DNA from: Agrocybe praecox
Taxonomy: Eukaryota; Basidiomycota; Agaricomycetes; Agaricales; Agrocybaceae
Assembly (NCBI GenBank): GCA_964017145.1
Contig: OZ024840.1
Location: forward strand, 868,001-932,000
Direction: 5' to 3'
DNA length: 64,000 nucleotides
Numbering within the stretch: position 1 is the first letter of the stretch; the number at the start of each line of letters is the position of its first letter. Under the pieces are notes generated by a model that was given only the letters and a program-made list of their open reading frames with translations, did no database searches and was not told where the DNA came from. This document shows positions 1 through 64,000 of the stretch, one piece after another. The position numbers and the translations under genes are program-made.

Positions 1-1306
1 AATGCGTGCAATGCAATAAAGAATTTACGCATTATGCCAATGGGCCGAAAGCGTGCTTGTTCCACCGTGCAGAATATGATTCATGGTCGAAACAATTTCC
101 ATGTTGCAGCACATCTCATCCTTGCAAATTCAATGCCCATCGATCAAAACGTCATTGCGACTATCCGTACGGACCATTCTTCCCCCGTGTATGGGCAATT
201 ACTGGTTATGTTGACACCACAGATCAATGGGCAGCAGTGGAGGACACAAAGCTAGAGTCTGATGACGTTCAGAAAGCTTCGGTTCACAAGCTACTTAGAT
301 GGGTTTCGCGTGGTGCCCTTGTTGAAGAGAACACTTTGCTCCTCACGGTCGTCAGAGTATCGTACAAATACCCATACTACTTCAACGCATTTACTGCAAA
401 TGACATGGAGGAAATATTCAAATCTGTACGACACTCGCGCCGTACGTTGATTTTCCGGACTTCTCCAGATGAGAATGAGTTTGCTATGGCGGAATGGATC
501 CTTTCAATCTCAGGCAAAATCACCGGAATACGTATAATTGCGAAGAGCGCGACCTCTGCTCATCCTTGGACCTGTGTGTTTCTTGTCGATCTCAAGACAT
601 GTACGAAGCCGGGGGACATGGTCAATCCTTAAGGATACCCAATCTCGTCCAACTTGTACCCCGCATCCCTTTGAGTCCTTCTGAATTGTTTCTCGCCATC
701 GTCCTATCCGGATCAAGGTTGTCGTCGAAGATGAGCAGTGCTCACTTGTTCTGGAGCATGTGTATAGGCCATATTCGCTTGAGAAACAGAAAGACACGGA
801 CCTCGCATTCTTTTTTGACAACCCCAAAATGTTCTTCCGTTACTCTTTGCACGTCGAACCTGCAGATGGGGATGACGCAGTCATCAAATTTTCGGCAAAT
901 TTCCAAATTAAAGCCCATGGAACCTTACGCGATGCCAGAATATATGGATGTGATGGGGTTGACGCTGGAATGGGGACGATGCAATTATTATATTCGGTGA
1001 GTTGCGTCGTACTCGACGTTATATTTACTCACACTTCGTAGGCGCGCGTACGCGGCAGCCGCCAACGACTTTCGCGTTTTGGTCATCGCATATAATGCCG
1101 CCGGAGTCGAACGACTCGTCTTCGAGATTTTCGACTCCAACGAAGGTACAGCGGTCGAGATGTTTTTTTGCAGTAGTATGGAGGGATATGCGTGGGAGGG
1201 CTACGTGCGTCGAGGAATGATGGTTTCAAGGTACGTACTCGCGCCCTGTCATTCAAAAAATATCGAGCGCTTACTTTCCCTTCACGTACTTAGATGTGAT
1301 CGTTAA
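1..1306 (+). CDS. CHORD-like Cys/His-rich protein, 5' end missing
   Basis: The gene enters from the left edge already open. Its first visible 60 residues are a Cys/His cluster resembling a CHORD zinc-binding domain: a CxxC pair, then ACLFH, a Trp, a CC pair, PCK, and H..HCDYPYGPFF. Next comes a conserved-looking stretch with YVDTTDQW and VED. The first exon stays open to 632. Clear coding resumes around 685-996 in another frame (VVVEDEQCSLVLEHVYRPYS), then at 1043-1230 (NDFRVLVIAYNAAGVERLVF), and ends in a short exon at 1294-1306. The last intron (1231-1293) is clean and in phase. The two earlier junctions, near 600-720 and 997-1041, could not be joined in phase, so I may be missing an exon, or the gene has frameshifts. 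CHORD proteins act in co-chaperone complexes; that role is family knowledge, not shown here. It could also be an unrelated fungal zinc-binding family. Confidence 0.5.
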
Positions 1307-1753
1307 TACATGTACATATATTGTTTTTTTTTGTTAATGTTATTCTTGTTTTTCTTGTCGCACATCTCTGAAAAAAACATATCTGTGTCTATTTTTGTGT
1401 AAGTACACGGGCGCGACATAGTACACTACTAAGAAAAAACAGAAAATGATAATTAAAGACTCGTACTGCCACGCGTAGCGGTGGCCCTGCAACACAAGTA
1501 AGTTCTTTATCATCACCGTATGCGACTAGATCGGCGTTATATTATATTCGAGTATACAGTGTTACCCCATTCTATGCATGATGCGGCTCTCCCTCAATTT
1601 CTGTGATGTAGCCAGAGCAAACTGCGATACTACACATTCATTCCTTAAAACCCAGAGTAATGTAGCGCAACAGATCATCAGCATTCCCCATCCATCCATT
1701 CTACTGTTGTCGCAATGTGGTTGAATGTGGATATACACGGCGGGCGCCGACAC

Positions 1754-1910
1754 CTGTATCTTGAAAATACAGCCTACTAATATATACCGGTCGCGTGTAT
1801 ATACTGTCCTGTATTTCCAAGATACAGGTACCGGCCATACTATATATGGGAGGCCCGAGTCTGTATCTTCGACATACAGGTTAATAAATACACGCGACCT
1901 GTATTTATTA
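1754..1910. repeat. Cluster of 19-bp palindromes CTGTAT...ATACAG
   Basis: Three near-identical imperfect palindromes occur in 126 bp: CTGTATCTTGAAAATACAG (1754-1772), CTGTATTTCCAAGATACAG (1809-1827) and CTGTATCTTCGACATACAG (1861-1879). The second is the reverse complement of the first with one mismatch, so the units both self-pair and pair with each other. A perfect 10-bp inverted repeat TAATAAATAC/GTATTTATTA follows at 1882-1910. They could be an operator array for a dimeric regulator or the remains of a foldback element. Confidence 0.6.
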
Positions 1911-2081
1911 GCTTGCCGTGTATATAGTATTTAGTATACATGAAGGAGAAGTCCCTCCTGAAGATGACGCGCAGCGGGTGTGGATGCGTTGAGAGGACCG
2001 AGATGGGATGTCGATGAACATGTATGACGATCATTGATTTGAAGAGGTTGTAATCGTCAAGAGGCCGAGTGAGGATCCGCA

Positions 2082-2241
2082 GTGTTTGGTTATATAGCTC
2101 GCATGCATGCATCTAGCTGCAGAATCCCGACTTGCTTTACTAATTCTGGGTGATGGGTGAGTGTTTGATTATATAGCTCGCATGCATGCATAGATCTAAC
2201 TGCAGAACCCAGACTTGCTTTACTAATTCTGGGTAATGGGT
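2082..2241. repeat. Tandem duplication of an about 80-bp unit
   Basis: Two adjacent copies (about 2082-2159 and 2160-2241) share TATATAGCTCGCATGCATGC and then CTTGCTTTACTAATTCTGGG. They differ at a few bases and by a 3-4 bp indel. The cause is probably local slippage or unequal exchange; no function is evident. Confidence 0.8.
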
Positions 2242-2320
2242 GGAGTGACTCACACTCAGATACATACTACAGATTCGAATTCGGACATTTGATTGACGAA
2301 TGAAGTGTCCGTCGAGGTGA

Positions 2321-4810
2321 ATGGGGACCGGGATGAATGAATGCATGAATGAATGGAAGGATCCCAAGGTCAAGGATTCAAATATTCATTCACGTACCTT
2401 CGTCTCTACATTCTCTATGCTGCGCGTCCACACCTCGTCGTCTGCGTTATACATGCCGCCGGTGCGTCCCCAAATTCAAAGTCCAAGGTCACAGTCGACA
2501 AAGACAAAATCAAAGTTCAAGAAAAGCACACCGCACGTGTCTCTAAGTCCCACTGCAGATGAAGACTCGACGAAAATATCTGCATTTAACCCGAACCTGG
2601 GTCCGACGCTTATTTCGTCACTAGGACTAGGAGCGGACCGCGGTACACATCGGAACTCTGCACATCGACACCATCACCGCCATGAGCATCAACGCGCTCA
2701 TGGCCGGCGTGCTGATTCAGAACCTTAGCGACATACGCATGGCGCATGTACCCCCCCCCGTTCATGATAGCAGAGTTCGAGCAGGTCATGTGTGCTGCTC
2801 TGTGTCGTGGTGTTCAGACTGATCGCGACGACGGTGCGCGGCGTTTTGTCGCGTCTGTTGAATCGACGAGCGATATTATTGGCGATGGGCCAAGGCGGAC
2901 TTGGAATTCCTTGTCATCAGAATCCAAGGAGGAAGGTGCAGGAGCTTCTAGCGTAGCGCCTGCGCCGTCGCGTAGTACATCATCGCGTATCAGGCGTACG
3001 GCGGCCAGTGCTAGTAGTACTAACACGAAGGAGGAAAACCGTGACGACAAATTCGGTGCCGGTGATAGACACGAACGTCACGATCGTAATGATGCTCTAA
3101 ACATAAACAACGCAGACCATCGGAATTGTGGTCTGGCAGGTTATGCTTATCACTGGCATCGTGGTGGTGGGGAAGTTAGATTGGGCTTGGCTGGGTCTAT
3201 ACCTACCACTAACGATGACATATCAGCAAACTCAAACCCTGGAGCTGGAACTGGAGACCCGCCTGCGCATGGGGTGTATGTCGAACGTTCGAGACTGGCG
3301 AAGCGACGAAGTTCGAGTTGGCAGGAATAAGAATTCGAAGAGTGTCTCCCTCCAGGCTCCCGAGTCGGCAACAGCCAGACGGAATTTTGGTTTCGGGGGA
3401 TATAACACGAAAATGGTGAGTCGACCCTGAATTAAATTTATGTTATGTTATTTGTATGTCACTGCAATTTTGTTGATTGACCCTTGATACTTACCGGTAA
3501 ATCAGCGTAAATCCGACGTTGACGTTATTACTTTGTACGCTTTTTTTTCTTTTCTTTTGTGCTTTGCTTTGCTTTCGGTATTTTCCATCGTCCCTGACCC
3601 GCTTTCGAAGCCTCGTTTTCTGTCATATTCAATTCAATCACTCCTTTCTGTCTGATTTCTATTTTTGATTCCTTTGACACAACAACGAGGACGAGACTAA
3701 TCAGGCTCGAGCGTACAACATCTTTTCAACCGACCTCATTCCCTTCACTTTCCTTGCTTTCCTTTTCAATCGTGTCCCCACACAATTCCGCATTGTCCAT
3801 TGCATTCTAGTCATTACGTTCCCTCCTTTCCTTCCCTTACTCTCCATTTCTCCATCCCTTACTCACTCATTCACTCATTCACTTACGTTTTGCTCTACCT
3901 CGCTTTGCGCTGCTTTGCATTTGCATCCCTTACGCTCTTTCAAAATTTCATTCTATCCAATTCAATTCAATTGCTAACGCGCTCGCCCATTGTTCATAGC
4001 CTACTTTAGAGGACTACGACGCGGACTACCATCAGCACTACCACCATCCATCGTCGAGGATAAGACACGGACGACGCGTCCCAAGTTTTTCCACTTCCTC
4101 CAGTCCCGAGTCTGAATCCAGACGTCCGCACGCGCACGCGCAGAAACACACCCACCGCTCGAGTCAAAGCGCATCACTCGCAGTCCACCTTGAGCTTGAG
4201 GATATACCGGAGTTGACGGTCAAGGACGAGTACGAGGTTGAAGACGAACAAGTCGGGAGTGCGTATCTTTTCTTGCTTGCTTTCTTGCTTTTCAACTTTC
4301 CCTTTTTTCAACTTGTTCCCATAATTTCAACCTACTCCATCTATCTATCGGATATCCTTTCTTCGCTGCTACTATATGATGCTACTCGATAGATTCCTAT
4401 ATCCATCCATTCCGTCCGTCAAATCAAACTGTTGCCAATGACGCGCCCTATTCTACTCTCTACTTCATATGTCCGTTCATCTATTCATCCCATCCGTCTG
4501 ATTGCGTTCATGCTTTCATTTTTCCTCCACTTATTCTTATTCGTTTCATGAATGAATAAGTTCTGACTCTAATCCTAAACTTCATTTCGTATCTTGATCT
4601 CCTCTTTTTCATATTTTGTCTTTGCTTTGCAATTTCTTACGTTCGCTTTCGTTTGCAGATCTCACAGCACACACTAACGCGAACACCAAACCAAAATCAG
4701 AATCGAAAGGGATCGTTCCTGACCACGACTACAACTTGACATCACTCCCGCTATCGTCGGCAACATCAGCCACACCACCCGACGCCCGCCGTTTACTTTG
4801 GGTTGATTGA
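2321..4810 (+). CDS. Putative multi-exon membrane protein with hydrophilic tail (start unresolved)
   Basis: The last three exons fit together in phase. One ends at 3415 (donor GTGAGT) after a hydrophobic segment near 3115-3215 (WQVMLITGIVVVGKLDWAWL). The next is 4012-4258, coding a His/Ser-rich and then acidic tail (LELEDIPELTVKDEYEVEDE). The last is 4659-4810, ending at TGA. Further upstream, hydrophobic stretches appear in shifting frames (ALMAGVLIQNLSD near 2690-2740; SCVLLCVVVFRLIATTV near 2780-2825), suggesting more membrane helices on exons I could not join. The coding strand and the 3' exons look sound; the 5' structure is guesswork. I do not recognise the family. Transcript evidence would be needed to decide whether these exons instead belong to the large gene starting at 5131. 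Confidence 0.35.
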
Positions 4811-5092
4811 AATCCTCAAATCCGACCCGACGAGCCGAGTAACGTTATTGCTTTGTTTTGTACGTCCCCGCTTCGTTTTTTTTTTTTTTGGTCAGTCATC
4901 CAGTTCATTCTTTTCAACCAACCTACTTTCCCTCCAGTCGCTTTTGCATCGTCCTTTGCATTCCTTCCCTTACTCACTCATTCACTTACGTCTTGCTTTG
5001 CATCCCCACGCTCTTTAAAATTTTCATTCTATTCAATTGCTGACGCGCTCGCCCATTGTTCATAGCCTACTCTAGAGGACGACACATAGACG
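3800..5092 (+). repeat. Direct duplication containing an intron 3' end and splice acceptor
   Basis: Sequence around 3880-4022 is repeated around 4981-5092. Both copies share CACTTACG, a CATTCTAT..AATTCAATTGCT stretch, and the block ACGCGCTCGCCCATTGTTCA followed by TAGCCTACT(T/C)TAGAGGAC. In the first copy this is the end of an intron plus the first codons of the exon at 4012. In the second the same acceptor context lies just upstream of the ATG at 5131, but the following sequence soon hits TAG and TGA. The duplication therefore placed a ready-made acceptor in the leader of the next gene. Confidence 0.7.
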
Positions 5093-5130
5093 ACGACGAC
5101 TGAATCCCGGCCACTGCCACCAAAAATACT

Positions 5131-8100
5131 ATGATACTCATAACACCCCCTTCGAACCATATTCACCACTACCAACAACAACAGCATCAGCACCAACAAC
5201 AATTCACGTCAGGCCACGCAGCGGCGTCGACGTCGACGATCGACGTAGGTCTGAGCGGGTGTTTGGGTGCGGGTTGTGTGATTGGGTCAGCTTCCGGTTC
5301 GTCTTTAGGCCCAGGTTCACCTTCGGGTCCTACGACCGCGAACGCAAACGGGAATGCGAACATAAACACGACGACGACGACTGGGCAACGTACGCGTACG
5401 CGCACGAAATTGCACTCAAAGTCGAGCACGAAGTCAAGGCCCAAGTCCAAGTCGGGACCGAACTCGAAACCGAAAACAAAAACAAAAACGAGTACGAATG
5501 GATACACGAGTGGGTGGGCCGACTCGAATGCCGTCGCGGGGCCTTCTTCGTTATCGTTGTCATTATCCCCAGTACCGTCATCGTCGCCACTACCGCCTAT
5601 CCAAGGTGGAGGAGGTGGTGTAGGATCCACACTCCGCCGACGACTCAGCGCGATTCATATGCCTGGAAGTACTAATTCCGCATCGCCATTATACAAGGGA
5701 AAAGGTGTTGATAATATCACCAAGACCAGCACCGCGAACGCCAACAGTACCAACAACGCGACTGACGAGCTCCTATCCATCCCACCTATACTATCCATCC
5801 GAACGTCTTCGAGTGCGCCTAATCTCTTTGCGCGTATTAGGAAGCAGCTTTCGAGGACTGGGATGGGGGTGGGTGGGGGCTCGGGCTCGGAGGCTTTGAG
5901 TGAATGGAAGGATGGACGAGGAGGGGTGGAGAGCGGAAAGGAGGAAGAAAGGGAGAGGAAGTTGAGTAAGACTGGGAAGCTTGGCAAGAAGGAAAAGGCG
6001 AAAAAGAAGGAGGAGAAAGAAGTTGACAAAACCCAGCTGCCTCTCTCTACTGTTGTTTTTCCTGTCACGGCTGCGAAAGAGGCGGCAATTATACGCGATG
6101 AACAGGAAGCAAAGGAGGAAGAGGACGAAGCATACTCGGACTCTTCGATGAAGACGGCCAAAACTTCCAATTCTACGTCGACTAGTGGAAGTAAGAGCGG
6201 GAAGAAGAGGAAGAGGAGAAGAAGTGCGAGGAGTAGGAAGAATAGGAACAATGGAGGGACGTCGTCCCCGTCGATGCATTCGTGCGATAGTGTGCCTTTG
6301 GACGCGGAGGTTCAAGCTGAAGGCGATGGAGCACCATACGTCCCGCTTATCGTGCAGCACGAACGGGCCATGTTAGCTGCTACTGTTGATGTGGAGAAAA
6401 AATCCTCTTCCTCCTCGTCCTCGGCACAGCACGACCAGGAACCCATCAAACAACGACGAAGCAGCATCTTCCGTGCCTCTTCGCCTCCTCCGCTCGTGCA
6501 TCCCGCTCCGTCATCGCGCTTGCCCCCATCACCATCGTCGTCCCAAAAGGACGTGCAGGACAAGCAAAGCCAAAATGCAAAACATAGACCGGTATCCTTC
6601 ACTATCACCCCCGCCCCTGCGCCCGCCCCCTCCGACCACTCGCCCGCATCGCCCTCATCCCCAGGCTTCCCCGCGTCCCCGACATCACCAACTTCCGCGC
6701 ACTCCCTCAGCCCACCGCTGTCCCCTGCCTCGCCGACGTTCTCCGTGTCGTCTGGCCATGGGTATGGGCAGAGCTATGGGTACGGCTACGGAGCAGCAGC
6801 TGCGAGGAGACAAAGCTGGGCGAGCGTGCTTAGCCAGGGGAGTAATTGTACGAGCAGGAGCAGCTTGGAGAGTCGCGGGCCTGTCACGCCTGGAGGTCCA
6901 GGAGGAGGGTTTATGACGGCGACGGCGACGTCAACGATGGGCCCTGGTGCGAGTGGGGCGCAGGGCCTTGTGGTTGTCGTTACTGGGACAGGGAGTGATG
7001 AGGAAGACGGTGACGAGACGGAGGAGGTATGTAATATTCAATTTTAACGGTTGTTGATTTCTAGATTCTAACCTTTTCTCCTCTTTTTCTTCTACGTCGT
7101 TAGGATGTAACGCGTACGTCCGTGTCTTCGCGCAGCATCAAGCTCTCTCCGCCACCACCACGCTCGCAGCAGGGTGCGGTGCAGAGCAAGCCCCCGCCAT
7201 CTGCCATGCCAGCCTCAATGCCAGTGACGAAAAGACACTCCCGACAATCTCTCAACCTCGGGACGCACCCCGCGTCTCCACCGCCTTTGATCCCACTGCC
7301 TCTACCACCCAGCACACCTCGCAAGCGGGACGCACAGCACTCGACGACGACTTTTCCGTCGAGCACAAGCAGAGGGGGTATTGTCAAAGACAAAGAAAGA
7401 GTTGTTACTACTATTACTACCGCTGCTGGTACCACTTCCGACGCCGACGAAGAAATTGACTTTGTAGACTCGCACGTCTCCGCGATCGACGCGTCTTCGG
7501 ACCATGTGGACCTCGATTCGGTGTTAGGTCTCAGCTTGTACGAGGGCGGTGGGGGTGGTGTCGATCCATACTCGAGTTCATATGCACACCATCCATATTT
7601 GAGCGGCAAGATCTCCACTGCTCCCGATGATTATTCCTACCCCCATGTCCGCGCGCGTTCCCCCCCAGTAAACGACATGCACCCGATAGATGCCTTCGTG
7701 TATGGGCATGCATACGCTATTGGCGCTGAGGACGGCGAGGACGATGAAGAGGAAGAAGAGTACTTCCGCTCATTCTCCGCCTCGCCTGCTTCTTCGCGAC
7801 GCTTGTCGTCCTCGTCCCCGTCGGTATATGCTACTCTGAGGACTAGAGAGTCTTTCTCTGCCCCATTGGCTTCTTCGGGGGTGGTTAATGTTAATATCAG
7901 TAGTAGTCCTGCTGCTGCTGCTTCTCCTGGTGTCAACCAACGCACCGCCGAACGTGAAGTGAAGAAGATCGGCGTAGGGCGACAAGTCGTCCTTTCCACA
8001 CATGTCGCTAGCTCTGCTTCTGCTTCGGCTGGTGGTGGTTCGGGCGGAAGGAGGGCATCACCGACAACGAAAGATCGACAGAAGGAATGTGGTGCTGCTG

Positions 8101-10621
8101 AAAGGGAGCAGGATAAGGCTGCGGAGAGGGCACACAACGCAGAGTGGACTCTGGGCTTGGGGGTTGGGTCGGGTGTTACTGGGTCTGGTTTGGGAGGAGG
8201 GGCAGGTGTAGGAGGAGGAGAAGGAGAAGGAGGGAGACACGCATCACACGTCCATTCGGATACGGAGTCGGGGTTCTCGTCCGTTTACACACTTTCGGGA
8301 TCGATGGCAAGCGCTACAAGCAATAGTAGTGTGGGTACTGGAAGGAGTTCCTCGTCTACTACTAAGACGATGAGGGATATAGAAGAAGCAGAAGAAGACA
8401 AAGGGACCTCAGGGGTTCGAGCACGGAGCACGACGATGTTGACATCGGCAGTAGCACCAGTAACGACTGCGAACGCGACCTCGACTCAAAGTCAGATCCA
8501 GAACCGCACAAGGACGAACACGGTCCCTCTTCATCCGCTCGCCGCGTTGGCGTTATCTTTGTCCTCACGTTCTTCAAATCAGAGGAGTCACCTCTCGGTG
8601 CCTACGCCTTTCAGTCTCGCTTGCTCTACCGCCTCTTTGGTCCCATCCTCATCGACGACGACGGCGCGAGAAAGGACCCAGTCCGATCCGTCCAGCATCA
8701 GCTCCAACGTAAACGAGGACTGGACACTGAACCTCGGCGTCCCCTCCAAGCTCAAATCGAAGGTCAACTCGCCCTCTCTCGGAAAGGAGAGGAACTCGGA
8801 CCCGATTATACTACTCCCCCGAGCACCGGTACCGTTGATTATCAATGTGGAGGATGTTGATGGTGGTGGTTGTGTGCGTGGACCGCCGAGCGACGTTGAG
8901 GAGGAGCTGGAGCGTGTGGAACCGTGTGGAATAAAGGTGGAGACGGCGGAGATGGACTTTTGCGTCCCGCGTATGGTGAGGGATGGGCGGGGGATGAATG
9001 ATGATGCGTTCCTTGGCGTCGTGGAGAGTACGTCGTCGAGGAGTAAGTGTCGGCAGGATGTGGGTCGTGCTCGTGTTGTTAAGGAGGAGGATGAAGTAGA
9101 GAAGGTTGCCGTGGTGATGGAAGAAAAAGAACAGAGCAGTACTGAAGAGGAGGATAACAACGACGAGGGGGAAGGGAAGGACCCTCGATCGCGAGCACTG
9201 ATGAATGCAAAAGCCAATCTAGCGACGCTCGACGCGCTCTCGGAGGATCTGCGAAAGTTTAACGAGATGCTAAAGGCAGCAGCGAACGAAGGCATCGTGC
9301 CCAATCTCAACTCGAGGTCGAAGTCAAAGCAGAGTCTGGATGTGGTAGCGGGGGATAAGAATCAAAAGCTGAGCACGAAAAAGTCGCGCAGCGTACTCCA
9401 GATCGACGAGCCCCCGCCACCGAATGCGGTGTTAAGGGGCATGCCGAGTGTCGATGCGCTCTTTGTCGATGTGGTTGGTGCGGGAGTTGAGTTGGGCGCG
9501 GATGTCTTTGATATTGAGCGTAATGAAGATCAGGAAAGGGTCGAAGAGACCACAAAGGGTGAGTGCATCCGTTGATTTTTGAAACGTTGCGACGATGGCT
9601 GATGCATTGATGATACTCAGGACCCCTTTCAATACCGATGGCGCAGTTTACTAGAGGCTCAACGAGACCGAGGATAACGAGTCGGGCGAGCAGCCTTGCG
9701 AGCAGTTGCGCGTCCTCTTCTGGTTTGGGCGCCAAGGCGCCATTACCATTTGCCCCTCTCCGTTGGCCCGAATCGAAGCTTGCCAAAACGGATTGCACCG
9801 CTGCTCCTATTGCAGGAGGAGGACCGGGACGAGCACTGAGTCTCCGCGAAGCTACTGCGCTTGGCCCTGTGTCGGCTTTTGAACATGTACATCCTCGACC
9901 TTCTGTGTCGGTGGCAAGTGGGAAGAAGTCATTGAAGATCACAACCACGACCACGACCACTACGCAGGCAGCGGCACAGGCAGCACAACCCTCACAAAAG
10001 TTGACGTCTCCGTCGTCTTCTTCCGTCGATTCGTATGCTTCTTGTGAGAGCGCTGCATCTGCATCTTCATCAACATCGTCCACACCCACAGTAACGCCCA
10101 CGAGGACGGTATTTGCCACCTCTTTATCCCTTGGGCCGAACACAACTGCTCCTGTCTTCCCTCCTGTCGTCTCGCCAGCATCCTCACACATCAACCCAGT
10201 AATGCACTGCACAAGAACTCGGAAAACCGCACTCTCCCTCTCGCGCAAGTCGCCTCCTCTTATTATCCCTACGCTCACTTCTCCCCTACCTCCACTGACC
10301 ACTTCAACCACTCTGCCGAGCCCAACGAGCCCACAGACGCCCTCTGCCGAGTCCCTCCTCAGCCCGCTCACACCCGCCGCTAGCTCGTTCCCTATGCCGC
10401 CGCCGCTCTCTGTGCCTTTACCTCCCATGCCTCCCATGCCCACTCGTGAGGCGTGTCAACAAAGGAGGTTCGGTGCTGCCAATAGCCTTCTCCTGCCCGC
10501 TGAAGCTCATGCTAGCGTGAAGGAAGTGCCGGAGGAAGAGGAAGAAGGCACGAACACGTCGGGTGAGGGTTCGATGGAATCTATGGAGTATTATACTGCT
10601 CGCTCGAGTTTTAGTCACTGA
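5131..10621 (+). CDS. Very large disordered Ser/Pro/Gly-rich protein, three exons
   Basis: Three exons join in perfect phase: 5131-7026, 7104-9558 and 9621-10621, giving 1783 residues. The start at 5131 is supported by an in-frame TGA at 5101. The product is almost wholly low complexity: a Gln/His-rich N-terminus, K/R-rich blocks including GKKRKRRRSARSRKNR near residue 360 (a probable nuclear localisation signal), long Ser/Pro/Thr tracts with SP and TP sites, acidic runs, and only a few ordered-looking pieces. One is a short helical stretch near 9200-9290 (LMNAKANLATLDALSEDLRK). No catalytic domain or membrane helix is seen. Such proteins are common in basidiomycetes and often serve as scaffolds or regulators; the function here is unknown. 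Open frames on the opposite strand are composition shadows. A T-rich tract at 10,680-10,760 suits a 3' UTR. Confidence 0.75.
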
Positions 10622-11871
10622 TCTCCGAGCGAACGAGACGGTGTGTTTCCTTGATCTCTCTTTTTGGCGTTTTTCTCGATGTTGTATAATTATTTTCATT
10701 TTTATTTCTACCATCTATTATTGCTCTTACTTTATTATGTATATATTCTCTTGCCGTTTGTTTTCTTGCCCTGCTGTCCATTATAATCCCCTCTTCCCCT
10801 TCTCTCGCTTTTCTTTTTTGTCCAGTATAATCCATGCACATAATGCTAATTCTTCCCCACTCCTACCCATTATCCGGACGGACTCATTTAACGAGTCTGT
10901 ACCTATCACGCTCATTGACGACCCTCCTTCTCTCCTCTCCGCTTGCAACAACGATTACACACATACATATCTCCCTTTTATAAACCGACCAGGAAAAAAC
11001 AATTGGTCGTTGTTCCTCACTCTATATATATATATGCCATAGTGCCTAATATGACATTCCAAAAGGTGTACTTTTATTTTTTTACATGGGTCTTTTGAAC
11101 AATTTAATTATCATTTGAATCGAGCGAGTCAGGTCTCTAATCAAGGATTATTTTGCGCAGAGCTCCCAGCCGCTTGTCAAGTTTCGAGCGCTAGCTAACT
11201 TAGTCCAGTGGTTGGCATATTGAAACGATGTGAATCGTTGTGAGTTCGGGGAAAGAGGTGAGACGAGGCGGAATCGTCTCGGGGTTCTAAACCTCTTGGT
11301 GGTGAATGGAAAGGGTAGGTGTGGAACGTTGCGTGGATTAATAACGAGTGTGAGTCAGGTACATAACTTCTGCTCGGGAGTACATACAAGTAGGACTACG
11401 TTTATATATGTAATTCTACCTGTATCGATACTCAGGGGGTAAGATAAGAAATCAAATCGAATGAGAAATGTTTATTTAGGCGAAAAGAAGTTTTCTAAGA
11501 GAAATTAAACAAGCGACGGAGAACCCTTAAGGGTGCTTCGCTGGCAGAAAGGAAAATAAACTAAAAGGGTAGTATAAGGAAAAGGGGGAATGGCTTCGGT
11601 CCGAAATGGTGTGTTTGTGTCGGTTTCGGGCATAGGCAAGGTGTGTACCTTACAATATAACTCCGACGCTGAACTGAACCGAGGGGTATGTACTAGTAGC
11701 GGAGCAAAGCGTGCGAATAAGTATCACGAAGAATTGATGCTCCCCGATTTGGACTTGGTAATTTTAATGAATTTTGCCAATAGGTACAGGCCACCTTGAA
11801 TCAGTGTGTATTGTACTGTCCGGATGTCTGGATAAATTACACTACTAGCATTAATATGTACAAGCTCGAGA
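10622..11871. other. Intergenic region with a tRNA-like patch
   Basis: The first few hundred bases are T-rich and look like the 3' UTR of the large gene. After about 11,100 there is a tRNA-like stretch (listed separately) and then unremarkable sequence. Small open frames at 11,195-11,800 show no domain and no splice logic, so none is called. Confidence 0.5.
11195..11295 (+). ncRNA. Degenerate tRNA-derived sequence (possible SINE head)
   Basis: TAGTCCAGTGG at 11,201 resembles a pol III A box, and GGTTCTAAACC at 11,283-11,293 matches the B-box pattern GGTTCnAnnCC. Between them AACGA-TGTGAA-TCGTT forms a 5-bp stem with a GTG-containing loop, reminiscent of a histidine anticodon arm but one base short. 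A second hairpin, GAGACGA/TCGTCTC, sits just before the B box. The cloverleaf is not intact and the box spacing is long, so this is more likely a tRNA pseudogene or SINE than a working tRNA. Confidence 0.3.
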
Positions 11872-13012
11872 TCAATCCCTCTCCAGAAGCTTTAGACATA
11901 CTATTATGTCGTTGTCATATGAATTTTTCCAGTCAACAGCATATCTGACCATCTCTTTCTTCTCGATGAAAGAAGTAAAAGGCGGCATTGATTCCTGGAT
12001 CATCCTTCCCGCATTTATGATTGTTCTAAATACGGATTCACGAGATGCTTGCCCAAAACACTTGCATGCAAATATACCCGCCGAAATTTCCCGGAATATA
12101 CCCAAGCCAGACTTGTCGAATAGTTCTTCGAGTTCAGTGATCCACGCCGACATATACCGTTGACACTCGGCGCACGACAGAGGGGTATTAAGGGAACCAT
12201 GAGCACGGAAATTACGACGGTGCGTCCCGGGCAGCTTTTGTGCGCCAATTCCTATGATCTGTTTGAAAATATCGAATGTGTGCCTCCAGGATTGAACATA
12301 GAGGACCTACAAAGTAACCTCAGTCAACTGCTTAAGATATTTCTCGTAAATTCCTACTTACATATGGTATCATGACGTTTCCAGGTAGCTCGAGTAAGAC
12401 CTTTTCTAATTCGAAATTCTTAAGATGACACAAAAATTTGGCAGCATCGTTTACAAGGGTTTTGTAGTCATGTCTCAAGCCATGTATCATAGCCTTGAGG
12501 GGGAATTGAGCGACATGTTGGCTACATTGCTATAATATAAGCATATAAGACAGCCAACTAAATGATGTCAAGCGTACCTCATGTGCGTTAAGCATAATCC
12601 CATGACTGCATAAACTTCATATTTCTCCGCTGCCTCTGCAATGGAAAGGAATAGCTCATGATCTGCGAACAGATCGTTGGCTGGATCCACGTCCATATGT
12701 CTCCTAGGGTAGACAAATTCAAACAGGACCTCCAGAACCACGCCTGACTCAGGCAGATGAGTGACGTCCGATCGAAGCTCAGACGCATCCGCGCCAGGAA
12801 ATCCGCCAGTGGCAGTCTCCAAGTACCGTCGATGAAGATGGAATCGGACCCTATCGTATGATTGAACGATAAGGTCTGCGTTGCTTTCGCTGACTGATAA
12901 TTCGGATGGATTTAGCCTTTCATTCTTTTCCAGAATAACCAGGGGATTATTGCTCACATTTCTTATGGACAGCCACAGTATCGGGTGCCGTTGTGCTCAG
13001 TGGGGTGCTCAT
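11872..13012 (-). CDS. BTB/POZ domain protein, intact copy
   Basis: Four exons join in phase to give 321 residues: 13012-12958, 12893-12578, 12521-12362 and 12306-11872. Exon 2 carries the BTB/POZ core: NADLIVQSYDRVRFHLHRRYLE at the start of the fold, then VLEVLFEFVYPRR and a helical end with AAEKYEVYAVMGLC. Exon 3 continues with the back-like helix LKAMIHGLRHDYKTLVNDAA. Exon 4 holds a CAECQRYMSAW motif that corresponds to CDRCYSSLVAW in the two neighbours. BTB domains dimerise and often recruit cullin-3 ligases; agaricomycetes carry large families of this short, single-domain type. It is the only one of the three local paralogues without a lesion. The real start is the ATG at 13012, matching the short first exon seen in the 14.39-kb copy, not the ATG inside intron 1. 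Confidence 0.8.
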
Positions 13013-13243
13013 GGTGGGGATAAAAAAGGTGCTTGCCTCTTTTCATAGAATCGTTTCAGCAATGAGGATGACCGACGTCCATTTTCCCATGGTCCGTTTA
13101 TTATTACTCACTGGTTACGAGAACGGGCGCTAATGCAATTCTTCATAATAGTAGGATACTAGTTCGCAATGCGCTATCGGTTCAGCTTGATTATATGATA
13201 TTTAGATTACAGAATCTAGAAATATTAATCACCTCTCTTCATG

Positions 13244-14390
13244 CTACGAGCGACATTTTCGCATCAACGCGGCGAAACTTTGCATACTCTCTATCCCATT
13301 TCGACATTTGTCCGTCAGAGCCGCGATCACAGCAAAATTCTGTTCAGTCTTGTCGTGGTTTTTCTCCGAGGCTCTATCAAACGGCGATGGGCATGGGCAT
13401 CCTTCTAATATTGCCATACATTCTTGCGAAGAAGGCCTGTTTGAAAGCTCCTCCTTTATGAGACCTAGAGACCACCTATCGGAGAGTTTGGACATCCAAG
13501 CCACCAATGAGGAGTAGCATCGGTCGCATGGATGGAGGTTGTATACATTTATGTAATCGAATTCATGTCCATGAATGTCTTCGTATTCAGCCGGGAGTGC
13601 AACTAGAAAGCATAGCTCTAGTCCCTCGGGGTAGTATCGATGGCATGCGTTTTTAAAGACGTCTTGCCAGGCCTGGTAGTAAATGGTCTGCGGAAATAGA
13701 ACAGGATGAAATCGCTTGACGCACAGATCCAAGCACACGAACTTACCCAAGCTGGTGCTACCGATCCATGTGTCCTAGGATCCAAAGTTGGGGATATCCG
13801 TTTCGAACACAACTCAAGGGCTACTTCGTCAATAAAGTCGTCCGGATAATCATGTTTCACCGCGAGGCGGAAGACGTCCAGGGGTTCCTTGCGGATATAC
13901 CGCCTATTAACATCGTTCAAGTGTTCAACATTTGCAAAGGGGAAAGATTTCGCACCTCAATGCAAGTTGGCACATCGGAGCTGCGGAGTAAAAGTCATAC
14001 TTCTCAGCTGCATCAGCAACACGCATGAGTTTCTCGAACGGAAGGCCCTCCATTGTCGGGTGTCTTCTTGGATACGCAAACTCGAACAAGATTTCCAAAA
14101 CATCTGCAGTTTCCGCAAAATGCACCACTTGGGCTTCATCCAAACCAGAGGTAATTTCCATAGAGCTGCCTCCCGGAAAGGCTCCCGCAATGAACTCCAA
14201 ATTTCTACGATGAACGTAAAACTGCACTTTATCAGATGACTAGATAACAAGGTCGGCACCATTTCCAGGACCAACTGTCAAGGTATGTGAGCATACCATA
14301 CGCGAGCAGCTAATTTCAATAGAAATTCTCACAGATATCATGAGCTGTAACGCCGGCAGTCGTTATTGCGGAGCTCATTGTTGTGCTCAT
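13244..14390 (-). pseudogene. BTB/POZ paralogue with premature stop
   Basis: The layout matches the neighbouring BTB genes: a short first exon (MSTTMSSAITTAGVTAHDI) from 14390; a BTB exon with VQFYVHRRNLEFIAGAFPGG, VLEILFEFAYPRRHP and ADAAEKYDFYSA; then RYIRKEPLDVFRLAVKHDYP; and a C-terminal exon with HPCDRCYSSLVAWMSKLSD. In the BTB exon the codon after DLVI is TAG (minus strand, 14242-14240). The 17.8-kb paralogue has CAG here (DLIIQSSDR). A single C-to-T change would explain the stop, and it truncates the protein before the domain core. The rest of the frame is open and splice sites look normal, so the inactivation seems recent. Readthrough or a sequencing error cannot be excluded. Confidence 0.7.
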
Positions 14391-14480
14391 GGTGGATGTG
14401 TTGTGGAAGGGAGATTAATTGATTTTGATGTTTAACTCCTGGCATGAGGGTCCGAGGTCCATTTTGTATGGCAGGAGCTA

Positions 14481-16510
14481 GACTCGCGACCAGTGCGTTA
14501 CGGTGGTGATTACACATGCTTGGTCATTTGTCATGGTTTTGAGTTTTCCTAAGCTCCGACGGCCATCAAGCGGAACTCAATCGGACTCTGAAAGGGGCAT
14601 CACCACCTAACGACTGGGAGTAACGGGGACGTTTTGGAGGAAGGCCCCCTGCGTGACAAGGACTTAGTGAAATTTCACTTTTTGCGCGTCCATCACTTAG
14701 TCGAAATCTTGCCTCTCTCTTGCTGCACTTAACAAATTACCACTTTACCAATATGTATGACCTTCATTAAGTGTATAAAATCATAATATATTTTCAGAAA
14801 GTTGTATTTCACAAATAAAGTTGAATTATCAGACTTTTTGTTCGTTATTTGGCAGGAAAAGCAAAAAAAAGCCAAGTTGTTTTGATATAGCGCCAGTGGC
14901 ATACCAATAACACTATAACACAACCTATGGTACATATTAGACACCGTATACACTGAATGGAATATCACCACATACCAACTCTTGGAAAGGGGACATTCCC
15001 AACTTCCTCTTGCTACATTGAATCCGTCTGTCCCACACCAGGAGTCAACTTCCATACTCAAACAGCTCTAAGATCCTTGAAAGAGCACAATTTTTGAGGC
15101 AAATTCTGGAATTGAAGAAAATGACCAGTACGACTACTGACTGACACTTCGCGACCGACAGGTGTTCAAACGTTCAAAGTCTGTGACACTCCGCATTTGA
15201 CCGACGTTCACCTTGAAGATTCGGATTGTATGTTTGCAGCGGAATTCTTGTGCTCATAGTAGAAAAGAAGACAGCAACAGTGTGTACAACAGTGTTTGTG
15301 ATTCGACCTGTCACCTCAGACGTATAACGGGTAAGATTGAGCTGGTTATCCTGAAACACATTCCACTCACCATCGAGGTATTGTCAACCGACCAGAAATC
15401 CTCCGGTTGAGGTTGGCTTCCTACTAGGCCTAATCATGTCTTCGTACGCATGCCCCCAAAACCAGATCGAACACAGAGAGAGTGACTTGTACAGCCAAGC
15501 GTCGGGGAGCTGGCAGGCGTTCAATGCTGGGCAGGCATTCGAAAAGTGCTTATCTGCCAATAAACCTGCCAGTGGGAGGTACTTAGTAACAGTCTGATAG
15601 AAAAATGAGGGAAAGATAGCCTAGTTTGCGATAGGAAAAGGGAAGGGCAGTGACGGAAACGAAGGGCGAAGGGGTCCGTGGTTAGCCGTGGTTGCTAAGT
15701 GCAGGTGATTTGAAACATTTTTACCAAGTTCTTTGTGACATTGAGTGACCCTACTAAACGTCCCCGTTACTCCCAGCCGTTATCTGGAGATGCTCGCGGC
15801 TGATCTTCGAGAGCGTTGGATCGACTGGGAACGAGGTCCATGGACTGTACCTGTACTTGGACTTTGTACCGCACATGATATATAGATGTTTATCTAATCA
15901 TCCCGCCTCAGGCCTCAGTCCTCGTCGGGTGCAAGTCATCAGTGCATCAGTACTCAGTCGCCACTTCGATTGTTACTGCCACGCGACACTGGCACCGCAT
16001 TGCAGTGGCTAGTGGTCACGTCAAAATGTTAATTGTCCCCAATCCTCTATAGATGACAAGAAACTCCCCTATGGCCTTTACCAGCGATTACCTCCTATAT
16101 CGTGTGTAGTACGCAATGTGTACATACGGTGTATAAAGGGTGGTTTATTTATATATATTTACGGATGCCTTTGGGATGCCGGCTAAGCCGATGTGCCACT
16201 GGATTGGCCGAGGTCTACAGCAAGTACATCTCGAGGTTCAAGGAAAGTACAAGTCCAACCGAGGTTCATACATTGTCACGCGCAGGTTTTGGCTTGCAAA
16301 ATGAGGTGCATACACGGTCTAATGGTGGTATAGGGTTTGGGTCTAACCTCAGTGCATTGTGAGTCGAAATCGCTTTGGGGGGTCCAAAGCTCGGGTTCAA
16401 GGTACAAAGTCCAAGGTACAAGGTACATTTGGACCTGTGACCCGATGGACCCAACTTTCTGTGATCTTCGGCATGTAGCGGAGTTTGACAGATAACGGCT
16501 GGTCACGAGC
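14481..16510. mobile_element. TIR DNA transposon, copy 1 (hAT-like ends, non-autonomous)
   Basis: The left end reads TAGACTCGCGACCAGTGCG and the right end, on the other strand, TAGGCTCGTGACCAGCCG. GGCAGGAG flanks both sides (14470-14477 and 16514-16521), an apparent 8-bp target duplication. TAG-type ends plus an 8-bp duplication fit the hAT superfamily. The interior has no transposase. Much of it (14,483-15,640 and about 15,720-15,800) matches 24,904-26,527 in reverse orientation at roughly 85-90% by eye. The right arm is interrupted by a second element at 15,810-16,462. It sits between two BTB paralogues. Confidence 0.75.
15810..16462. mobile_element. Nested 653-bp TIR element with 8-bp target duplication
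   Basis: The element is flanked on both sides by GATCTTCG (15,802-15,809 and 16,463-16,470). Its ends form a long imperfect inverted repeat: AGAGCGTTGGATCGACTGGG inward to CTTGGACTTTGTACC on the left, and ACAGAAAGTTGGGTCCATCG inward to CTTGGACTTTGTACC on the right. Removing the element and one GATCTTCG rejoins the right arm of the host transposon, as seen in the uninterrupted copy at 24.9 kb (AGCAGCCGCGAGCATCTCC). No coding capacity; a MITE, probably mobilised by a hAT transposase elsewhere. Confidence 0.8.
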
Positions 16511-16811
16511 CTAGGCAGGAGTCATATGGCTTCCCCTAAGCGCAAATCACGTTTTCTCGCCCAGAACGGAAGTGGTGCGTCATGTCGCGAATATTGCAGC
16601 AAACAGCCAAAGGCGCCAACTACTAGCCAAGACAAGACAGCAGATAGTTGAAGGGGGGGGGCAGAGCATAGTACGCAAAGATTTGATGTAAATAGTATCA
16701 TAGGTAGGTGTTCAACATATAATAGACGCTCAAAAAAAGAAAAATCAGAACAACAAGGAGTACATGTCAAGAATCATGTGGATGTTTGAATAATCAACCC
16801 TGTAAAGCTAA

Positions 16812-17990
16812 CTAGGAAGAGCGACATTTTTTCAACAATGCAGCGAAACTTTGCATATTGTTGATATCGCTCAGGCATTTCCTGGTGATATATCCGACAG
16901 CCTGGGAATTTTGTTGCGCCTTGTCAATCTCGTAGCCCTCTGCTTTGAGGTGGGCATCGAAAGGAGGTGGGCATGGACAGCTATTGAAGACTGTCATACA
17001 GTCTTGTAAGGAAGGGCTTCTTGAAAGCTCCGCTTTAGTAGAAGCCAGAGACATCACAGAATCAGCTTTTTGGGATATCCAAGCTACCAATGAGAAGTAG
17101 CATCGGTCGCATGGGTGGATAGTTGATGTCATAATATCAACTTCCTCTTCCCATTCCTCCTCGAATTCGACTGAGCGTGTAACAATAAAAGATAGTGATA
17201 TTCCATAGCAGTGAAATCGACAACACGCGCGCTTGAAGATATCTGTCCAGGCTTGGTAATACATGGTCTAGACAGAGGAAAAGGATAAGATTGCTTGGTA
17301 ATATCGGAATGCAAGACTCACCCAGGCAGGCGCTATTGAACCATCTATCCTAGGATCCGAAGTGGAATCTATCCGAAGCGAACACAACTCAACGGCCACT
17401 TCGTCAATGAAGTCGTCTGGATAATCGTGTTTCACCGCATGCCGAAAGACTTCTATGGGCTTCTTGGAAATATATCGCCTAGATACAAGAAATTGGGCCG
17501 TTAAAGAAATAAAGGTTTGCGAACAAGATAATGACGCACCTCAGCAAAATTTGGCAGATTGGAGACGCAGAATTGAAACCATATTTTTCAGCTGCATCAG
17601 CGACCCTTAGTAGTTTCTCGAATGGAAGGTCCTCCAATGTTGGGTGCCTCCTCGGGTACGCAAACTCGAACAGGATTTCGAGAAGATCTGCAGTTTCGGT
17701 AAGATGCACTACTTCTCCCAGTCCAGATGTGATTCCCGTCACGCCGTGTCTGTAGTTCCGGGAAATGCCCCTGCGGCAAACTCCAAGCCTTGACGGTGAA
17801 CATAAAATTGGACTCTGTCGGACGACTGAATGATGAGGTCGGTACCGTTTCCCGGACCAACTTTTCGGTATGAAGGTAAGCATGTGTAACTGAGCAGCCG
17901 AAAAAACTCACACTTGTCATGAATTCTGATATCGTCACTCACTGCCCTCGGATTCCATTGCCGTACTCACGACGCTCGTATGTGGCAGGT
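16812..17990 (-). pseudogene. BTB/POZ paralogue with frameshift
   Basis: Third member of the BTB trio. Recognisable parts are VGPGNGTDLIIQSSDRVQFY, then GLEFAAGAFPGTTD, then after a frame jump GVTGITSGLGEVVHLTETAD, LLEILFEFAYPRRHP, and the terminal exon with HPCDRCYFSLVAWISQKAD ending at 16812. The jump is at about 17,740-17,760, inside one continuous exon of the paralogues. No splice signals there would repair it. The expected initiation codon also appears changed to GTG (near 17,969), and the first exon is out of register. Several independent lesions therefore argue for a pseudogene. The downstream exon remains well conserved, suggesting decay is not ancient. Confidence 0.7.
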
Positions 17991-18534
17991 TGTGGGAGAA
18001 AGCAAGGATTAATTAACACGCGTGAAAAAATTGATCGCCGATGTTTGTGCCGAGGAAATATAACTTATTATGACTTCAAGACTTGATCCCAAATTTCTCC
18101 TTTACGTCTCTTTTTGAACAAATTCTCATTAAAGCCTAGAAAAAACCATTATGGAGTATATTATTTTACATTTCGCTATTTCAAGAAGCTCTAGGTTCTG
18201 CAGGCAATTTTTCCTTCACTACAACGATCTTCGATGATAGCAACACATCCAAACTTAAGCATACTGGGATAGCTTGGCAATCCTGTCGTCACCGTATCTG
18301 TGCATAATCGTAGTAGCTGCCAAACAAGATTATTATGCTCTCTCACTCTTTATGTAGCACGAGGGGGACAAGAACGACGTTCTCAGAAGTCCAGTCGACT
18401 AGGCTTGAGTCACAGATTGCTGCCAGACGGCATTTCCGACCTTCCTATACTTGAATCTACTTATATTTTGATCATAATCCACCGATACAGGCTACAGCTG
18501 GTTAAACAAACGGAAGCATTTTGATTAGGCTGCA
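17991..18534. other. Intergenic region, nothing identified
   Basis: A/T-rich sequence between the BTB pseudogene and the start of the 18.5-kb repeat. I see no coding exon, RNA gene or clear repeat. Confidence 0.4.
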
Positions 18535-18614
18535 AAATTTTAAATAACGCAAACCGTTGCGAGCTTTCCTCGCCACAACTATTAACTTCTAGTCCTCAAG
18601 TCCCTTGATCCCAT

Positions 18615-20300
18615 TTATGTATTGGGTATAACCCAAGAGTTTGTGCTGTTAACTTCCTCTACATCGCGGAAATATTCCATATTGGTGCCTGTCTCGTGTG
18701 TGCTAAATATGCCATCATCGGCCGTCGAATGTAGGTTAATCATAAGCCGGGACATTATTGTAGTGGATACTCTGATGATGAGCCCAAATTTTAAGAAATG
18801 GAGAACCAGTGAAGTACAGTTTGTCGAAAGGTACTCACGTGCTCGAAAATGTCGATAAACAACCACGGAGGAAAGGCTAAGGATGATTACTAGTGAATTC
18901 GACGTGCCAAGATAGCTATAGTAATCTCACCCGAGCAAACTAGATGGCACATCAACCTGAACACTTGACATTTAAACAAATATTGATACTCACGTAGAAT
19001 GTAAATATATTAGATAAATTGCAAAGAGCCATCGCACTAATCAGTTCGGACAGAAAATATCAATGTCAGTTTAACCATGCAAATTGCAGTAAATGGAGGC
19101 AAATAAACTGACGCAAAATAAATTATCCCATCCCTTAGGATGAACGTGATGAGAGGTATACTGATGCCGGTTACAGCATAGTCCCTCTTGTCTTTCCAAG
19201 TTTTGAAAATCGTCAGGCTGAAGATGATGACATCGTATGTGAACAACGCCTCCCACGCTCCGGCCAGGTCTAGTGGTTGCTTAAAGTTTAACCTTTGAAT
19301 TTCTGAACGGATAAAATAACCTGATACTGACGGTGAGAACTGTGAGCAGACAGTATAAGTAAGCGTGATTTTAAGAAATAACATTCTGAAGACGTGCGTT
19401 CCAGTAGATAGTCCCAAATTACATTTGGTACTATCAGAACCAACTTCCGACATTGCTACTTTTTGGCCAAACAGCGACCACTAGAGAGTAGAAGGTGTCA
19501 TTATAGCGGATTTCTAATGGTTCATAAGTTACGTACACATGAGATTCCTATTAAAATGGCTCCACTACCGAGCATGAAGGTTAGAACTCGTCGCGAGCAG
19601 TGGTATAGGGCATATACTCTCATGGTAAGGAGAGCTATTCAGGTGACGATGATATGAGTAACCGCTTTTTAAAACGACCAATCGATCTCACCTGAGACAA
19701 GGACCTGGCTTACTATGAGCAATGACTGGCGTGCAAGGGTGTATTTTTGGCAGCTGAAATAACGAGATACCCCTTTAGATTCACTCCCATTTTGCTAAGT
19801 AATTACCGTACCTCTATGAAAGAATATGCGGGCCAGTTAGACATTTATTTCGATGGCTAACGATGTCCACGAAGCCGTTCACATACTTTATTAGATAGGT
19901 CTGATAATTCGGCAATTATCACGGCCGTATTCACTAAAAATGCGAAATAACGATTCACAAAGAACAAGTATGAGCTATGCTTTTTTGGTCGCTCCCAGAT
20001 GTATTGGATTTCCTGGACTGCGGGGATAGAATTGTCAGCCGTACTATACTACTCCACTGGTTCCAACCTCAAAATTCTTACCTATAGTGACAATATGATC
20101 GTAGTATAGTAACGCTATAAGAAACTGTTAGCTCTCGAAGATGCCACGCAGGTCATAATTATTGACAAATTGCAAACACATGTAGATATGAGTCGACGAG
20201 TCTTTTGAGTGCCGTCAATAAGATGAATAAAAAACACGAACGGTACTCACATTTCCCTCAAAGCAGAGTCAATTGTATCGTTCTCTAATGTGAATGACAT
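18615..20300 (-). CDS. DUF6533 seven-helix membrane protein, copy A
   Basis: The multi-exon minus-strand gene starts at MSFTLENDT (20300). Exons then code LIALLYYDHIVTI and the DUF6533 signature EIQYIWERPKKHSSYLFFVN, followed by RYFAFLVNTAVI, MRVYALYHCSRRVLTFMLGS, and LAGAWEALFTYDVIIFSLTI with FKTWKDKRD. ITFILRDGIIYFA is joined by splicing to AMALCNLSNIFTFY, and the tail SRLMINLHSTADDG leads to the stop at 18615. The order matches the agaricomycete DUF6533 family: a small membrane protein with about seven helices and a hydrophilic C-terminus, function unknown. The donor after DGIIYF is GTCAGT here but canonical GTGAGT in copy B. No lesion is seen in this copy. Confidence 0.75.
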
Positions 20301-20847
20301 GATGTTGAGGGATTCGAAAGAGAGTATCTGGGGATTTACGGCCACCAAGTGGGTACTTGAATCGTCCAACCAACAAATTTCAATCAACAAATTTATCAAA
20401 CAATCTGTCAAGCCTCCATAAGCCATAAGTAGATACAACTCCTTTGCTATGGCGACGCTTCTCGTCACTGCCCCCTAGCAGCAATACATGTAGGATACGA
20501 CAGGTCTTCTGGCATAAGTACTCGTGTAAAAGTATTGAGGGCGACGTAGTAGTTACCAGGCGCTCGCATCACTTCAGGGAGACATAGATGGGGTATTTGC
20601 AGAGGTCTCGCATCCCTCGACATAGAACCTCTCGCATCAAGAATTGACTCTTTTGATCGTGAGGCTCGACATTGGAACAAGCAATCTTAATCCTATCAGA
20701 TATGTATATATATAAAATGAATAAGTTGATTACTCACGCGAAAGGTGGTTTTATTTTAAATGGGTAAGTGCGGAGCCACTTGATCCTGGCTGTCATCCTG
20801 GCTTCAAATACATTGTTGGCTGAGGGCTCTGTACAGTCGCAAAGTAG

Positions 20848-21378
20848 GAGGGCATCTCATTTTTGGGATTGAAATCCGCGGGACTGTTCGCGGGACTGTC
20901 CCTCAAACAGTTGACCTTGGTGCCTGACAGTGGCATTCGGAGCCTGAGTCGGCACAGTATTCACATTGATGGCATTGTAGACAACGTCGTCACCACCGAC
21001 GCCGCTCAATTGCCCAAACGGCTGCTTCGTGAACGTTGTCAACGGTGTTGAGCAAGCGGTCCGATCATGTCAGCGCCCATCCCCGACGCAATTTTGCTCC
21101 AGGCGTAACTAATGCTGAAGCGAAGACTCACCTGTCCCGAAGAGTACATAATGTCGAAGGACGCGCCAGCGGACCAATTTGATCCGCTACCGTTACCGAC
21201 GTCGAGCACAACGTCACCGATGTCGAACGAGTGGCATACTCGGCACGCTGGGCGTCTGCGAGGTTGCCGCCTTTGCGCATTGTGTCACGATGAGTGCTGT
21301 TTTGACCCGTTAGAAAGGGTCCCGGGGACAATGCTAGAGACTGTTCAGCGGTGCATAATCTCACAAATGAGATTTCTT
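20848..21378. mobile_element. 531-bp insertion with 9-bp target duplication (Mutator-like), carrying an exon fragment
   Basis: GCAAAGTAG occurs at 20,839-20,847 and 21,379-21,387. Copy B of the surrounding repeat has the empty site (GTAAAGTAGACTCG at about 48,867). The ends form an imperfect inverted repeat with core ATCTCATTTnTGnGATT. A 9-bp duplication with no transposase fits a Mutator-like non-autonomous element. On the minus strand it holds what looks like an exon, IGDVVLDVGNGSGSNWSAG then FDIMYSSGQ, ending at a GTGAGT donor. A second coding-like stretch follows (FGQLSGVGGDDVVYNAINV). This suggests a captured host gene piece, as in Pack-MULEs; the source gene was not identified. Confidence 0.65.
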
Positions 21379-21387
21379 GCAAAGTAG

Positions 21388-24300
21388 ACTCGATATGAGA
21401 CAAATCATATTGACTACCTGGTCAATCCTTTTCCCCGATAAATTGAAGCTCACCTAATTGTAGTATAATCATGTATGTTGACGAACGCCTCAACGTGATC
21501 GCGAACAAGAAAAAATCAGGACTGCAGCAGGCTCGATTAGATAATTTTAGCGACTTCGACGAGGTGACATCGGTGAGAGATGCGACCTATTCTCATGAGA
21601 ACAGCGTAGGCAGATCAATACTTTAGACAAACTCACATCCTTCAGTGGCACAGTGTGCCTGGAAAAAAGATGCGATATAGCTGTGCTTGTGCAAATACGG
21701 TCGTTGCCACCGGTTTAACTGACTTCGGCTTGAAGTGAAAAGATTGAATCCCACCAGCCATTACACCCTTGTGGCCGAATCTATTTTTTCTATTAGTACA
21801 TGATATCATCTTCTGGTTACGGGCGCCAATAGAACTGGGGTAATAGGGGGCGTATACTTCCATGAGGAAGAGGGTGTAATACACACTCACCAATTTATCG
21901 GCTGTATTTCGTGATTAGTGTATAAGATTTTCTGCGTTCCGAGATATGACTGATATCGCTGTACTGCAGTACCGTGCCCTTCCCATCTTCTCCAATCTCA
22001 ATCAGTGTTACCGCACGTCATCACATGTATGCTGTTCTCTTTCTTACCACCCCCCAGCTGAGGGCTCTGTGCACTATTTTATCTATTCCCTCCGTCAATC
22101 TTTCCGTGAACATCGTCGATTCCAAGATACAGGATGAGATCAATTGAGGAAATGATGCAGGCTGGCAAAGGAGAAAACAACCGCAAGGGGAGCATCGTGA
22201 GATGGAAAAGAAGCAGCGGGGATGAGGCGCTCATCTGGAAAGGACACCACGCGTTGAAAATTAACGATACTGAATGACGACGAGATAGAACACCAGAAAT
22301 GACATAGAATTCCGATCCACACATATGCTGGTCTATTTGGATCAGAACAACAGCTGCCATCGAAGAGTCTGCTATTGAGCTTTCCTGGGCCTTAATTTAG
22401 TCAGACAGATGGGGGCCTGGCAGGGAGATAACACATACAACCTCAATTTTTGTATTACACCAGTAGTGGATACACTTGATCCCAAATGTCATCATAAACC
22501 GACTTTCACTTGTCAGTAAAAGTGGTACCGCGACTTCCAATGGCCAATGGAAGTCGAGCGCTTCGTGACTTCCACTTCTACACATTTGGTCATGACTCCT
22601 CAATACGAAAGGTTTCGAAGGCACTGAGGCTATCAAGACATCGAGACATCGAGAGTAAAAATGGAGAAAAGGCAGGGAAATTATGGAGTGAGAGGGAATA
22701 AGTTTTTAGTTCAGTTCGGTCTGTTCGTCGATAAGCAGAGTTCGCCTTCAGAGTCATTTTTTGTGCATGCTAACAAGATCCTACTCACGGAAAATCTAGA
22801 CGAGAATGAACTTACTTTCAATTTCAGAGGAAAGAGTTGCGAGTCGCGTTGCTGATTAATCATTAAACTTGAAACTCGAGGTCGGCAAAATGAGGAAGCT
22901 CGTGACCAGCGGACCGTGGTGTGTTCCGTTTGATGGCCGTCCCAGCCACCGAAATCGCAACAAATGACGGAACATTGTAATGAGCAAATTGCTACTGGTC
23001 TACTGTTTAGAATCCACACTCTTGGGTTCATTTCTAAGCTCTAATTTTTGGTCGTTGATTATATTGGCTTTGGATCGTATTGTGTGCTATCGTTCGGATG
23101 TCACAAAAAATCTAGTGAAATTTCGCCGAATTGCTCCTTGATGGCTATCATAACGGGTCGTGTTCTCCACCTTTCTAGCTTCCTCTTACCTGCCTCCAAC
23201 ATGGAAAATGGTCGGAGACGTATGTGGCTACATAATCCCGTCCTTTAGATATCTCGGCAGTGCAGGCTGTCGCCCAACTCAAGCTCAACTGTCGCCAGTC
23301 GGCCCTTCTTGCACGTCTGGATTCAGTGGTACCTGAACAGGCCGCCAGAACTTGCATCTCTTCGCCTCTCACCGAAACGCGCGAATCGTGCCCCACCTTT
23401 ATTCTATCACTGAGATGCTCTCGCCATACTCGTCTCACTGCAGCCCTCCCTCTCCTATCCCTATGTTCCAACACCGCGCTACATCCGACCCTCGAGATGA
23501 GCAATGTCCTGCAAGAGGCACCCGTCAGTTCTAGTTGGCTCGTCTTAGAAAGTAGCTCATGGAGCCCAGAACCCATCGTATCCCATCGACCCTCCAAAAA
23601 TCGCAAAATATCGCAGAGAATTGGTTTTGGAGAGAGGTTGCAGAAGCTTCAAAACACCCCATGCGGTCAAGAACAGGTCAGTCCTAGTTCACTCGTCACA
23701 TTTAATATGCTCACTGCCCTTGCCAGATCACTCTCCCAGCCCGTACAACTCTTCTGCCCACAAAACATGCCGTCGGCTTCCTACACCTCTCACCGTGCTA
23801 GTCATACCTGTACCTGATGATTTGTTGAGAAACACCGAAACGAGTAAGTAATGATTCATAGTGCTCGCAGTTTGTCTACTAACCTCTTCGATAGTGTTTC
23901 CCGGGCATACCAACAACGGCAGTCGAGTCGAGTAGAATAACGGTGTATGGGAGCAAGAACAGGATCCACTGGGTACGATCACGGAATGAGCTAGTCAGAC
24001 GATCCAGTCATATCTTGGCAAACAACACACCCCACAAAACTACTCGAGCAGTTCAGTTTTGCATCTCGTTATGCAATGCGAGAATTGCGTTTGGCAGACA
24101 CGTAAATATAAACTTTCCAAGTGGTCCCATTTCTCGCTCGTCAGGGTAACGGGATGTAATTAATGATTGATTTATTCTCGCCACACCTGCCTCTCACTAT
24201 CTGGTATTGAATAGTAGCAACAAACTCTGGTATTTCCACTTCTTGTTCTCGATTTTACTTCAAATTGATGAAATTTCACAGATTTTTGACCCAAATATCA

Positions 24301-24398
24301 CTCCTATTCTGCAAGCTCAGGTAATATGTGTATTCATTGGGGATATTATACTGTATAGTTGTTTATACAATATATCTAAAGTGTTTAAAGTATGATTT
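21388..24398. other. Rest of repeat copy A and unassigned sequence
   Basis: From 21,388 to about 23,100 this is repeat-A sequence that shows no clean gene on either strand, only short frames between apparent splice signals. From 23,100 to 24,398 a longer open frame (23,260-23,817, plus) exists, but its translation is Ser/Leu-rich without a domain and I do not accept it as a gene. No RNA gene was recognised. Confidence 0.35.
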
Positions 24399-24901
24399 GT
24401 GGAGCGTGTAAAGAGAGAGCAAGGATTTTGAACAAGAATGTGCGCGCGGAAAACGCGAAATTTCATAAGAGTCTGTTCAGTAACCGGATTCTTCAAAGAA
24501 TCCACGCAAATGCAATGCGAAGGGGTACGCCTGTGACATATGCATCGCCGGAACCCTAACCTTAGAAAAATGGTATACAGCTTAAATATTCATTAACGAG
24601 AGCAAAACGCAAATTTTGGATAAATAAGTCTCATATATCACTGTAGGACTGTCGAACCTTCGACTTTATCAAGTTTAGAGTGTCCAAAAGGACAGACTAA
24701 TCGTATAAATGTCTTCAAAGTATTTTCAAAGCCGAGAAATGCCGAACATAATTCCAATCAGTCACACTGTCTCGCGGATCAGTCACAATATTGTATTTGC
24801 GTTGGCGTGGATTCTTTGAAGAATCTGGTTACTGAGAAATTTCGCGTTTTCCGCGCGCACATTCTTGTTCAAAATCCTTGCTCTCTCTTTACACGCTCCA
24901 C
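24399..24901. mobile_element. 503-bp foldback/MITE with about 115-bp inverted repeats
   Basis: GTGGAGCGTGTAAAGAGAGA at 24,399 is repeated inverted at the right end (…TCTCTCTTTACACGCTCCAC, ending 24,901). The match continues inward for about 115 bp on each side, with only a 12-bp indel and a few mismatches, through a GATTCTTCAAAGAATCCACG segment. Related sequence (gagagaggcaagattttg…gcgcgcaaaatgcgaaatttc) lies about 250 bp inside the right end of the adjacent 24.9-26.5 kb transposon, so this piece derives from the same family. The centre is non-coding. Confidence 0.75.
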
Positions 24902-24903
24902 CG

Positions 24904-26541
24904 CAGGCTCGTGACCAGCCGTTACCTGTCGAACTCCGCTTTATGCCGAGAGCAGCCGCGAGCATCTCCAGGTAACGGCTGGGAGCAACGGACAGATTTA
25001 GTAGAGTCACGCCTTGTCACAAAGAACTTGGTGAAATTCGGTAAATTACGGTATGCTCCCGCGTCTATCCACGCCGCCGTGTTTCCTCTTTCCTCATTCT
25101 TCGTCACTTGGGTACATACTATTCTCGTCACTTTCACTGTCAATTGCTACAGTGTCCATATCCAGTGACACGTCTTCTTCATCCAGCACCGGGAACATCA
25201 GATCCACTTTCCCTTTTCAAGGTCATCAATAACCTGCTCCAGCTCACCTGTCGGCGGTTCTTCCACCTCGATGTCATTAACCTGGACCACCGTCTCTGCA
25301 ACAAAGGGATTATCATCACTTGAAAACATAGTTGCGAATGACTCCTGGGTTTTGACACCGTCACGTATCGGATTTCTTGTGAGTCTGTTGGCTTGCTCCG
25401 CTGAGTTGGGGTCAACGTCTTGCGTACTTATAGAATCTTCGTTTGAGTTTACAGGAGTTATTTGACGTCGTGTTTGTAGCTTTATGAATGCTTCATCATA
25501 ATTGTGAAGGGGGTTATTTGCTCCGGTTGTGAGGCTGTGAAAACCGGACAAGATGATATCTTTTAGAGGATCATCATCATCCAATGTACGTCCTTTCTGA
25601 ATCTCGTATTAGGCTATCTTCCCCTCATTTTTCTATCAGGCTGCTACTAAATACCTCCCATTGGCCGATTTGTTGGCAAATAAGCACTTTTCGAACGCCT
25701 GCCAGCTCCCCGACGCTCGGCTGCACAAGCCACTTTCTCTGTGTCCGATTTGGTTTTGGGGGCATGCGTACGAAGACGTGATTAGGCCTAGTAGGAAGCC
25801 AACCTCGACGTGGGGCTGGTCGGTTGACAACACCTCGATGGTGAGTGGAATGTGTTTAAGGATAACCGGCCCAACCTTACCCGTTATACGCCTGAAGTCA
25901 AATCAGTACCCACTGTTGCTGTCTTCCTTTCTACTATTAGCATAAGAATTCCGTTGCAAACTCCCAATCCAAACCTTCAAGGTGAACGTCGGTCAAACGC
26001 GGAGTGTCACCCCTTTCCAAGAGTTGGTATGTGGTTATATTCCATTCAGTGTATACGGTGTCTAATATGTATCATAGGTCATGTTATAGTGTTATTGGTA
26101 TGCCACTGGCGCTACATCAAAACAATCTGGCTTTTTTTTGCTTTTCCTGCCAAATAACGAACAAAAAGTCTGATAATTCAACTTTATTTGTGAAATACAA
26201 CTTTCTGAAAATATATTATGATTTAATACACTTAATGAAGGTCATACATATTGGTAAAGTGGTAATTTGTTGAGTGTGGCGAGAGAGAGGCAAGATTTTG
26301 ACGAAGTGATGCACGCGCAAAATGCGAAATTTCACTAAGTCCCTGTCACGCAGGGGGCCTTCCTCTAAATCGCGTCCGTTACTCCCAGTCGTTAGGTGGT
26401 GATGCCCCATTTCGTAGTCCGACTGAGTTCCGCTTGATGGCCGTCGGAGCTTAGGAAACTCTAAACCATGACAAATGACCAAACATGCGTATGTAATCAC
26501 CACCGTAACGCACTGGTCGCGAGTCTATGGTCGCGAGTCTA
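24904..26541. mobile_element. TIR DNA transposon, copy 2 (inverted relative to the 14.5-kb copy)
   Basis: The left end is AGGCTCGTGACCAGCCG (24,905) and the right end ACTGGTCGCGAGTCTA (to 26,527), with a short duplicated tail CGCGAGTCTA to 26,541. The interior matches the 14,483-15,860 copy in reverse orientation, including the AACTTTATTTGTGAAATAC and CATTCAGTGTATACGGTGTC segments. It has an additional 0.5 kb (about 25,065-25,590) coding an acidic ORF not present in copy 1, and it lacks the nested element found there. No clean target duplication is visible; the left flank is the 503-bp foldback element. Confidence 0.7.
25065..25584 (-). pseudogene. Acidic ORF remnant inside transposon copy 2
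   Basis: An open frame starts at 25584 (MDDDDPLKDIILSGFHSL) and runs to a stop at 25198. The sequence directly beyond is coding-like in the next frame: DLMFPVLDEEDVSLDMDTV then AIDSESDENSMYPSDEE and a stop. One single-base frameshift near 25,205 would link them into a protein of about 160-170 residues, strongly acidic, with an S/E/D tail. It resembles no family I know. It may be a transposon accessory protein or an exon of a decayed transposase. Confidence 0.4.
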
Positions 26542-28034
26542 GAAACACGGCACCAACAATTACCAACCAAGAGCGAAGAATGTTCGCCAACGCATGCCGG
26601 GTCATGTTTAGCTACAAGTTTCGAAGCTTGACAGTCCGGATTTCCATAACATACAGCCAAAATTGGAAGAAAGAAAAACTAAAACTAAAACGGTCGGCGA
26701 TGATTCACTGTGATCAAACCTAAGGTTAACATCGGGAGCCGGGGATATCTGCTTGTGTATTGACGATGGTTTAAGAAAAACACATGAATATGAAATGGAA
26801 AAAGAAGTGAACCAATGAAGATCTAACTGAGCGGGGTATGTACCTGAAAAGAGTGGAATGATGATTCATGAGTGAGTGAACGTGAAGTAAAGCAGGATCA
26901 ATTATCAAGTAACTATTGGTCCCGCTCCTGGTCCCGCTCCTGGTCAATGACAAGTCTCGAGAAAACCGGAGGGATCAGAACCTTCAGCAGTGACAAGACG
27001 GTAACATATCAATGAATACATAAGTGTTCTGCGAGTGACTAGAATAAGAGAATAAAAATCATACCAGGGTAAAACCAAAAAATCATCCCAAGCATAAGAT
27101 AGAGACCTAATAAAACGAATCAGTCAAATTCTATGCCCATGTACGTTAGTGTTGCCGAAGTTCGAGCCAGAACCGTTGCAGAGAACCCGAACCGCCCGAA
27201 CCGAACCCTCGGTTCTGTTCTGTTCGGCGGGTATTGAGAAGATAGATAAGTGGTATCGAAATGTTCGAAAAAATGACATATATTTTGTATGTCTTGGTAC
27301 GTTTATCCACAACTCAGTATGGAGATGTACTAATCTAACTCGATTACAGCATTACATCCTGGTATTAAGCTTGACTACTGCAAGTCAATGTGGGATGATT
27401 CGTCCTTTACAGCTGCGGTTTCGCGCTTCGAGAAAATCGTGAGTTGTTTTTTTACCTGTTCTCTTATATTAATTTTGTTCTAACCATAAATATAGTTCGA
27501 CTCGTATTATAAGGCGCCTAAGAAAGAGTCGAAAGCAGGCTCAAATAAAACATCTACTACTGGTTCGTGTATGCTCTTTTTATTATATAGTCACTTATAT
27601 TTACTTATCTTTTAGATGAATCAGCGAGATTTACGGGATATGGTTCAAATTTTATTCTAACAACGTTGAAGAAGTCATCATCTTTTCAGGAGACACCATC
27701 AGCTGATCCTCGAAAGGAGCTTCGGGAATACATCAATAGTCCGCTGGAGATGGGTATCTCTAATCCTGTCAAATGGTGGGGGGTAAGTTAGCATATCTAA
27801 CTCACTCGTCAGTCACTGGTCACTAAATTTCTGTTAGTATCATACGCAACAGTATCCGACTCTCTCTAAGATTGCTAGAGATTACTTAGCAATTCAAGGG
27901 TCTTCTGTCAGGCGATTGTGTGCCTTTGATATAAAATTGTACAGTAACTTCCGTAAATGATTTGTCAACAAATCACGATAACTTCCGTCTTAGGATAAAT
28001 AATTCATGTACAGTACCTTTGAATAAATACCAGC

Positions 28035-28425
28035 AGTGATTATCCATCCCGCTTCCTACTAGAGACTACATTTATCCGTAGCGCATGGATAAAATAGGCG
28101 GGCAGTTATCCATAGCTCATGGATAGAACAAGCGCATACTTATCAATGCGCGATGGATAAAACATGCGCACATTTATCCATAAATGATGGATAAAACCGC
28201 GGGCAATTATTCATACGTAATGGATAAAACTGGCGGGCAGTTATCCATTCGTTACGCTATGGATAAAATGCACGGGCATTTATCCATGCGTGATGGATAA
28301 AACTGGCGCGCACTTATTCATACATGATAGATAAACTTGCGCACATATATCCATGCGTGATGGATAAAACTGCGGGCAGTTATCCAAGCGCGATGAATAA
28401 AACAGGCGGTCATTTTATCGATAAA
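28035..28425. repeat. Left array of TTTATCCAT/ATGGATAAA palindromes
   Basis: About ten imperfect units of roughly 35-45 bp, each pairing TTATCCAT with ATGGATAAA across a short CG-rich spacer (for example TTATCCATgcgtgATGGATAA). Units are separated by AACTGGCGGGCAG-like linkers. Each unit can fold into a hairpin, and consecutive units can pair with one another. A weaker array mirrors this at the other end of the element. Confidence 0.85.
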
Positions 28426-29439
28426 TTCTTTAATACACGGCATCTAGCTGCCGGATTGGTCAATTCGGATATTTCCGCAACGCATCAAAGATGCTCGTCT
28501 TGCGCTGCGTACCCACCATCATTTGCCCGCGCATTTCTCCGTATTTCTTAATCCTTAGCTGCAGATCTTGTCTTGTGTATTTGTATTAGTAGCTCTGAAT
28601 TTTTATTCCGTATATGTGTAAATAAATCCACGTAGTATATCTAAAAAACAGACGAAGATTTGAAGCAAAAATTAGTGATTCCCGGCGCCAAATTCTGGGT
28701 TTGTTTTGTCCTTTATTGTTTCCATTTTCTATATCCCACCGAATTAAATCTTCAACATAACTTTCATGATGATATATAATTTTGGCTTGATTATATGCGA
28801 CCTTTTTTAAAAAATATGCGGGTGAATTGTGGGAAACCCATGATCATCATTCAAGTTTACAATTGTAAATCATGTTTGAGTATGCACACATTTCAGCACC
28901 ATTCTGACCTTTACTCATTCGTAAACCAATCACCCTGGAAAGTATATCATATGAAAGGCTTAATTTTCCTCTGCAAAAAAATGTATTTATCTGGGCATAA
29001 TATAACATATACAAACCTCTATTATTATTTTTCAGTTCCAATCTCCCAAAACACATAACGGTACCGCGGCCCGTCACACTGAATAGGGTAAATGGCGCGT
29101 ACTTCGGCATTTGCCCGTTTGATCCAGGTTGGAAACTGGCCATCGGGCGGACGCCAACGCGGCCATTCTGATTGGCACTTCTCCAGTAATAAAATCGTCA
29201 TCTTCTGTATATTAAAAAAAGGCGAAGGGAGCGTAGTAGTAGTACCTGTGGGTATGGGGTCGGTAACAAGTAGGCACATGTTTCTTGTATTTGCCATCTA
29301 ACGATGACGAGCGCATACAAACATACATAATGAACAACATTTGTGGATGATAATTCATTGCAAATCATTAGTAAGCGTTGAAAATGAATATATGCTCGTC
29401 TTTCTATCAATAAGCGCCGCACGTAATTTACTAATCCAA

Positions 29440-29660
29440 GGCTGATGGATAAATAATGAATAAATTTGGCGACGATTTATCCATGTGCGGGATGGATAAA
29501 TTCAGCGATGATTTATCCATGCGCGGGATGGATAACTGTACACGGATGGATAAGTACACGGAGACTTATTATACACATGGGAGGGATAATTATACACGGA
29601 TGGATAAGTGCACAGAGGTTTATTATACACATGGGAGGGATGGATTATTTATTCAACCAT
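29440..29660. repeat. Right array of ATGGATAA/TTATCCAT palindromes
   Basis: Repeats of GATGGATAAAT, ATTTATCCATG(T/C)GCGGGATG and a derived subrepeat (ACACGGATGGATAAGT, TTATTATACACATGGGAGGG, present twice) lie just inside the right end of the 27.9-29.7 kb element. With the left array they form subterminal repeats, as expected for transposase-binding sites. Confidence 0.8.
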
Positions 29661-31368
29661 GGCTACTATCGTCATTTGTTGACAAATGAAATACGGAAGT
29701 TACTGTTATTTATATATCAACCTTACAACATCTATTGCTTCTGTTGCGTCAGAACGTGCCTTTTCGAGTGCTGGGATGACAGACGAAATTCGCCGCAACC
29801 GTACAGAGGGTGAAACCTTTGGTGAGGTACAAGTATTAAAGTATGCCTACAAAAGTAATTTCCTACAAGCAGCTGCGGAAGCGGATAAGCATGAAGGAGT
29901 CGAGGTTTTGGAAATTTCAGAAGAGTAGTTATACGTACTTAGTACTGATCCCTCCAAATACACTTATTGGTAAAATATTCGAGGTTCGGCGGTTCGAACC
30001 TGTTCTCGAACATGAACCGAACAAAGAGAACCTGTTCTCATCTGTTCGGTTCTGTTCTTGTTCGGTTCTGACGGGCGCTTGACGGTTCGGGTTCTTGGTT
30101 CTCAAAAAAGGGCAGAGAACCGACCCGAACCGAACTTCGGCAACACTAATGTACGTATCAACTTGACAGCCGAATGCGGGATTGAGTGCCTTACATATCA
30201 AGATAAAGCCTTTTAACCAATTCGATTTACCATCTTGCGCGGTATAATTTACAAGTAGGACTGTGCGTCTCGACTCTCAGCAGGTTTCCGAAAGGATGAT
30301 ATGCAACATCAAACAGAAACATACCGACAAGGAACATAGTGATAGATTCAAACGGATCAAACAAAAGCGTGAGTGGTTTGCCCAGTATCCACGCTAGAGT
30401 GACGATAAAGCTGTACAAGTGCTCGTTGGTAGTGAATACATGTAGTACGAGTAACGAGACTCACGGAAGAACAAAGAGGGCAATTTGCTGCCAGGTATCA
30501 TGGATGACGTCAGGCACGATATTATCCCTTCAACAAAATTAAAGCTGCATGTATGGCTGCTTACTATGATGGACCCAGCTGCAACTCCCAAGCTCCTAGC
30601 CAAGTTATGTTTGTTTGCCATCGTGTCGGTCATGGTGATAAAATTGACTAAGAAAACAAGGATGATGATGCGCTGTTCAACAGCGACGTGTAAATTAAAA
30701 CAAGAAGAAAAAACGGTCGTACCTGCGGCATTGCCGACTAAGGGCAGCAAAATTAGGCCTACAAACTCTTTACTTATGTGTCCTCCTCCCGTCATACCAT
30801 TGATGGAATCAAAAAGCCATGTGGCAGTGAACGCCTTGACCTAGTAGGTATAGTATTATGAGCTCACACAGTCCAGTCAGCTATACTGACATAAGTACTA
30901 TACTCGTACTAGTAGTAGTAGTAGCCCGCAGTTAATGATAGTCGGGAAATAACAGACTCACCACTGTAACAACACACAGAAGACCGACGATCACAGGGAA
31001 ACTTGTAGTTGGCTCCTTTTGCCTTCCCTCTTCATGACCATGAAGAGGAGACAAGGACGAGGGAACTTCAAGTATGACGTCATGTCTTGGAGGGATATAG
31101 TAGCTATTGCGACTAGTACTACTACCCTGTATAAATAATGGATTATCTCCGTCACGGAGAATTGGCTCTAGTGTCGTAGAAGGATAGAGACGGCTGCCAC
31201 CACTTGTGACTTGACTTGAATAAGAAGCCGTGGGTATTTCCCCCTCCATCTCGCTACCGCTCCGACGGCTGGTGGCCCACGCCCACTTACTTCTCGAGTG
31301 CATAAAGAACTTTGGGCGAGGGTATTGGGTCGTGGTGATTGAACGCTCGTCGTACAGGTACCCATGTT

Positions 31369-31939
31369 ACAGTGTACCGTATCTAATGGTACAGTGTGTA
31401 CCTACAGTGTAGCGTATCTAATGGTGCCAGTGCGCACACTGGTGCACTCCAGCAGGGATTTCCATATCGGGATACGGCGAGATATAGTCTCGGCGAAATG
31501 GGGCAGTAGGATTGGGCAGTAGGGTAGGTGGGTGGTATAGGGGGTGTGGTATTGGTAGTAATGGGGTAGGGGTACCTGGAGAATCAGGTAATTGGGGACC
31601 CAAAAAAGCGGTGGGGTAGGGTGGAAAATTTTCACCGTGGGGCGGCGAATTTGGGTCGGCAACTAGAGGGATAGGAAAAGGTGTATTATAGTAGATATAG
31701 TTGTATACTGTCCTGTAGAATGAATTAAAAATACATTTGTAGTAGATGTACAAAAGCGGTCAAAAAAAGCGGTGAGGTAGGGTACAAAATGTTCACCATG
31801 GAGCGGCGAAGTTGGGTCGGCAACTAGAGGGATAGGAAAAGGTGTATTATAGTAGATATAGATGTATACTGTCCCGTAGAATAAATTAAAAATACATTTG
31901 TAGATATACAAAAGTGGCCCAAAAACACATAAGGATACT
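31369..31939. repeat. KDZ-end-like repeats and a 160-bp tandem duplication at the CAX break
   Basis: ACAGTGTACCGTATCTAATG at 31,369 is very similar to the outer end of the KDZ element (ACAGTGTACCATAAGATG on the minus strand at 45,497). It recurs in part at about 31,391 and 31,403. A tandem duplication of 160 bp follows (31,601-31,760 and 31,761-31,920). No gene. The CAX coding sequence ends exactly where this block starts, so it is probably the remnant of another related insertion. Confidence 0.65.
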
Positions 31940-32399
31940 ACACTGTATAGTAACATACGATACAAGGAACGTGTCCAGTGTACCGTATGATACGGATCCA
32001 AAGTCTTCCTTGAACCCCTGTATAAAAGATGTCCCAATATGGATATGGATACTGGCTTCTGGTTGGCTACTGCTCTGGCTCAGATAGTACCAGGCGGCGA
32101 CGTCTCTCCGCCACGCGCCGCCTCAGGGTTAAAGGAATTACCTGATTACACGGTTATAAATTCTAAAAAGATTTCAAGTTCTTTCGGTCAGGAGGTGGTA
32201 TTTCTTGTATTTTCTACTAGCTTGTGTTTTCTGCTAGTTATATCAAATGTCCAAGTTTTTTGTGTCACATGCAAGAGGTTGCAGGAAGAATGTATACAAG
32301 GTCTTATGTGTATGAAAAGAGTGAGTTATAATTGAAACACGTTAGAATGATTGAAGGCGGTGGCAGCATAAAGATTTGTATGGTATCGAAACAAGGTAA

Positions 32400-33198
32400 C
32401 TACATATCAATATTTGTACTTCCCACTGCTGTCGATACCTCTGCAAGAGCTTTCTCAATCTTGTTTTCCAACTCCTCAAATACAAACAGGGATTCACGTT
32501 CAACTTTTAAATGCTCGAGTTCGGTAAGGTAAAGACGGTGGCAGGCATCTTTATACGAAATCCCCAGCCTTTCACGTAGGGCCATGACTTTTGCATGCTG
32601 TTCAAGGATATCATGTTCAGATAATTCCTTGATTTGTGGTCAGAATTTATGCGTGATTATGAAAGTAGAAGTGATATTTACAGGATCAGGGGGAAACTTG
32701 ATTCCTAACTCAGTAATACGATCACTGTTATCCAAGTTGTGTGGAATACCATTCTATATGAATAAAAAAAACCCATGAAAAACAAAACAAATCAGCAGTG
32801 ATATACATGGTGGGTAGCAATTATAACCGCTCAGGAAGTCTGAACGAGTGGCAGAGTAAGTGCCGATACAATGGAGTAAGGTAGAATTGCGCCGCCCAGC
32901 GGCGCCTACGATTCAAGAGACAAAATATATCAAACCACAAACTCACCCCTGTAGGACTCTTGGAAAGCTGTAATTGGACCTTTTTCTTATATTCCGCAGT
33001 CTTGGCGTCGATGTCTTCAACCATAAACGATGGGAAAATAAAAGTTTTCCCATCATTTGTGGTCCGTTGAACGTAGCCGGCAGGAATATCAGCAACAGTT
33101 TTGATGGGGTTGTTGCTGCCATCCTTCCCCTTTCCCTTGCCTTTTCCCTTCGCGACTTTTTTCTTCGACTCTGGCATAGGATTGTTGGTATTTGGCAA
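32400..33198 (-). CDS. KDZ accessory protein: basic N-terminus, helical C-terminus
   Basis: Three exons in phase (33198-32947, 32753-32682, 32627-32400) give 183 residues, although the first intron is 193 nt and could hide another exon. The N-terminus is Lys/Gly-rich (KKKVAKGKGKGKGKDG), followed by AGYVQRTTNDGKTFIFPSFM and a Lys-rich helix. The last exon is a predicted coiled helix (HAKVMALRERLGISYKDACH … FEELENKIEKALAEV). No family recognised. The position just inside the left end of the KDZ element and the intact frame suggest an element-encoded DNA-binding or architectural factor, which is inference. Confidence 0.55.
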
Positions 33199-33417
33199 GT
33201 ATTTTGGGGGTGAGACTTTTTGTTGGAATACCTAATTAACCTCGAAATAGCACATGTGATGGCTATGATTGTTTATCAATCAAGTGACGTGACAGCGTGA
33301 TGTTGAATTTGGCCGATTGATGATCATGATTCACCACCCACCTTCTGTCATTCCGTTCCCATATTTCTTTTCCCACTACCTGTCCGTCTTCGATTCACGC
33401 CGCTTCTTCGTCTAACA

Positions 33418-35972
33418 ATGGCAAAAAAATATGATGCGGATTACCTCACCCAAAAAATGATAACTTTTGAGGGGGAATTCCGAACGGCACTGGAGAAAAA
33501 TACCCATATTCTTCTTTTGGGATCATTGAATGAAAAAGTGGTAAGCAAAGGATATTATTTCAAAATATATCCTATGTTTAATCCTTTTACAAAGTGGCAC
33601 GTCGTTAAGCGCGTAATGCGGGAGAAACCCGAGTTATCGAGTCACCCAACCATTGGTGGGCAGACCTTGCTAGCCAAGGTTCTCCCGGTGTACAGGGAAT
33701 GCCACACCAACGAGGCCAAGAACGAAACTGATCTACGCCAGGCTATTCAAGAGATTGTCCGAAGTCATTCTGTGGATGGAAATGTCGAAGGAAGGGCAAC
33801 TGTCACTGAAGAGGGCAAACATGGCGCCGGAGCACACACATCATCCAGCAAAGATGCGTCGACAGCAAGCAACAAAAACAACAATGAAGAGACAGTATCA
33901 AGGAAAAGCGGCCCCTCTAGCGCCGCCAGTGTGTTGACCACCAAGACCACTGAGCAAAACACAGCGGCGTCAGAGAACAACAAAGGAAGTGCAACGGGCA
34001 TAACCAAAAAAGCCAAAGCGACAATGAAGACAGCAGTCTTGGCGGCGTCTGTGTCGGCGCTACCCAAAGAGAAGAAACGTAAGTATTTTATTATTACTAT
34101 TGAAATATAGACTACTAATGAATAAATAATATACACATATAGAACAAGAAGAGCCACCACGCAAGAAAATGCGAGCAGGTGAAGATAGGACTGATACCGA
34201 TGAAGATGCACCAAAGAAGAAGGGCAAGGGCAAGGGCAAGAAGAAGCAGACAGCGGCGACATCGGCGGCGCATTCCGACAGCGAAATTGAGATTGTCAAA
34301 ATCGTTGCCAATCCATCCGCCAGCGATAGCATCAAGATTAAGAAGGAAAAGATGGACAGAGCATTCGGAAAGGCGGAGGAGATTGCAAGAGCACAAGCTG
34401 CTGCACCAAAGCGGATGGCGCCGAAAGGAGCGGCGCCAAAGCATAAGCGCCCCCATTACAGCGATGAGGAGTTCTCTGACGAAGACGCCAACGGTGAAGA
34501 CGACGGTGAGGAGGGTGATGATGGAGAGGAGAATAGCAAGATCGAGGTTCGTCCTCCAATCGTGCTCACTGGTGCATCTGTCGAGGCAAAGGTGAAGAGC
34601 CTCGCTGCCTACGGTCGTCCTGCGCAGTGCGAGCGATGTAGGTTGAAAAAAAAACAATGCTCGCCCAAACTCCCGAACACGTCTTCATTCAAGGTTGGCG
34701 ATGATGGTCTCATCGGTGTTGCATGTGTTGCGTGCCAAACGGGCAAGAAGCGCTGTATCTGGTATGGACTACCAATGTTCATGCCCAAGGAGGCAACCTA
34801 CCAGCTGGCGGTTCCCAGAAATGTGAAGACGGAAGGTACGACAAGGGTCGTTATCGCAGATAAAGGTAAGTAACTTGCATTACATGCATTTATTTGAAAG
34901 GAACTCACTCGTAATATATTTAGGCGCCGAGAATGTCGCCGCCTTGGAGCGCCGCCTTATCGATCTTGAAACAAAGTTTGCCGCGCATGAAACGGATCAC
35001 ACTGCGCTCCAGCTTAGGGTTAAGCAGGCGGAGACATATGTTGCCTCCGTGGAGACCAAGTTTACCAACGCACAAGAAAAGTGGAGGCTTGTCAAAGCCG
35101 ACATTGTAAAGGACGCAAAGGGCATGCGAACCAGCATCGACAAATTGAAGACCAACGTGAACGCCTTGAAGATCGCCCAGGGGGATACGTCAGCGACTGA
35201 CCTTGCAGAGGTGAAGACCATCGCTGATCTGGCTTTGAAAGAAAGTCAAAACACCAAGGCTTGGATGGCCAACATGGATAAGTTGTTTAAGGTGGTGATG
35301 AAAAAATCGATCGCCGCTTCCCCTCTGTCTGCTGCATCCTCCTCTGCCGCTAGCTCCCCCGCCGCCACTGACGCCGCTACAACTGAGGTTATCGACCTCC
35401 CCCTTGATTCCCTTGCTTTGGTGTATGGTGGTGACGAGGAAACGAGTTCAAGCAGTGGGGAGGAAAGTGCGATGGACGTCACTGGGGATCACGACGTTTC
35501 TGATGCAGAGTTGGATGGTGAAAACGTCATCGCCCCCCCCATACCCACAGCAAGCACCAACAACACCAGCACCGATGCCCAAGGAAAGACTGATCAAGAA
35601 ATGCAAGACCCAGTCATTATCTCTGGCGCCGCCAATGACGCCGCCTCGCCATCGCACAACAACCCTGTTCCAGCTGAGACAGATATTGAGATGCAGGACA
35701 CAGAAACTGACATCCCCCCGGTCCATGAAAGCAGCACTATCAAAATTCCTGCATCATCCACCACTGACATTACATCTGTCGCCGCCTCGCCCGCCGCCTC
35801 GCCCTCTGCCTCTGCCTCTGCCTCATCTGCCGCTTTCGCCTCCAATATCACTGTTTTGCCCAACAGCACTGTTGGGCTCGTTCCCTCGACCTCCAATATT
35901 TCATTGCCCCAGGTAGATGCAAGGACCCTATCTAACATATTCGACGAAGTCGTTGACTACGAAGATGCTTGA
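33418..35972 (+). CDS. KDZ accessory protein with Cys-cluster and coiled coil
   Basis: Exons 33418-34078, 34143-34865 and 34924-35972 join in phase to give 810 residues. After a folded-looking N-terminal part (residues 1-110) come Ser/Lys-rich tracts, basic GKGKGKKK stretches and acidic runs. Then follows a Zn-cluster-like motif: CERCRLKKKQCSPKLP, and about 30 residues later CVACQTGKKRCIWYGLPMFM. The third exon begins with a heptad-like coiled coil (ERRLIDLETKFAAHETDHTA) and ends in a long Ser/Ala tail. The Cys arrangement recalls fungal binuclear clusters but with wider spacing. This composition is common next to agaricomycete transposons, and a DNA-binding partner of the transposase is plausible but unproven. 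Confidence 0.75.
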
Positions 35973-36219
35973 AGGCGGTGGCTTTTTTTTTTTTGATATT
36001 TATGTAAATATTTGTCTTGTGATCTTGGTGTGTACTAGCTAGTACACACCTACTTGAAATTTTATTAAACTTATTCTTGTGCTCATTACTTGGACCATTC
36101 TACACAACCAATGTATTGATCATACAAGAGTAAGTGCATAGAAAGAATCAAATGATTCAACTTCAGTAATGTAAGATAAGAATCAAGTGATACAACTTAA
36201 GCAATATAAGAGATATTTA

Positions 36220-37867
36220 TTAAGCCTCTCTTCGCCGAGGCTTTCTTATACGTTTCTCAGATACCTGCCATCTTGCTGCTTCTTCAAGAGCTTGGTCATC
36301 TGGCCCGAGTCTTTTTCTGCCCTGCTTATGTTTCACATTTGAAGGCAAATGTGGATCTTCATTATGAAGATGCGCCATCTGAGGCGCCGTCTGGAGCGCC
36401 GCCAACGCATGACCACTGTTTGTAACTGGTAAACCTAGGAGTGGCGACATCCTTTGAGAAAGAAGGTCATTAGGCGATGAATAGATTGAGGGAAGGCCGT
36501 TACTGTTGATCAATGAAGAGTTCATGTTTGTTGGTGAGTTGATCAAATGGTGGGAACGCATTTGTGAGTTGGGTGGTCTTTGTTGAGTATCTTCATGTTG
36601 ATGGCAGTGTGTAGTTGTCCTAACAGATGCAATTTGATCTTGTACAAGCAATGGCAATTGACCAGTTGGCGGCGCCAGGGGCGCCGGAGAGGTGGCTGAG
36701 GATGCCATTTGACGTTCTTTGAGTAGAATTGGATCAATAATAATGTCCTGGGCTACAACTTGGTTGTGCGGCCCACCAATAGAATCATGCATCCCAGTGC
36801 AGTTCTGAAGTTGAAAACCATCGTCTGTGTTCATGTCAATATCCGCGATAACAGAATCATGCATGGCAGTGCTGTTCTGGACATTGCCTCTGTTCATGTC
36901 GATATCCGGAATAACAGGAGATACTGGCGGCGACTGCGGCGGCGCCTCCGGCAATAACATATTGTCAGATACTATCATTTCGTCGGAGGAAGAGGTGACA
37001 GAAAGAGATGGATCTGTAGGGGTAGGCATAGTATAAAGGCCACTCATATCTAACATCTGTTCATGAGGGCCTGGGGCCTCACGGGATTTCCGTTTCGATG
37101 CTTCGCTGTTTGATTTTTCGGGAGCATTGCGGTCTGGGGCAATGAACTCACTTTCTTCTTCTTCAATCTCATCTTTGTTAGGATATGGCGCCTCCATCAA
37201 CATTCCTTTGCGCCGCCTTGTAGTGACCCTTTTGAATCGAAAGACCTGCTCCAAAGAAAATGTTTGCTGACGTTCCCAAATGTGATCAAAGAATCTTTTC
37301 ATCTCATCCAGTGTGAGACTCCTGGGGTCTTTGAATGACCAGTTCTTGGGAAAGTACCGCTTGTCAAAGAACTGTTTTTGATCTTCTACAATGAGTCCAT
37401 AGGGCACAGGTTGATTGCGGCCAGATGCCATTTCTACAATAGAAGGTAAGGTATTGCACAGGAGGCGGCGCTTGGTGCAGCACCCATCCGGAAAAGTAAG
37501 ACTTACCATAATGAAATGCAAGATACTTGCGAAAAACAGCTTCATAATCTGTTTTCGATACCTTTCCACTAGTATGAAAAATGGAGGTAATTTTCGGAAA
37601 ACCTGTCGGTCGATCCATTTCGATATATCTTGCATATAATTCGGTGGCCTGATAGTTGAACCTCGCCTTCACACCATCCCTCCGCTCCAAAAGATGTTCA
37701 ACGTAAGCAAAAATGTGCCGATGCCAATCGCCGACCATCTCCTCATTCTCTTGCTCAAAGGTATCAGCTTTTACACCAAGGAGGCTGGCCATATTATCAT
37801 GCCTAGTTCCCATGAGTCCTAATTCAAAGGCATAGCAAAGAAGATTGCTCACACTTGAATGCCCCAT
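36220..37867 (-). CDS. KDZ accessory protein, unknown family
   Basis: Two exons, 37867-37507 and 37433-36220, join in phase for 524 residues. The N-terminal 200 residues look folded: an opening helix MGHSSVSNLLCYAFELGLMG, then DWHRHIFAYVEHLLERRDGV, RFNYQATELYARYIEMDRPT, and later NWSFKDPRSLTLDEMKRFFD. The rest is disordered, rich in Pro/Ser/Asn with repeated IPDIDMN / IADIDMN pieces, and ends in a basic patch (KHKQGRKRLGPDD … EKRIRKPRRREA). No domain recognised. The paired GGCGCC motifs in its 3' half encode Ala/Pro insertions. Convergent with the gene at 33.4-36.0 kb. Confidence 0.7.
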
Positions 37868-38060
37868 GTTCCATTTTCACTTTTTGATAACACAAAATTT
37901 AAGGACAGTAGTCCCATTTCAAGATAATTGCGTCTTGCAGCATGATCAAGACGTTTATAAATAAATTTCTTAGCTAACCTGAGAGAGTTACATTAATAAC
38001 TAGGACTGGGTAATACCAGGCGGCACCGCAGGTGCCACCCATGATCGCGCATTTGAGGGA

Positions 38061-38673
38061 TTAGATGACCCACTTGTGTTTTATATGTTCTGGATTTCCA
38101 TCCTTCTTTCTACGTTCTATCTCTTTGTCAATTGCCCTCTCCTCCTGGGGCGTGAGCCTCGATATGACCCTCCCAATCGCTCTGGATCGGTAGGCAAACC
38201 ATCCTTCTGTTTTACTATCAGCAGTCTCCAATCCCATAAGCTGCGCAATTTCCGCAAAGACTTCGTTGTTTTTTTGTTGCCATATAATGTCAGATTTCTT
38301 CACAATGAATGATGGTTGTGACTCGTCCGTGGATTTCTGGAGCCTCCACGTATTGCGTACATAAGAAAGTAGATCCTGAAAGAATCAAGTAAATTAGCAT
38401 GCTGTTGTAAGGATGAGAATAACATGCTTAGCGCCTCACCTCAACTTTGTGTTGTTTCTCAAAAGAGTTAAACGAAGCACCACGGGACAGGACCCAAAAA
38501 TTAAAAAGTTCAACGCAAAGCTCTCCAACAATAATATGACGCCTTTCAGCTGCTGTTGGTGCTTCCAAGTACTTTGTCTTGTATGGCAAAATGATAGCCA
38601 ATTCCTCCTCATCATATTTGGGCGCCTTGGTTCGCGAGGAGTTTATGTATAGGTCGGGGTCGAAGTCAGTCAT
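38061..38673 (-). CDS. Small KDZ accessory protein, 182 residues
   Basis: Exons 38673-38440 and 38375-38061 join in phase 0. The product is hydrophilic and helical: YDEEELAIILPYKTKYLEAP, AAERRHIIVGELCVELFNFW, then KKSDIIWQQKNNEVFAEIAQ and a charged C-terminus ending IKHKWVI. I do not recognise it. Its start lies about 200 bp from the start of the transposase gene on the opposite strand, so the two may share a divergent promoter. Confidence 0.65.
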
Positions 38674-38880
38674 GTCTGGGGATATGAGTAGCGGAAGGAG
38701 ATTGTGGTTGAGGTATATAAATTATGTATCCCCTAAAAAGTGTGGCACATGAAAAATAAACAAAAACATCTGGAAACATCTGGATACATATTAGGGGAGG
38801 GTGAAATTTTCATTACTATGCCCAAAACAGTGGAGCTCATCTGTTTCATCCTTCTTCTACATTCTTTGTCAAACAACCTA

Positions 38881-41800
38881 ATGGCACCCGGACAGTCAAA
38901 AAAACACCGGCAGGCTCGGAGGCGTGTCGAGCAAACAGATTTAGAAGCACAATCAGTTCTACGGGTCCGTCGAACAACATATGCCAGAAGGAATGGCAAG
39001 CAAACTTCGAAGACTGTGTTCCAACCTTTGTTCACACGTGTAGAAAGGGCATCTGAGTCTGATTCAGACTCAGATAATGATAATATTCACAACAACAACC
39101 ATTCAAATGGTTTTGATAATGATGGTAACATGTCGGACGGTATGACTTCCAACCTTGAAGACCCCCAAATAGCTGAGAAACGGACGCGGAAGGTGCGAAA
39201 ATGTTATTTGATGAGTGGGCGCCTATTAACTAATTTTAGACACAACATCATTATATTCGGGAATTTGTGGACCGAATTGACGATCTGTTACTTGGATTAC
39301 TGAGTCGTGAATCACAGACAAAGGAAGATTTTACCTGTGGCAAAAGTACGAACGGAAATACCGCAGTCTGGCGTTGCAAGGACTGTAGCTTAGGAAGTGT
39401 GATGTGTCGTGAGTGTATGCGCCATGCTCACTGTGAAAATCCCTTTCACAAGATTCAGCACTGGTCTGGTGGACACTTTCGCCCTGCAGAGTTATGGGAA
39501 GTTGAAACATATCTATTGGTAAAACATCAAAAAGACAAAGCTGTCTGTGCCAGCCTGCAGCTCAATATGATCTACTTGGAGGAGCAGGAAAAGACAAAAG
39601 ACACAATAGAGCAGGAACGGCTGCGGGCAATATATGCAGATCAAGTAGGCGGCGGGGCAGGCGGCGCTATGGATGTTGACAACACTGACGATATTATACC
39701 AACAACGGCAACATATACTCCTCAAGATATTTTGAATGAACCGGACCAACAAACATTTGATGACGGAGATGAGGCATTTGACCAATATCTGGAGAAACTT
39801 CATCTCGCCAACCAGTTGAAAAACAACATCATACCAGTAACAGAGGACAACGGCGCCGCCGAGAGCGCCCCCCCTCAACCCGCAGGCGCTACAAATGTAA
39901 TGGAAGATGGGGATGATACCTTTGATCAGGCAGATGAAGCTGTACAAGCACTTCCACAATACTTAGGACCAGAAACAAATGCTGTGGACGAACTTGATCA
40001 AGTTCTTCATGAAGATAGTCAACGCGGTAAACGACCCACACGCGATATGTTTTATAACAGATATGTTCGTGTTGTGCATACCAATGGTCTACACAATCTT
40101 GCCATGGTCCATTGCCTTTGCCATGGAGAGAGACAACTGCCAATCGACCTCCTATATAACCGCTTGGTTCCCTCCAGTTTCCAACAAGTGAAAACCATTT
40201 TCACGACCCATGTTCTTGATTATTATCGCCTTAGCAATCTTGAACTAAAGGCCTCTGCTTATCACTTTTACAATCTTTTGCGCCGCCAAACAGCGCCGAT
40301 GGCACCGGCGCAAGTGTTGGACCTTTATTCAGTATTCAGAAGGATGACACGACTGTGGCGTTGGATGAAAAAGCTTAAATGGGCGGGATATGGATGTCAT
40401 GGCAAAGATGTAGCACATGTGCAAGACGGCGAACTAGCAATTTTCTGTGTGGCATGTCCCCAGACAGATGCAAAAAACAAGAATGTCGCTGATAATTGGC
40501 AAGAAGATGAACATGCATGGGTTTACAAACGCGTTCTTGTGGCCGATGGAAATTTCAAGGCAGACCATGTAAAAGCCAAATCACCTTCGCAAGATGTATG
40601 GCTTTCAGAAGGGTCTGGAATGGACCCTAAACGTTCAAAATATTGGGCATTTTTAAAGACTGCTCTTGAACGCTTCACAGTAAGTTACCATATTATAAAG
40701 CGCCGCGGCTTGTGGGGCAGTGGGCGCCGCAGTATTGATGTTATTGTCCACAGAAAGCACCATGTGAAAATACCTTTCGAGCAATTATGAATGCTCTGCT
40801 TGCGTCCAAGGTTTGCGATGTAACAGGAAAGGTAGCTATGGCTTGCGCTCGACATGGATGCTACTGCCCTGGCTCCCTCGTTGATCTATATCATGGTGAA
40901 CAACAAAAGAATGTCGACTTTGCACTTCTTGAAGCGATTAAAAATGTCCATCCACAGCAAGGAGTTTTGCTTATATACGACATCGCTTGCCAATATTTTG
41001 TGCATCTTGTGGAACGCATTGGAGCGAAGTTACCAGAAGGCTTAACAGTTGAAAGTGCAATCGGTCTCTTTCATGTACATGCTCACAAGGACGAATGCTT
41101 CTTTCGGTTTGCAACAAGTTTCATTCAAGGCGCCGCCATATGTGATGGCGAAATATTGGAGTCACTATGGTCTATTCTCAATGCTATCTCACACTCTGCA
41201 CGAACAGCAACCTTGGCACATCGTGCTGAAATGCTGGATGACCATGCCTGTGATTCAAACCACAAGAAGATCCTTGCAATGATAATTACCCTTTGCAAAA
41301 AATTCAAAAATGCAGACCTCACTTGCCAGAAGTGGAACGAGGATTATGAGAAGCAGTCCAACACAGTCAGTGAAGAAATCCTTACAGAATGGCGGCGCGA
41401 GGTTGTACATGCCGAGAATACCAGGCACATCAATCCCGCAGCAATGGATATCTACATGGCCAGGGTTGTAAGCGCTGGTGCGCCGCAAGAGGCGCCGATT
41501 CCTACCGATGCCTCCACCAACGGTGTTGAAGCATATTTTGACCTTGTTATTGTTGTGGAGAGAACTCAGTAAGTCACACAAAACTATATTCAATAATGTT
41601 ATGCTAAGTTTTGTTAGGGCGGAAATCAAATTGTCAAACCGTCTATATACAAAACAACCAAGAGAGGAGTTACGACACAAGATAGAGGCAACCCGCTTAA
41701 CATTGCAAGGCTTGCTCCTGAAACTAGCCCAATTGCAGGAACAAGCAGGTATCACCGAGATTCACACAACAGCAGACACAAATGCGGCAAACGATTTCAT

Positions 41801-42729
41801 CTTTCAGTGGGAAGATGTCGCCGACGAGAGCGGCGCCGAGGACAATAATGATGATTCCCCTAACAGCAATCCAGGTTTACAGATGCCCATTTTTGAAGAC
41901 ATTACTTATCCTGAAAATCGAAGACTTATTATCCCGTCAAATTTGAATGCTGATGCTAGGTTGGCAAAACATGAGCTTTGTACTAGGCAGAAGCAGGCAT
42001 CTAGTGAGCTCAACCATCTTAGGGATTTAATTGCGGAAAAGTCCTTTCAATATACCGGCGTTATTCGCATTGGACGGAAGCATATGAAACTCCGATCTCG
42101 CAACTTAATTCGACAAATTAATCACCAGATTGCTATTCACTCCTCCGTGTACAATATGTGCCGCAGCAAAATGATTATGTTGGGTGCCGACACATCCTTA
42201 ATGGAAGACAAATTCAGAGTCCTCACCAAGGATGACATCAAATCAAGTACAGCACTCCTCGACCCTAACACTCCTGGTTCAACCCAAATACAACTATCAT
42301 GGATATGGCAGAGTGTACGGACTCGTATTCTTCCTTCGCGAGCGCCGGCAGACGCGCCGCAAGGCGACGAAGAGATTCAAGACCCTGCAACTGTTATGGA
42401 ATGTAAGTTATTCTTCAATGTAATGACTCCTGAATATGACCTAACAAGAGGTAGTCAAGCGTGTTCATTGGCTGCGCGCGCGGGCTCAAGCAGATAGATG
42501 GCGAGAAGAGCAACTCTTGCTTACATATGAAATGCAATGGACAGTACGCTCCTTTTTGAACAAGAGTCGGACATGGAAGAGATATGCGGCGGAGGGCGCC
42601 GCCAGTGGCGCCACTCATCCAGGAGGACTTGCATACGCTGATCGCCAAGCTACCACGTGGCGTGCGCTTGCCATATTATCCGATCGGGAGTTCCGGTCCA
42701 CCAATAAGAATTATGTATCACCTTTGTAA
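38881..42729 (+). CDS. KDZ transposase with CxC2 cysteine cluster, intact
   Basis: Five exons (38881-39192, 39240-40679, 40754-41568, 41618-42402, 42455-42729) join in phase and give 1208 residues. An N-terminal basic and acidic linker is followed by the CxC2 cluster: CGKSTNGNTAVWRCKDC, CRECMRHAHCENPFHKIQHW, a zinc-binding module typical of KDZ transposases. The catalytic half shows APCENTFRAIMNALLASKVC, LVDLYHGEQQKNVDFALLEA, LLIYDIACQYFVHLVERIG and GEILESLWSILNAIS, which carry the conserved acidic residues of the RNase H-like fold. The C-terminal helices end with KRVHWLRARAQADRWREEQ. KDZ enzymes cut and paste DNA elements in fungi and other eukaryotes. All splice sites and the full frame are intact, so the element could be autonomous. 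Confidence 0.9.
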
Positions 42730-42835
42730 TAAGTATATCAAATTGATCACATATAATAAACTTTTTTTTTTTGGCTTATTCCCACATCTCACATCTCTTT
42801 GCTTCCTGTGTTACTTTGTCCTTTGTCTGTTTAAA

Positions 42836-44653
42836 ATGCCTCGCAAGCGTGTTCTTCGACCCTTTACACCATTTAATTTGCAGCACCAAAGTGGAATAGG
42901 CGATGAAGAAACGTATCAAGATGTGCAAGATTCCATCTACTACTGTGAAGCACGTTGTCGCTCCATTGTTGCAGCTATTCTATTGGCTGCACCAGAGAAT
43001 TGCAAGTGGATGCAACTATATCTACAAAGCGAGCTTGTATGTTATATTTTAATCTTGGAGGGCATACATAAAATTAACATCTTGAAGTATGTGATTACCT
43101 CATTTATAGGGATCATGACTGCAGTGTCACGAGTTGTCGATATACCGCTTGTTATTCGCTCCCTGGTCGATGGGTTATTGATGTTACAAGAGGAATGTTT
43201 GCCCGTGCCTTTTGAAGCAGACTTTATCCAGATGATTGAAGCTGGAACTGGAGAAGGCTTTGGGAAGGTGGTCCATAATTTTCACCTACAATGGTGGACT
43301 GCAGCAAGGCAACCCAGTAAAAGTTGGTTGCTCACTTTCGAAAATATTTTTGAATGTGTGGAACATTACGAGAAGGAACTTCAAGAAGAACAACGGCCCA
43401 AGATACCTATCTATATAGTTCCCAATCCCCAGATCGCCAGTGGAACATCTTCATGCGCCGCTTCCGGCGCCGTTGGGGGCGCCGCCTTCTCGAGGAACCC
43501 ATACCAAATCATGGCAGCAAACTCAACCCAGCAGCTTAAGGATTTGTATAACTTGGTTAATGGGTATCACCGTCTAAGCGAAGGAAAGGTTCAGATCGCC
43601 GCTCGCCGCACCGCTACATTATATCTGCTGCTGGATGCCATCATGCATAAGGAAACAGTTGACACACCAGTACCTGGGCCCATTCCTAAAGGACAGAAAG
43701 GGACCGTTGCTTTGGCCATTGCGCAAAAGAGCAAAGGCCTGTTGAATGCTGGAAAGGCTCAAATCCCGGCAGAACAGCAATGGTCTTATGGCACCTTCTT
43801 GACGAAACCGGATGTTCTTGCCTTGGTTCATAAACCACTTCAAGAATTGCATACGGGTTACAATACAACACATGAATGGGAAACAATGTCTGGTATTGAC
43901 ACAGTTGGTGGACAACCAAATGACATTCAGTCAAACATGAATGACGGCGCCGCCAATTGCGCCGCCAGCGACAGCGCCTCCATTCCCGACAACAGTATTC
44001 CTGCCCGAAGTGCTAATTTTCACCCAAATAGGTCTTTGCTTAAATTGCCCAGTGATGTTAATGCTAGGGTAAACTATTTATCAAGACATCCAGAACAGCG
44101 AGAGAAAATGGATAAACTCTGGATTGAAAACAACACACTATGGGACGCAAACGGGGTATATATTGGAGTGGCGGGTTCCAAGAGTGTCAGCACATCCAAT
44201 CAACACACTCCATCCCCTGACAGCGCCGCACATGGCGCCACTCCCAAAATTTCAGCACCTACTCTGACGTCCCTCAATAGCCCACAGCCCCACCCATCGA
44301 TAGGTTTAGCGGCACTTTATAACGACGACGACAGCGATATCGATTCTTGCGGGACAAATGACACCTCACCATTGCAATCTGTACATGAAGACATTGTCAT
44401 GTCTCTTGCTGATATGTTCAGTGACCATAGCAGTGATGATGTCAGTCTTTTGTCTGATGATGACCAGAATGGAATTGGAGGCGATAGGGATGATGGCATA
44501 TTATCAGCTCGAAGTATACAGGCTCCAACACGCGCCGCTCAGAGCGCCGCCATTCATCAACCTTACACTGCTGCAGATTTTAGTTTTGTTCCTGATGATG
44601 CATTCGAAGAGGAAAATCTCCATTCTCATTCTAGTTACTCAGACAGTGAATGA
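42836..44653 (+). CDS. KDZ accessory protein, large, unknown
   Basis: The start at 42836 (MPRKRVLRPFTPFNLQ) follows a pyrimidine-rich leader only 106 bp after the transposase stop. An in-frame 51-nt intron (43037-43087) is likely but not required, since it contains no stop. The N-terminal 200 residues appear folded (CEARCRSIVAAILLAAPENC … VVDIPLVIRSLVDGLLMLQE … FHLQWWTAARQPSKSWLLTF). A second ordered piece contains IAARRTATLYLLLDAIMHKE and AEQQWSYGTFLTKPDVLALV; the remainder is Ser/Asp-rich. GGCGCC pairs insert Ala/Gly runs such as CAASGAVGGAA. Same strand as, and close to, the transposase, suggesting a functional partnership. Confidence 0.7.
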   Translation: MPRKRVLRPFTPFNLQHQSGIGDEETYQDVQDSIYYCEARCRSIVAAILLAAPENCKWMQLYLQSELVCYILILEGIHKINILKYVITSFIGIMTAVSRVVDIPLVIRSLVDGLLMLQEECLPVPFEADFIQMIEAGTGEGFGKVVHNFHLQWWTAARQPSKSWLLTFENIFECVEHYEKELQEEQRPKIPIYIVPNPQIASGTSSCAASGAVGGAAFSRNPYQIMAANSTQQLKDLYNLVNGYHRLSEGKVQIAARRTATLYLLLDAIMHKETVDTPVPGPIPKGQKGTVALAIAQKSKGLLNAGKAQIPAEQQWSYGTFLTKPDVLALVHKPLQELHTGYNTTHEWETMSGIDTVGGQPNDIQSNMNDGAANCAASDSASIPDNSIPARSANFHPNRSLLKLPSDVNARVNYLSRHPEQREKMDKLWIENNTLWDANGVYIGVAGSKSVSTSNQHTPSPDSAAHGATPKISAPTLTSLNSPQPHPSIGLAALYNDDDSDIDSCGTNDTSPLQSVHEDIVMSLADMFSDHSSDDVSLLSDDDQNGIGGDRDDGILSARSIQAPTRAAQSAAIHQPYTAADFSFVPDDAFEEENLHSHSSYSDSE

Positions 44654-45487
44654 TATATGTATAACAGTATATATAAATGACTCCTATTTTCTTTCATATC
44701 AATTATGGTGTGTGAGCTGGCGCACTTATCATAATCATTTTTAGATACACAAAGCCTTTTAAAATTCTGTTAGGGCTTGGTTGAATTTTCACATCTAACT
44801 GTGAACCGCCCTTAAAATAAGTAACTGTGTCCCTATCCTATTGTGCTTTTCATGCACCTGTCAAGTTTCCTCATTTGCCTAGCGGCGAGAAAAGCGGCGC
44901 CAATACCGCGTCCACAATGAGCAGTGTTTTTGTGCTTTTATCCCCATTTGGCCACATATCCATGAATTATCACTACTAATTTGATTGGCGGCGAAGCGCA
45001 CGGCGCTTATTTATGTTCTCACATAGTGAATGGTTTTTGTAATATTATCCCCATTTGATCTCATACAGATGATAGGTCGCCATTGTTTGAGGTGGTGGCA
45101 AACACAGTGGTGCGCGGCGCTGAAACCCTGCACCTATGGTATAGGTTTCCTGCAAGTATATTGTAGTTTCTGTGCACATCAAAGGTATAATGTCCTCCAC
45201 AACATACAATGCTACGAGACAACACATTTGTAAATTTTAATTATATGTAAGCGCCGCCGTTGAGCGCTGAGTGGCAGTTGTGTGCACATCAAAGGTATAA
45301 CGTTCTCTTGAAGACAATACTAATGAGAGAGCATATTTGTAAATTTTAATTATATGTAAGCGCCGCCGCCGAGCGCTGAGCAGCAGCAAACATTTCCTAT
45401 TTAAGCCCTACCGCGACCAGCGGTTCAAGGAATTCTTTGAACCCGTGTCTTATGATACACTGGATCGACCCCTGGTTCACATCTTAT
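44654..45487. repeat. Right subterminal region of the KDZ element with tandem repeats
   Basis: No coding sequence. Two copies of a roughly 112-bp unit (about 45,165-45,275 and 45,276-45,385) share TGTGCACATCAAAGGTATAA and AATTTTAATTATATGTAAGC, and each ends in the dyad GCGCCGCC…GAGCGCTGAG. More GGCGGCG/GGCGCC pairs lie at 44,880-44,900, 44,988-45,007 and 45,112. This is the expected place for transposase-binding sites. Confidence 0.7.
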
Positions 45488-45772
45488 GGTACACTGTGGT
45501 GTACTTAGCTGGTGTAGAATCCACTGTAACACGAGCACAGATAGCTTTTTAGCAGCCTGATGGACGCAAGATGGACGCAACAAATGGCCAGGTAATACTC
45601 ACAGAAACGGGTATGAACAGAAGCAAGAAATTAATCCCTACTCATTGAGTCAGAACAGAGAAGAAACACTTCTTGGGAACGTACTTGAAGCCAATATGAT
45701 TGTTTTTACGTCCTGCCAAACACTAGTAAGACCTCGGTTCTCTCTCCCTGGAGTTAGGTTGTTTTCTTCCAT

Positions 45773-46554
45773 AGTAATCAAGGATATCCCTGAGACGTGG
45801 AAGTTGGAAAGAGAAGAAGTGATCGAACCCGGTTAAGCCGATTGCAGAGACTTTGTGCGGGCTGTGTGAGATGCACGTTGTACAAAGAATAGGAATAGGC
45901 ACAATTATAGCAGTGCGCTGTTGTAAATGAACTTCTTCAATTTTATTTATAGTAGTACAAGTGACTCAAATACACAGCCATCATGGCACTATCGACGGCG
46001 CACTTGCTGCTTTAAGATAAATGTTTCAAGTAAACTCAGGACAAGCGAGAGAGCAAAGAGAAGTTTGCGAGACCCCTTGCAAGCTTGCAAGAGCGTATTC
46101 TACTTTAAATTAATTTCCCCGTAGTCAGTGGTATTAGAAGAATATAAGTATGAGTTTCTGTGCCACCCGGATGACTGGTACAGTTTGTGCGCCCCCCTTT
46201 GTGTTATAAATGCGACATATACAGATCAATTATCGCGGCCCGGTGTGATTAATTGAAAAAGGTATCATAAATGCCTATACTGACTTTGCACAAACTCTAC
46301 ACACATCAGGAAGTATATAACATAAATTATTAGAGAAACAGAGCCATTAAATTACTACCTATAATGATGGTTCTTAGGAACACGTCCACACAAGTCACGG
46401 TGGAGTTTCCACTTGAATTCAATGGCGTGTGAAATAGATTTTAATCGTCGCGGATTGCCGAATTGGACTTGTAAATTAATGTTACCCAACTTGTAAGCTG
46501 GAGTTATTAAAACAGATATCACCGCAGCTGATATTTAATGATATCTTAGGAAAA
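45773..46554. other. Upstream region of the CAX gene, nothing else identified
   Basis: This stretch lies upstream of the CAX start codon and should contain its promoter. It is A/T-rich with no clear TATA element that I could single out. Short open frames carry no domain. Confidence 0.35.
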
Positions 46555-49500
46555 TACAATTTTAAATAACGCAAGCCATAGCGAACTTCCCTCGTCACAA
46601 CTATTAACTTCCAATCCTGGAGTCCCCTGATCCCGTTTATATATTTGGTATAACCCGAGTGTTTGTGCTGTTGACTTCCTCTACATCTCGGGGGACATAT
46701 TCCATATTTGTGCCTGTCTCGTGTGTGCTAAATATGCCATCATCGGCTGCCGAATGTAGGTTAATCATAAGCCGGGACATTACTGTAGCGGATACCCTGT
46801 TGATAAGCCCAAATTTTAAGAAATTAAGAATCATTGAAGTACACAGGAGTACAGTTTGGCGGAAAGTACTCACGTGCTCGAAAATGTCGATAAAGAACCA
46901 CGGAGGAAAGGCTAAGGATGATTAGGATAGTGCATTCGACGTGCCAAGGTAGCCATAGTAATCTCACCCGAGCAAACTAGATGGCACATCAACACCTTGT
47001 CAACACCTGACATTTAAACAAATATTGATACTCACATAGAATGTAAATATATTAGATAGATTGCAAAGACCCATCACACTAATCAATTCAGACAGTAAAT
47101 ATCAATGTCAGTTTAACCATGCAAATTGCAACAATTGGAGGCAAATAAACTCACGCAAAGTAAATTATCCCATCCCTAAGGATGAGCGTGATGAGAGGTA
47201 TATCGATGCCGGTTACAGCATAGTCCCTCTTGTCTTTCCATGTTTTGAAAATCGTCAGGCTGAAGATGATGATATCGTATGTGAATAACGCTTCCCACGC
47301 TCCAGCCAGGTCTAGTAGATGCTCAACGTTTAACCTTTGATTTTCTGAGCAGATGAAATAACCTGATACTGACGGTGGGAGCTGTGGGAAGCCACTATAA
47401 GCGAAATATTGAGAAATAACATTTTAAAGACGTACGTTCCGGTAGATAATCCCAAGTGACATCTAGTCCTGTCAGGACCAACCTCCGACGTTGCGCTTTT
47501 TTGGCCAAACAGTGACCACTAGAAAGTAAAAGGTGTCATTATGGCTGATTTCTAATGGTTCATAAGTTACGTACGCATGAGATTCCTATTAAAATGGCTC
47601 CACTACCGAGCATGAAGGTCAAAACTCGTCGCGAGCAGTGGTATAGGGCATATACTCTCATGGTAAGGAGAGCTATCCAGGTGATGATGATATGAATAAC
47701 CGCTTTTCAAAAACGACCAATTGGTCTCACCCGAGACAAGGACCTGGCTTACTATGAGCAATGACTGGCGTACAAGGGTGTATTTTTTGCAGCTGCAATA
47801 ACGAGGTACCTTTTTAAATTCAATCCCATTTTGCGAAGTAATTAGCGTACCTCTATGAAAGAATATCCAGGCCGGTTAGACATTTATTTCAATGGCTAAC
47901 AATGTCCACGAAGCCATTCACATACTTTAGTAGATATGTCTGAGAATTCGGCAATTATCACGGCCATATTCACTAAAAATGCGAAATAACGATTCACGAA
48001 GAACAAGTATGAGCTATGCTTTTTTGGTCGCTCCCAGATGTATTGGATTTCCTGGACTGCGGAGATAAAATTGTCAGCCGTACTATACTACTCCACTGGT
48101 TCCAACCTCAAAATTCTTACCTATAGTGACAATATGATCGTAGTAGAGCAACGCTATAGGAAATGTTAGCTCTTGAACATGCCATGTAGGTCAAAATTAT
48201 TGACAAATTGCAAACACGTGGAGATATGAGTTGACCAATCTTTTGAGTGCCGTCAATAAGATGAATAAAAAACATGAATGGTACTCACATTTCTTTCAAA
48301 GCAGAGTCAACGGTATCGTTCTCCAATGTGAGTGACATGGTGTTGAGGGATTCGAAAGAGAGTATCTGGGTATTTATGGCCACCAAGTGGGTACTTGAAT
48401 GGTCCAACCAACAAATTATCAAACAATCTGTCAAGCCTCCATAAACCATAGATCCAACTCCTTTGCTGCTTCTTGTCACTGCACCCTAGCAACAATACAT
48501 GTAGGATACGATAGGTATTCTGGCGTAAGTTCTCGTGTAAAGGTATTGAGGACGACGTAGTACTTACCAGGTGCACACATCACTTCAGGGAGACACAGAT
48601 GAGGTATTCCCAGAGGTCTCGTCTTTGACGATGTATTGTCTCACGACTCACATTCTTCGACATATAACCTCTCGCATCAAGAATTGACGGTTTTGATCGT
48701 GAGGCTCGACATTGGAACAAGCAATCTTAATCCTTCCAGATACCTGGAAAAATGAGCAAGTTGATTACTCACGCGAAAGGTGGTTTATTTTAAATGGGTA
48801 ACTGCGGAGCCACTTGATCCTAGCTGACATGCTGGCTTCAAAGGCACTGTTGGCTCAGTAAAGTCGTAAAGTAGACTCGATATGAGACAATTCATATTTA
48901 CTACCTGGTCAATCGTTTTTCCCTGATAAAATGAAGGTCGCCTGATTGTAGTATAATTATGTGTGTTGACGAACGCCTCATCATGATCGCGAACAAAAAA
49001 AATCAGGACCGCAGCAGGCTCGATTAGATAATTTTAGCGACTTCAACGACGAGATAGAACCACAGAAATGACACAGAATTCCGATCCACACATGTGCTGG
49101 TCTATCTGGATTGGAACAACCGCCATCGAACTTTTGCCATCGAACTTTCCTCAGCCTTAATTTGGTCAGACAGAGATGGAGGGCTGGCAGAAAAATACCA
49201 CGTACAACTTCAATCTTTATATTACACCTGTACTGGTAGTGGATGCCTTTGATGCCACATGCCATCATAAACCGAGTTTCACTTGACAGGAAAAGTGGTA
49301 CCGCGACTTGGATCCAATGTCCAATGGAAGTCGAGCGCTTTGAGATTTCCACCCGAGTCCACACTTTTGGTCGTGACCCCCCGGTACCAGAGGTTTCGGA
49401 GGGAGTGAAGCTATCAAGACATTGAGATTAACAATGGAGAAAAGGCAAAGAAATTACGGAGTGAGAGGGAATGTTTTAAGTTCGGTCCGGTCGGTTCGTC

Positions 49501-49880
49501 GATAAGAAGACTTGGGAGAAAGCGGAATTCGCCTTCAGAGTTATTTTTGTACGCACTTAGAATCTAGGCGAGAATGGACTTACTTTCAATTTCAAAGGAA
49601 AGAGTTGTCGCGTTGCTGGTTAAACTTGGGTTTTGAAACTCATGTCTACTCTCGGGAGCCCTCAGGACGTCGGCAAAATGAGGAAGCTCGTGACCAGAGG
49701 TATGTTCCGTTTGATGGCCGTCCGAGCTTGCAACCACCGAAACCGCAACAAATGACAGAACATTGTTGTGAGTAAATTGCTACTGGTATACTTTGAGTCC
49801 GCACTCCGAGTCTTGAGTTCACGTCTAAGCTCTAATTCTCGGTCGTACATTGTATTGGCTTTGGATCGTATTGTATACAC
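46555..49880. repeat. Large direct repeat, copy B
   Basis: Second copy of the 18.5-23.1 kb block, same orientation, about 90% identical by eye. It provides the empty site for the 531-bp insertion of copy A and lacks the roughly 720-bp segment between GACGAG motifs. It ends at TTGGATCGTATTGTATAC near 49,875. Confidence 0.85.
46637..48338 (-). CDS. DUF6533 seven-helix membrane protein, copy B
   Basis: Paralogue of the gene at 18.6-20.3 kb, with the same exon order: MSLTLENDTVDSALKE (start 48338), the EIQYIWERPKKHSSYLF signature, the middle helices, LAGAWEALFTYDIIIFSLTI, ILRDGIIYFA spliced to VMGLCNLSNIFTFY, and a tail SRLMINLHSAADDGIFSTHE with the stop at 46637. The donor after DGIIYF is canonical here. 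I see no disabling change. Upstream sequence up to 49.88 kb is duplicated too but shows no second gene. Confidence 0.75.
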
Positions 49881-50079
49881 TCATTGGTTGCCACTATCGG
49901 CATTGTTTGGTCCGCTGTCGGGGGCTGAAATTTCAATGTTGCAGCCAAATAGTTGAATCAATGATTCAAATGATCGGGAATCCCCATCCTTGACCCCGGT
50001 CCCCATTCAAGGATTGACATTCCACCTCCGCAGTGGTTGGAGCATCTCTCGTTTCTCTACGCCTGATAGTATCTCTTGC

Positions 50080-51398
50080 ATGGCACCCACGACGCGCTCA
50101 CGCCGCTCAAATCAGAAAGTCCGACCCGATTTGAACAATAGTCAAAACACATTGAACTTGAGCCAAATCCTTCATCTTCCGGATGAAATATACCTAGAAA
50201 TTGCATCTCAAGTACCTGAAGCACCAGTACCCACAGATTACGATGATAAAAATGTTGATTTGAAAGCATGCTCGTCAAGACACGCCACTCTTGCGTCATT
50301 ATCCCAAACATGTCGGTCGCTCCGACGTATTTTCCTTAGATATTTATGGGAGCGTATTGAAGTCCTGGAAGGGATGCCAACTAGCGATGGCGACTTGCCT
50401 GTTCTGGATATCCGGGAGTCACGGGCTGGTAAAAACTCTGCCACCAGGATTCGACACGGCAGCAAAGCAAAGAAATTTGCAACGGAACTCATTAGGCAGC
50501 TAGAAATTGTGACCATTCGAGACCCGACTCTTGCAAAATGTGTTAGGTAGGCCATTAGTTGAAGACATCCAATATATTCAGACTAATTCGAAGCTAATTC
50601 TATCAGAATTGTCAATATAGTTATCACAGATCATTCCATTGCATTTGTGCTCCAGGAACTTGCGCGCTGTCTATCGCATTTTACACATCTGCACACACTC
50701 CAAATTTGCTTCTTCCCTCCGTCTTTTTACCTCGGCCGGGGATTACCCATAGACGAGGCGTTTCTCAATCATATTTATCCACAGATCCGGAATTTACACC
50801 TTTCACCTGGACGTTCTGGTCCCATTCTTCGGGCTTGTCCTAATGTTCGACATTTATCGTGGCGCACATTAGGAAAATCTTACCCCGGGCCTATCCTTCG
50901 AGCCGTTTGGCTAGAACCTTTACTTAAAGTAGAAGTCTTTGAAACGGTCTGGATGAGCGATATCCTAGCTGATTGTAAGCAATTGAACATCATAATTGAC
51001 AATCTTTGCTAACCTTGAGAAAGGCATCCCGGACTGTATACCGCACGTATGTGAAATTACGTTGGATTGTCGGCAATTTATCTCAAGCTCGGGCTCGATA
51101 CCCGTATGTTTTGACTCCTTTTTATGATAAACGTCTAATATACGAACAGTTGATTGGAAATTTACAACCACTGTCCAAGCTTCAGCATCTTCATACCATT
51201 ACAATTAGAGTTCACAAGAACTCGGAGGAAGATATTATACCAGAGACACTGCCACGATGGGTGACGTGGGGATGGGACATATTCTCCGCGCACAAGAATT
51301 CCATAAATTTCAAGAAGACCCTCATACTAATTTATGGAGACGAGGTGAAGGAAACTTATGTCATATACGGAAACAAAAAGCCTGCTAGACTGATGTGA
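50080..51398 (+). CDS. F-box domain protein, intact
   Basis: Four exons in phase (50080-50546, 50607-50974, 51024-51103, 51150-51398) give 387 residues. Residues 30-90 carry an F-box-like motif: LHLPDEIYLEIASQV, then LASLSQTCRSLRRIFLRYLW and ERIEVLEG. The remainder has the weak leucine-rich pattern typical of agaricomycete F-box proteins (THLHTLQICFFPPSF, IRNLHLSPGRSGPILRACPN, LQHLHTITIRVHKNSEEDII). F-box proteins act as substrate adaptors of SCF ubiquitin ligases. The neighbour downstream is a decayed copy with the same layout. Confidence 0.75.
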
Positions 51399-51668
51399 AG
51401 TATTTGTATTCTCGTTGGTTTGACCCAGCTTGTAAGCATATCTAGCGAAATTATTGTTATACGTTGTGAGATAGGGATATTCAGTTATTTTAGGAAATTT
51501 GTCTTGCCGACATTCAAACAATAAATGGCGGATTCTTAATGTCGAATCATAACGCACATGCACCCTTGTCAAATCAACCACGTACCAGCCTAACCACGTC
51601 CTCGTATTTTCGCTTTTTATTCACCCCGGCCCCAAGGTTGGAAACAACGACACAGCGGGCTCCTCAAC

Positions 51669-53118
51669 ATGGATACTGAAGAGACCCTCAGTTTACTTCA
51701 CCTTCCAGACAAGGTACTTCTGGAATAGCTTCACATATACCATCCACTCCCATGCCGGCATGCTACGATGATGAATGTTCGTCAAAAAGCAAAGATTAAC
51801 CTTTGGAGACCTGCCACATTTACAGCTCTGTTCCAAACATGTTATCCCTTCCGACGTATCTTCCTCCCAAAATTGTGGGAACGTATCGAGGTCTTTCCAG
51901 GGATGCAAACGAGCAACGGTGCTCTTCCCGACCTGCACCCTTTTGACCCTTATTATCTCACGTACATAGAAAGCCGTAAATAATACAGTACGAAAGCTAA
52001 GAAACTTGCGATGGAAGTCATTAGACAACTGACAGTGGTCACTACGCGCGACTCGAGGCTGGCCAAGTTTGTCACGTAAGTCCTATTTTTCACGTCCTTA
52101 GAATAGTAGGCACCAAGTACCTCTTAACCACCTATTCATTAGCGCCGTCAATGTAGTGGTTATACCTCACTCCGCAAACACCGTGCTGGAAGATCTTGCT
52201 CGTTGTCTCTCACCTGATTTTTTTCCGAACTTGCGCACTCTACAGCTCTCCGTCTACGGCATTCCGACAATCAGCAAGCAATTCGACGGCCATCCTGTTT
52301 CTTGGGCTTTTCGAGAGTACCAATATCCACGAGTTCAACATGTGCATCTCACCGCCGAAACCCTGTCGACGATCCTTAAGAGCTGTCCCAACGTCCGACA
52401 CTTTTCCTCGCGTCTAATAGGATATAGGTCCCTTTTCGATCATACTCTCAATAGCTCATTGGAAAAGTGCTCTTATCTAGAGAACTTGGAAGTCCCCGTC
52501 ATAGACGAGGGCTTTACTACAGGTAAGTCGAGGCAAAACTACGCTATTTCCTTAGTCGTGCTAATTTAAAATTATCTATGTTATTTGAAAATTCAAAGCC
52601 CTCTGTGAGAACATGCCAAACATAAAAGAGCTTACCCTGGATTTTCGCTATCAGGTCTGCTTTGATGATATGACATCGGTGAGTCCACCGAACGATTTTG
52701 TAGTCATCGCCCATTCTGAAATGTCAAGTCTCGTTAAATAATCCAGATACTCCGACCATTGTCCCAGCTGCAATACCCCCACACAACCAAGTTGAAAGGT
52801 GATCCGAATTACTACCCGGACTCAGACAGAGACTCGGAGGAAAATTTGCCGTCAACACCAGACTGGAAAAGTTGGGCACAAGAAATATTCTCCAACCAAC
52901 CTGGTGACGCTTCACATATAGAAAAAAAGCTCATAATGGTTGAAGGGGAGGTAAATGTTGCGACTTTCATATTTTTTGGAGATAAAGATGCCCGCGTGAG
53001 TTTTGGACTCATTTTCACTCAGCACTCAGTACTCATTCATAACTTATAACCGTATTCATTCTTCCTTTCTTCGGTACAGTTGTTCAAAAAAGAAGCTAAA
53101 GGAAGCGAAGAGAGCTAA
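51669..53118 (+). pseudogene. F-box paralogue, decayed
   Basis: Start MDTEETLSLLHLPDKVLLE (51669), then TAG within the F-box. Reading one frame over gives ASHIPSTPMPACYDDE, then another shift leads to LFQTCYPFRRIFLPKLWERI. The upstream paralogue is open through all of this (LHLPDEIYLEIASQVPEAPV). Later exons are well kept: LEDLARCLSPDFFPNLRTLQ, LKSCPNVRHFSSRLIG, ENMPNIKELTLDF, ILRPLSQLQYPHTTKLKG, and a last short exon FKKEAKGSEES ending at 53118. At least two lesions in exon 1 indicate a pseudogene, unless a hidden intron or a downstream start rescues it. Confidence 0.65.
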
Positions 53119-53399
53119 TGAGCTACTTGACTTTGCTTTGCCTCGCATCAGCTCGTACATAGTCTACCACCTACAGTATTTAATGATGCAGTGCTTGAAT
53201 TTAGCTAGTCGACAATTCGTCACGCTTTCGAAGTCAGAAGATGATGAACTATAATGAAAGAAATTAGAATGCGACCAGCGCTTAAATTTCGTAATTTCGT
53301 TGTCATCGCTTGAGTACTTTACGTTTATCACGGAGCGCCACACATTCCGTAAATCTGGTCTTTTCTTCGCGAATTTCGTCCGTCACTATATGCCCATCA

Positions 53400-54440
53400 T
53401 CAATTCATTTTCGGTGCGGTGCAAAAATGCTTATGGTAAGACCATGCAGCCGTCTGATGATCTGCGTTGCAGTAGTAGGTGGCTTTGCACGTTGCGCATC
53501 TCTGCAATTCTTTGCCATCGCAGGGAGGGGCACCACAATACCCACACCAATGCACCGTCTCCTTCTGATCCCACCTTTCCTTCACATTCTTTGCGACCTC
53601 TTTGAGCCATTCATCGGTGGGAGCAGTGTTGATTATCCTCTCACTGAGCTTTGCTGTTTTGAAGTTGTTCTGTTCAGCAAATTTATCCAAGCGACCCACG
53701 TATTGGTGGATTGGTTCAAGAACGAATAAACCGCGCCCTTTGAAACCACGTCCAACATTTCCGAATTGCAATGATGCTAGATCGAGAATTGTATCGATTT
53801 TGGTTCCCGGAGAAGAAAATCCCAACACGGCATGTTGGATTACATGCTCTCCGCCAGAGATGAGTGTCTGATTATCGGGAAGAACCGCGGCCATCGTCAT
53901 TGACTTTGGCCCAATAAGATTCATCTCTACGATAAGCCTGTCGCTGGCAAGAGTAGTATATGTCCTCGTTTTTCCTTCCTTGTCGATGGTTCGCACACGA
54001 ACACGCGTGAATTCTGGAAAAAGATCGACGAGATACTGGAAGAGCACCACAGTTGTAAAGCAGCCATCATGGTTTCTAGCCTGCCAGTAATATGTTTCCA
54101 ATTCCTTCGGCGTCAAATCCTTCACACTGGCATGGTGATTGGTGGAAGGAGGAGGCAACATGTTGGAAGGTAAATCACGGTCATTTGTCTGTAACTCTGA
54201 TGGAGATGCTAAGGATTTGTCAAACACTAAGCCTGTTCTCTGGACGGTGCACTCTTGCCAGTGAGGAGTTAACGCCCTGATGGTTTGAAAATCGCCAGTC
54301 GTTGCAACTTCCCGTAATTTAGCGTGTCTAAATCGTGGCTCCGTTGTCGCACGTTCGTAGTTGAGAAGGAGGGATATGTCGTATAGATCAATCAATCCTG
54401 CCTGGTACTTGCGCCTCAACTCTGCTGGGTCCGGTTCCAT
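53400..54440 (-). CDS. MYND zinc-finger protein
   Basis: Intronless frame of 346 residues from MEPDPAELRRKYQAGL. An ATG 24 codons upstream is less likely because it reads through a poor leader. The C-terminus has a classic MYND finger: CGYCGAPPCDGKELQRCATC, YYCNADHQTAAWSYHKHFC, with all eight Cys/His ligands present. The central part is a conserved-looking fold (ETYYWQARNHDGCFTTVVLF, LVDLFPEFTRVRVRTIDKEG) seen in agaricomycete MYND proteins of unknown role. MYND fingers bind proline-rich peptides in regulatory complexes. No intron or lesion seen. Confidence 0.8.
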   Translation of the reverse strand: MEPDPAELRRKYQAGLIDLYDISLLLNYERATTEPRFRHAKLREVATTGDFQTIRALTPHWQECTVQRTGLVFDKSLASPSELQTNDRDLPSNMLPPPSTNHHASVKDLTPKELETYYWQARNHDGCFTTVVLFQYLVDLFPEFTRVRVRTIDKEGKTRTYTTLASDRLIVEMNLIGPKSMTMAAVLPDNQTLISGGEHVIQHAVLGFSSPGTKIDTILDLASLQFGNVGRGFKGRGLFVLEPIHQYVGRLDKFAEQNNFKTAKLSERIINTAPTDEWLKEVAKNVKERWDQKETVHWCGYCGAPPCDGKELQRCATCKATYYCNADHQTAAWSYHKHFCTAPKMN

Positions 54441-54512
54441 ACGTATGGAGGGGTAAAACCAAATTATTATCACCCCACGATGTCTGGACTCTGGGTCAAA
54501 AAACGGACACAA

Positions 54513-57500
54513 AATTCACATCACGTGTGTATATTTGTTGGCGTGATTGACGCGACCTGGCCTCACGCATTTGTCACACATTACGAGACCTGAGAAAAAC
54601 GATGGAATCGCCTTAAGCTGATGAAAAAACTCTCTATTCCCCGGTCACGCGTATACCTTCGGATATATCAATAGACTGTTTTGTGTCTGCTTGATACGTT
54701 CGGTTTACGGGCATAAACCAGCTAGTAAACTGAAGAAAAATGCCTTGCATTTCAATGGATGTTTGTCTGGAACATGTTTATTGGGCTTGCTACTTTTATA
54801 TGGTATCCACGAGTATACAGTTTTTCAATAAATGAGCTGTTTTTCGCCAGCGGTGCTTTGAGTTAGTTAGGAAGTTAATGAAAAGGTTCGTGGATATGCA
54901 ATTTAAATTCAATAAACATTCAGATGAAATCCGACAGATACCAATCACTATGCCATGTAGTATCTAGGCTGCATGTACGACGAAGTCCTTTCTTGTCTCG
55001 AGGGATTACTGGTGTTGAACCTCGAGCTAAGGATGTGATATAACGTAGCCCTGCATATATTCTTCGGTGCATAAAACACTTGTTACGCAACTGTATATAG
55101 TAGATGTCAGGCAACAAGTTATTGAAATACCAAGGTGCGCACCGCTGGTTGAGCTCTAGAAATATTTGGCACATTGCTCATGTGACCAGTGACAAGATTG
55201 AAGCTTCCGCCGGTGATGATTACTTGTTGCGCGCTCTGGAATAGGCCTGTATCCTCTCTTAGTAAAGAGTACTACTAATACCATCGTGAAGAATTAAGTA
55301 GAAAATAATACACACTCGTGTATCCACCCGAAGTAGTATATAATGGTTGATGATCCGTGAGAAGCTATAGAGTAAACCAAGGTTTTGTATATCGTTAATG
55401 AATACGGCTGAGAGCCCTAGATACTCACAGAAAGCCTCCTAACCAGACACTCTAGTCTGATGTTTATCTGAGCAATATTCGACCAAATGATAGGGTTTTC
55501 CTCAAGATAATTCGCCAGATCAGTCAGTATTCTGCTCGAAACAGAGAGTCAGATACCCATACTCTATCACAATAGGGCCACATTTGGATCGAGTCGTACG
55601 CACTGCTCGTATTCATCCGAGACCGTGTGGGATGACCACAACGAACACCCTAGGCGGAGAGCATCCGATATCTGCTTGGATACATCTGGCGTCCATTTCA
55701 AAAGTCCAAGCAAGGTACGTCTGCTCTGAATGGAGAGCTTCTATGCACAAAGACGGAATTTTAGTGTGACTTGGGTTCCAGAGACTTAGCATTCGTGCAT
55801 ACCACCACTTTCTGTTCAATAATGCTGGTAGAAACCCCAAATAAGGTCTTGTTACACTCTCCATGAGTTTCGTGTGCGGGGAAGGGTTCACGTTCATGGG
55901 ACTGCATGAGATAAAGTGTCAAGTATTAGGAATCTTGTTAGAGATGATTGACCGGGGGTGATAATGGGAAGGGTTGGTAAATGAAACTGGGATGTCCTTG
56001 CAGTTTATCATCTAACAGCGTGTCCCCGGATTCTAGATTCTATTATTACTTGAAGAGTTCCATGCCACTGATTTACATTATTGGCTGCTCTCCGTAAAAA
56101 TAGGAACAAAAATGGCTTGTCTTTCACACTTGATGATGGTCTGTAATTTTCTCCAAGCCGTGGAATTAGGAATGGGAGTGCTACGGCTATGGCGCTCAAA
56201 ACAGACAACCCCACCGGAATATCTCCGCGTTTTTCGGCGCAGTACGATTAGGCAGTGTGGCAGTGCAATCGGTGACGCACTGCCCGACCTATTATTGCAT
56301 GATTGGACTTGGATTAGATTAGATTTTTGTATGACAGCGGCGCGACGAGTACATACCAAAGTACAACACCGCAGCCGCCATCATACAGTCTTCGACGCGT
56401 CTCTGAGATCTGAGCCTTGATATATGATACAGCAGACTGGACTGCTTCTTCAGCGGTATTACTGAAAGCGCACGTGATAAACTCGCGTCCAGTGTCTTCT
56501 ACGATGCTTTTCATAGCTAAACACACTTTCCTGCATTCCATGTTGAATCTGCCTCTTGCGCTGGCAGTAGGTCCTATTGGACAAATTTGCATCAAATTCT
56601 AATGCTGTACCATGGCCATCATCATTCTACCATTTTTTTCTATTAAGTTCAATACTTACATTTCTTTTGCTTCTTGCGTCTCACTTCATACCCGACGTCC
56701 CCTGTACACCAGCACGACAAGCTTAATTTAGATAAACCTCTCCTTGACTTACCATTGTGCGTGTAACACACTCGACGCATCTCCAAGACTAGAAAGAATG
56801 GAAAATGCATGTGGCGATTGTGGACGTGGAATAGAAAAAGTGGGTATTGATAACGAGTCAAATTATTTATTACTGACTGTAGGAGCGGAATTTACAAGAC
56901 TAAGACCCACGTTCCAACACCCGTTAGCTTCCCATTAATCCAAAAATACATCACTGAAGTAATTTCCGCCTGACGAGGCCAATATCTGAGCTGGTGGGTC
57001 AAAAAATTCATTGACCGTGAGACTTCAGAAACTCGCCATTCTTCACGAACGCGCATCGTGGGAGAGGGTTTTACAAAGGGACATAGGCGGAAGGTGCTTG
57101 ACGTTTGATTACAGCAAAGAGAGAGGGCGGGGATAGAAATACACATACTACGGTTCACGGAGTGTATGTATGGGTTGAATCGAACAAGGTCGAGGTTGAT
57201 TTTATTGCTGTATGCGCATGATGGGTTTTGGAATACTATATGGGCTTGTAAAATACGAGCTGAAAGGGGACGAGGGGGGGGAAAGGGGGAGTGTTGCGTG
57301 AAGGCGTGCTAGATAAGGCTCGTTTAACGGATGCGAATGATTTTGGACACTGTAACTTCTGGATCCGCTCATTGAAGTTCACGTTCAGGCTATACAACCC
57401 AATATGCGACAGTACGCGTTGTTTCTCTACCACAGCCTCTAGCGCTTGTTTAAAATTGTTTGTTTTCATTCAACATTGAAATATCTAATGGTGTGTCTAT

Positions 57501-58134
57501 CGTTGAGGAGGGAGTGGCAACCTGATTTAGAGTTGTTGTGCTATAGGTGAGCTTGTGTAATCGTTGGGGCAGTCCAGCCTGCGGCCCAGATAATATAGAC
57601 TTGCATGCTTGCAGGTGCGATTATGGCGGCCATGAGCCACATAAAGCTGTTGAGGGAAGAAGAATTGCCGATTTCATACAGGAGGGAAGTGACAAAAAAA
57701 GAAAGGATACGTGCGGTATGAGTGGCAGTGCAAAGTTCAAAAGGACTCGCCTTAACTTGACAAAAAAAAACACCCTTATTACCCGGTCACATTGGCGGAA
57801 GTCGACGGTTGTATTACGCGAAATGCGTTGTAAATGGGTCGTACGAGGTTTCGTCTCCGCCAGCTCAGCTTGGCCCATAACCAACAAGTACCTTTCATCT
57901 AGTGAGGAAATGTGCTGTTAGAGTGATGCTGAAGAGTTCTGCAGTGTCACTGTATCCGTAATAGTGTCAGAACACTGGAAGATAGACTCTGGGGCAGCTG
58001 CGTGTCAATGGAGACGGATGATGATGTTTGGATACCAAAATCACTCAGAAAAATATTGCCCTATTTGAGCATCCGAAATCGTTTAAATTGATAAACAGTA
58101 AGTAAATCGGATAAGAAAAATAAGGTACAATATA
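54513..58134. other. Gene-poor stretch
   Basis: Open frames up to about 120 codons occur on both strands, but none has a domain, consistent splice structure or convincing composition. A minus-strand stretch around 56,314-56,595 (KSIVEDTGREFITCAFSNTA) looks the most protein-like and might be an isolated exon. I found no RNA gene and no long repeat. Confidence 0.35.
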
Positions 58135-59583
58135 CTAGAGCCCACCGAGGACATCTATAGCATGCTCTATCATATCCTTGCGCTCCTCTTCCGACAGCGG
58201 CACAGTCTCGTCCGTTAGCTCGCTGCCGAACATGGCATATGGAGTCTCGAAAATCTGAGTGGAGACAGTAACTTTGGGTGGCTCTTCTTTCTTCTCGATC
58301 TTGGGTTGTTCGACCAGTTCGAATTGATCTGTCTCTTCGTTGTATTTGAACTCCGGTCCAGGGACTTGCTGTGAGGGCGCATAACTAGTATCGAGGCGCT
58401 TCCTTCCAACTTGACATATGATGTTTAACAAGTAAATGGAGAACTTCTGGCAGTTGTTGTCCATTAGACGGTACCCTTTCTCCATCTGGTTAATAGCAAT
58501 GTTTCCTGTAGTTAGGTGCATGATTGAGCACGATGAACCGTTAAATGAATGGCAGAGAAATAATCATACCGGCGTCAACAATAGCTTGGTCGTTGAATGT
58601 GGTGTATCCGACGTCTTCTAGGTCGAATTTCTCATCTCCCACCTTACCATTCTGGTAAACAACGTTCATGTGTTTATCAGCCCCCAACTCGTGGTAGAAT
58701 CCTCCAACGAAGACTGCCCAGTGCTGCGTCTTCCTCGGAAGGAATTTTCCTACAAATCTACCAAACCCTCCCCCAATTGGATGCCAGCCAATTTTGACTT
58801 CGCGTCGTTCTGTATTTTGGTTAGCAACGCCCTTGGGGACAACGTTCTTCCCTGGTCCTAGCCCAGAGCTCTCCGAGCTGCTTGCTGAACTTCCTAAAAC
58901 CACAGGCGTAGCACGCTCAAAACCTGGTGACCTGACGATAAAGGAACATATGTTATTGAAAGTTTATATCAGGTTTTAGAATCATTACTTACGAGCCGAG
59001 CTCCGTGGGTTCGATACTAAGGTAAATGGAAAAAAGAAAAATTAAATCAGTTATTGCAAGTATACACAACAAAAAAAGAAGTGACTCACTCGCCGATGGA
59101 AAGGACGACAAAGATGTGATCACCCTGAATCAAAGCGGAAGAAACAGCACCGTTTTCTTCAAAGCTAATGGTATTTACGGAGCCGGAAACGGCAGATGCG
59201 CCTTTTCCAGCCCAGACAAATGGTCTTCCATCGCTCATATCTACACGAAGTGACGCAGAAGGGAATGCAGCTTCGACATTAATCGGCTCAGGAGGAGCGT
59301 TGGCGCAAAGAGCCACGGAAAAAGACAGTTGAGCCTCTTGATACACATAAAAAATGTTAGGAACGCGACTCAAATTTTTAATTAAAAAAACCTAACTAGT
59401 TGGATCTTCGCCTGAAGGATTGGTGTCCTTCAATATTTCAAGGGGAATGTTCTTGAGTTGACCAGCAACGAATGGCGAAACGCTCTTGAACCAAATTTCT
59501 CGGCCGGAAGTTGTTTGCTGCTCATCGGTAGTACGAACAGCAGGAAGAGGTAAAGAATACGAGAGTACGAAAGGAAGCGACAT
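58135..59583 (-). CDS. LRAT/NlpC-like papain-fold protein with extra N-terminal domain
   Basis: Exons start at 59583 (MSLPFVLSYSLPLPAVRTTD) and continue with a beta-rich piece (LRVDMSDGRPFVWAGKGASA, near 59,086-59,340). A linker rich in Ser follows. The core reads PRKTQHWAVFVGGFYHELGA and then, after an intron, NIAINQMEKGYRLMDNNCQK with FSIYLLNIIC. The HW…H…NNCQ order is that of LRAT-like/NlpC/P60 enzymes, with His and Cys as catalytic residues. The acidic C-terminal tail ends at 58135. The family includes acyltransferases and peptidases; the substrate here is unknown. Exact borders of the small middle exons near 58,925-59,085 are uncertain. Confidence 0.6.
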
Positions 59584-60367
59584 TTCGAAGGTTGTAACTT
59601 GGGATGTTTCTGGGATGCGATAACAGGAAGATGGACTCTGTCTTTATACCTCTTTAGACTTTGGACTTTGGTACAACATAACAAAGAAATGTTGGTTATT
59701 CTGGAGTCTTGACCGCCGTGCCTGAAGGGGCGCCCTGGGATCAAAATCAGTATAAGGAATCTAAGGATTGTTGTGGATGTTTTCAATGCGTACCTAAACA
59801 TAAGCGTCAGGGGGTCAAAATTTCAGTCGTCGTTGAAACATATGCGCATTGAATTCCAGTCCGATCGACGTCACCATTATACAGTATGTAATAGAAAAAG
59901 AAGAGGTACGACGCTGTAAAAGGACCATAAACGACGTGTCACGGGCCAAGGCACTTCAAATTATATCGGCAAGGCACTTTCCGTAGTCGGAACCCAAAAT
60001 AATCCGGAGTCTGGGACCTGGGCCTGAATAATCACAGTGACCTGACTGGTCTGAATGGGCGATGGAAATAGTAGACATCTAAAATGCAAAGCCAAATTGT
60101 AACGTCGGCACAAAATGCCAGAATTGCAGATGCACAAATATGACAACATTTAACTAGGTACTTATTTTTTCTTTCAAGATGTTTGGATATAATACATAAT
60201 TACTGATAAACGTAGAAAGTAAAGCTGCGAAATTTCCGATTGAAATAGTCGCCGAATGAATGATGATGGGAGGTAGGAGATACAACAAACAAATCAAGGA
60301 GTCAGGACGAAACACGCGAAACAAAACAAAAGAGAGTTGAAGAATGCTCGGAAAATGTCGAAAGGCA

Positions 60368-63300
60368 CTAGGTACCACCGTTGATAGTCGATGCCTTATC
60401 CGTGAAAAAGGTTTCTTCCAGTTCCAGATCTTTAGAGGTATCGCCATAAGATAGCTCGGCTTGCACGGCGGAAGGAGGCACCAGACGCAGCGTGGAATCC
60501 GGAGCCCATCGCTCAAAGTCTAGGTCAAGTTCCAAGTGTTTGGGAATGCTGATAGTCACTTCCGCGCTTGAATTAAAGTCTCCGCCGGCTTCGTGGCACT
60601 CGTTGAAGCCAACTAGAGTGGCAGGAGTATGCGGCTCACTGCTGGAGCTGTGAGCAAAAGAGGGAGTTGGCCCCTGGTTCATGTTCACGAGCGTCATAGG
60701 CGAAGGAAGATTGTCGGGACGAGAGAGTATCCAGCTAGGGCACTCATACATATCCCTGATGAAAGTACCGCTACCTACTTCGCGAAGAGTAGGACGCAAT
60801 CCCATCCCATCTTCTTCCGGGTCAGTCACGATCGCAGCAGAGGAACTTGAGTGTGGAAGGGCCTGAGAAGTTGAGTGTCCATCATAACTCGTGGAGGGTT
60901 TACGAATACCAGAATGTCCCAATCCAAGTCCAAGATTGAGAGCAGGAAAACCTTTATGAAATAGAGGGTGACAAGCCGGGGTGAAAGAGCACAGAGTCGC
61001 TTTAGATGGTAACGCTGCAGGAACATTGTAGGTAAAGCCAATCCCACTGCCAATTTGATGAAGACCCATCGGCAGATTATCAATAGGTTCTGCATGTTTC
61101 GCAAGCCGTAGTGTGGCAGTAGACCGAGGCTTCTTACGAAGTTTCGTGATAGAGAAAGAGGATGTGCTCATGCTAAACAAGCGATGAGGGTGAATAGCCG
61201 ATCGATATTTTCTTAGCTTGGGGGCCTTGAATATTCCAGAAACTTTTCCAAATTCCAAGGAGGCAATAGAAGCAGTGGAGCCCTGTTGCTCGCGGTCTAT
61301 TTCTTCCCATAAACGAGTCATCCTGTCTGTAGGGTCATCATCTTGGTCGACCTCTTGAACCTCTTGGATCGGAACATCGGCACATGGATGACCTGGGCTC
61401 GCTGAGGTAGACGTGGGCTCGTCTTCTTCATGAATTACTTCAGGAATCATAACGCCGGTATCAGAGGCAAATAACTCAGGTAATGCCGGAAGCTTTGGGA
61501 GTGAACGATGCTTTGAAACCCCTCGAACGCAATAGGACCTGCGTAATCCAGATGAAAGGGGGACTAGCCTCAGCCTATGGTCAAGGTTTACTGATGATGG
61601 ATCAACGGAAACGTGTCTTCGATGGACGTCTTGGTCGGTCCTTTTACCCAGTCCTAAGGCGGGCTGCCCGTGAATTGGAACTGCATATTTGTTAGAATCA
61701 AAGTAAAGAGCCAATGGCTAATGAAGATCAAACGTACCATCCAAGGATTTGGCAGCAACACATTCCCATTCACTACGAAAAAAATTACTACGGATCGAGC
61801 CAAAGCAACACAAAAAGAAAAACATACATGTTCGCAAAGTATCCATGGCCTCGAATTTGCCCCATGTTCCATCTGATTGAAGGGTTACGTTCCAAACACT
61901 GAAAGGAAGGAGGCAATGAATATCTGAACAACGATGTCATCGATTTACTCACCTTCGTGATAAGATCGCGCGCCATAGGATGCACGAGACGCAACGACTC
62001 TGTTGGAATAATACATCCAATCACTCTGTTTTCCAAATAGCTATCGCTTATTACCCCATCAATGGGACCATAAGGTAACTACAAACAGCTTCAGCAAGCT
62101 CCAAGAAGAGAAAAAAACAGGAAAAGCTCACCGTTCCAAAGAACATATGAAACATTATCATACCAAATGCCCAACAATCCACAGAAGTTCCTCGCTTCCA
62201 ACCAAGGAATACCTCTGGTGCACGATATTCATTCATCGTCAAGCAAGGAACATGATCAACCGCCAAAGCATCGGTCAGGAACTGGCTGTGGCTGAAATCG
62301 GATATCACAATGTGGCCTTGGTTGTCTATGGCGATATTCTTCGGCTCCAGAGTGTTATGCACAATACCAGAATCGTGCAGGCTCGAGATGCCAGATACCT
62401 ATGAGCATTAGTGAATAATGATATTGTGTATGGGCTTGGTTGTACATACCAATTCTGCTGCGTAGAAAATTGCACGATGAGATGGAAGGGGTCCGTATTG
62501 ACTGATGAGATCTGCTAGGTTGCCGCCTCCATGATAATCCTGAGAGAAATTTAAACTTAAAGTTCTTTAAAGACCTGCAATGAACATGAGACTGACAGTG
62601 ATGATATAGATATGTTCTCCGCCTCGAAACGCCCAACGCATACACGCAATGAAAGGGGGCGACAGCTCGTTCAAATGCTCTAAGACCGTTTTCTCTGGCC
62701 AAGATGGCTTTTTAACGTGCCGTCTTTTTATATTGTACCTTTTCCCAGTATCCCGTTTCACGCACGTCTTCGTGTTATTCGCTGATCCTATGTCCTCAAT
62801 CTCGAAGTCTGAAAGCATCGCCCAGTGCTGTTGGCTGCATTCTGTAATAGCCATACTCGACTCGCCAACATCTTCTGGAATAGTCGGCAATCCAGAACGG
62901 CACTGAGACTTGGGCGATATCAGCAAGATTTCCTGGTGACATTTTCTTGTCAAAATTGTGCATATACGAAGGGGAAGAAGGAAGAAACGAACATCAATGT
63001 CATCATGACCCCATTCAGGATCTATGTCCTTGAGATGACTATAACTCTGTTTCCAAGTCGGTTCAATACCCGAGGGGGGATAATTTGTGATAGTGCTTAC
63101 CTCGATATCATAGCTCATGTCTGGATCAACATTAGACTTCCCACCTTGCTCAACGTGCAGACCAAGCCCATCGAAGAGGTCAGCAAATTTTTGCTTTATA
63201 AATTCTTCAATGTCATGTCTTGCACGAAAAGAGCCGAAACTCACAGAAAAGGGGACAGAATCAATATCGCCCACTTCCAAGCGAGGGGAGGTTGGCACAT

Positions 63301-63444
63301 CTATCGGAAAGAAGTTCGTTGGAGTGATAGGCCACTCAGGACTGCCCTGATACTTATGTAAAGAAACGACTGGCATAAGGTTTAATAACGAGAGGAGCAA
63401 CGAAATGAGCTTACAAGACTCTCGTCCTCGTAGCAGGTCGACAT
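60368..63444 (-). CDS. AGC-like pseudokinase with long C-terminal tail
   Basis: First exon MSTCYEDESL at 63444; then YQGSPEWPITPTNFFPIDVP and, after an intron, the kinase fold: MLSDFEIEDIGSANNTKTCV (a glycine loop without its glycines), a Lys in NIKRRHVKK, GGEHIYIIT, and DYHGGGNLADLISQYGPLPS (62,540-62,450). The catalytic loop reads VHNTLEPKNIAID instead of HRDLKPEN, and ISDFSHSQF replaces DFG. The activation region holds EYRAPEVFLGWKRGTSVDCW. The C-lobe continues in exons near 62,050-61,860 and ends FGMIMFHMFFGT / CLERNPSIRWNMGQIRGHGY, similar to AGC kinases. The last exon (to 60368) is a 440-residue Ser/Pro-rich tail. Loss of the catalytic Asp and the Gly motif predicts no kinase activity; a scaffold role is inferred. 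Confidence 0.7.
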
Positions 63445-63845
63445 TGCGGCTTCCGATACCTGGGGGTTGAATTTGGTAATGGCGGGGTCCTTCTCGAGGT
63501 GTCGCGATGTTCAGAGAGAAATAGAATGTCCCTGTCTTTTGTCAGAGTTTGTAGTTTGGCCGGGTTTGGTTTGTCGTGTTGAAACGATCGTTGTTTTGTT
63601 TTGACAGGACACGCACATGCCTCCAAAGCGACTCATCAAAGCTGTACGATTAACACCTCAAATGACAACGACTGCCAACAATGAGTAGAGGGTATTTTGG
63701 TGGCAACAAGGATATTATAGGTTGATAGTTTCAAATTTTGTAGCTTGAAATAGTATGAAATAATGATACATAGTTAACCATTCATGCTCTTCTGTATTCT
63801 CAAGACAGTAAGCGCGGTGAATGAGGCAAGAACGAGCATACTCAC

Positions 63846-64000
63846 CTATAACGGTTTCGTTTCGTCCAGGACCTTTTTGGTAGCTTCTACAATAATGTCG
63901 TGCTCAACACCATGAAGTCTCGTCTCATAATCCTCTAGCGACTCCCCCTTGACGAACGGTACTTCGCGGATCACAAGAGGTTCTCCCCTATCAACATCCT
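63846..64000 (-). CDS. ADE8: Phosphoribosylglycinamide formyltransferase, C-terminal end
   Basis: Only the last 50 or so codons are in the window: GEPLVIREVPFVKGESLEDY, then LHGVEHDIIVEATKKVL and DETKPL with the stop at 63846. The pattern (G.P.V.REV, G.SLE..E.R.H..EH..IV..T..VL) is the C-terminal strand-helix of GAR transformylase, which adds a formyl group from 10-formyl-tetrahydrofolate in step three of purine synthesis. In fungi this is a separate gene (ADE8). The start and active site lie beyond the right edge, so the assignment rests on this tail alone. Confidence 0.6.
   Translation of the reverse strand, partial: DVDRGEPLVIREVPFVKGESLEDYETRLHGVEHDIIVEATKKVLDETKPL

Follow-up and report, generated by a model that had tools for sequence, protein, structure and literature searches.

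Two pieces of a CAX exchanger sequence and a KDZ transposon with unmatched flanks in an agaric-like genome

Vacuolar calcium/proton exchangers of the CAX/VCX1 family are described by the models PF01699 and TIGR00378, and in yeast VCX1 the residues E302 and H303 are crucial for transport and for structure, according to the portion of PMC7869505 available to us. Kyakuja transposons, as presented in the accessible part of PMC12730594, encode a KDZ transposase, have CA..TG termini and are flanked by 7-bp target duplications. Ectopic recombination can yield unmatched target duplications, as described for Galileo of Drosophila (PMC2775673, available in part). We analyzed a 64,000-nucleotide stretch of genomic DNA, the window (C1:868001-932000), which contains two pieces of CAX sequence and several transposable elements (Table 1), and searched the genome of 59 Mb in 347 contigs with its parts. 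A first-pass annotation had read the locus as one calcium/proton exchanger gene split over 19 kb by nested transposons. We found that the window probably holds the remains of one CAX gene, a duplicate of a gene on contig C7, that has suffered a real deletion.

Table 1. Features of the broken CAX locus and its transposable elements (positions are those of the window)
Feature	Position	Strand	Evidence
CAX 3' piece, last exon (SDPSGFLETCH, stop)	26944..26981	-	splice model
CAX 3' piece, exon (LYLMLGMIFWFYPG)	27065..27106	-	splice model
hAT-like element (ends TAGTGTTGCCGAAG), 3,002 bp, in CAX second-last intron	27147..30148		junctions, inverted repeats
Repeat nested in intronic element (bounds approximate), arms 27941-28007 and 29640-29706	27906..29737		inverted arms
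CAX 3' piece, exon (VNYTAQDGKSNWLKGFILI)	30195..30260	-	splice model
CAX 3' piece, exon (IVTLAWILGKPLTLLFDPFESITMFL)	30325..30410	-	splice model
CAX 3' piece, exon	30465..30487	-	splice model
CAX 3' piece, exon, strongly altered, E and H of GNAAEH lost	30565..30647	-	splice model, homologue alignment
CAX 3' piece, exon (..ISKEFVGLILLPLVGNAA)	30723..30840	-	splice model; length equals paralogue's
CAX 3' piece, remaining part of loop exon (YDERSITTTQYPRPKF..)	30962..31354	-	splice model
E2 remnant, left end (CAGGTACC..), 571 bp	31355..31925	+	copies elsewhere
KDZ (Kyakuja-type) transposon, 13,586 bp, termini complete (CAGCTAAG..TTATGTG), without matching target duplication	31926..45511	transposase +	C9, C11 and C2 copies, Pfam, junctions
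KDZ element ORF, CxC2 cysteine cluster (PF18803, 1.2e-17)	39240..40790	+	Pfam
KDZ transposase domain ORF (PF18758, 1.6e-38)	40739..41572	+	Pfam
CAX 5' piece, exon 3, first 12 bases (WILH), cut by KDZ end	45512..45523	-	splice model, junctions
CAX 5' piece, exon 2 (RINFLLLFIPVS)	45603..45637	-	splice model; 28/35 bases equal paralogue's
CAX 5' piece, exon 1 (MEENNLTPGRENRGLTSVWQDVKTIILAS)	45685..45772	-	splice model; 71% DNA match to C7 paralogue

The 5' piece reads from MEENN to WILH over 45 codons. The first-pass annotation had placed the N-terminal CAX exons at 45,772-45,498; minus-strand exons do lie there, but the coding sequence stops at 45512 with WILH, and the QLST that had been appended to it is the terminus of the KDZ element. 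This terminus, CAGCTAAG, starts 9 of the 11 left-end loci checked, that of the window among them. Because the exons are short and gave just an E of 0.6 alone in a tblastn search of the window, the DNA match is what identifies them: when bases 45512-46000 were compared with the whole genome, two matches were returned, the piece itself and C7:1774878-1775017 (71%, E 2.8e-11). The 45-residue piece was too short to discriminate by protein ranking, in which the C7 paralogue came 9th, and the domain search found no match to the Na_Ca_ex repeat in it.

The 3' piece comprises eight exons from 31354 to 26944, with 282 codons open until the stop and GT-AG borders at every intron. Here the exons, strand and order proposed earlier (31,368-26,944) stood, whereas the start had to be moved to 31354 (YDERS..), the preceding bases being a terminus of another element, E2. 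Six of the eight exons have the same length as in the C7 paralogue; the loop exon has 393 bases against 306, and another 83 against 77. The piece matched the cax model TIGR00378 with an E of 4.4e-36 and 124.8 bits, below the curated cut-off of 211.15, and contained one Na_Ca_ex repeat, while two such stretches were detected in the paralogue. The window copy lacks what marks a CAX member, namely two Na_Ca_ex repeats, GNA(V/A)E motifs with their catalytic Glu and a score above the curated cut-off, and is a broken CAX member by descent.

The large element next to the 5' piece belongs to the KDZ superfamily, its PF18758 match reaching 133 bits against a cut-off of 26.6. Full copies elsewhere in the genome have the 7-bp duplications and CA..TG termini of Kyakuja, and their duplications match on both sides (CACGAAC on C9, AATAATT on C11 and AACTGGC on C2). 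The window copy is without a duplication: of its 7-bp flanks, the one facing CAX is TCTACAC and the one facing E2 is TTTTTGG. Over three stretches compared, it was 98.9-99.6% identical to the C11 copy and 98.7-99.2% to the C9 copy, and in these stretches no mosaic of the two was clearly seen. Six more long ORFs inside the element (window 33307-35972, 36220-37876 and 42560-44653) had no Pfam domain above the cut-off, and one of them has the Cys cluster CERCRLKKKQC; these six are possibly cargo of the element. The 59-Mb genome has at least 176 matches to the KDZ domain, a strong expansion; a full-length KDZ search was set aside, as the window, C9 and C11 copies were absent from its output.

The KDZ element had been described as sitting exactly between the two halves of the gene. 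It does lie between them, but not as the sole occupant, since 571 bp of E2 separate it from the 3' piece. Over 567-571 bp the E2 remnant was 95.6-97.2% identical to eight of nine other ends, the ninth being a partial match at 85%. Copies of E2 have matched 7-bp duplications on C3 (AACCCTG), C6 (GAAATTC) and C7 (GTGGGTG), and no KDZ domain was found inside these three copies among the matches listed. E2 probably belongs to the KDZ superfamily, because its terminal 113 bp are common (89-92%) to paired ends that flank a KDZ domain on C9 and C10. The E2 copies (L021-L027; C3, C6, C7) measure ~5.5 to 13 kb, and their ends hold several tandem units of ~161 and ~325 bp.

Both CAX pieces lie on the same strand in the right order, and their GT-AG introns agree in phase, as had been noted from the first reading. 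The proposal of a single former gene was likewise borne out by a common closest relative, by intron positions and by a comparable DNA divergence of both pieces from the C7 paralogue; at the DNA level, we found no indication that the halves came from different parent genes. The C7 gene is an intact CAX of 466 residues (355.5 bits against the cut-off of 211.15) with yeast VCX1 (4k1c) as its best solved relative, and its nearest proteins are agaric (Agrocybe pediades 75%, Gymnopilus junonius 73%). When 601 bases of the 3' piece were searched against the whole genome at the DNA level, only the match to itself was returned. When six exchanger loci were compared by local blastn, C7 was the best, with blocks of 70-84% that included the 3' flank, and one weak block at another locus (E 0.03). 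By protein, C7 had the top score among 216 alignments to 212 proteins; in the genome protein search, the top score outside the window fell on C8, at an exchanger that is more distantly related (40%, one long exon). The link between the 3' piece and C7 hence rests on the protein and local DNA comparisons, not on the genome-wide DNA search. The 3' piece was sister to the C7 gene in a tree of 173 rows (95/93) and grouped with it in a tree of 31 rows with the odd stretch removed (97/91), on a long branch in both. Since the DNA matches of both pieces, and the protein scores and trees of the 3' piece, point to C7, the two pieces very probably represent one former duplicate of the C7 gene. The alternative clade, in which the window copy pairs with the second Agrocybe paralogue instead, was 7.3 log units lower and was not rejected (p-AU 0.15). 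It is also conceivable that the two pieces stem from different CAX genes joined by rearrangement between KDZ copies, and such inter-locus recombination would likewise give unmatched KDZ flanks. We regard this as most improbable, as the pieces have a common closest relative from which they differ to a similar degree at the DNA level (5' piece 71%, 3' piece and its flank 70-84% in blocks), and no second broken copy with the complementary parts turned up in the genome searches.

Relative to the C7 gene, 1,182 genomic bases are absent between the pieces, with 528 coding bases or 176 codons, and this missing stretch is the first exchanger repeat. Both cuts in the CAX sequence coincide with exact transposon termini, that of the KDZ element after residue H in exon 3 and that of E2 before residue Y in the loop exon. 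A tblastn search of the window with three full CAX proteins gave no CAX middle, the best match wholly within that region having an E of 1.0. The middle of the paralogue had 16 matches at six loci of the genome: six in the C7 gene itself, two at C7:1.872 Mb, three each on C8 and C4, and one each on C5 and C11. The loci on C4, C5 and C11, which are new, each also match the second half of CAX, and this genome-wide search returned no lone CAX middle fragment. A simple tear by insertion, as first proposed, found no support: instead of matching duplications and a complete target, the locus has the differing flanks TCTACAC and TTTTTGG, an E2 remnant inside, and a transporter whose first half, with the 176 codons, is gone. 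Because three other full KDZ copies have matching duplications and the window copy does not, the unmatched flanks point to a deletion at the transposon border, via KDZ-KDZ recombination or aberrant transposition.

Recombination between two KDZ copies has, in our estimate, an even chance of being the deletion step. One KDZ copy would have been present in exon 3 of the CAX gene and another in E2, and their recombination would have dropped everything between them, that is, the 176 codons and the rest of E2. The outcome would be a single KDZ element with one flank from each site and, as the end state, a non-functional pseudogene. Such an event would account in one step for the complete termini, the unmatched flanks and the loss; against it, a precursor with two KDZ copies was not seen, and the KDZ element had no clear mosaic of the C9 and C11 copies in the stretches compared. 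As a more tentative possibility, an aberrant (alternative) transposition may have occurred, in which one KDZ end attacks a new site and deletes the DNA up to its other side, so that the element keeps its original site at one border and meets a new one at the other. A deletion border that falls exactly at a complete KDZ terminus without matching duplication is in line with this, and so is alternative transposition in maize, which leaves an element with one unmatched end (PMC3744419, in the part available). E2 and KDZ moreover have like termini and 7-bp duplications, so their ends might act jointly, and a single event would give identical junctions. The junctions accordingly cannot tell the two mechanisms apart, and what was available of the literature on KDZ-linked deletions contained no report of aberrant transposition for KDZ elements. 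A more general proposal, that KDZ elements delete neighbouring DNA when moving by using the ends of separate elements (here KDZ and its E2 relative), appears doubtful to us; if it were true, clean-bordered deletions that remove genes would be a regular product of KDZ expansion in mushroom genomes.

The mismatched flanks might instead reflect an assembly artefact, in which the flanks of two near-identical KDZ copies were joined and the CAX middle dropped, and the 98.7-99.6% likeness of the C9 and C11 copies in the stretches compared would favor such an error. We consider it quite unlikely, since the join unites parts of one gene in the right order and strand, matched duplications flank the three other full KDZ copies examined, and the dropped middle is absent from the genome search. 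With a real deletion as the preferred reading, the loss would be recent, because the KDZ element of the window is 98.7-99.6% identical to its copies on C9 and C11 in the stretches compared. With the KDZ element ~0.4-1.3% and E2 ~3-4% from their copies, the KDZ event looks the younger.

We also examined the state of the surviving coding sequence. The first GNA(V/A)E motif of the window copy is missing and the second, GNAAEH in 171 of 171 homologues, reads GNAAVN. The altered exon at 30565-30647 has kept its frame and is 6 bases longer than that of the paralogue. We counted changes at 90 near-invariant columns, after dropping those before residue 298 where the loop exon was misplaced in the fragment alignment, and found 21 changed in the 3' piece and 2 in the C7 gene; among the homologues the median was 1 and the highest count 12. 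The changes affected 11 of the 13 conserved columns after GNAA and 10 of the 77 elsewhere (P 5e-7, a value that is too small as the region was chosen afterwards). For the membrane part of the 3' piece against C7, dN was 0.171 and dS 1.157 (NG86, 162 codons; YN00 0.175/1.024), and for the whole 3' piece dN was 0.330 and dS 1.322 (NG86, 248 codons). Since dN/dS of the membrane part is about 0.15, constraint acted over part of the joint history of the copies. These comparisons of sequence show that the duplicate diverged fast and lost the E-H of the second repeat.

An exchanger of the CAX fold that lacks the first repeat is not expected to function, and this counts against the reading of the 3' piece as a working half-gene that makes a second-half protein from an internal start. 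Such a half-gene would agree with the 282 open codons and the intact introns, with the membrane-part dN/dS of about 0.15, and with an in-frame ATG that follows the first 17 codons. We nevertheless hold it to be very unlikely: the E and H of 171/171 homologues are lost, 21/90 near-invariant positions are changed where the homologues have a median of 1 and at most 12, and the KDZ element is so recent that stops would not be expected in any case. We therefore judge the window copy, from its sequence, to be a non-functional pseudogene.

The second-last intron of the 3' piece contains a 3,002-bp element that divides this piece in turn and has another repeat nested inside. The element is hAT-like, as it starts with TAGTGTTGCCGAAG, ends with the inverted repeat of it, and is flanked by the 8-bp duplication ACGTACAT at 30149-30156 and 27139-27146. 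The splice sites of this intron are intact, and the element on its own could have left the gene unharmed. At several other loci the paired ends lie ~646 bp apart, which suggests a basic form of that size. Within the nested repeat, at window 28069-28421, a unit with ATGGATAAAAC occurs eight times at intervals of mostly 33-39 bases. Elsewhere in the window, two minus-strand ORFs at 13244-13774 and 16812-17267 are alike (YYQAW.D.FK.AC), without a Pfam match, and are probably neighbouring paralogues. Two regions near the locus, 49957-50550 and 53400-54515, hold an F-box-like match just below the cut-off and a MYND-finger protein, respectively.

The locus is an ordinary dead gene produced by a known type of event, resolved to the base, and no new kind of system. 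It records gene loss to DNA transposons in layers that can be ordered, namely a fast-evolving duplicate, an older E2 and a recent KDZ element, and in an agaric-like genome it defines the termini of KDZ elements exactly, along with their 7-bp target duplications; the flanks of one KDZ copy record a deletion. An intact CAX paralogue is retained, so the effect of the loss need not be large. Compared with CAX/VCX1 exchangers (PF01699, TIGR00378), the 3' piece corresponds to the model's second half, while the window copy is without the first repeat, has GNAAVN for GNAAEH and remains under the cut-off. The KDZ element resembles Kyakuja in its transposase, termini and the duplications of its copies; the Kyakuja families in the available part of PMC12730594 carry a TET/JBP domain and have no TIRs, whereas none of the ten ORFs scanned in the window element has that domain and its ends are weakly alike as inverted repeats. 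Alternative transposition of Ac/Ds, from what is accessible of PMC3744419, was shown for hAT and not KDZ elements, and for the window the reciprocal product is not available; in both cases one end lies on a non-matching flank, tied in Ac/Ds to deletion or duplication. The Galileo case in the accessible part of PMC2775673 is an inversion with swapped duplications, as opposed to a deletion whose partner junction is gone, and the two loci have in common a complete element with mismatched target duplications.
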